Shown: in pieces, positions 1 to 33,161 of the stretch
How the letters are laid out: every line of letters starts with the position of its first letter
Position numbering within the stretch: the stretch's first letter is position 1
Assembly: GCA_903929755.1 (NCBI GenBank)
Contig: CAIYVZ010000046.1
Location: 1-33,161, forward strand
Reading direction: 5' to 3'
Origin: an uncultured Acidobacteriia bacterium
GTDB lineage: Bacteria > Acidobacteriota > Terriglobia > Bryobacterales > Bryobacteraceae
DNA: 33,161 bases
Notes under the pieces: model-generated
Database searches by the model: none
What the model saw: only the letters and a program-made list of their open reading frames with translations
What the model was told of the DNA's origin: nothing
Made by a program: the position numbers and the translations under genes

Positions 1-126
1 AAACCCTTCCATCGCCCCGCTTTCCACCCAAACAACACCCCTGCGATTCCCCTCAATACCGACTGGACCGTCCCAGAACCTCAAACCCGCCCCCTCTATC
101 GCTTTTCGATACACCACCGCTGCTGG

Positions 127-329
127 TTGCGGAATCGCTGGGAAGCTGCGCGCCGTCTGGTGCACGGCTGTATCGAGCGTTATAATGCTGTCCGCCTGAA
201 CAGCGCCACGGGCTACATCACGCCGAAGGCCATGCCGACCGGCCGACAGCAGCAGATTCACACCGAGCAGATCAGATGCTGGAAGCGGCCCTTGAGGAGC
301 GCCGGGATCGACGCCAGTCGGCGGTTTGA
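127..329 (+). pseudogene. IS3-type transposase (integrase core) C-terminal remnant, frameshifted
   Basis: The translation contains IERYNAVRLNSATGYITP followed by GRQQQIH, the usual end of the DDE integrase core in IS3-family OrfB transposases, where an IERYN..VRLHSAIGYITP-like stretch precedes a charged Arg/Glu tail. After the codons for HTEQ the original frame is lost. Moving to another frame near position 275 restores a typical tail (LEAALEERRDRRQSAV) ending in TGA at 327-329, so one base seems to be missing. The catalytic DDE residues would lie upstream and are not visible. The frame stays open back to position 1, but that part does not look like transposase, so the left boundary is unknown. 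A dead IS fragment is the simplest reading. Confidence 0.7.
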
Positions 330-373
330 CAGGCTCACGTTATGACCGACGTTGGCCTTAGCGGAGTGCGTCT

Positions 374-416
374 TGGTTGCGGGGGAAGGATTCGAACCTT
401 CGACCTTTTGGTTTTG
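374..416 (-). other. 3' half of a tRNA gene (possible attachment-site scar)
   Basis: Read on the minus strand, this stretch has a 5-bp T stem (GAAGG/CCTTC) around the loop TTCGAAT, the class I variable segment AGGTC, the anticodon-stem half CCAAA, an acceptor half CCCCGCA, discriminator A and an encoded CCA. The other half is missing: the bases before the anticodon loop do not pair with CCAAA, and no TGCGGGG acceptor partner occurs within the next 300 bases. U1-A72 acceptor pairs are common in tRNA-Gln, but the isotype cannot be fixed. A tRNA 3' end without its 5' half is the usual footprint of a tRNA-targeting integrative element. Confidence 0.65.
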
Positions 417-532
417 AGCGTGCCGGGCATTGGCTATGTAGTTCATAACAAGGCACGACCGGCCCTCGACAGCTCGCTCGCCTGAACCATCAACGACGAG
501 CTACCAGCGACAATGAAGAATCGCCAGGAACC

Positions 533-1557
533 ATGACGGAACCACTGGCTCGCGACACTTACCGGCAGTTTCTCGCCGACCTGAAGGGACGGATTCGGAC
601 GTCGCAGCTTCGTGCGTCGCTGGCCGTCAACCGGGAACTGGTCCTGCTCTACTGGCAGCTCGGCCGCGACATCCTCGCCGGCAGGAACGGGAAAGCTGGG
701 GCGCAAAAGTGATCGACCGTCTGGCGGCAGACCTCAAGCGAGCGTTCCCGGATATGAAAGGATTCTCCCCGCGCAACCTGAAATACATGAGGGCGTTCGC
801 GGAGGCCTGGCCGGACGAAGCAATTGTGCAACAGCTTGTTGCACAAATTCCGTGGGGCCACAACGTCCGAATCCTGGACCGCGTCAAGGCTCCCGAAGAC
901 CGCATCTGGTACGCCAAAGCGACCATTCAACAAGGATGGAGTCGCAACGTTCTGGTTCACCAGGTCGAATCCGGGCGGCTACACCGGCAGGGGAAGGCCG
1001 TCGCCAACTTTGACCGCACTTTGCCCGCGCCGCAATCCGACCTCGCGCGGGACATCACCAAAGATCCCTACAACTTCGATTTTCTCACCCTCGGCGACGA
1101 TGCGCACGAGCGCGATCTGGAGCGCGGCCTGCTCGACCACCTGCGCCAGTTTCTTCTCGAACTCGGCGTCGGGTTCGCATTTGTGGGCAGCCAATACCGG
1201 CTCGCCGTGGGCGACCAGGAATTCTACATCGATCTTCTCTTCTACCACCGGAAGCTCCGCGCCTATGTGGTGATTGACCTGAAGATGCGAGCGTTCGAAC
1301 CGGAATTCGCCGGCAAGATGAATTTCTATCTATCGGCGGTCAACGATCTCCTGCGGCATCCCGACGACCAGCCCAGCCTCGGCCTCATCCTCTGCAAAAC
1401 GAATGACCGGTTTGTTGCTGAATACGCGCTCCGGGACATCAACAAGCCCATCGGCATATCCGAATACAGGCTCGCAGAGAGTCTTCCCGACAAGCTGAAG
1501 GGAAGCTTGCCAACGATCGAGGAACTGGAGAGTGAACTGGGGGCGGCCACGGAGTAA
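533..1557 (+). pseudogene. YhcG/DUF1016-type PDDEXK nuclease family protein, frameshifted
   Basis: Two overlapping frames together give one typical protein of this family. The first frame (ATG 533 to TGA 712) encodes the N-terminal DUF1016 part, including AVNRELVLLYWQLGRDILA. The second, open through 709-1557, continues with RQERESWGAKVIDRLAADL, GFSPRNLKYMRAFAEAWP and a C-terminal PDDEXK nuclease core with FYIDLLFYHR and YVVIDLKM. The junction near 678-682 reads GCCGGC where the family sequence would need GCCCGGC, so one C appears lost. A GTG at 709 could start a protein without the N-terminal domain, but family sequence continues in frame upstream of it, so a decayed gene is more likely. Such proteins occur as accessory genes near mobile DNA and restriction systems; their role is poorly defined. 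Confidence 0.8.
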
Positions 1558-1598
1558 GAGAATGCTGCTGAGAACGTGGTCCCCTAACCCAGGGCGGG

Positions 1599-2912
1599 CT
1601 ACTGCAGCGGAACAGCCTTTCCTCTGGCACCGGGTAATTTCACGCCCAGCAGTTCAGCAAGCGTGGAGGCGACGTCTACATTCTGAATCTTGTCCAGCTT
1701 GCCGCCTGCCTTCACGCCATAACCGCTGGCGATGAAAATGGCGTCCATATCGGGGTCGCTGGCCGGATACCCGTGGCTGCCCGCCTGCTGGGGTACGGCC
1801 GCCGTTACGGGGCCGCCAGTCGCACCGTTGAACGAGTAGCCATCCTTTGCGGTCAGCAGCAACTGATACATCTGCGGATCCTTGTCGGCAGACGGTAAAT
1901 GCATCGCCGGGAAATCCGCAGGCCCCAGGATCTTGTCAATGCCTTCGGCACCTTGCAGCGCGGCCGTGATTTTGGGCGTAAGCGCAGCGGTCTGGCTCCG
2001 GTCGAAGTAGACGTAAGCGGTGCCGCCCTCTGCCAAGATAAATACGCTCTTGCTGAGGCCTGCCGCCTCCAGGGCCACGGCCGGTTTTACCAGTTTTGTG
2101 TATTTCTTGAAGCCATGGTCGGAGACAACGATGAAGGTGGTGTTCTGGTCCATTCCGGCGGCCTGAACGGCGTCCACCAGCCTTGCGACGCAGCTGTCCA
2201 GGAAGGCGATGGCATCGGTAGCCGCCAGCGTTCCCGGGCCGTACGAGTGGTGCGTTGAGTCCAGGGTCAGCAGGTGAAAAAGCAGCAGGTTGGGCTTGTG
2301 CTCGCGAATCAGATGAACGCCGGCGGTGGTCCAGGTCTGGTCCCGAAACAGAATGTTCGATTTGGTGAAGTTTTCCAGGTCAGCAGTGCTGATGACGCCC
2401 TTGCGGATCATCTCCTGCTCCACAGCGCCAGCGGGCGTGGCCCACTCAGCGAACGGCCAGGTGATCGTTTTGGCTTTTTCGATGGCCACCCAATCGACCT
2501 GCGCTGTGGTGAGACCTGCCTCGAAGGCGGCATCGTACACTGTCGGCACGTGGACCATTTTGTCCTTTTCCAGCATCGGCTCTACCTTTACGGCGGCGCC
2601 GACACCGGTCTTTTGGATTGTCCCGTTAGCCAGCAGGCCATGTTCATCGCTCCGAACGCCGGAGACGATAGCCGTATGGTTCGGCCACGTCACCGTGGGG
2701 TTAACGGTCCCCATGCGGGAGGTAACTCCATTCCGTATCAGTTTCCGCAGGGTGGGGATGGGCAGCTTCGGGTCATCCAGAGCATAAGCCGGGAATCCGT
2801 CCAGGCTGATCACCACCACCATCCTCTGTTTGGCCGACGTTTGCCCAAACGCCAAACAGGCCACCATCGTGAAAAGAACAAGAACCTTCTTCATCCGAAA
2901 CATCCCGAACAA
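1599..2912 (-). CDS. Secreted nucleotide pyrophosphatase/phosphodiesterase-like protein (alkaline phosphatase superfamily)
   Basis: The protein has 437 residues. An N-terminal signal peptide (KKVLVLFTMVACLAFGQ) predicts export. The fold is shown by VVVISLDGF (metal Asp at residue 38), NPTVTWPNHTAIVSG with the likely Thr75 nucleophile and the PNH signature of NPP-type enzymes, LLTLDSTHHSYGP (second-metal ligands) and VSDHGF. Family members hydrolyse phosphodiester or pyrophosphate bonds of nucleotides or lipids; the substrate cannot be read here. It lies 11 bases downstream of pyruvate kinase on the same strand, so the two are probably co-transcribed. Met7 (position 2894) directly before the signal peptide is an equally good start. 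The gene converges on the YhcG remnant. Confidence 0.88.
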   Translation of the reverse strand: MFGMFRMKKVLVLFTMVACLAFGQTSAKQRMVVVISLDGFPAYALDDPKLPIPTLRKLIRNGVTSRMGTVNPTVTWPNHTAIVSGVRSDEHGLLANGTIQKTGVGAAVKVEPMLEKDKMVHVPTVYDAAFEAGLTTAQVDWVAIEKAKTITWPFAEWATPAGAVEQEMIRKGVISTADLENFTKSNILFRDQTWTTAGVHLIREHKPNLLLFHLLTLDSTHHSYGPGTLAATDAIAFLDSCVARLVDAVQAAGMDQNTTFIVVSDHGFKKYTKLVKPAVALEAAGLSKSVFILAEGGTAYVYFDRSQTAALTPKITAALQGAEGIDKILGPADFPAMHLPSADKDPQMYQLLLTAKDGYSFNGATGGPVTAAVPQQAGSHGYPASDPDMDAIFIASGYGVKAGGKLDKIQNVDVASTLAELLGVKLPGARGKAVPLQ

Positions 2913-2923
2913 TCATCAGCCGA

Positions 2924-4402
2924 CTACTGTACCTGATGCAATTTGATCAGGTTTGTGGATCCAGAGGCACCAACCGGCGTCCCGGCCACGAAAACTACCT
3001 TGTCCCCCGACTGCAAAAGGCCCTGTTCTACCAGCAGCGTATCCATCTGCCCCAGCATCTCGTCTGTGGTGTTCACCTGCGGTGCCAGTACTGGCGTGAC
3101 GGCATAGTTCATCTGCAGGCGACGCACCACATCCGGCGAGGTACTCATGGCGATGACCGGGACCCGGGGGCGCTGCCTCGAAATCAGCCTGGCGCTGAAA
3201 CCGCGCTCGGTGAAAACAACAATTGCCTTCACTCCTACCGCATGCGCCGCCACAAACGCCGCTTCGGCCACGATTCCAGAGTCGCCGGTATCCGAAAGTC
3301 GCCCCAGCGCAGGGTGTCCCGTTTGGCTCAGGCCCAGCTCAGCCTGCAGGGCAATGCGGGTCATGTATTCCACGGCAGCCACCGGATGTTTCCCCACTGA
3401 GGTCTCCGCTGAAAGCATGACGGCATCGGTGCCATCGTAGATCGCATTCGCCACGTCGCTGACTTCGGCGCGCGTCGGGTTGGCGTTCTCGATCATCGAT
3501 TCCAGCATCTGCGTGGCGGTGATCACGAACTTGTTCTTCTCGCGGGCCCTCTGGATCAGCATTTTTTGGATAGGCGGCACCATCTCCAGCGACATTTCCA
3601 CGCCCAGGTCGCCCCGGGCCACCATAATGCCGTTGGCCACGTCCAGAATTTCCTCAATGTTGGCCACGCCTTCCGGCTTTTCAATCTTCGCGATTACGGG
3701 AATGCGGGGCGTTCCGATCCGGTCCAGCAACTCCCTTACGTCTTTGGCCGAACGGACGAACGACAGAGCCACGAAATCCACGCCTGCCGCAATTCCCGCC
3801 TCCAGATCCGCGATGTCCTTTTCGGTCATGGACGGCGCGCTCACGGTTACGCCGGGCAGGTTGATGCCTTTCTGGTCGCCTGCCACGCCGCCCTGGATCA
3901 CTTCGAATTCAACGGCGGTACCGTCATTCACCAGCGCCCGCAGCGCCACGGCGCCGTCATTCAGCAGGACGCGGTCACCTGCGCGAACGTCCCTGGCGAA
4001 AAGCTTATAGGTTGTGGAGGCACGGGTTTCGTCCCCCAAAATATCCTCGGTCGTGATGGTGAACCGTGCGCCTGTCTCCAGTTGGACTTTGCCGTCCCTA
4101 AAGCGTCCCAGGCGAATCTTCGGGCCCTGCAAATCCAGCAGGATAGCCACAGGTTGCCGGAGTTCGGCTCCCACGGCGCGGATAGCGTTAATGCGCTGCT
4201 GGTGTTGAGCCCAGACTCCATGCGAGGCGTTCAGGCGAAAGATACGGACTCCGGCGCGAATCAGTTTGCGGAGAGTATCAGGGGCGTCACTGGCGGGCCC
4301 CAGGGTGGCGACGATTTTGGCGTGCGCCAGATTCATGCCAGGAGCAACCATGCCGGAAGGAATCATGCCCAAAGAATAGCGGACGGATTTCGATTTAAAC
4401 AT
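2924..4402 (-). CDS. pyk: Pyruvate kinase
   Basis: This enzyme makes pyruvate and ATP from phosphoenolpyruvate and ADP, the last step of glycolysis in the cytoplasm. The frame has 492 codons. Visible landmarks are KIVATLGPAS at the start of the barrel, FRLNASHG, LLDLQGPKIRLG, IPVIAKIEKPEGV, GIMVARGDLGVE and TATQMLESMI followed by NPTRAEVSDVANAI. The C-terminal effector-type domain is present and the length is normal. Homology begins at about residue 24 (NLAHAKIVATL), so the ATG at 4336 is a possible start in place of 4402; neither has a strong Shine-Dalgarno sequence. The start at 4402 lies just below a stem-loop and a good promoter that overlaps the divergent promoter of the RRM gene. Confidence 0.97.
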   Translation of the reverse strand: MFKSKSVRYSLGMIPSGMVAPGMNLAHAKIVATLGPASDAPDTLRKLIRAGVRIFRLNASHGVWAQHQQRINAIRAVGAELRQPVAILLDLQGPKIRLGRFRDGKVQLETGARFTITTEDILGDETRASTTYKLFARDVRAGDRVLLNDGAVALRALVNDGTAVEFEVIQGGVAGDQKGINLPGVTVSAPSMTEKDIADLEAGIAAGVDFVALSFVRSAKDVRELLDRIGTPRIPVIAKIEKPEGVANIEEILDVANGIMVARGDLGVEMSLEMVPPIQKMLIQRAREKNKFVITATQMLESMIENANPTRAEVSDVANAIYDGTDAVMLSAETSVGKHPVAAVEYMTRIALQAELGLSQTGHPALGRLSDTGDSGIVAEAAFVAAHAVGVKAIVVFTERGFSARLISRQRPRVPVIAMSTSPDVVRRLQMNYAVTPVLAPQVNTTDEMLGQMDTLLVEQGLLQSGDKVVFVAGTPVGASGSTNLIKLHQVQ

Positions 4403-4414
4403 ACCTGTAACCGG

Positions 4415-4434
4415 AGGCCTGCAAAATCAGGCCT
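4415..4434 (-). promoter_or_regulatory. Stem-loop in the pyk leader
   Basis: AGGCCTG and CAGGCCT form a perfect 7-bp stem around a 6-base loop, 12 bases upstream of the pyk ATG at 4402. With the promoter at 4440-4468, transcription would start at about 4433, so the hairpin would form the 5' end of the mRNA. It could stabilise the message or affect translation. As a plus-strand terminator it is less likely because only TTT follows. Confidence 0.4.
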
Positions 4435-4439
4435 TTCGC

Positions 4440-4468
4440 ATAGTAAAGATGTCTAACCATTGCACCAA
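4440..4468 (-). promoter_or_regulatory. Candidate sigma-70 promoter for pyk
   Basis: On the minus strand TTGGTG (-35, 4463-4468) and TACTAT (-10, 4440-4445) are separated by 17 bases. Each box is a partial match, but the spacing is ideal and the site is in the right place. Confidence 0.4.
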
Positions 4469-4488
4469 GCATTGACGTCTGTTAGTAT
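4460..4488 (+). promoter_or_regulatory. Candidate sigma-70 promoter for the RRM gene
   Basis: TTGCAC (-35, 4460-4465), a 17-base spacer and TAGTAT (-10, 4483-4488) precede the RRM gene. The -35 box overlaps that of the divergent pyk promoter, so the two polymerases would compete. The predicted start is near 4495, leaving a leader of about 78 bases. Confidence 0.4.
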
Positions 4489-4533
4489 CAGGGAGACAAG
4501 AGTTCCGGTTTTTTCCCCTCCACTCTTGCCCTG
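4489..4533 (+). promoter_or_regulatory. Stem-loop in the 5' leader of the RRM gene
   Basis: CAAGAGT (4497-4503) pairs perfectly with ACTCTTG (4522-4528), and CAGGG (4489-4493) with CCCTG (4529-4533) after a 3-base bulge. The loop is 18 bases and pyrimidine-rich. The inner stem would form the start of the mRNA. Structured leaders are common on genes for small RNA-binding and cold-shock proteins, so autoregulation is plausible but untested. Confidence 0.4.
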
Positions 4534-4572
4534 GCCAAGCAAAAAATCCAACGGAGTCAAGCAGCAAACTGA

Positions 4573-4998
4573 ATGAGCTTTACCGTATTTCTGGGCAACC
4601 TCCCCATCTGGGTAACTGCCGACGACATTAAACAGTGGCTGGCCGCAGACGATCTCGTCGCGGATTCTGTCAAGGTGATTCGAAATCACGAGACGCAGGA
4701 GTCTAAGGGCTTCGCATTTGTGGAAGCCCCCACGGCGGACGAGATGGCGGCGATTATTCGCCGCTTTGATCGTGCTCCGTTGGAGGACAAGGTTCTCCGC
4801 GCCAACCCCGCTCAGCCTACTAAGGGCGCAGCGGGACCCGCGAAGCCTGGTTCTCCGGCTGGCCCCGGTGGTCCTGGTGGTGCCTCACGGCCCCCCATGG
4901 GTGACCGTGCCAACCGTCCTGAACGGCGTGGTGGCGGAAAAAAGCGCGATAATGAACCAAAAAGCGCTTTCGCAACCGAGCTCGCCAAAGCCCTGTAA
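4573..4998 (+). CDS. RRM-domain RNA-binding protein with glycine/proline-rich tail
   Basis: This small cytoplasmic protein (141 residues) has one RNA recognition motif covering about residues 2-80. RNP2 is seen as VFLGNLP near the N-terminus and RNP1 as KGFAFVEA near residues 45-52. A low-complexity tail rich in Gly, Pro, Ala and Arg follows, ending in KSAFATELAKAL. This is the usual build of bacterial and cyanobacterial RRM (Rbp-like) proteins, which bind single-stranded RNA and are often cold-induced. The RNA target is unknown. It has its own promoter and structured leader and ends before a strong terminator at 5147. A GGAG lies 16 bases from the ATG, too far for a normal ribosome site. Confidence 0.88.
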   Translation: MSFTVFLGNLPIWVTADDIKQWLAADDLVADSVKVIRNHETQESKGFAFVEAPTADEMAAIIRRFDRAPLEDKVLRANPAQPTKGAAGPAKPGSPAGPGGPGGASRPPMGDRANRPERRGGGKKRDNEPKSAFATELAKAL

Positions 4999-5146
4999 TT
5001 CGGACCTCGACGCCGCACCCGATCTTGATCGACGTGCGGCCTCCGGTTCAGATCTCACATCTCACTCTGACGTTGTCCCGAACCGCACACCTGTGGAGGT
5101 TCCGCAACAGCTTTTCGGCACTGATCCCTATCAAATCAACATCTTG

Positions 5147-5180
5147 CCCCGTGGCGCTTACCGTGCCACGGGGATTTTTA
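5147..5180 (+). terminator. Strong rho-independent terminator
   Basis: CCCCGTGGC (5147-5155) pairs perfectly with GCCACGGGG (5165-5173). Two further pairs extend the stem inward, leaving a 5-base loop, and ATTTTTA follows. It would end the RRM transcript. The T-run ends directly at the ATG of the next gene, so it may also attenuate read-through into that operon. Confidence 0.8.
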
Positions 5181-6439
5181 TGTCTGCGGTGCGCTCGTTC
5201 GCTGTCGTTCTGATGCTCGGTCATCTGGTAGGCTTTCACGCTGCCGCCTTCGCTGGGCAGGAGTTCCTGCGCGAGGCTGCGGAAACGAATGTGAATCAAC
5301 GTTACGTGATTGAAAGCGTCTCGGTTGCTGGCGTTCAGGTGAGCGACGCGAAAATTCCCTCCGGTCTTCGCCAACGCCTGGGGGCTCTGGTGGGTGCCCG
5401 CTGCGATGTGGCGCTGCTCGACGACCTGGCAACACAGATCCGCCGCGAACTCCATCTGCTGGCTGCCACAGAAAAACTGAGCCGGGGTAGCCAGCCGGAC
5501 CGGATCCGGGTAAATTTCGACGTTATCGCCAGAGAACGGCAATTCGAAGTCTCCGTGCCGAAGTTCCTCTACCATTCAAGTCAGGGCTGGACGGGCGAAG
5601 TGGATGCCACCACCCGGGTACAGGCCAATTCCTTCCGGTTGGGAGTCGTCAGCAACGGAGACGACCTCACGGAACGTTTCACTGGCTATTCCGGTCGCTA
5701 CGAAAATTCCGCACTTGCTTCTGGCCGGCTCCGTCTGGCGGTGGGCCTCGAAAACTTCCATGAGCAGTGGACGCAGTCCACCAGAGGTGCCATCACCCCG
5801 GATTCCGGCTTGGATCTTTACCGGTCCCGCCGCAATATTGCTCCGGAGGCGACCTTCGCCGTCACAAGAAACCTTTCGCTCTCCGGTGGCTTGAGCCTGG
5901 AATCCACGGAATCGGAGAATCGCCAGCTTGGTGCCCGTGCCGCGAATGCGATAACGGCAGGGGCCCGGTGGGTGGGGCGGGGGATCGACATCCGTTATAC
6001 GCTGCGGGCGGGCATGCGCAGCCTGGGTTCGGATTACAGCTACTCGCGACATGGGCTCGCGGCTGGCTACGAAGCGAAATCCGGGCGGCACACGGTCACC
6101 GAGCAGTTTCAGGCCGGTACCGTCGCGGGGAACGCACCGTTGTTCGAACGTTTTATTCTGGGTAGCAGTTCCACGCTCCGGGGGTGGAACCGTTACGCCG
6201 TTGACCCACTGGGGGGGCTCCGGATGGCGCACAATTCGCTGACCTGGGGCTACCAGATCGGAGATGGGACCGTCGAAACCTTCTATGACAGCGGTGCTCT
6301 CTGGACCTCCGGCGGCATTCCGAAACTTCGGCATTCAGTCGGAGCCGGCTTCCGTCAGGGAATATTTGTTCTGACGGTTGCATTTCCTGTAGTCGAAGGA
6401 CGTGTTACACCCGTCTTTATGGCTGGTATGAACTATTGA
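5180..6439 (+). CDS. BamA/TamA (Omp85)-family outer-membrane protein
   Basis: From ATG 5180 the protein has 419 residues. A signal peptide (about residues 1-29, ending AAAFA) is followed by one POTRA-like segment (about 40-120, YVIESVSVAGVQV...ALLDDLATQIRREL). The rest is a beta-barrel of alternating strands. The barrel carries the Omp85 signature: LGSSSTLRGWNRY, then DPLGGLRMAHNSLTW, and the protein ends in an aromatic residue (MNY). With a single POTRA it is shorter than BamA (usually five), so a transport or assembly role other than core barrel insertion is likely. No ribosome site is visible because the terminator T-run touches the ATG; GTG 5189 is an alternative start. The frame is open upstream but there only shadows the RRM gene. 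Confidence 0.85.
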   Translation: MSAVRSFAVVLMLGHLVGFHAAAFAGQEFLREAAETNVNQRYVIESVSVAGVQVSDAKIPSGLRQRLGALVGARCDVALLDDLATQIRRELHLLAATEKLSRGSQPDRIRVNFDVIARERQFEVSVPKFLYHSSQGWTGEVDATTRVQANSFRLGVVSNGDDLTERFTGYSGRYENSALASGRLRLAVGLENFHEQWTQSTRGAITPDSGLDLYRSRRNIAPEATFAVTRNLSLSGGLSLESTESENRQLGARAANAITAGARWVGRGIDIRYTLRAGMRSLGSDYSYSRHGLAAGYEAKSGRHTVTEQFQAGTVAGNAPLFERFILGSSSTLRGWNRYAVDPLGGLRMAHNSLTWGYQIGDGTVETFYDSGALWTSGGIPKLRHSVGAGFRQGIFVLTVAFPVVEGRVTPVFMAGMNY

Positions 6440-6468
6440 GCCGAATTGTTGAGCTGAACTATTGAAGA
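6430..6468 (+). repeat. Three imperfect 13-bp tandem units
   Basis: GAACTATTGA, GAATTGTTGA and GAACTATTGA recur every 13 bases across the Omp85 stop codon and the start of the next gene. The first unit supplies the TGA stop (6437-6439) and the third supplies the TTG start (6462). It looks like a small slippage expansion. Confidence 0.6.
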
Positions 6469-7079
6469 AGCCGACCTTGTTTGCCGGGGCTGTGGCGCTT
6501 GCTGCCTTCGTGGCGGGAAGCGCTTTTGCCGTTGTCGTGGCGCAAACCAAACTGCTGGTCCATCTGGACGATGATTTCCTGCGAATCTCCGCCCCGCGCC
6601 TCAGTTTCCTCAGCGGCAGCGCTCTCGACCGGCTCAAGAGTGGTTCCACCGTCGCCTTTGTAGGGCAACTGACGGTTGCCGGAGTTCCGAATGCGGTGGT
6701 GGCTGACGCCCGCTCCGTGGCCCGTTTCGCCTTGAGCTACGACATTTGGGAGGAAAAATTCTCCGTAACCCGGTTTGGTGACCGTCCGGAGGCCCGGCGT
6801 ACCGTGAGCCACCTGTCGGCACAGGCCACCGAACGCTGGTGTCTGGACAGCATGGCCATCGCCTACGCGCAGCTCCCTGCTGAAAAGCCCTTCTACGTGC
6901 AGTTCGACCTTCGTCTGGAAGACCCCAAAGATCCTCTTGGCATCGTGGGCGATCCCGGAATCAACATCACGCGCCTGGTTGAGCTTTTTAGCCGCCCGGC
7001 GCGGGGGGCACAGCCGCGCTGGTTGCTGAACAGCGGGCCACACAAACTAGCCGAACTCCGGAAAGCGAGCCACAGTTGA
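6462..7079 (+). CDS. DUF4390 domain-containing protein
   Basis: The protein has 205 residues. An N-terminal hydrophobic segment (LFAGAVALAAFVAGSAFAVVVA) acts as a signal peptide or anchor. The DUF4390 body includes DFLRISAPRLSFLSGSALDRLKSG, RFALSYDIWEEKFSV and PFYVQFDLRL. The biochemical role of DUF4390 is not known; in other phyla it also sits directly before NtrY-like kinases, so it may be a periplasmic partner of the sensor. The start is TTG inside a 13-bp repeat, and the end overlaps the kinase gene by 4 bases (TTGA), which suggests translational coupling. Confidence 0.82.
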   Translation: MKKPTLFAGAVALAAFVAGSAFAVVVAQTKLLVHLDDDFLRISAPRLSFLSGSALDRLKSGSTVAFVGQLTVAGVPNAVVADARSVARFALSYDIWEEKFSVTRFGDRPEARRTVSHLSAQATERWCLDSMAIAYAQLPAEKPFYVQFDLRLEDPKDPLGIVGDPGINITRLVELFSRPARGAQPRWLLNSGPHKLAELRKASHS

Positions 7080-8449
7080 GTCTGCGGACCCGGCTTGCGC
7101 TGGTCTTTGTGGCCGCCACGCTGGTCCCGCTGGGGGCAACCCTTTGGCTGGCTTCCATTTTGATCGACCAAAGCCTGCGCCTGCGGCCGCCGAATCAGTT
7201 GACATCCCTTGCCGAGTCGCTTGAAAAAACAGGCCGTGAGTATTACCGCCAGGCCTGTGAGCAGCTCAAGACCGATGTAGGCAGCGGCAAATTGCAGGCC
7301 GTGAGGCCGGAAACACCAGAACTGAAGCAACTGGTAGAAGATTTCCGCTCCAGCGGCGAAACGGAACGGTTTGCGCGGAACGGCACTGAACTGGTTTACC
7401 TGGCGGGCGATAACGTCTGGGAAGCGCCGCTGCCGGTGAATCTGACTCAACTGGCGGAGCAGATCGCGAACGCTCGTTTAACTGCGGCGCGCGACTTGCG
7501 AAAAGGTGTTTTCGGCGCATGGTGGTTGCTGGCCGCCCTCATCTGGCTGTTTGCTCTGGGTCTGGTCTGGTGGGTGGCGACGCGCTTCAGTCGCCCGATT
7601 GTGAATCTGACGGCCGCGATGCGTGCGCTTGCCGCTGGCAATTTCCGGATTCGGGTGGAGCATGACCAAGCCGGGGAAATCGGCCTGGCAACCGACGCCT
7701 TCAACCAAACCGCGTCGGAACTGGAACGAAACCGGGATCGCCTCGTCTATCTGACCCAGCTGGCCAGTTGGCAGGTTTTGGCCCGCAAGATGGCGCACGA
7801 GGTGAAGAACTCACTCACCCCGATTCGCCTCACGGTTGAAGAAATGGTGGCCCGCCACGATGAGCCGGACCTTGAAGACCGCAAAGCTTTCCTGGCGCAG
7901 GCGGCCGGGATCGTAACCGACGAAATCGAGTCACTGGAGCGCCGCATTCGGGCCTTTTCTGAGTTTTCCTCCGAACCGCCTGTCTGCCCCGAGCCGCTGG
8001 ATCTGCCTGCGCTCGTCGAAGAGCGCATCGCGTTCCTGCGAACCGCCCACCCCGAGGTACGCTACGTGGTGGAAACTGCGAAAAACACGCCGTCCGCGGT
8101 AGCCGATCAGGATCTGGTGAAGGGAATCCTGGTCAATTTGCTGGAAAACGCGGCGGAAGCGGCCGGAGATGGCGGTAAGATTCTTGCCAAAGTGGCTCCC
8201 GCAGAATCTTCAGATGGTGCGCGCCGAGTGGCGATCGAAGTTCACGATTCCGGTCCGGGACTTAGCGAGATGGCCCGCAAATCTCTGTTTCAGCCCACCA
8301 TCTCGTTCAAACAGAGGGGTATGGGCCTCGGCCTCTCCATCGCACGCAAGAGCGCACTTCTCTCCGGCGGTGACATCCTGCTGATCGCCGGGGAACTCGG
8401 GGGGGCCGGCTTCCGCGTCCTGCTCCCCGCAGACGAACGGACAACTTAG
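7076..8449 (+). CDS. NtrY-like membrane sensor histidine kinase
   Basis: This inner-membrane kinase (457 residues) autophosphorylates and passes phosphate to a response regulator, most likely the NtrC-type protein encoded 8 bases downstream. Order of parts: transmembrane segment about 5-30, a periplasmic region of about 115 residues, a second transmembrane segment about 147-168, HAMP about 169-222, then a HisKA-type domain with His241 in HEVKNSLTPIRLTVEEM, an H-box typical of NtrY. The HATPase part shows the N-box LLENAAEAA, DSGPGLS and GMGLGLSIARK. There is no PAS domain between HAMP and the H-box. The start is TTG, overlapping the DUF4390 stop. Confidence 0.93.
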   Translation: MSLRTRLALVFVAATLVPLGATLWLASILIDQSLRLRPPNQLTSLAESLEKTGREYYRQACEQLKTDVGSGKLQAVRPETPELKQLVEDFRSSGETERFARNGTELVYLAGDNVWEAPLPVNLTQLAEQIANARLTAARDLRKGVFGAWWLLAALIWLFALGLVWWVATRFSRPIVNLTAAMRALAAGNFRIRVEHDQAGEIGLATDAFNQTASELERNRDRLVYLTQLASWQVLARKMAHEVKNSLTPIRLTVEEMVARHDEPDLEDRKAFLAQAAGIVTDEIESLERRIRAFSEFSSEPPVCPEPLDLPALVEERIAFLRTAHPEVRYVVETAKNTPSAVADQDLVKGILVNLLENAAEAAGDGGKILAKVAPAESSDGARRVAIEVHDSGPGLSEMARKSLFQPTISFKQRGMGLGLSIARKSALLSGGDILLIAGELGGAGFRVLLPADERTT

Positions 8450-8457
8450 ACAATAAA

Positions 8458-9804
8458 ATGGCCTCCAAACGAATTCTGATCGTCGATGACGAAGAAAATA
8501 TTGGCCGCTCGCTGCGGATGATTCTGGAGCGCGAGGGGTATCAGGTGAACGCGGTGAAGTCGGCCGCGGAATTCCGGGCGTTCCCGGATTACACCAGGAT
8601 GGACCTGTTTTTACTGGATGTCCGCCTTCCGGACGCCAGCGGCATCGACCTGCTCCGCGCCTTGCAGGCGGCGGAAGTCCAATCGCCCGTGATTATGATC
8701 TCCGGCCACGCCACCATTGCCGACGCCGTGGAGGCTACTCGCGCCGGTGCCTTTGACTTCCTGGAAAAACCGCTCGGGCGGGACCGGGTTCTGGTAGCCG
8801 TCAAGAATGCGATGGAGCAGGGCAAGCTTCGTCAGGAAAACAAGAAACTCAAGGAAGCCGCAGGCCCGGGAGCAAAAATGATTGGCTCCAGCCCCGCTTT
8901 CGAGCGCGCCGTGGAACAAGCGACCATGGCTGCGCGGTCAGATGCCAGGGTTCTGCTGGTGGGGGAATCCGGTACCGGCAAAGAATTGCTGGCAGCTCAC
9001 ATCCACCACCACAGTCCGTTTTCCGGGGGCCAGTTCGTGAAGGTAAATTGTGCTGCTATTCCCGGCGAGCTGATTGAGAGTGAGCTTTTCGGACACGAGA
9101 AGGGTTCGTTTACCGGAGCCACGTCCATGCGCCGCGGCAAGTTCGAGATGGCGGATAACGGCACGCTCTTTCTGGACGAGATCGGAGATCTCCACGCCAA
9201 CTCGCAGGCCAAACTGTTGCGCGTCCTTCAGGAGAGCGAGTTTCACCGGGTGGGCGGCGAACAGACCATTCGCGTCAACGTCCGCGTGGTTGCGGCCACC
9301 AACCGGGATCTGCAGGCGATGGTGTCGCAGGGGAAATTCCGCGAAGACCTGTACTACCGCGTCAGCGTAGTGCCGATCCGGGTTCCCGCGCTGCGCGAGC
9401 GACCGCAGGATATCGAGCCCATGGCCGAGTATTTCCTGGAAGATTTCTGCACCCGTAACGGCTTTCGAAAGCGCCGGTTCGAGGAAGAAGTCTGGCCCGT
9501 TTTTGAGGGCTACTCGTGGCCAGGCAACGCTCGCGAACTTCGTAACATTGTGGAGCGGATGGCGATCCTTTCCCACGGCGAAGTGATTACGGTTGCCGCA
9601 GTTCCCCTGGAACTCAAGCTGCAAAAGGACAACGGGGTGCGCTCCACAGTACAGGAAGCCCGCGAATCGGCCGAGCGCGAGCATGTTCTCCGTGCTCTCG
9701 AAGAGGCCAGCTGGAATGTCTCCAGCGCTGCCCGCGCCCTGGGGATTGAACGCACCAACCTCCATAAGCGCATCCGCGCACTTGGTCTGGCCCGGGGTAA
9801 GTAG
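8458..9804 (+). CDS. NtrC-family sigma-54-dependent response regulator
   Basis: This cytoplasmic activator has 448 residues. The receiver domain has Asp54 (phospho-acceptor, [13 protein letters not shown]) and Lys104. The AAA+ domain has Walker A GESGTGKE (169-176), Walker B GTLFLDE (Asp240, Glu241) and the sigma-54 contact loop as GSFTGA (216-221) rather than the usual GAFTGA. The C-terminal Fis-type helix-turn-helix ends with [20 protein letters not shown]. It would open promoters held by RNA polymerase with sigma-54. It follows its probable kinase by 8 bases. A sigma-54-like site occurs at 23055 in this window, but nothing shows that this activator uses it. Confidence 0.95.
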
Positions 9805-9823
9805 GACAATAGGTCTCACCACC

Positions 9824-10480
9824 GTGAGACGCTCCCTGGAACCAGAATTGATGGACTCGCCGGATATTCCGGAAGCCCTGCTGCACGAGTTCCACCAGGA
9901 CCTGAACCGCATTCACTCCCTGCTCGGGACCTACACGACTATCGAGCGGTTTCTTCGCGCCGATTCTCTTCCCGTGCGCAGCGTTCTCGACATCGGCTGC
10001 GGAGCGGGTGACCTGCTCCGCTATCTGCAGCGACGAATGGGCATCCACGTGGTCGGGGTTGATCCGAAGCCCGGCCGCACGAGTGACCTCAGCCTGGTGG
10101 CGGGTGATGCGATTACCTCAGATCTGCCCAGGGTGGATGTCGCTGTTTGCACCATGTTGTGCCATCACCTGACGCCGGACGAAAATATTGCGTTGATCCG
10201 CAATGTGGGCAGGTCGGCGCGGCGCTTCGTGATTCTGGACCTCATCCGGCACCCCCTGCCCCTCGTCTTGTTCACCGCATTCCTGTGCCCTCTGATTGGC
10301 AAAGGTGCTGCGGCCGACGGGCGGCAATCCATCCGCCGGGCCTTTACGCCCGAAGAATTCCGTGAGATCGCCCAAACTGCCCTGAACGGAATGCCGAATG
10401 GGTCAACCGCTTCGGTTGCGATTGATGTTTCCCCTTTGTATTCCCGTCAGGTCGTCGATATCCGATTTGGAGCCGCATAA
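9824..10480 (+). CDS. Class I SAM-dependent methyltransferase
   Basis: The protein has 218 residues. The SAM-binding motif VLDIGCGAGDLLRYL is followed by VVGVDPKP (acidic end of strand 2) and VDVAVCTMLCHHL. The N-terminal RRSLEPELMDSP stretch is typical of a bacterial methyltransferase group that starts with an (E/P)ELMDDP-like sequence, so GTG 9824 is preferred over ATG 9851. A hydrophobic stretch near HPLPLVLFTAFLCPLIG suggests membrane contact or a lipid or quinone substrate, which is inference only. Its stop overlaps the next start (TAATG), so the two genes are coupled. It may be read through from the kinase/regulator pair upstream. Confidence 0.8.
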   Translation: MRRSLEPELMDSPDIPEALLHEFHQDLNRIHSLLGTYTTIERFLRADSLPVRSVLDIGCGAGDLLRYLQRRMGIHVVGVDPKPGRTSDLSLVAGDAITSDLPRVDVAVCTMLCHHLTPDENIALIRNVGRSARRFVILDLIRHPLPLVLFTAFLCPLIGKGAAADGRQSIRRAFTPEEFREIAQTALNGMPNGSTASVAIDVSPLYSRQVVDIRFGAA

Positions 10481-11097
10481 TGTCTGAACAGCCAAACGCC
10501 TCCAGGGTGCCGGATTTCCATAAATCCGCGTTTTGGATCTACGGTGTTACAGCGATGGTGATGCGGGAACCTCTCGCTATCGTCCTGCGCCATGCGGCAA
10601 CCGCTGGCTGGGCCGACCAGGGCGTTCAGATGGAAGCAGCACGTAGTCTCATTGTCTGGCTCCTGCTATCGCGGCAGTTCACGGTGGCGGGGATCTATTT
10701 CGACCATGTTTATGTGCAGTCCGATTCGGCCGCGAGATTTCCGCAGCGCAGTTATCCGGTGGACTTCATGCTGGGCGTGGTTGCGTTGCTCGTGTCGGTG
10801 GGGGCTTCCACTATCGTCGGAGTGAGCGGCCCCTTGTTCGACGTCCTGGTTGGTCTAACCTTGCTCTGGGATTTGCTCTGGCTCGCCTTCGCAAAAGCTC
10901 TGGGGCATTCCACGGCGCGTTTCATTGCCCCGGCGGCCATCTTCAACCTCGGAGTGCTGGCCGTATTCCTGGCCGTCAGGGAATTCTTTGGCCCGCTTGC
11001 CGGTTACGGGGCGCTGGTCCTGTGCGGCAGTATCCAGATGGCGCGGTTGTTCGCCAATTACAACCGGTTGTATGCCGGTCCGGCGCAGAAGAGCTGA
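10480..11097 (+). CDS. Integral membrane protein of unknown function
   Basis: I do not recognise a family. The 205-residue protein has about five hydrophobic helices: roughly residues 45-68, 90-113, 117-140, 146-168 and 170-190, with short loops and a basic C-terminus. It overlaps the upstream methyltransferase by one base and probably shares its mRNA, so the pair may modify or sense a membrane component. Confidence 0.75.
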   Translation: MSEQPNASRVPDFHKSAFWIYGVTAMVMREPLAIVLRHAATAGWADQGVQMEAARSLIVWLLLSRQFTVAGIYFDHVYVQSDSAARFPQRSYPVDFMLGVVALLVSVGASTIVGVSGPLFDVLVGLTLLWDLLWLAFAKALGHSTARFIAPAAIFNLGVLAVFLAVREFFGPLAGYGALVLCGSIQMARLFANYNRLYAGPAQKS

Positions 11098-11110
11098 CGG
11101 TAGACTACCG
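11098..11110. terminator. Short inverted repeat between convergent genes
   Basis: CGGTAGACTACCG is a near-perfect palindrome (5-bp stem, 3-base loop) located exactly between two convergent stop codons. There is no T-run, so a bidirectional terminator is only a possibility. Confidence 0.25.
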
Positions 11111-11803
11111 CCAGAGCGGCACGCGGTACCGGAAGTTCCGGGCTCGGCTCAGAGCCTCGGCGCACCCTCCCGCTTCGCACGCTTCCAGCAACTTGCGGGC
11201 GGCCGAGCGCCGGGCGCGGTTGTCGGGGTCCTGCACAGCATGGAAAAGCATCGCTTCCACCGCAGACTCCGGGGCCTTGCTCAGGATCTCCATTTCGCCC
11301 ATCAGGGCTTCTTCCGTTACCCGGTCGGCAGTCAGCCGATCAAAGGCTTTCTGCGAATCCGGCCCCGCGAACTGGCCATCCGCGAACGCGATGCAGTCCA
11401 CCGAAGCCTTCACCTGGAGCATTTTCCGGAGGTTCTCCAGATTCATTCGTCCCCGAGTGTGCACCGCCACTTCGCCCCGCAAAACCAGCGATGTATACTC
11501 CGGCTCCGCGCACACGAACCGTATTGCTCCTGGCTTCAACTCCGCTTTGTCAGGATTCCGCAGCGCATCGGCATAGTGAACCACGGAATATTGTTTTGCC
11601 CGGGGACTGACCATGTCGAAGCGGACACCCAGGAACGCAACCGTCCGTTCCGCGCGGTTCTCCACAATAACGGAATACGGCAATGCAGGCCGGAGCAATT
11701 CACGAGGAGCCCGACCCAGCACGGCCACCAGGGCTTCCTCAAACGAGGGCGTATCGGGGCCGTGGAGCAGAATGCCGTCCACAGAGGAGGGAAGCGTTTT
11801 CAT
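11105..11803 (-). CDS. Conserved-looking protein of unknown function
   Basis: I do not recognise a family. The 232-residue protein has no signal peptide or membrane segment. It has a mixed beta region in the first 120 residues (ALPYSVIVENRAERTVAFLGVRFDM, SLVLRGEVAVHTRG) and a helical, charged C-terminal half ending in RNFRYRVPLWR. The good codon structure, and a frame that does not simply mirror another gene, support it as real. Its ATG overlaps the stop of an upstream short frame (ATGA), and AGG lies about 5 bases before the start. Confidence 0.7.
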   Translation of the reverse strand: MKTLPSSVDGILLHGPDTPSFEEALVAVLGRAPRELLRPALPYSVIVENRAERTVAFLGVRFDMVSPRAKQYSVVHYADALRNPDKAELKPGAIRFVCAEPEYTSLVLRGEVAVHTRGRMNLENLRKMLQVKASVDCIAFADGQFAGPDSQKAFDRLTADRVTEEALMGEMEILSKAPESAVEAMLFHAVQDPDNRARRSAARKLLEACEAGGCAEALSRARNFRYRVPLWR

Positions 11804-12159
11804 TTTGCCTGGCCGCTCCCTGGTTTCGTCCGGCCGCTCTTGCCATTACGCCGGACTCCGGGCGCCCGGGCGAATGTTGGTGCGCCGTGAGAGGTCCGGC
11901 CGTGAAAACCGGTAATGAGGGGCTCGGTGATCACGTCGTTGATCCCGAAATCGTCGTCGCTGTAAATAATTTCTGGATCCCCATCCTTTACAAAGTGCGG
12001 TACGCGAGCTGGTGTTGCATAAATGACAAAAATTGACGTTCCGCCATGCTCCGATGCGTCTTTCGGGCGGACATCCGCCTTCGGGAGTTTGGTGGCAAAC
12101 GCGGCCAGTGCGGGCACGGGGAGCGCGCGGCGCAGGTAACTGTGGCCTAATTCGCCCAT
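11800..12159 (-). CDS. Small hypothetical protein, uncertain
   Basis: This open frame fills most of an otherwise empty 390-base gap. It runs to 12222 if a TTG is used, but ATG 12159 avoids overlap with selD. The protein of about 119 residues includes SIFVIYATPARVPHFV and DPEIIYSDDDFGINDVI, then a basic Gly-rich tail. Its stop overlaps the next gene's ATG by 4 bases, the main argument that it is translated. No family is recognised, and it could be a chance frame. Confidence 0.4.
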   Translation of the reverse strand: MGELGHSYLRRALPVPALAAFATKLPKADVRPKDASEHGGTSIFVIYATPARVPHFVKDGDPEIIYSDDDFGINDVITEPLITGFHGRTSHGAPTFARAPGVRRNGKSGRTKPGSGQAK

Positions 12160-12196
12160 CGTCTTATGATTGTAGACGAAAGAGACAGAGCTAAAA

Positions 12197-13231
12197 GTGC
12201 AAAGGTTACCGTTTTCACGCAAGCTGACCGCTCACGTGAAAGCTGCCGGTTGAGCGTCCAAGCTGAGTCCAAAGTTATTGGACAGAGTGCTGGGCGGCTT
12301 GCCTAAAATTACGGATCCGAACGTCCTTGTTGGCTTTGATACAGCCGACGACGCCGGAGTGTATCTGATCAACGACGACCTGGCGCTGGTGCAAACAGTG
12401 GACTTCTTCACGCCCATCGTCGATGATCCCTGGACTTTCGGCGCCATCGCGGCGGTGAATGCTCTCTCCGACGTTTGGGCTATGGGAGGCCGTCCGATCT
12501 CTGCGCTCTCCATCGTGGCATTCCCGGCGGACGGCGATATTGACGTCCTTGGCGACATTCTCCGCGGCGGTCTGGACAAGATGCTCGAAGCCGGCTGCAC
12601 GGTGATCGGTGGCCATTCCGTCAACGATCCGGAGATCAAGTTCGGTTACGCCGTCACCGGCACCATCCACCCGAAAAAAATCAAAGGCAATCGCGACGCA
12701 CGCCCCGGTGATGATCTCGTCTTCACCAAGGCCATTGGCACAGGCGTCATCGGGACGGCCCTGAAGCGCGGGCTGGCCTCGCCGGAAGCCATCGCGGAGG
12801 CCACCGCGTCCATGCTGACCCTGAATAAGGCGGCATGCGAGGCGATGCTGCAATTTGATGTCCACGGCTGCACCGACGTCACCGGCTTCGGCATGATCGG
12901 ACACGCCCGCGAAATGGCCCTCGCGAGCAACGTTACGCTTGAAATAGAAACCGCCCGAGTCCCCCTCCTGCCCGGAGCGCTCCACGCCTGGGATGCCGGA
13001 GCCATTCCTGGTGGTCTTCGTAACAACATCGATTTTGCCGGCTGCATGGTGGAAACGCTGCCCGGGGTGGATCCCCGCGTGGAAGGTCTGCTCTACGATC
13101 CCCAAACCGCCGGCGGCCTGCTGATCTCGCTGCCCCCGGCAGAAGCCGCCGCGCTGGTCCGCGCGTTCCCTGCCGCTGTCCGAATTGGCCGTGTTCTACC
13201 GCGCCTCGACAAACCCATACGCCTCTTATGA
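12197..13231 (+). CDS. selD: Selenide, water dikinase (selenophosphate synthetase), Sec-containing
   Basis: The enzyme makes selenophosphate from selenide and ATP, the selenium donor for selenocysteine and selenouridine. The gene contains an in-frame TGA at 12251-12253 (codon 19). Around it the reading is KLTAHVKAAG-U-ASKLSPKLL, which aligns residue for residue with E. coli SelD RLTQYSHGAG-C-GCKISP, placing U on catalytic Cys17. The second Cys of that motif is Ser here. Downstream features are normal: VGFDTADDAGVY, VDFFTPIVDDPWTFG, NALSDVWAMGG, GGHSVNDPEIKFGYAVTG. A start at TTG 12278 would delete the active site, so GTG 12197 is preferred (344 residues). The stop overlaps pyrF (ATGA). A nonsense mutation is the alternative but is unlikely at exactly this codon. 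Confidence 0.88.
12254..12290 (+). promoter_or_regulatory. Bacterial SECIS-like hairpin after the selD UGA
   Basis: GTCCAA (12267-12272) and TTGGAC (12278-12283) form a perfect 6-bp stem with loop AGTTA, extended below by a 2x2 internal loop and GCT/AGT pairs. The loop begins 19 bases after the UGA and has G at its second position. Both fit the published bacterial SECIS pattern (short apical loop with an early G, 16-37 bases after UGA). A second GTCCAA at 12256-12261 could pair with the same TTGGAC instead. The element would recruit SelB with Sec-tRNA. Confidence 0.7.
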
Positions 13232-13920
13232 TCAACTCCGTAAAGAAAGACCCGCTGATTATCGCTCTCGACGTTGACTCCAAAGCTGAAGCCGATGCCC
13301 TTGTGCTCGCTCTTGGTGACAACGCAACTTTTTACAAGGTCGGCATGGAGCTTTATGCCGCTTCCGGCATGGACTACGTTCGCAGCCTGCTCGACCGGGG
13401 CAAGCAGGTCTTTCTCGACATGAAGTACTACGACATTGGCGAGACCGTTCGCCGCGCCGTAGCTGTGGCGGCAAAATCCGGCGCAACTTTTCTCACGGTT
13501 CATGCCGTAGGGCAGGTGATGCGCGCCGCCGTGGAAGGTCGCGGTGACTCCCCCATGAAGTTGCTGGCGGTGACGGTTCTTACCAGCCTGGATCAGCGCG
13601 ACATCATCGAGATGGGCCACACGGGCACCGTCAGCGAACTCGTGGCCTCCCGGGTTGTGCAGGCGCGCGAAGCGGGAATCGACGGTCTGGTGGCCTCACC
13701 TCTGGAAGCGGCGGCGATTCGTCAAATTGCCGGCCCGGATGCCATCCTCGTCACGCCCGGAGTCCGCTCCGCCGGGGCTGCTAAAGGCGACCAGAAGCGC
13801 GTGGCCACGCCTGCTGAAGCTCTCCGTGACGGCGCCGATTACCTGGTGATCGGCCGCCAGGTGACCCGTGCGGCCGACCCCGTCGCCGCTATCGCTCAAA
13901 TTCGCGCTGAAATCGCTTAG
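13228..13920 (+). CDS. pyrF: Orotidine 5'-phosphate decarboxylase
   Basis: This 230-residue enzyme converts OMP to UMP, the last step of de novo pyrimidine synthesis. The signature is present: IIALDVDS (Asp15), FYKVGMELY (Lys37) and the catalytic FLDMKYYDIGETV with Asp64, Lys66 and Asp69. Near the C-terminus ILVTPGVRS and DYLVIGRQVTRAADP form the phosphate-binding end of the TIM barrel. Length is normal. It overlaps selD by 4 bases (ATGA), so translation is probably coupled, although the two pathways are unrelated. Confidence 0.96.
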   Translation: MINSVKKDPLIIALDVDSKAEADALVLALGDNATFYKVGMELYAASGMDYVRSLLDRGKQVFLDMKYYDIGETVRRAVAVAAKSGATFLTVHAVGQVMRAAVEGRGDSPMKLLAVTVLTSLDQRDIIEMGHTGTVSELVASRVVQAREAGIDGLVASPLEAAAIRQIAGPDAILVTPGVRSAGAAKGDQKRVATPAEALRDGADYLVIGRQVTRAADPVAAIAQIRAEIA

Positions 13921-13937
13921 TCGGCAGCGCCCAAAAC

Positions 13938-14522
13938 GTGGAACACCTCAACGCTTTCCTCGCCAGCTACGGTTATGTCGCTATTTTCGGCTTACTGATG
14001 CTGGGAATTGTTGGCCCGTTCATCCCGGATGACACGATCCTGGTTTTATCAGGCCTGGCGGCGCATGCCGGAAAACTCGACCTCAGCATGACCATCGCTG
14101 TCGCGTACGCCGGGAGTCTCTGCGGCATCAGTCTCAGCTATGCGCTCGGTCGCGCCGGAGGAATCCACCTCATTGAGCGTTGGCCCTACGCCCAGCGCTC
14201 CATTGGCAAGCACATGCCGACGGTGGAGCGCTGGTTCGACCGTTACGGTAAGTGGACCCTTTTCTTCGGCTACTTCATAGCGGGCGTCCGCCACTTCACC
14301 GCACTGACGGCGGGAATGAGCCACGTCAATTTTCGGACCTTCGCCCTGTACGCCTATCCCGGCGGTTTGGCGTGGGTGGTGTCGTTCATTCTTGTCGGCT
14401 ACTTTTTAGGTGACCAGTGGGAGCATCTTCGCCATCAGTTCGAACGCGGCGCAGTGGTGGGCCTGGTCGCCCTCATCGCAATTGCTGCCGCCGGGTGGTG
14501 GTGGCAGCGCAGACGGAAGTAA
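13938..14522 (+). CDS. DedA-family membrane protein
   Basis: The protein has 194 residues and starts at GTG 13938, 17 bases after pyrF. It shows the DedA (SNARE-associated) pattern: an N-terminal re-entrant region FGLLMLGIVGPFIPDDTILVLSG, then SLCGISLSYALGRAGG, and the conserved GYFIAGVRHFTALTAGMSHVNF, followed by two C-terminal helices and a basic tail. DedA proteins are inner-membrane flippase-like proteins needed for lipid-carrier recycling, membrane potential or drug tolerance; the substrate here is unknown. Most members have GRFIPGVR at the conserved site; here it is GYFIAGVR. Confidence 0.9.
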   Translation: MEHLNAFLASYGYVAIFGLLMLGIVGPFIPDDTILVLSGLAAHAGKLDLSMTIAVAYAGSLCGISLSYALGRAGGIHLIERWPYAQRSIGKHMPTVERWFDRYGKWTLFFGYFIAGVRHFTALTAGMSHVNFRTFALYAYPGGLAWVVSFILVGYFLGDQWEHLRHQFERGAVVGLVALIAIAAAGWWWQRRRK

Positions 14523-14540
14523 CCCTGCTACCATCCGAAC

Positions 14541-15404
14541 TTGCGCATCGGTCTTCACACCTCCACCTCCAAATCCCTCGAAAACGCGGCTCTGAAAACG
14601 CACGCTCTCGGGGGCAATACCTTTCAGATTTTCTCCGCCAGTCCCCGCATGTGGCGTGCCTCAGGGCCCGACCCAAATGATGTTGGACGCCTCCGCGCCG
14701 CCCGCGAAAGGCTCGATATCGGCCCGCTCGTCATTCACAACAACTACCTCACCAACCTGGCCAGCCTCGACCCGGACATCCGCGCCAAATCCATTGCATC
14801 CTTCCGCGGAGAACTGGACCGGGCCGCCGCCATAGGAGCGGAATACCTCGTCCTTCACCCTGGAAATTACAAAGGCCAGGCCCTCGAACAGGGTATCGCC
14901 GCCTTCGTCCTCGGCCTCGCGGAGTCCGCTCAGGGCTTTGACCCGAAAGGCGTTACCGTCCTCCTCGAAAACACCGTCGGCTCCGGCAATCAAATTGGCT
15001 CCCGGTTCGAAGAGCTCCGCATGATCCGTGATCTGGCTGCCGGGGAAACGCATCTCCCCCTCGGCTACTGCTTTGACACCTGCCATCTCCTCGCCGCCGG
15101 CTTCGATATCTCCACCGCCGAAGGTCTGCAGCAAACGCTCGCGTCGGCCGAAAAAATCCTCGGCCTCGCCGACGTCAAAGTTATCCACGCCAATGATTCC
15201 AAAGGTGCCCTCGGCTCCCACCTGGATCGCCACGAAAATATTGGTAAGGGGCAGCTGGGCGAAGCCGCCTTCCACCGCATCCTCACCCACCCCCTGCTTC
15301 GCGACAAGCCTTTCATTCTGGAGACTCCGATGGAAGACGATGACGCGTCCAGGGCTGACATTGAAGCCCTGAAACGTTTGTCACAACTGCCAGCCGTAAA
15401 CTGA
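14541..15404 (+). CDS. nfo: Deoxyribonuclease IV (endonuclease IV-type AP endonuclease)
   Basis: The enzyme cuts DNA 5' to abasic sites in base excision repair. The 287-residue TIM barrel keeps all nine trinuclear zinc ligands in family register: His66, His106, Glu143, Asp179, His182, His216, Asp229, His231 and Glu261. They lie in VIHNNYL, LVLHPGNY, LLENT, CFDTCHLLAAG, VIHANDSKG, HLDRHENIGKG and FILETP. The start is TTG at 14541 (MRIGLHTS), 18 bases after the DedA gene. The stop overlaps an ATG at 15404. Confidence 0.95.
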   Translation: MRIGLHTSTSKSLENAALKTHALGGNTFQIFSASPRMWRASGPDPNDVGRLRAARERLDIGPLVIHNNYLTNLASLDPDIRAKSIASFRGELDRAAAIGAEYLVLHPGNYKGQALEQGIAAFVLGLAESAQGFDPKGVTVLLENTVGSGNQIGSRFEELRMIRDLAAGETHLPLGYCFDTCHLLAAGFDISTAEGLQQTLASAEKILGLADVKVIHANDSKGALGSHLDRHENIGKGQLGEAAFHRILTHPLLRDKPFILETPMEDDDASRADIEALKRLSQLPAVN

Positions 15405-15505
15405 TGCGGATCGCTGCCAGAACGCTGCCTGGAGATCGGTGGCCGCAACATTCCGAGAGTCTGCATCACCCAAGTCGGCTACTGGTGGCTTACGCTGGTA
15501 GTGGA

Positions 15506-16432
15506 ATGCCTCAGTGGAATTTTGAACTTCTCGACCCCGCTTATGGAAAGGTTTCAGAAGGTCCAGCCTGGGATGGCTCGGGGCTTCTCTACACCAGGAT
15601 CCAGCAAAGCCGGATTATGCGTTATGACCCCGCTACGAATGCGGTCTCCATCTGGCGGGAGAATACCAACCATGCCAACGGCCTGACCTTCGACGCCCAG
15701 GGCCGACTCTATGCCTGCGAAGGCGGCGATTTCGAAACCGGTGGCCGCCGTGTGGTCCGCTACGAAGCCGATGGTTCCGTCAAGGTTCTTGCCGACAGCT
15801 TCGAAGGCCAGCGCCTCAATATTCCCAACGACATCGTCGTCGATCCCCAGGGGCGCGTCTGGTTTACTGATCCTTTCTATGAAGGTGCCGCCGGACCCTG
15901 GAGCAAGGACCGTACCCACAAAGAACTTCCCCACGACTCCGTCTATCGGCTGGACCCGCAGGCCAACGGCACATATTCCATCCATCGCGTCACTTGCGAC
16001 ACAACGCGGCCCAACGGCCTGCTCTTCTCTCTCGACTGGCAAACCCTCTATGTAGCACAAAGCGGGCGTGAGAAGGATGAAGAGCGCCAGCTTCGCGCCT
16101 ACCCACTGAACGCCGATGGTTCGCTCGGAACCATGACAGTCCTGCACGATTTCGGAGAAAACCGTGGTATCGACGGCATGCGACTCGATACCGGCGGCAA
16201 TATCATTGCCACCTGCGGCTGGGAAATCGGCGGGCCCGGACCCCGCATCAATGTTTTTGCTCCCTCGGGCGAAGTGCTGGAAATGCATCAGGTTCCGTGC
16301 ACTCGCCCCACCAACTGCGCCTTTGGCGGGCCAGACCTGACGGACTTGTACGTCACCACCATCGAAGGTTTCCTGTATCGCACCAAAACTGAACGCCAGG
16401 GTAGCCCCCTGTACAGAGGTCCCCAGCCATAA
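15506..16432 (+). CDS. SMP-30/gluconolactonase/LRE-family protein
   Basis: This is a six-bladed beta-propeller hydrolase family that includes sugar lactonases. From ATG 15506 the protein has 308 residues. Family landmarks: YGKVSEGPAWDGSGLLYTRI (metal-ligand Glu), RENTNHANGLTFDAQGRLYACEGG, NIPNDIVVDPQGRVWFTDPFY, RPNGLLFSLDWQTLYVAQS, GIDGMRLDTGGNI and RPTNCAFGGPDLTDLYVTT. The frame also runs to an ATG at 15404 that overlaps the nfo stop (TGATG), but the added 34 residues do not look like this family; the true start lies between the two. No signal peptide is seen with the 15506 start, so it is probably cytoplasmic. The substrate is not deducible. Confidence 0.9.
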   Translation: MPQWNFELLDPAYGKVSEGPAWDGSGLLYTRIQQSRIMRYDPATNAVSIWRENTNHANGLTFDAQGRLYACEGGDFETGGRRVVRYEADGSVKVLADSFEGQRLNIPNDIVVDPQGRVWFTDPFYEGAAGPWSKDRTHKELPHDSVYRLDPQANGTYSIHRVTCDTTRPNGLLFSLDWQTLYVAQSGREKDEERQLRAYPLNADGSLGTMTVLHDFGENRGIDGMRLDTGGNIIATCGWEIGGPGPRINVFAPSGEVLEMHQVPCTRPTNCAFGGPDLTDLYVTTIEGFLYRTKTERQGSPLYRGPQP

Positions 16433-16453
16433 TTCGCGCTGCTGCCGTTGCCT

Positions 16454-16478
16454 GCTCGCCTGCCCCGCGTGGGCGAGC
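16454..16478 (+). terminator. GC-rich hairpin after the SMP-30 gene
   Basis: GCTCGCC and GGCGAGC form a 7-bp stem with an 11-base loop in the 122-base gap, 22 bases after the stop codon. An outer GCCTG/CAGGC pair could lengthen it. No T-run follows, so it may be a weak terminator or an mRNA 3' structure. Confidence 0.35.
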
Positions 16479-16500
16479 GTGATCACCACTGCCGCAGGCG

Positions 16501-16529
16501 TCGCAATCAGGTTTCGGAAGCGATAGAAT
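16501..16529 (+). promoter_or_regulatory. Candidate promoter for the dehydrogenase/cytochrome pair
   Basis: TCGCAA, a 17-base spacer and TAGAAT (5 of 6 to the -10 consensus) lie 25 bases upstream of the ATG at 16555. The -35 box is weak. Confidence 0.3.
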
Positions 16530-16554
16530 AACCGCAGCCTTCCCGGCGAAAATT

Positions 16555-17862
16555 ATGACTAGCCTTACCCGGACCGCGATCTGTGCGGCCATCCTCCTTT
16601 CAGGTACTGCGGCCCTTAAGGTCGCCTCAGCCGCCGCCAACCCAAAAGACGTTCTCACTGGCGAAAAGGCTTTCGCCAGCTTTACCGACGTCAAAGCCGG
16701 TGTCTGGCGCCACATCACAGCGAAAGATCTGCCAAAGCCCGGTGCCACGCCATCCGCTTCAAACGGAGCCAAAGTTGTGGCGCGTCCTGCGGATGCCTGG
16801 CCCCAGGCGCTCCCGGGCTTCAAAGTGGAACTCTACGCCACCGGGCTGCTGAATCCCCGCCTCACCCGCACTGCGCCCAACGGCGACATGTTTGTGGCTG
16901 AAACCACAGGCAAGGGCGAGATCAAAATCTTCCGTGGCATTACCGCCGACGGCAAGTCGAAGGAAACCTCCACCTTCGCCACGGGTCTGAATCAGCCTTT
17001 CGGGATTGCTTTTTACCCTCCAGGGCCGAATCCTCAGTTCGTTTACGTCGGAAATACCGATTCCGTGGTCCGTTTCGCCTATAAAAATGGCGACCTGAAG
17101 GCTTCCGGCAACCCCGAAACCATCATTTCCGGCATCCCGACAGGTGGCCACTCCACCCGAGACGTGGCGTTTTCGCTCGACGGCAAGAAAATGTTCGTTT
17201 CAGTCGGTTCGCGCTCCAATGTGGATGACCCCGACACCACACCCGCCGAAAAGCTCCGTGCGAACATCCTGCAGTACACTCCGGACGGCAAGTTCGTGAA
17301 GGTTTACGGGGCGGGCATTCGCAACCCGGTCGGCATCGCGGTGAACCCGATTACCGGCGAAGTCTGGTGCTCGGTGAACGAACGTGACCAGTTGGGGGAT
17401 AATCTTGTCCCGGACTACGTCACCTCCGTGAAAGAAGATGGTTTTTACGGCTGGCCCTGGTTCTATACGGGAGCCAACCAGGATCCTCGCCATGAAGGTA
17501 AGCACCCGGAACTGAAGAATAAGGTCATCGTCCCCGACGTTCTGCTGCAGCCCCACAACGCTTCGCTCGAACTCACCTTCTACGACGGTAAGATGTTCCC
17601 GAAGGAATACGACGGCGATATTTTCGCCGCCGAGCACGGTTCCTGGAACAAGTCGGTCCGTACGGGCTACGAAGTGGTTCGCATCCCGCTCACCAAAGGC
17701 AAGGCTTCCGGGATCTACCAGGACTTCCTGACTGGCTTCGTTTTACCGAATGGCGATGTTTGGGGTCGTCCGGTCGGTGTCACCACAGCCCCCGACGGCT
17801 CACTCATGGTTACCGATGACGGCTCCCGGTCCATTTGGCGCGTCAGCTACACCGGGAAGTAG
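16555..17862 (+). CDS. Periplasmic PQQ-type sugar (sorbosone) dehydrogenase-like protein
   Basis: The protein has 435 residues. The signal peptide covers about residues 1-27 (ending KVASA). The body is a soluble-glucose/sorbosone-dehydrogenase six-bladed propeller: LPGFKVELYATGLLNPRLTR, FATGLNQPFGIAFYP, GHSTRDVAFSLDGKKMFVSVGS, YGAGIRNPVGIAVNPITGEVWCSVNERD, DGFYGWPWFYTG, EHGSWNKSVRTGYEVVRIPL and GRPVGVTTAPDGSLMVTDDG. Family enzymes oxidise sugars in the periplasm with PQQ; whether PQQ is bound here is not visible, and no PQQ synthesis genes are in the window. The next gene, a multihaem cytochrome, starts one base after this stop and is a likely electron acceptor (inference). Confidence 0.9.
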   Translation: MTSLTRTAICAAILLSGTAALKVASAAANPKDVLTGEKAFASFTDVKAGVWRHITAKDLPKPGATPSASNGAKVVARPADAWPQALPGFKVELYATGLLNPRLTRTAPNGDMFVAETTGKGEIKIFRGITADGKSKETSTFATGLNQPFGIAFYPPGPNPQFVYVGNTDSVVRFAYKNGDLKASGNPETIISGIPTGGHSTRDVAFSLDGKKMFVSVGSRSNVDDPDTTPAEKLRANILQYTPDGKFVKVYGAGIRNPVGIAVNPITGEVWCSVNERDQLGDNLVPDYVTSVKEDGFYGWPWFYTGANQDPRHEGKHPELKNKVIVPDVLLQPHNASLELTFYDGKMFPKEYDGDIFAAEHGSWNKSVRTGYEVVRIPLTKGKASGIYQDFLTGFVLPNGDVWGRPVGVTTAPDGSLMVTDDGSRSIWRVSYTGK

Positions 17863-17863
17863 G

Positions 17864-20053
17864 ATGCGCCTCGCTTTCGCGCTTCTGCTGGCTGGCGGAC
17901 TCTTGCCCGCATTGGCCGCGGTTCCGGCGAAGGTCTGCGCCACCTGCCATCAGGAAGCGGCGAGCCGCTATTTTTCAACTGGTATGGGACGGAGTTTTTA
18001 TCGCCCCAGTCCCGCCAATATCGTTGAAGACTACACCAGGAACAATACGTTTGAGCACCAGCTTTCGGCGACCCGCTACGCCATGACGCGGCGCGGCAAC
18101 CAGTTCTTCCAGAAGCGCTGGCAGGTCGGGTTCGACGGCAAAGAAACCAACGTCGAGGAGTACCGGGTCGATTACATTCTTGGTTCCGGGAATCATTCCA
18201 GGACGTATTTGACTCGCCGTCCGCAGGGCGGGCTGGTGGAGCTCCCCATCAGTTGGTATTCGGAGAAGGGCGGCTACTGGGGTATGAGTCCCCAGTTCGA
18301 CACCAGGCACCCCCTCACGCGGCGCTTTATTTCCTACGAGTGCTACTCCTGCCACAACGCCTACCCCGAGATTCCGAAGCCCGTGGAAATGGGTAATCCG
18401 GTTTTCCCGGCCATGCTGGCGGAGGGCATTGATTGCGAACGCTGCCACGGGCCGGGGGAGGCACATGTGAAGGCTCCCAGCGCAGCTACCATCCTGAATC
18501 CGGCGCGCCAAACTCCTCAAAAGCAGCTGGAAGTTTGTTTGCAGTGCCATCTGGAATCCACCAGCACAGAGATTCCTGCGCTCATTCGGCGCGTCAATCG
18601 GGGGCCGTTTTCGTACGTTCCCGGGCAACCCCTCACCGACTTTCTCCTGTTCTTTGATCACGCCCCGGGGAAGGGTTTCGACGATAAATTCGAGATCGTC
18701 GGCAGTTCCGCCTACCGCATGATGAAGTCGCAGTGTTTCCTGAAGAGCGAAGGGCGGCTGACCTGCGTCACCTGCCACAATCCCCACCAGCTGGAAACCA
18801 ATATGGATGCGAAATGCCGCAGTTGCCATGCTGCCACCTTCACCGCTTCGGTTGCCGCCGGACGCCATACCGCCGCTGCGGATTGTGCCGGATGTCACAT
18901 GCCGAAGCGACGTCCGGCAGACGTGGTCCACACCGTTTTCACGGATCACCTCATCCAGCGCCGCCCGCCTCCAGGTGATCTGCTGGCCGAAATTCCGGAG
19001 CGTCATGTCGCCGAAGCACAGGAATACAGGGGGGCGGTGGTCCCCTACGGCCCGCGGGACCTGGCGACCCAGCCCGACGGTCCCCTCTATATCGGACTCG
19101 CCCAGCTTCAGCGTGGCAATAACCTGGCTGCAGGAGCCACCCTGCTGGCGTCGGAAATCGGACGGCGGAAACCGACCGAACTGGTATGGTATTTTTCCCT
19201 GGCGGAGGCGTGGCAAAAGCTGGGGAAGCACGACGAAGCCGCTGTTGCCTACAAGCAAGCTCTGGCCCTCAAACCCGATTCCGTGACCGCTCAACTTGGT
19301 CTGGCCCAGCTCTCCGCCTCGGTCGGCGGGGATAAATTCGCGTCTGCCGCCCTCGTCCTTGATCGGGCACTGAAAGCTGCCCCCCGAGATCCAAACCTGC
19401 TTTTTCAGCGTGCGCTGGTATCTTTTGCGCAGGGCCAGGCCCCTGTCGCCGCTACCCAACTCAGGCGGGCACTGGCCCTCGATCCCGATATTCCCGAAGG
19501 CTGGACTCGCCTCGGTGAAGTCCTTGCCAGTTCCAGCCAGATGCCCGAGGCCGAGAAAGCTCTGCGCCAGGCCCTTCGTATGGATCCGGCTGATGCCTCC
19601 GCCTGGGACTGGCTGGGGCGTGTCCTGATGGCCGGTCCCCGCACGCCCGAGGCAATCTTCAGTTTCCGCAAAGCCGTGAGCCTTCGTCCCGGGTTCGGCC
19701 CGCATCTTTACGATCTGGCTTTGGCGCTCTCCCGCAGCCAGCAGGCCACGGAAGCCCGCACTACCGCGGAAGCAGCCGTGAAGGCCGTCCCCGAAATGCC
19801 CGAAGCGCACATCTTACTGGCTGGCATCTATTCCGGCCAGCGTGCCTGGGCAGAGGCCCTGCGGGAATACCGCCAGGCCATCGTGCTGCGCCCCGACCTT
19901 GGCCAAATCCGCCTCGACCTGGCCACTGTTCTCCTGGCCCAGGGCGATACCAAATCCGCCATCGATGAACTCCGGGTAGCGACCGCCGATCGTGAACCCC
20001 AGGTGGCCCAAAACGCCGCAGCTGCCCTTCGTCGCCTTAGTACCGCCCCCTGA
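17864..20053 (+). CDS. Seven-haem c-type cytochrome with C-terminal TPR domain
   Basis: From ATG 17864 the protein has 729 residues with a signal peptide (about 1-19). Seven CxxCH haem sites lie at about residues 25, 160, 191, 225, 301, 318 and 341 (CATCH, CYSCH, CERCH, CLQCH, CVTCH, CRSCH, CAGCH). The CERCHGPGEAH and CVTCHNPH contexts are typical of cytochrome c554-like multihaem proteins. From about residue 400 to the end come roughly eight TPR repeats (for example LAEAWQKLGKHDEAAVAYKQ and WDWLGRVLMAGPRTPEAIFSF). Haem attachment requires the periplasm. The TPR half probably docks a protein partner. It is tightly coupled to the upstream dehydrogenase. The start at 17864 is chosen for the signal peptide; the frame upstream only shadows that gene. 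Confidence 0.93.
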   Translation: MRLAFALLLAGGLLPALAAVPAKVCATCHQEAASRYFSTGMGRSFYRPSPANIVEDYTRNNTFEHQLSATRYAMTRRGNQFFQKRWQVGFDGKETNVEEYRVDYILGSGNHSRTYLTRRPQGGLVELPISWYSEKGGYWGMSPQFDTRHPLTRRFISYECYSCHNAYPEIPKPVEMGNPVFPAMLAEGIDCERCHGPGEAHVKAPSAATILNPARQTPQKQLEVCLQCHLESTSTEIPALIRRVNRGPFSYVPGQPLTDFLLFFDHAPGKGFDDKFEIVGSSAYRMMKSQCFLKSEGRLTCVTCHNPHQLETNMDAKCRSCHAATFTASVAAGRHTAAADCAGCHMPKRRPADVVHTVFTDHLIQRRPPPGDLLAEIPERHVAEAQEYRGAVVPYGPRDLATQPDGPLYIGLAQLQRGNNLAAGATLLASEIGRRKPTELVWYFSLAEAWQKLGKHDEAAVAYKQALALKPDSVTAQLGLAQLSASVGGDKFASAALVLDRALKAAPRDPNLLFQRALVSFAQGQAPVAATQLRRALALDPDIPEGWTRLGEVLASSSQMPEAEKALRQALRMDPADASAWDWLGRVLMAGPRTPEAIFSFRKAVSLRPGFGPHLYDLALALSRSQQATEARTTAEAAVKAVPEMPEAHILLAGIYSGQRAWAEALREYRQAIVLRPDLGQIRLDLATVLLAQGDTKSAIDELRVATADREPQVAQNAAAALRRLSTAP

Positions 20054-20081
20054 ACCCCGCACCCCATCCCGCGCATCCACT

Positions 20082-20111
20082 TATACTGAAAGAGTACCCA
20101 GAGGACTTTTA
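20082..20111 (+). promoter_or_regulatory. -10 box and strong ribosome site before the DUF1385 gene
   Basis: TATACT (20082-20087, 5 of 6 to consensus) lacks a clear -35 box. AGAGGA at 20100-20105 is a good Shine-Dalgarno sequence 6 bases before GTG 20112 and decides that start over the in-frame ATG at 20166. Confidence 0.45.
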
Positions 20112-21110
20112 GTGCACCTGCCTCCATCCATCGTTAATTTTTTCCGCCTTTTTGCTCACGTCCAGATGCTCCCCATCCTGGAGGCTGGTGAGGAGACTCT
20201 CGTCGGCGGCCAGGCCGTCATGGAGGGCGTGATGATGCGTGCCCCGCACTCCTACTGCGTGGCGGTCCGCAAGGCCGATGGCGAAGTCGTCACCGAAGAG
20301 ATGCCCGTCGCACGCCCGTCGGAAAAGTACCCCCTCCTGAAACTGCCGGTTCTCCGCGGTCTCGGGGTCCTCGGCCAGGCCATGAGCCTGGGTATGAAGG
20401 CCCTCCAGTTCTCGGCCAATGCCGCGATGGACGAAACCAAGCCTGGCGAAACACCTGCCAAAAAAGAAGAAGTCTCCAACTGGATGATGGGCGTGCAAAT
20501 CGCTTTCTCCGTCGGCTTCTTCATTGTTATGTACAAGCTCCTCCCCCTGAAGCTGGCCAGTATGCTCGCCGAGTGGGCGCCGGTCCTCAAGGGTCAGATC
20601 GCTTTCAATGCGGTTGATGGCGCCATCCGTCTCGTCATTTTTGTCGTGTTCCTCTTCCTGCTCTCGCGGACCAGAGACATTAAACGCGTCTTCGCCTATC
20701 ACGGTGCCGAGCACAAAGTTGTCTTCAATTTCGAATCCGGCAAGCCTGTCAACGTGAAGAACGCCCAGGAATTTGTCACGTTCCACCCCCGCTGCGGCAC
20801 CAGCTTCATGTTCGTCATCATGTTTATCTCCATGCTGGTCTACATGCTGATCCCGGTGCAGGGCTTTGTGGCGAAATTCGCCATCCGCATTGCGCTGTTG
20901 CCCGTTATTACGGGAGCCAGCTACGAACTGATCCGCTTTGCGGCCAAACGCCGCGGCGGTGTCCTTGCCCTGATGGCCGCGCCCGGCCTGTGGATGCAAC
21001 GTATTACAACGAAAGAGCCCTCGGATGATCAGGCCGAAGTGGCAATCATCGCGCTGAACGGCGCCATGGCACTTGAGACGAAACAGGGCGGCGAATTGGT
21101 GATTGCATGA
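20112..21110 (+). CDS. DUF1385 membrane protein
   Basis: The protein has 332 residues. It carries the DUF1385 signature [15 protein letters not shown] near the N-terminus, then [13 protein letters not shown] and the conserved [14 protein letters not shown]. Four or more hydrophobic helices are visible ([67 protein letters not shown]). The family is widespread and often placed directly before prfA and prmC, as here, but its function is unknown; the conserved His and Cys suggest metal binding or a redox role. The 3' end overlaps prfA by 4 bases (ATGA), implying translational coupling with release factor 1. Confidence 0.93.
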
Positions 21111-22195
21111 GCGCGGCAGTAAAATACGGTGACAAACTCGACCAGATCGAGAATCACTTTCAGGACCTGACCAACCAGATGGCGGATGCGGAGATCATCG
21201 CCGATCCGGACCAGTACCGCAAAATCTCCAAGGCCCACAAAGACCTGGCTGAGATTGTCGGCAAATACCGTGAATACAAGGTTGCCGCCGAGCAGTTACA
21301 GCAGGCGCAGTCCATGCTTACCGAATCCGATCCCGACATGCGCGAACTCGCGGAAATCGAGATTGCGAGCCTGGGCCCGGCTATCGAAAAGATTGAAGAG
21401 GAACTCAAGGTCCTCTTGCTGCCCAAAGATCCTCTGGATGAAAAGGACGTGGTCCTCGAAATCCGTGCGGGTACCGGTGGCGACGAAGCGACTCTGTTCG
21501 CTTACGAAGTCTTCCGCATGTACTCCCGCTACGCCGAAACCCAGCGCTGGAAGGTGGAAGTCAGCTCGGTCAGCCATTCCGATGTCGGGGGCTACAAAGA
21601 AGTGGTGGCGCTCATCTCGGGTGACAAGGTTTACAGCAAGCTCCGCTATGAGAGCGGCGTTCACCGCGTGCAGCGGGTTCCGGCTACCGAAACCCAGGGT
21701 CGCGTCCATACCTCGGCCATTACGGTTGCCGTCCTGCCCGAAGCCGACGATGTGGAAATCAAGATCGAGGAAAAGGATCTGAAGATCGATACTTTTTGTT
21801 CCTCGGGGCCTGGCGGTCAGTCGGTCAATACCACCAAATCGGCCGTTCGCCTCACTCACCTGCCCACAAATACTATCGTTTCTTGTCAGGACGAAAAGTC
21901 GCAAATTAAGAACCGTGCGCAGGCCATGCGCGTTCTTCGTTCCAGGCTCTACGAAATGGAGCTGGAAAAGCAGCAGAGTGCCATCGGCGCGGAACGGCGC
22001 AGCATGGTTGGTAGCGGTGACCGCAGTGAAAAGATCCGCACCTACAACTTTCCGCAGAACCGCCTCACGGACCACCGGATCGGCCTCACTCTCCACCAGC
22101 TCGATCTGGTGATGGAGGGTCGCGTCGAGGCCATTATTGATGGTGTGATCGCTCACTTCCAGGCGGAAAAGCTTCGGGAAGGCGCGACGGCCTGA
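21107..22195 (+). CDS. prfA: Peptide chain release factor 1
   Basis: RF1 ends translation at UAA and UAG. The 362-residue protein has the RF1 stop-codon recognition tripeptide P-A-T (residues 192-194, in [15 protein letters not shown]) and the catalytic GGQ (236-238, in [20 protein letters not shown]). The N-terminal coiled domain and the [13 protein letters not shown]-terminal motif are present. The P-A-T motif separates it from RF2. It is followed after 8 bases by prmC, whose product methylates the GGQ glutamine. Confidence 0.98.
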
Positions 22196-22203
22196 CCGCC
22201 GAT

Positions 22204-23049
22204 TTGCCCCAGACAGGTTTTTTAGACATTCGAGCCGCCATCCGGCAAGGCATGCAACTGCTGGAGGGTGCCGGAGTCATTGAACCTCGTCTGAACGCCG
22301 AAGTCCTGCTGGCACACGCACTGCACTGCGAAAGATCGTATTTTTTCGCTCATCCCGAACAGGAACTCCGCGAAATAGAGTGGATCCACTACGGGCGTTA
22401 TCTGAACGATCGGATGAAGGGAAAGCCCACGCAGTACATCACCGGGCGCCAGGAGTTTTACGGCAGAGAGTTTCGGGTTACTCCCGACGTTCTGATTCCG
22501 AGACCGGAAACGGAGCACCTGGTGGAGGCGGTGCTGCATGCTTTACCGCAACCCGCGAAAATTGTTGATGTTGGGACCGGATCCGGTGCCATAGCCGTTT
22601 CCCTCGCGCTCGAAGCCCCTCACCATAAGGTGTTTGCGGTGGACATCTCCCTCGCAGCCCTCAAAGTTGCTGCCGGAAACGCCACCGCGCTCGAAGCCCC
22701 GGTCTCTTTTGCCGCATCTGACCTTTTGACAGCCGTTGCTGATTGCTCCCTCGACGGCGTGGTCTCGAACCCGCCCTATGTCTGCGATACCGAAGCTCCC
22801 ACCATGCAGAGAGAAGTCCGCGACTGGGAACCCCATCTGGCGCTGTTCGCCGGAATTCACGGCCTGGACATCTACCGCCGCCTGATCCCCGAAGCTGCCA
22901 GGGTCCTCAAATCCGGTGGCCTTCTTGCCCTCGAATTCGGCTTTGGCCAGGCCGAGGCTCTAACCGAGCTGGTCGCAGGCTGGCGCGATGTACAAATAAG
23001 ATCAGACCTTGCGGGCATCCCCCGGACCCTCCTCGGCCGCAAGCCCTGA
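22204..23049 (+). CDS. prmC: Release factor glutamine methyltransferase
   Basis: This SAM-dependent enzyme methylates the glutamine of the GGQ motif in release factors. The 281-residue protein has the N-terminal helical domain (to about residue 85) with PTQYITGRQEFYGREFRVTPDVLIPRPETE split across the hinge, motif I VDVGTGSGAIAVSLA (121-135), and catalytic NPPY (189-192, in GVVSNPPYVCD). The start is TTG at 22204; no clear ribosome site is seen, consistent with coupling to prfA. Length is normal. Confidence 0.96.
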   Translation: MPQTGFLDIRAAIRQGMQLLEGAGVIEPRLNAEVLLAHALHCERSYFFAHPEQELREIEWIHYGRYLNDRMKGKPTQYITGRQEFYGREFRVTPDVLIPRPETEHLVEAVLHALPQPAKIVDVGTGSGAIAVSLALEAPHHKVFAVDISLAALKVAAGNATALEAPVSFAASDLLTAVADCSLDGVVSNPPYVCDTEAPTMQREVRDWEPHLALFAGIHGLDIYRRLIPEAARVLKSGGLLALEFGFGQAEALTELVAGWRDVQIRSDLAGIPRTLLGRKP

Positions 23050-23054
23050 TGCCG

Positions 23055-23070
23055 TGGCACTCAACGTGCA
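23055..23070 (+). promoter_or_regulatory. Sigma-54-like (-24/-12) promoter site upstream of the cyclase operon
   Basis: TGGCACTCAACGTGCA matches the -24/-12 consensus TGGCACG-N4-TTGCW at all but two positions, with correct GG-to-GC spacing. It lies 105 bases before the ATG at 23176. The same bases also form an imperfect hairpin (CCGTG-g-CAC / GTG-CACGG) just after the prmC stop, so a terminator or chance match is possible. Confidence 0.4.
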
Positions 23071-23175
23071 CGGCGGTATCTGAGGCTTTGGGAGTACCAG
23101 CCGTACCCGACAATGAAATAGAGCGTCGGAAGCCGCACACCGCACATTGCCGGATAGTAAAATTCAAGAGTCTCG

Positions 23176-25182
23176 ATGAATAAGCTTGTAAAGAAAATCC
23201 TCTTCTGTATCGCCATTGCCATGGGGAGCGTCGTCGCCACGCTTCTGATGGGCAATGTTGAGTTTTTTAAACAGTTGGACCTGAAGGCGCAGGATGCTCA
23301 CTTCGTTCTTCGGGGCAAGCTGCCCGAAACGGCCACCAAAGACTTTCGCGTTATCTATGTCGATGACAAGACGCTGAAGGCAGTTCCGGATCCTACCCTG
23401 TTTTGGCAGCCTCTTTACGGTAAGGCTATGCGCGCCGTCGCAGCCGGAGGCGGCAAGGTTATGGTCATCGACCATGCTTTCCTCATCAACGTAGAAAAGT
23501 ATGAGACTACGGTTGACGGGAAACGCACCACTCGCGATGCGGATCTCTCCGAGGCGTTTACTGAGGTCTCTGCCCAAATGCCGGTCATTTGCGCGGTGGT
23601 GGAGATCCCGAAAAACCAGCAGGACAATCCCGACTTCATGGTTCCCATGAACAAAATGGCTGCCTTTTTTGGCACCTTCGGTAGTCCGAAGCTCACCGCC
23701 GACAGTGACGATTTCATCCGTCTCCAGGAGTTAATCGCCCGTGGCGACGACAATGTCTGGAACAGCACGCTGGCTCTTCGTGCAGCAGAGAAGTATTTAG
23801 GCAAAGACGTAGTCGTGAAAACCGCGAAGGGTGAGCAGGACCGGCTGTTTCTTGCCGACCATGAAATCCCCGTCACGGCCGACCACCAGCTGACCATCAA
23901 TTACGCCGGGCCGCCCTACACCTTCCCGAAAGTATCCCTGATCGACGTGCTCCAGGCTTTCGACGCGGGCGATACAGAGAAACTGAAACAATGGTTTGGG
24001 GGCAAGGTTGTCCTGTTGGGCGATGACAGCCGCGAAGACCGCCGAGCCACTCCTTTTTATACGGCCTTCACGGCCCTGTCCAATAAGACGACCGGAGTGA
24101 GTGCGGAAGATGCGCCGCCCCCGGCCTACACCACGCCCGGAGTTGAGATTCACGCCAACGTGATCCGGACTCTTCTGTCCGGGGAGTACCTGAAACCGGT
24201 GCCTGAGTGGGGGCGTATCACCGCGCTAACGGTCGCGGCCTCGGTGTGCGTCGCCATTTCCGTGGCGTTTGCTGTTTCCCATACGCTTGCTCTCGCTACG
24301 CTCGCCCTTGCGCTGTTGATGGTGGGAACCCACCTTCTCTTCCGTCAGGGCCTGCTGCTCTCCACCTCGCAAATCGGGTTGTCGTTCGCGTGGGCACTGG
24401 TTGGCGGCATCGTTTACCGTTTCGCCACGGCCGAAAAGAAGAGTACGTTCTTCAAGAACGCCATCGGCTTGTTCGTGGGCAGGCAGGTAGCCACGTCGCT
24501 CGAGCACAGCGAAAAAATCTCGATGACCGGCAAACGTCAGCTGGTCACCATCCTTTTTACCGACATTCGTGGCTTCACGGCCTTTTGCGAGTCGAAGGAC
24601 CCGGCTGTTGTCGTCGATCTGCTCAACATCTATATGTCCACTATGGTCGGCCTGATCGTTAAGTACGGTGGCCATGTGAACAAGTTCATCGGCGACGGTA
24701 TCCTCGCCGTTTTCTGCGATGACGACCCCGGAGCTGTTCCCGGCGATCACGTCCTGCGCTGCACCAAATGTGCCGCTGAAATTGTTGTGAACGAGGTTTG
24801 CGGGTTCAAGACCGGTGCCGGGTATCACGTCGGCGAAGTGATTATCGGCAACGTCGGTTCACAGGACAAACTGGAATTTACGGTGCTGGGTAACACCGTC
24901 AACATGGCATCGCGGCTGGAAAGCCTCAACAAGGATCAACATTCAAGACTGTTAATGAGTGAAGAGTCCAATGAAATGTTACATGGTGAAATTGACACCA
25001 TATACATGGGAGCCGTCCCGGTGAAGGGCAAAACCGATCTCATGAAGCTTTATTCCGTTACGTCTCTTCTGGATGCGGAGCGAATCGCCGATCTGAATGA
25101 GAAGTACCCGGAAATGCAGGCGAAGAACCATGAGAAGGCGGAGCAGGCAAAGCAGGCAAAGCAGGCAAAAGCTGCGGCCTGA
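23176..25182 (+). CDS. CHASE2-domain class III adenylate cyclase
   Basis: This membrane sensor-cyclase (668 residues) is expected to make cAMP in response to an external signal. Order: transmembrane segment about 8-25, periplasmic CHASE2 domain about 30-335 (FRVIYVDDKTL, VMVIDHAF, GKVVLLGDDSREDRR, PGVEIHANVIRTLL), three transmembrane helices about 346-416, and the cyclase domain about 453-630. Metal-binding Asp463 lies in LFTDIRGFT and Asp507 in KFIGDGILAVF. Substrate Lys503 is present; Thr569 takes the place of the second base-selecting residue, as in many bacterial CHASE2 cyclases. VNMASRLE supplies the transition-state Asn576 and Arg580. The tail has three AKQ-type repeats. AAGAG lies 6 bases before the ATG. 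The caspase gene follows after 36 bases. Confidence 0.93.
   Translation: MNKLVKKILFCIAIAMGSVVATLLMGNVEFFKQLDLKAQDAHFVLRGKLPETATKDFRVIYVDDKTLKAVPDPTLFWQPLYGKAMRAVAAGGGKVMVIDHAFLINVEKYETTVDGKRTTRDADLSEAFTEVSAQMPVICAVVEIPKNQQDNPDFMVPMNKMAAFFGTFGSPKLTADSDDFIRLQELIARGDDNVWNSTLALRAAEKYLGKDVVVKTAKGEQDRLFLADHEIPVTADHQLTINYAGPPYTFPKVSLIDVLQAFDAGDTEKLKQWFGGKVVLLGDDSREDRRATPFYTAFTALSNKTTGVSAEDAPPPAYTTPGVEIHANVIRTLLSGEYLKPVPEWGRITALTVAASVCVAISVAFAVSHTLALATLALALLMVGTHLLFRQGLLLSTSQIGLSFAWALVGGIVYRFATAEKKSTFFKNAIGLFVGRQVATSLEHSEKISMTGKRQLVTILFTDIRGFTAFCESKDPAVVVDLLNIYMSTMVGLIVKYGGHVNKFIGDGILAVFCDDDPGAVPGDHVLRCTKCAAEIVVNEVCGFKTGAGYHVGEVIIGNVGSQDKLEFTVLGNTVNMASRLESLNKDQHSRLLMSEESNEMLHGEIDTIYMGAVPVKGKTDLMKLYSVTSLLDAERIADLNEKYPEMQAKNHEKAEQAKQAKQAKAAA
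25143..25169 (+). repeat. Three 9-bp tandem repeats in the cyclase tail
   Basis: GCAGGCAAA occurs three times in a row, encoding the AKQAKQAKQAK-like C-terminus. The copy number could vary by slippage without changing frame. Confidence 0.7.
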
Positions 25183-25218
25183 TTTCCTGCGGGTCGGAAT
25201 AGTGGGTAAAGGAACTCA

Positions 25219-28005
25219 ATGAAACGGGTAGCGGCAGCAGCTTTGTTGGCGGTCTTCTCCCTCCGGGGCGACGCGCCGAAAGAACAGCCGGTCGGGCTTG
25301 TATTGTCCCCCGGCGGGAGCAAGGTGCTGCGCGCCAAGACGGCGACCCCGCTGGCCACGCGCGCCGGCGATATCCTGTTCTCCGGCGACTCCCTGCAGTC
25401 CGCCGGAGCCTCCGTTGCCTTTGTTTACTGCCCCAGCAAGACATCCCAAATGCTGGATCCTTCGAGCGAAGTTCTCCTCGATACCCAGCAGGTCAAGGTA
25501 CGGTCGGGGAAAATCGGCGCTACTAAACCGGCCAACACGTGCTACCTTCCCACCGTCGCCCGGGTTTCGCCCGCCTCGGAACAGCACTACGGGGTGAGCA
25601 TGACTCGCGGTCTCGCCAAACCGGAAGGCGATATTGTCGCTTTCGCTGCGTTGCCGGCCGCAGTGAAGGTTCAGTTGGCACCGTTTGAAGAAGCATTGAA
25701 AGCTGACCCGAATGACGCGCAGGCTCTGGTGGAGGAGGCTTCCGTCTTTGAGCGGGCGAAACTCGGAGCCAACGCCCTCGCCATGTATCGCAAGGCGATT
25801 GCCATTTGGCCAGACGCAGTATGGATTCGCGGTCGTGTTTTCGAACTGGAAGAGAACCTGGCCACGGAAGCGGCTATAAAGGCTGCCGCCATCTCGCCCG
25901 ACGCGAAAACCTTCGCCATGATTGTTGGTATCGGCAAGTACCAGAAGCTCCCGCAGGAGCTCTGGCTGCAGTTCCCTGGCGCCGATGCAAAAGCTTTTGG
26001 CGATTTCCTGGGCACCAAAGCGGGCGGCGGTGTTCCTGCCGACCAGATGCTGGTGCTCTCCGATGAACAGGCCACCACCGCGGCGCTCCGTAACGCTTTC
26101 CACACTTTCCTGAAATCCCGTCCAGGCAAGAAGGATACGGTCTTCATCCTGCTGGCCGGGCATGGCACGGTTGATACGCGTGGAGCGTACCTTGTCACCT
26201 ACGATTCCGATCCGCAGGACCTCTCCACCACAGCCATGCCCATGGCAGAACTCCAAAAGCTTGTGGAAGAAGAACTCTCACAAGTTGGCCGCGTCGTCTT
26301 GCTTGCTGACGTCTGCCGGGCCGCCACTATCGGGAATACGAAACCCGCTTCTATTGCGGCGGTAGTGGAAAAGCTGGGGGAAGCTCCCGGTGAAATGCTG
26401 GGGCTCATGGCTTCCCGCCCGAAAGAGCTGGCTACCGAAGGCACCCAGTTTGGTGGCGGTCACGGCGCTTTCACCTGGTCCATTCTGCAGGCGCTGGAAG
26501 GCCAGGGTGATGAGAACAAAGACAAATCCGTCACGGCTGGGGAACTCATCGACTACGTCCGCGGCGATGTCCCCGGCAAGACAGGCAGTAAACAGCACCC
26601 CCGCGATTTCGGGAATATGGAAAACGCGACGAAGCTCTCAGACGTATCGAGAGCGGGCGTCAACATCACCCGCTTCAAGTCGCTCTTCGATTCGCGCAAT
26701 GGCGGACCTCTCTTTATCGCCTCAGCCGCCGATGATATTCCGTTAAGCGATGAAGCCCGCCGCGACGTGGAAGCCTTTCAGGCCGCAATCCGCGACAAAA
26801 AACTCCTGCCCGGCGAGCAGGGCAGCGCCTTCGACATGCTGGCGAAACTGCGTGCCGAACTGAAGCCGGAACTCGCTCAGATGCAGGAGAACTCTCTCCG
26901 TATCGCGCTGGAAAACATGGCGCAGCAGGTTTTGCTTCGCTACCTGGCGGGTGACCAGACTCCGCAGACTAAGGGCGATTTCGACGCCGGCTCCCGCTAC
27001 ATGGAAGCTGCCATGCGGCTTACCCCGGAATCGCTCTACCTTCAGGGGCGCGACAACTTCTTCGCCGGCCGTGCCATGCTCTTCGAAAAAAACTTCGCGG
27101 GTGCCGCCGATCTTCTTGAAAAGTCCGTCCGGATCGATCCAGGCGAGGCGTACGGCTACAACGCCCTCGGGATCGCTTACCTGGAGCAGGCGTCGTTCCC
27201 GCAAGCCATTCCGGCGTTCCGTGACGCGGCACGCCTGGCGCCCAACTGGTCCTATCCTCTCCACAATCTGGCGCTGGCTTATGTGGAGTCCGGGGATACG
27301 GAAGGCGCGGTCCGTGCCTACCAGCAGGGCATGAAGGTGACACCGCAATACGCGTACCTGCCTTATAATCTCGGGCTCATTTACCAGCGGACCAACCGCC
27401 GCCGCGAAGCCGAAACTGCGTATCGCCGCGCGGCCGTGCTCGCGCCCGACTCTGCCGAACCCCTCAACGCCCTCGGTTCTCTCAAAGCCTCACAAGGGCG
27501 CACTGCCGAAGCCGAGAAGCTCTACCGCGACGCGCTGAAAAAAAATCCTGCCTCCGTTCCCACCCGGCATAATCTCGCTCTTCTGCTTTCCGGCAGTAAA
27601 CGGGGTGAAGACGAGGCCATCGACAACTGGAAGCAGATTCTGGCGGCCAGAAGCGATTTTCTGGCCTCACGCCTCGCCCTGGCCGAACTCTATGCCAAAC
27701 GGGGTGATCCCGCCTCCGCAATTGAGCAATACCGTGAAGTTATCGCCGCCCGCCCCGAGTACATTGCCGCCCGTATTGCGCTGGCCGGTCAGTTATTCAA
27801 AGCGAATCAGCCCGAAGCCTCTCTGGAGCAACTCGAAGCGGCTCTCAAGGTAGAATCAGGCAACGCCTCATTGTGGGAACAGGCTGGCGACGCTCACCAC
27901 GCACTAAAGCAGATCGATCAATCGCACGCGGCTTACACCGAAGCGATCAAATTAGAGGAAGATAAGGCCGCCCGAAAGCGTATCCGGGCGAAAATGGCAT
28001 CTTAA
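25219..28005 (+). CDS. Caspase-fold (C14) protein with FecR-like N-terminus and TPR C-terminus
   Basis: The protein has 928 residues. Order: signal-like N-terminus (MKRVAAAALLAVFSL), FecR-like beta region about 25-110 (GDILFSGDSLQSAGASVAFVY), caspase/orthocaspase domain about 228-450, linker, and many TPRs about 580-928. Catalytic His315 (LLAGHGTVD) and Cys366 (LLADVCRAA) form the expected dyad. An EF-hand-like loop lies at about 431-442 (DENKDKSVTAGE). Orthocaspases cut after Arg or Lys, but the target is unknown. Export would put the protease outside the cytoplasm, although the signal peptide is short and its cleavage site unclear. AGGA sits 6 bases before the ATG. It lies between a cyclase and an MBL-fold hydrolase with gaps of 36 and 2 bases, so all are probably one operon. 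Confidence 0.9.
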   Translation: MKRVAAAALLAVFSLRGDAPKEQPVGLVLSPGGSKVLRAKTATPLATRAGDILFSGDSLQSAGASVAFVYCPSKTSQMLDPSSEVLLDTQQVKVRSGKIGATKPANTCYLPTVARVSPASEQHYGVSMTRGLAKPEGDIVAFAALPAAVKVQLAPFEEALKADPNDAQALVEEASVFERAKLGANALAMYRKAIAIWPDAVWIRGRVFELEENLATEAAIKAAAISPDAKTFAMIVGIGKYQKLPQELWLQFPGADAKAFGDFLGTKAGGGVPADQMLVLSDEQATTAALRNAFHTFLKSRPGKKDTVFILLAGHGTVDTRGAYLVTYDSDPQDLSTTAMPMAELQKLVEEELSQVGRVVLLADVCRAATIGNTKPASIAAVVEKLGEAPGEMLGLMASRPKELATEGTQFGGGHGAFTWSILQALEGQGDENKDKSVTAGELIDYVRGDVPGKTGSKQHPRDFGNMENATKLSDVSRAGVNITRFKSLFDSRNGGPLFIASAADDIPLSDEARRDVEAFQAAIRDKKLLPGEQGSAFDMLAKLRAELKPELAQMQENSLRIALENMAQQVLLRYLAGDQTPQTKGDFDAGSRYMEAAMRLTPESLYLQGRDNFFAGRAMLFEKNFAGAADLLEKSVRIDPGEAYGYNALGIAYLEQASFPQAIPAFRDAARLAPNWSYPLHNLALAYVESGDTEGAVRAYQQGMKVTPQYAYLPYNLGLIYQRTNRRREAETAYRRAAVLAPDSAEPLNALGSLKASQGRTAEAEKLYRDALKKNPASVPTRHNLALLLSGSKRGEDEAIDNWKQILAARSDFLASRLALAELYAKRGDPASAIEQYREVIAARPEYIAARIALAGQLFKANQPEASLEQLEAALKVESGNASLWEQAGDAHHALKQIDQSHAAYTEAIKLEEDKAARKRIRAKMAS

Positions 28006-28007
28006 AA

Positions 28008-28841
28008 ATGGCTGACGCAAACGCTCAACTCCGATTTTGGGGTGTCCGGGGGTCTACCCCCACCCCCACAATCGAAAATCTTACCTTTGGTGGTAATACG
28101 TCGTGCGTTGAAATTCGCACGGCTGACGACCAGTGCATCATTCTGGACGCCGGAAGCGGTATCCGCAACCTGGGTCAGAACCTGATAAAGGAGGCGGGCG
28201 GCCAAAACATTCAGGCGCACGTCTTCCTGAGCCACTTCCACTGGGACCATATCCAGGGTGTGCCTTTCTTCGCGCCCATCTACGGGCCGAAAAACGAAGT
28301 GTCGTTTTACTCCGGCATCCAGGGCCGGCCTTTGCAGGAGACCCTGGAAGGCCAGATGGCGCAACCTTACTTCCCGGTTAAATTTGACCAGGTGGCGGCG
28401 CAGCGGAACTTCCACACCATCGCCCGCGACGGGGTTATTGAACTCGGCTCCGCGCGAATCACCCCTTTTGAGCTGAACCACCCGCAGGGCGCCACCGGAT
28501 ACCGCATTGAGGTTGGCGATGCCGTGATCGTCTATGCCACAGATTACGAACACGGGGATCCCCGTCTCGACGAGGTCCTTCGGCAGCAGGCGCAGGGTGC
28601 GGATATTCTGATCTGCGATGCGCAGTACACGCCGGCCGAATACGAGACTCATCGCGGCTGGGGCCACAGTACCTGGCTCAACGCCGTGCAGGTGGCTCGC
28701 GAAGCCGGTGTCCGGCGCCTCTTCCTGTTTCATCATGACCCCGTCCATGACGACCAGACTATGATGCGTATCTCGGAAGACGCCCGGATGCATTTCGAGA
28801 ACGCCATCGCTGCCTGGGAAGGCTTCGTCGCCGTTCTGTAG
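28008..28841 (+). CDS. Metallo-beta-lactamase-fold hydrolase
   Basis: The protein has 277 residues and no signal peptide. The MBL core is clear: LRFWGVRGSTPTP, TSCVEIRTADDQCIILDAGSG, the zinc motif SHFHWDHIQG (His76, His78, Asp80, His81), VIVYATDYEH and a late FLFHHDP. This subgroup (GVRGS start) resembles phosphodiesterase/RNase Z-like MBL proteins rather than beta-lactamases. Its position in a cyclase operon, 2 bases after the caspase gene, makes cyclic-nucleotide hydrolysis an attractive but unproven guess. Confidence 0.9.
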   Translation: MADANAQLRFWGVRGSTPTPTIENLTFGGNTSCVEIRTADDQCIILDAGSGIRNLGQNLIKEAGGQNIQAHVFLSHFHWDHIQGVPFFAPIYGPKNEVSFYSGIQGRPLQETLEGQMAQPYFPVKFDQVAAQRNFHTIARDGVIELGSARITPFELNHPQGATGYRIEVGDAVIVYATDYEHGDPRLDEVLRQQAQGADILICDAQYTPAEYETHRGWGHSTWLNAVQVAREAGVRRLFLFHHDPVHDDQTMMRISEDARMHFENAIAAWEGFVAVL

Positions 28842-28868
28842 CGGCATAAGCGGAGCGATAATGAAGGC

Positions 28869-29204
28869 ATGAACACTGCGCCGGATCAAACAACTCTGGA
28901 CCGTCTCGATCATGTCGCCATTGTGGTTCCCGATATTGCCGCCGCCGTCACCTGGTACACCAGCAATATGAAGTGTGAGGTGGCGTATCAGGATGCCAGT
29001 TGGGCCATGCTCAAGTTCGCCAATACCGGAATCGCCCTCGTGTTGCCGGGCCAGCACCCTGGTCACCTCGGCTTCGTCACCGACGATGCTGAAAAGTACG
29101 GGGTGCTGAAGACGCACCGCGACGGCACAAGATCCTGCTATATCTACGACCCTGCAGGAAATGCGGTAGAAATGCTGGCAGCGGATTCCATGCCCGCCCG
29201 GTAG
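28869..29204 (+). CDS. VOC-family (glyoxalase/dioxygenase fold) protein
   Basis: This 111-residue protein has the vicinal-oxygen-chelate beta-alpha-beta pattern: LDHVAIVVPDIAAAVTWYTSNMKCEVAYQ at the start and SCYIYDPAGNAVEML at the end. The possible metal ligands are His15, His67 and Glu104. At about 110 residues it is a short single-module member that would work as a dimer. It follows the MBL gene by 27 bases and may be the last gene of the cyclase operon. Substrate unknown. Confidence 0.85.
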   Translation: MNTAPDQTTLDRLDHVAIVVPDIAAAVTWYTSNMKCEVAYQDASWAMLKFANTGIALVLPGQHPGHLGFVTDDAEKYGVLKTHRDGTRSCYIYDPAGNAVEMLAADSMPAR

Positions 29205-29213
29205 CCTGCGGGC
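29192..29213. terminator. GC-rich hairpin between convergent genes
   Basis: GCCCGC and GCGGGC form a 6-bp stem with a 10-base loop across the VOC stop codon, facing the convergent gene that ends at 29219. No clear T-run follows, so this is only a candidate bidirectional terminator. Confidence 0.3.
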
Positions 29214-29218
29214 TTCAG

Positions 29219-29902
29219 CTACTTACCAGGTGCCACAAACGGAACTTCACGGTCCGCGTTCAGCCGAGTCGTCATCTCCAAATCAATCAGCGCCAGTGAC
29301 GACTGGTTGTGCGCATTCTCCCCCGTAACGTAGTGCAGCGTATCCCCATCCAGCCAGTACGCCAGCGCCGTCACGACGTGCCGATTCTTGTACGCGATCA
29401 TGTAATACTCGCGCGTCGTCACTGCCGTTTCTCCACTGCCGCCGCCCGAAGTCACTTTGGTTGTATTGTCCGGGCCATCTTTCCCGAAATACTGATTCAC
29501 GATTACGGTTTGGGGCTGGGTTGCCGGGGCCGCGCCACTGAACTGAACGGCTGACGTGGCGCGCCCCACGGCTGTTTGCCGAACCGGTGGATTAGCCGGA
29601 TGATACGGCGCATTCGCCGACTGCGAAGGGTCCAGCGCTTCAACTTCCGCAGCGCTCGGCATGTAGTAAACCGGGCCGTAATAGCGATAAGGACTGCCGT
29701 TCGCCGGTGCCGGCTTGGGCTGCACACCGCCGGGGAATGAAGGTGGCGCAATGCCGCCGAGCGGACGGCTGCTGCCCTGGCCTGCGAAGCCACCGCCCAG
29801 AGCTCCTGCGGAGGGAACAACGATAGGCGGGGGCAGGCCGGGGCCGCGGAACTGCGCCGTCGCCGTCGGTAGCAAGATCAAAAATGCCGCCAAAATCTTC
29901 AT
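29219..29902 (-). CDS. Secreted proline/glycine-rich protein of unknown function
   Basis: The protein has 227 residues. A clear signal peptide (MKILAAFLILLPTATAQ) is followed by a Pro/Gly/Ala-rich low-complexity half (about 18-130) with YRYYGPVYYMPS. A more ordered C-terminal part, about 160-227 (EYYMIAYKNRHVVTALAYWLDGDTLHYVTGENAHNQ), looks like a small folded domain. No family is recognised with confidence. It lies 15 bases downstream of the large cyclase on the same strand, so they may be co-transcribed. Confidence 0.78.
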   Translation of the reverse strand: MKILAAFLILLPTATAQFRGPGLPPPIVVPSAGALGGGFAGQGSSRPLGGIAPPSFPGGVQPKPAPANGSPYRYYGPVYYMPSAAEVEALDPSQSANAPYHPANPPVRQTAVGRATSAVQFSGAAPATQPQTVIVNQYFGKDGPDNTTKVTSGGGSGETAVTTREYYMIAYKNRHVVTALAYWLDGDTLHYVTGENAHNQSSLALIDLEMTTRLNADREVPFVAPGK

Positions 29903-29917
29903 GCTCTCTCCGTGCCC

Positions 29918-32900
29918 TCAGAGTACCACTTTTTTCGCAACCGATATCTCGTAGGACGGGTCCATTCCAAAGCGAATACGATATCTGCGGGCGAACTCCC
30001 CGGGCTCCGAAAGCTCCGGCTTCAATCCCTCCGCGAAGTACATGCGCAGATCCCGCTTGTCCTTCGTCTGCACATGGCCGCGCTCTTCACATTCGATGAA
30101 CTCTTCCACCAGAGCCCACGTGCTTTCCGATAGATTCACCCGGCCCACTGCACCCGAAGATTCCATCCTCGACGCCAGATTCACGGTATTGCCCCAAATA
30201 TCGAACGCGAACTTGCGGACGCCCACCACACCTGCCGCCACCGGGCCGCTGTGAAGACCCACGCGAACTTGCCACACCGGACCTTCTCCGCGCAGAGCAA
30301 GTTCCTCCACGGCCTCCACCATCTTCAAAGCTGCCAGCACCGCGTCCACCGCGTGCGCCGCGCGGGGCTTTGGCAAACCGCTCACCAGCATGTAAGCGTC
30401 CCCGATGGTCTTCAGTTTCTCCAGTCCGAACTCTTCCACAATCTCGTCGAACGAGGTGAAGTATTCGTGCAGGGCCGAAACCAGCTCTCCGGCCGGCAAC
30501 GCTTCGCTCGACAGCGTGAAGCCGGCAAAGTCGGTAAAGCAGACCGTTACTTCGTCATAGTTTTGCGGCTGAACTATGCCGCTGCGCTTCAGTTCTTCCG
30601 CGACAGACGCGGGGAGAATATTCAGCAGCAGCGTCTCTGACTTTTCCTGCTCTACCAAAATCTGGTCGCGCTGTTCCCGGATCTCTTCAGTCCGCTCCTC
30701 AACAATCTGCTCCAGTTGCGCTTTCTCAGCCTCCAGTTTGCTTACCCGCCACTTCAGCAGACTCCAGAACGACAGGCCCAGCGCCGTTACATAGAAGAGA
30801 TAAGCAGGCCACGTTCGAAACCACGGTGGTTGCACTGAAAAACCGAAGGCAGCCTGCCTGCTAACCGTCCCCGCGCCGTTCTTGGCCCGCACCAGGAATC
30901 GGTACGTGCCTTCCCAAAGATGCGTATAGTCCTTTGTGGTTTCCTGGCTCCAGTTCGACCATGCGGAATCCGCACCCTCCAGCCTGACCTGATATTCCAC
31001 CCGGTTCTGATCGTTCAGCCAGGGGGCGGCGAATTCAAACCGCAGCGAGTTGTCTTCGTGCCCGATTCGCGCAGGCTTCCTGTCACCCAAACCAGCGTAA
31101 GCGCCGTCGTAAGCAATAGATCCGCCCTGTGTTTGCACGCGCCTGACGAACACCGAAAAGTCCGGAGCGGTCGGTTGCGCCTGCGGTGTATACCGCGCCA
31201 GAAAACCATCTGTTCCCGCAGCCCAAACCGTGCCGTCGCCTTCCGGCAGGACCGCGTAAAGCTCGGCCAGTTCGGCCTGCCCCAGCGTCATCGGCTTCCA
31301 TGTCCAGGCTCCCTTGCTGGTGGGCACAAGTTCCCCGTGATATCCATCGCCGGAGATCCATAGCCCTCCGTTGGGCGCCTCCCGAACGAGCGATACGGGT
31401 CTGGACCCATCTGCAAATTCGCGTCCTGCGCCCAGCCAGGGAACGAAGATACCTTTTCCTGGCTCGAAGGCCCGCAGGCCCTTTGGTGTTGCAACAACCA
31501 CCTCGCCCCGAATTCGATAGATGTTTTTGAAGCCAGCCGGAACACCCGCGTCTGCACCAAACCGTTTGACGCGCGCCTCCGTCTCACGCCAGTCAATTCG
31601 AACAACGTCCTTCTGCGTGGCCGCCCACACCACGCCGTCCGGGCCTTCAAGCACAGATCGGAAGTCCTCCGAGCTTCCCGGGAACGTCCGCTCCTGCTTC
31701 CACTTGCCGCCTGCCAGCCGCATGGAAAAGACCGACTCGCGGGCAGCCACATAGGCAAGTCCTGGATCGCGCGACGACAGCGAGACGTCGAAGGGCGCGT
31801 GTGTGGCCATGGCGAGTGTTGCCTTCGCGCCCACAACGGAGTAGATGCCATCAGGGAATACCACCAGCAGCCCATCGGGTGTCTCCGCCATCGCGGATAC
31901 AAGGCCATTCGCTCCCGTCACTGGCTCAAAAGCGGCGAGCGTCTTCAGGCTTCCCGTCAGCCGAAACAGGCCCTGATCCGTGCCCACGTAAACAACGCCC
32001 TGATACCTGGCCACCGTGTATGCGGAGCCCTGTAGTCCCTCGCTGTGGGAGAACCTGGTCATTGCCAAATTCGCCCGATCCAGACCAGCGGTAGATGTTA
32101 CCCAAACGCCCCCTTCGCGATCCTCAAAAATGCTGCTCGTCGCATTGGCCAGCAGGCCATGGTCTTTATCGATGCGCCTTTCCAGTTGTCCATCCGGAGA
32201 GAGCAGGAAAACGCCCGCCAGTCTGGTCGCAACAGCCAAAGATCCGCTGCGCAGAGGTGCGGCCGCGTATATCTGCCCCTCCCCAAGTAACTTCGCGGCG
32301 TTGCCGATCTTTGCTTCCAGGTTCCCCTCGCGCAGGCGCAGAATCCCCTTGAAGGTTGCCAGTTCCAGACCCTGCCCCCGCTCGAAGATCGACCGTAGTT
32401 CCGTGCTGCTCAGGCGCTCACCGCCCTTCACTGGCTGCAGGTTGTCCCCAGACATGCGCAACAGACCTTGCCCCTGAGACACGACCCATACCGTTCCTGC
32501 CGCCCCGATCAGGCGTCCAAACCTGATTTGTGGTTTCCAAGCCCGGAGTTTTCCGTCCGTGCGGGACCAGCGATAAATACCTTCATAAGCCCCGAAATAG
32601 ACTCCCTGCGGCGTCGGGATGATGGTTCTGACATCCCGAAAGTTCCTTGCCTCCGGCGGAATCAGGGCGGTAAGGGACCGGTATGTCATACCGCCCTGAG
32701 CATCAGGCTCGAGATAGCCGAAGTCTCCAAGCCCACCCACATAGACCAGGGATCCGTCGGTCGCCACGGATGGGGCCGGCGCACCACCCGGCAGCGGAAT
32801 CCGGCGCCAGCTAACCCCGTCGTATTCCAGAACGCATTCGGTGTTCGCGAAGTAGAGGATGCCCCGGCTATCCTGGGTTACCGCCAGGTTTTGCGGAGAT

Positions 32901-33058
32901 GCCTTATAGTTCTTCGGGGTGAAACTCCTGATCAGGGGCGAGCCCACTTCGTCGGCGGCCCGAACCGCCGGGCCCGCAGCCTGTTGCGCCTGCAGGACGA
33001 GAACAAATAACAACCCAAAGGCTAGGAGCCTGTCGGGATGAAAAAAGGCGACATGCAT
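29918..33058 (-). CDS. Propeller/Y_Y_Y sensor fused to a class III adenylate/guanylate cyclase
   Basis: This large membrane receptor-cyclase has 1046 residues. Order: signal peptide or anchor about 1-26, periplasmic beta-propeller about 40-640 with two-component-regulator repeats (SIFEDREGGVWVTSTAGLDR, SVLEGPDGVVWAATQ), Y_Y_Y domain about 668-742, transmembrane helix about 752-768, coiled coil about 772-812, and a cyclase domain about 832-1015. Metal ligands Asp843 (CFTDFAGFT) and Asp887 (KTIGDAYM), base-selecting Lys883 and Asp953 (FDIWG) and the VNLASRME Asn960/Arg964 are intact; the Lys/Asp pair favours ATP as substrate. The input half is that of hybrid polysaccharide-sensing histidine kinases, here wired to a cyclase. 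Upstream (33059-33161) I see no promoter before the window ends. Confidence 0.92.
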   Translation of the reverse strand: MHVAFFHPDRLLAFGLLFVLVLQAQQAAGPAVRAADEVGSPLIRSFTPKNYKASPQNLAVTQDSRGILYFANTECVLEYDGVSWRRIPLPGGAPAPSVATDGSLVYVGGLGDFGYLEPDAQGGMTYRSLTALIPPEARNFRDVRTIIPTPQGVYFGAYEGIYRWSRTDGKLRAWKPQIRFGRLIGAAGTVWVVSQGQGLLRMSGDNLQPVKGGERLSSTELRSIFERGQGLELATFKGILRLREGNLEAKIGNAAKLLGEGQIYAAAPLRSGSLAVATRLAGVFLLSPDGQLERRIDKDHGLLANATSSIFEDREGGVWVTSTAGLDRANLAMTRFSHSEGLQGSAYTVARYQGVVYVGTDQGLFRLTGSLKTLAAFEPVTGANGLVSAMAETPDGLLVVFPDGIYSVVGAKATLAMATHAPFDVSLSSRDPGLAYVAARESVFSMRLAGGKWKQERTFPGSSEDFRSVLEGPDGVVWAATQKDVVRIDWRETEARVKRFGADAGVPAGFKNIYRIRGEVVVATPKGLRAFEPGKGIFVPWLGAGREFADGSRPVSLVREAPNGGLWISGDGYHGELVPTSKGAWTWKPMTLGQAELAELYAVLPEGDGTVWAAGTDGFLARYTPQAQPTAPDFSVFVRRVQTQGGSIAYDGAYAGLGDRKPARIGHEDNSLRFEFAAPWLNDQNRVEYQVRLEGADSAWSNWSQETTKDYTHLWEGTYRFLVRAKNGAGTVSRQAAFGFSVQPPWFRTWPAYLFYVTALGLSFWSLLKWRVSKLEAEKAQLEQIVEERTEEIREQRDQILVEQEKSETLLLNILPASVAEELKRSGIVQPQNYDEVTVCFTDFAGFTLSSEALPAGELVSALHEYFTSFDEIVEEFGLEKLKTIGDAYMLVSGLPKPRAAHAVDAVLAALKMVEAVEELALRGEGPVWQVRVGLHSGPVAAGVVGVRKFAFDIWGNTVNLASRMESSGAVGRVNLSESTWALVEEFIECEERGHVQTKDKRDLRMYFAEGLKPELSEPGEFARRYRIRFGMDPSYEISVAKKVVL

Positions 33059-33161
33059 TCGGAATCATGTAAACCGGATCGGCGAAGCGGTTACCGGGCA
33101 TTTTTCGACTGGCGGTGCGAGGAGACCGGCGGGACCGAGGCTGATGAGTACCTGATGGGCA

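What the first reader, a model, noticed from the sequence alone, without database searches (positions are those of the whole stretch)
23176..29204. Cyclase–caspase–MBL operon: a candidate cAMP/orthocaspase signalling unit
Four same-strand genes with gaps of 36, 2 and 27 bases encode a CHASE2 adenylate cyclase, a FecR-like/caspase/TPR protein with an intact His315/Cys366 dyad, an MBL-fold hydrolase and a VOC protein. The first three could form a circuit: signal in, cAMP made, protease regulated, nucleotide degraded. Domains and order are seen directly; the circuit is inference. I know of no characterised bacterial system with this gene order.
Basis: partly seen in the sequence, partly recalled or inferred. 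Interest (0 to 1): 0.75.

Follow-up and report, generated by a model that had tools for sequence, protein, structure and literature searches.

The report
Exported caspase tied to cAMP cyclase
In a group of environmental bacteria, a membrane enzyme predicted to make the messenger cAMP is kept next to an exported caspase-like protease and an enzyme likely to destroy cAMP, which suggests a signalling line from the cell surface inwards rather than the cAMP-controlled protease first proposed.

Summary
The four genes, gaps and caspase dyad are as described. The CHASE2 cyclase–caspase–MBL trio is a conserved operon-like unit in its genus (Bryobacterales, Acidobacteriota): cyclase beside caspase in 16 of 16 testable genomes, MBL directly after in 18 of 18, while flanking genes change. 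Outside the genus the cyclase–caspase pair mostly persists; MBL goes its own way. The VOC gene is only loosely linked.

The proposed circuit must be turned round. The caspase protein has a predicted signal peptide and, besides its catalytic cysteine, only an invariant cysteine pair; in one relative it is fused behind the cyclase. It is probably periplasmic, on the CHASE2 side, out of reach of cAMP. Its N-terminus is weakly FecR-like; five relatives have cyclase plus that domain without caspase. A low-copy outer-membrane barrel gene co-occurs with the caspase protein (44 genomes each, 40 shared, of 200) and is often adjacent. MBL is probably a cAMP phosphodiesterase: outside the genus it lies beside a class III cyclase in 13 of 20 loci looked at.

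I propose barrel → FecR-like/caspase/TPR protein → CHASE2 cyclase → cAMP. CHASE2-cyclase/FecR/TPR/phosphodiesterase clusters are already described in Campylobacterota; the built-in exported caspase makes this a new variant.

The parts
23176..25182 (+). CHASE2 class III adenylate cyclase (668 aa): N-terminal TM, periplasmic CHASE2 (res 21-357), TM cluster from about res 348, cytosolic cyclase (res 455-626)
   Evidence: Pfam PF05226 and PF00211 over cut-off; hydropathy; D463, K503, D507, T569, N576, R580 invariant in 15 sequences
25219..28005 (+). Exported FecR-like/caspase/TPR protein (928 aa)
25219..25275 (+). Predicted signal peptide of the caspase protein (res 1 to about 19)
   Evidence: 12-residue hydropathy peak 2.57, against at most 1.95 in 84 internal stretches; pLDDT under 50 for res 1-18
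25261..25548 (+). Weakly FecR-like all-beta domain with invariant Cys71 and Cys108 (25429-25431, 25540-25542)
   Evidence: stand-alone beside the cyclase in 5 relatives
25900..26670 (+). Caspase (C14) domain, His315 at 26161-26163, Cys366 at 26314-26316, Asp364 two before it
   Evidence: Pfam PF00656 res 232-461; dyad invariant in 37; lowest dN/dS of five segments in one species pair
26899..28002 (+). TPR superhelix (res 561-928)
28008..28841 (+). MBL-fold hydrolase, probable cyclic-nucleotide phosphodiesterase; metal motif SHFHWDH at 28230-28250
28869..29204 (+). VOC-fold protein, loosely linked, probably not part of the unit
   Evidence: Pfam PF00903; within 3 kb of MBL in 8 of 18 genus contigs
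29918..33058 (-). Second class III cyclase (Reg_prop/Y_Y_Y), converging on the MBL gene; possible second source of the nucleotide that MBL removes
   Evidence: 43-62% identical to cyclases that lie beside MBL in eight loci of other genera

Best explanation
An outside-in cAMP signalling unit. Shown by sequence: conserved gene order, domains, conserved active-site residues, predicted membrane sides. Inferred: the exported FecR-like/caspase/TPR protein sits in the periplasm, receives a signal from the outer membrane (a linked Oar-like barrel is the candidate partner) and acts on the periplasmic CHASE2 domain of the cyclase; the cyclase makes cAMP in the cytosol; the MBL protein hydrolyses it and resets the system. 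The caspase domain most likely acts as a protease in the periplasm that cuts itself, the FecR-like domain or a partner to switch CHASE2 signalling; this last step is the least certain.
For: Cyclase and caspase are same-strand neighbours (matched ranges at most 135 bases apart) in 25 of 34 cyclase hits in 200 order genomes; of the other 9, two lie at contig ends (G014, G039) and five are followed by an exported protein with only the FecR-like part. Signal-peptide-like starts on caspase, caspase-only and FecR-like-only proteins; 14 of 15 caspase starts score 2.0 or more against 0 of 18 MBL starts. Cys71/Cys108 are the only other cysteines in the window protein and invariant in 37. One fused cyclase-caspase ORF with the signal peptide as internal hydrophobic stretch. 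Barrel and caspase protein: 44 genomes each, 40 shared. MBL beside a class III cyclase in 13 of 20 loci (six genera), in genomes that hold 29 such cyclases in all, and 8 bases from a cNMP-binding oxidoreductase gene in L088.
Against: No biochemistry, expression or interaction data. Two of the 34 cyclase hits are real exceptions: G173, whose cyclase faces an unrelated convergent gene, and G158:C258, a CHASE2 protein without the cyclase part and with neither partner. Export rests on hydropathy, not on a dedicated predictor; the measure is not specific (VOC scores 2.33), a 19-residue scan finds no segment in the caspase protein, and the window's own cleavage region looks atypical. The FecR-like assignment is weak. 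The barrel is not beside the trio in this genome but beside a caspase-only paralogue on another contig, and 20 of 52 barrel hits are not within 5 kb of these genes. Outside the genus MBL is not directly beside the cyclase-caspase pair in any of the 35 rows compared, though four lie 1.6-3.5 kb away; it fails NCBIfam's phosphodiesterase cut-off (72 of 400 bits). The fused ORF is one MAG and its joint holds a palindromic repeat, so it may be accidental.
Confidence: 0.53

Rival explanations
1. One reading: cAMP made by the cyclase directly controls a cytosolic caspase, and MBL degrades cAMP.
For: Gene order and domains; MBL linkage to cyclases. A published cyanobacterial metacaspase-CHASE2 fusion is predicted to keep its caspase in the cytoplasm (PMC3501461, passages).
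Against: Signal-peptide-like starts on most orthologues examined, the cysteine pair, no cNMP-binding domain found in the caspase protein, topology of the fused ORF.
Confidence: 0.06
2. Inside-out: cAMP raises expression of an exported caspase that acts on the envelope or neighbours (remodelling, death); the cyclase is co-transcribed for regulation only and the proteins do not touch.
For: Exported caspase with conserved dyad; linkage to an outer-membrane barrel; published suggestion that some bacterial metacaspases act outside the cell (PMC3501461, passages).
Against: The FecR-like part alone, without caspase, still follows the cyclase in 5 relatives, which points to CHASE2/FecR-like contact; cyclase and caspase overlap by 4 bases in 8 of 13 loci.
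Confidence: 0.2
3. The caspase fold is a non-proteolytic scaffold between FecR-like and TPR parts; signalling is by binding only.
For: Versions without caspase exist beside the cyclase, so proteolysis is not needed for the core function.
Against: His315, Asp364 and Cys366 invariant in 37; the p20 segment has the lowest dN/dS of five segments, 0.039 (one pair of species, dS above 1).
Confidence: 0.13
4. The MBL protein is an RNase Z-like or other hydrolase, unrelated to cAMP.
Against: Its gene lies beside class III cyclases in 13 of 20 loci outside the genus and beside a cNMP-binding gene in L088; its motif, and YhfI among its nearest folds, fit atypical class-II phosphodiesterases, themselves close to RNase Z (PMC9293780, passages).
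Confidence: 0.15

Closest known systems
CHASE2-cyclase/phosphodiesterase/FecR/TPR gene cluster of Campylobacterota (PMC9239204, passages)
   Same: CHASE2 cyclase, cAMP phosphodiesterase, FecR-domain and TPR parts in one neighbourhood; suggested there to be one pathway
   Different: No caspase is mentioned in the passages seen; FecR and TPR are separate proteins there, one protein with a caspase between them here; the FecR part here is below Pfam detection
mtxA followed by a CHASE2 adenylate cyclase gene in magnetotactic bacteria (PMC4439547, passages)
   Same: Exported protein with a TPR fold beside a CHASE2 cyclase, suggested to signal at the periplasm
   Different: MtxA has an Ig-like fold and no caspase is mentioned; its solved structure was not among the sequence matches of relatives L048 and L209
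Burkholderia BiofilmReg operon: LysM-FecR protein plus CHASE2 histidine kinase (PMC5192318, passages)
   Same: Exported FecR-domain protein paired with a CHASE2 receptor
   Different: Output is a histidine kinase; no caspase or cyclase among the four genes described
Rv1339/YhfI/CpdA atypical class-II phosphodiesterases (PMC9293780, abstract start and passages)
   Same: [T/S]HxHxDH motif; YhfI is among the nearest solved folds
   Different: 20-21% identity to YhfI in the fold match; fails the NCBIfam cut-off
Trichodesmium metacaspase-CHASE2 fusion (PMC3501461, PMC2853523, passages)
   Same: Caspase coupled to CHASE2
   Different: Caspase predicted cytoplasmic there, exported here; no cyclase domain mentioned in the passages seen

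Membership tests
CHASE2 class III nucleotide cyclase | CHASE2 and class III catalytic domains over curated cut-offs | tested here: met
   94.5 bits (cut-off 26.3) and 73.1 (21.9)
CHASE2 class III nucleotide cyclase | metal, base-selecting and transition-state residues | tested here: met
   D463, K503, D507, T569, N576, R580 invariant in 15; their roles are recalled
Bacterial caspase homologue (C14, orthocaspase) | p20 domain with His/Cys dyad | tested here: met
   PF00656 44.9 bits, cut-off 21.4; dyad invariant in 37
Bacterial caspase homologue (C14, orthocaspase) | peptidase activity after Arg/Lys | not testable with these tools
   needs assay
EACC1-associated caspase (NF047832) | NCBIfam cut-off 140 bits | tested here: not met
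   71.3 bits
FecR regulator family (PF04773) | Pfam FecR domain | tested here: not met
   no hit at E 0.5; weak profile match only
FecR regulator family (PF04773) | extracytoplasmic location | tested here: inconclusive
   predicted signal peptide by hydropathy only
Atypical class-II phosphodiesterase | [T/S]HxHxDH metal motif | tested here: met
   SHFHWDH, THFHWDH or THYHWDH in 17 of 17
Atypical class-II phosphodiesterase | NCBIfam NF041851 cut-off 400 bits | tested here: not met
   72.1 bits; that this model stands for the Rv1339 kind is recalled
Atypical class-II phosphodiesterase | cAMP hydrolysis | not testable with these tools
   needs assay
Campylobacterota-type CHASE2 cyclase/PDE/FecR/TPR cluster | the four functions encoded together | tested here: inconclusive
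   cyclase and TPR met, PDE probable, FecR weak; the paper's own sequences were not compared

The most novel reading that the evidence does not exclude
A trans-envelope relay with its own protease built in: an outer-membrane barrel signals to a periplasmic FecR-like protein whose caspase domain cuts itself or a partner, and the cut switches a CHASE2 cyclase, turning an outer-membrane event into a cAMP pulse that the MBL phosphodiesterase ends. It would be a caspase used as a receptor-side switch of a second messenger, not as its effector.
Probability: 0.25. Interest if true: 0.85.

Novelty: new variant of a known kind. Interest (0 to 1): 0.62.

Why it matters
Roles of bacterial caspase homologues are mostly unknown and are usually discussed as death or immunity (recalled; the abstracts and passages seen agree). 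Here one is predicted outside the cytosol and kept beside a receptor cyclase, in a family where versions with and without the caspase exist. That makes a clean question testable: what does a caspase add to a CHASE2/FecR-type signalling pair? The gene-neighbourhood evidence also names a likely cyclic-nucleotide phosphodiesterase family in this order of Acidobacteriota.

Tried and rejected
cAMP acting on the caspase: rejected on predicted topology. VOC as a fourth member: rejected, loosely linked. MBL as a fixed member of the cyclase-caspase unit: true only in the genus; elsewhere MBL often lies beside other cyclases. FecR by Pfam: no hit. Fold search of the whole caspase protein: the 50 best rows shown are TPR or similar helical-repeat proteins, so the N-terminal fold was not identified by structure. 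Solved-structure sequence search of the caspase part gave two marginal PelD hits (E 0.03), taken as chance. Phylum sample: cyclase-model matches in 63 of 297 genomes, caspase-model matches in 14 of 297, and the adjacent pair, by listed coordinates, only in G000 and G061, whose caspase is split between two contigs. The one paper holding FecR, adenylate cyclase and caspase is a review of circular RNAs (listing only).

I lowered the main confidence from 0.55 to 0.53 for the first.

Rows dropped before counts. One search used 57 of the 90 rows as caspase proteins (pieces included) and 13 as caspase-only; 20 further rows with p20-only matches in other proteins were left out, which is why 44 and not 64 genomes count as having the caspase protein. 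It used the first 50 of 64 MBL rows. One search took 20 of the 35 non-genus MBL rows among those 50. Alignment A5 left out L109 (stop in range), short or truncated loci and L110-L112. Genomes are related, so the Fisher values are not probabilities of independent events and I do not lean on them.
Full report
WHAT IS THERE. Pfam confirms CHASE2 plus class III cyclase, C14 caspase plus TPRs, an MBL hydrolase and a VOC protein. Upstream lie prfA and prmC with a 126-base gap; downstream, on the other strand, a short protein with no family hit and a second class III cyclase with Reg_prop and Y_Y_Y domains. The genome is a 6.86 Mb assembly in 212 contigs; its named relatives are mostly titled as Bryobacterales, Terriglobia or Acidobacteria MAGs.

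IS IT A UNIT. I compared the 18 other genomes of the genus. Cyclase and caspase are direct neighbours in 16 of 16 genomes where contigs allow the test, this one included (G014, G016 and G017 break there), and MBL follows the caspase in 18 of 18 (G005 breaks there). In 8 of 13 measured loci cyclase and caspase overlap by 4 bases, and caspase and MBL lie between -1 and +7 bases apart in all 13, using start codons my script chose. The surroundings change: prfA-prmC flank the trio here and in G008, and are not found in the ten other genus stretches that hold at least 6 kb upstream; the rest are too short to tell. The genes are under purifying selection (dN/dS 0.03 to 0.17; dS above 1 in every comparison, so rough). 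VOC lies within 3 kb of MBL in 8 of 18 genus contigs.

BEYOND THE GENUS. In the same 200 genomes of the order I searched cyclase, caspase, MBL and barrel profiles and compared positions. Of 34 cyclase hits 25 have a caspase protein beside them on the same strand, matched ranges at most 135 bases apart. Of the nine others, two sit at contig ends (G014, G039); five (G168, G124, G092, G033, G095) are followed by a 222-231 aa protein with a signal-like start that matches only the N-terminal FecR-like part; G158:C258 is a CHASE2 protein without the cyclase part and with neither partner; and in G173 the cyclase faces an unrelated convergent gene, by eye a glucose-6-phosphate dehydrogenase, so it is a real exception. 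In G057, of another family in the class, the cyclase is followed by two FecR-like-part proteins and faces a divergent caspase gene. So the older pairing may be CHASE2 cyclase with a FecR-like protein, the caspase-TPR part being gained or lost; I did not build a tree to decide. In the phylum sample only G000 and G061 show the pair.

WHICH SIDE OF THE MEMBRANE. The caspase protein begins with a short positive stretch and a hydrophobic core, in many relatives followed by an AxA-like site; caspase-only paralogues and FecR-like-only proteins look alike there. With a 12-residue window, 14 of 15 caspase starts reach 2.0 (L042 does so only from an earlier start), none of 84 internal stretches of the window protein do, and 0 of 18 MBL starts do; the VOC protein scores 2.33, so the measure is not specific. 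A 19-residue scan finds no segment. The window protein has three cysteines: the catalytic Cys366 and the pair Cys71/Cys108, all invariant in 37 sequences, as expected of a disulfide outside the cytosol (inference). In L107 cyclase and caspase form one open frame in which the signal peptide would be a membrane helix, putting the caspase on the CHASE2 side; the joint holds a palindromic repeat and it is one MAG. The cyclase has an N-terminal helix, the CHASE2 region, a helix cluster and then the catalytic domain, the CHASE2 receptor layout also described in PMC5192318. Hence cAMP and caspase are probably on opposite sides.

THE FecR-LIKE PART. Pfam FecR is not hit. Profile comparison with nine Pfam-FecR stretches from these genomes gives 79-83% probability over 54-58 columns, against 0.3% for an MBL control, and the model is all-beta there (pLDDT block means 91-95 for residues 21-100). 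Pfam-FecR hits lie within 3 kb of 3 of 24 CHASE2 hits in ten genomes (G197:C67, G057:C17, G092:C1); none of these is the window's cyclase.

THE BARREL. A gene for an outer-membrane barrel with CarboxypepD_reg and, in two of three scanned, a Plug domain (PF25183) lies beside cyclase or caspase in many loci. All 19 genus genomes have a strong match. In 200 order genomes it is found in 44, the caspase protein in 44, both in 40; 37 of the 44 have one match, with three candidates scored per genome; 32 of 52 barrel hits lie within 5 kb of cyclase, caspase or caspase-only genes, and in the 13 where the cyclase is nearest the two are on opposite strands. In the window's genome it follows a caspase-only paralogue on contig C164. 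In several genus genomes it stands elsewhere, for example beside a kinase-TPR gene. This linkage is why I propose an outer-membrane input; it is inference.

THE MBL PROTEIN. Outside the genus it is not directly beside the pair; 4 of 35 rows are 1.6-3.5 kb away. Of 20 such loci looked at (of the 35), 13, from six genera, have a class III cyclase as direct neighbour, of several architectures (Reg_prop, FHA, response regulator among those scanned); 7 do not. These 20 genomes hold 29 such cyclases, so chance would give about 0.01 adjacencies (my estimate, 6000 genes per genome; related genomes are not independent). The window's own second cyclase is the relative (43-62%) of those neighbours in eight of the loci, so here MBL lies between two cyclases. 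In L088 MBL is 8 bases from a gene for an NDH2-like oxidoreductase with a cNMP-binding domain. The motif [T/S]HxHxDH fits the atypical class-II phosphodiesterases, which are close to RNase Z (PMC9293780, passages), and the nearest solved folds include a Bacillus ELAC homologue, YhfI and RNase Z. The NCBIfam model for a cyclic-nucleotide phosphodiesterase is not passed.

MECHANISM. Shown: order, conservation, domains, residues, predicted sides. Inferred: barrel or envelope signal, to exported FecR-like/caspase/TPR protein, to CHASE2, to cAMP, ended by MBL. The caspase dyad is invariant and the loop after Cys366 (372-380) is poorly ordered in the model, where caspases are often cut (recalled). 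What it cuts is unknown.

WHAT IS KNOWN. Campylobacterota have clusters of CHASE2 cyclase, cAMP phosphodiesterase, FecR protein and TPR protein, suggested to be one pathway (PMC9239204, passages). mtxA, for an exported TPR-fold protein, precedes a CHASE2 cyclase gene (PMC4439547, passages). FecR plus CHASE2 histidine kinase is the Burkholderia BiofilmReg pair (PMC5192318, passages). The reference list of PMC9239204 cites an outer-membrane barrel, NsrA, in plant-signal perception in Sinorhizobium (that paper is not held); that it works through CHASE2 cyclases is recalled. No paper in the library holds CHASE2, caspase and adenylate cyclase together; seven hold CHASE2 and caspase, in three of which I saw passages. 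So the design is known in outline; the exported caspase inside it is the new part.

Noticed in passing
window 29918-33058 (-): A second class III cyclase (Reg_prop/Y_Y_Y) converges on the MBL gene; its relatives are MBL's direct neighbours in eight loci of other genera.
   Followed up: partly
L051 (G000:C164:12000-27000), about 4150-8280: A caspase-only gene with a signal-like start, followed within about 20 bases (matched ranges) by the one strong match of the barrel family in this genome; same pair in G003, G008 and G016.
   Followed up: partly
L107 7154-12733: Cyclase and caspase in one open frame of 1859 codons, with a palindromic repeat at the joint.
   Followed up: partly
L088 12688-15104 (-): NDH2-like oxidoreductase with a cyclic-nucleotide-binding domain, 8 bases from the MBL gene.
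   Followed up: no
L094: Record titled Bordetella parapertussis MAG; the genes seen resemble Bryobacterales, so the label is probably wrong.
   Followed up: no
L216 2775-5120 (-), L037 14241-16610 (+): Ser/Thr kinase-TPR genes next to the barrel gene.
   Followed up: no
L081, L083, L084; G096:C35, G158:C51: A caspase-only gene directly follows the cyclase-caspase pair, where MBL stands in the window's genus.
   Followed up: no
window 17750-20053 (+): TPR protein with weak multihaem cytochrome (CXXCH) matches.
   Followed up: no
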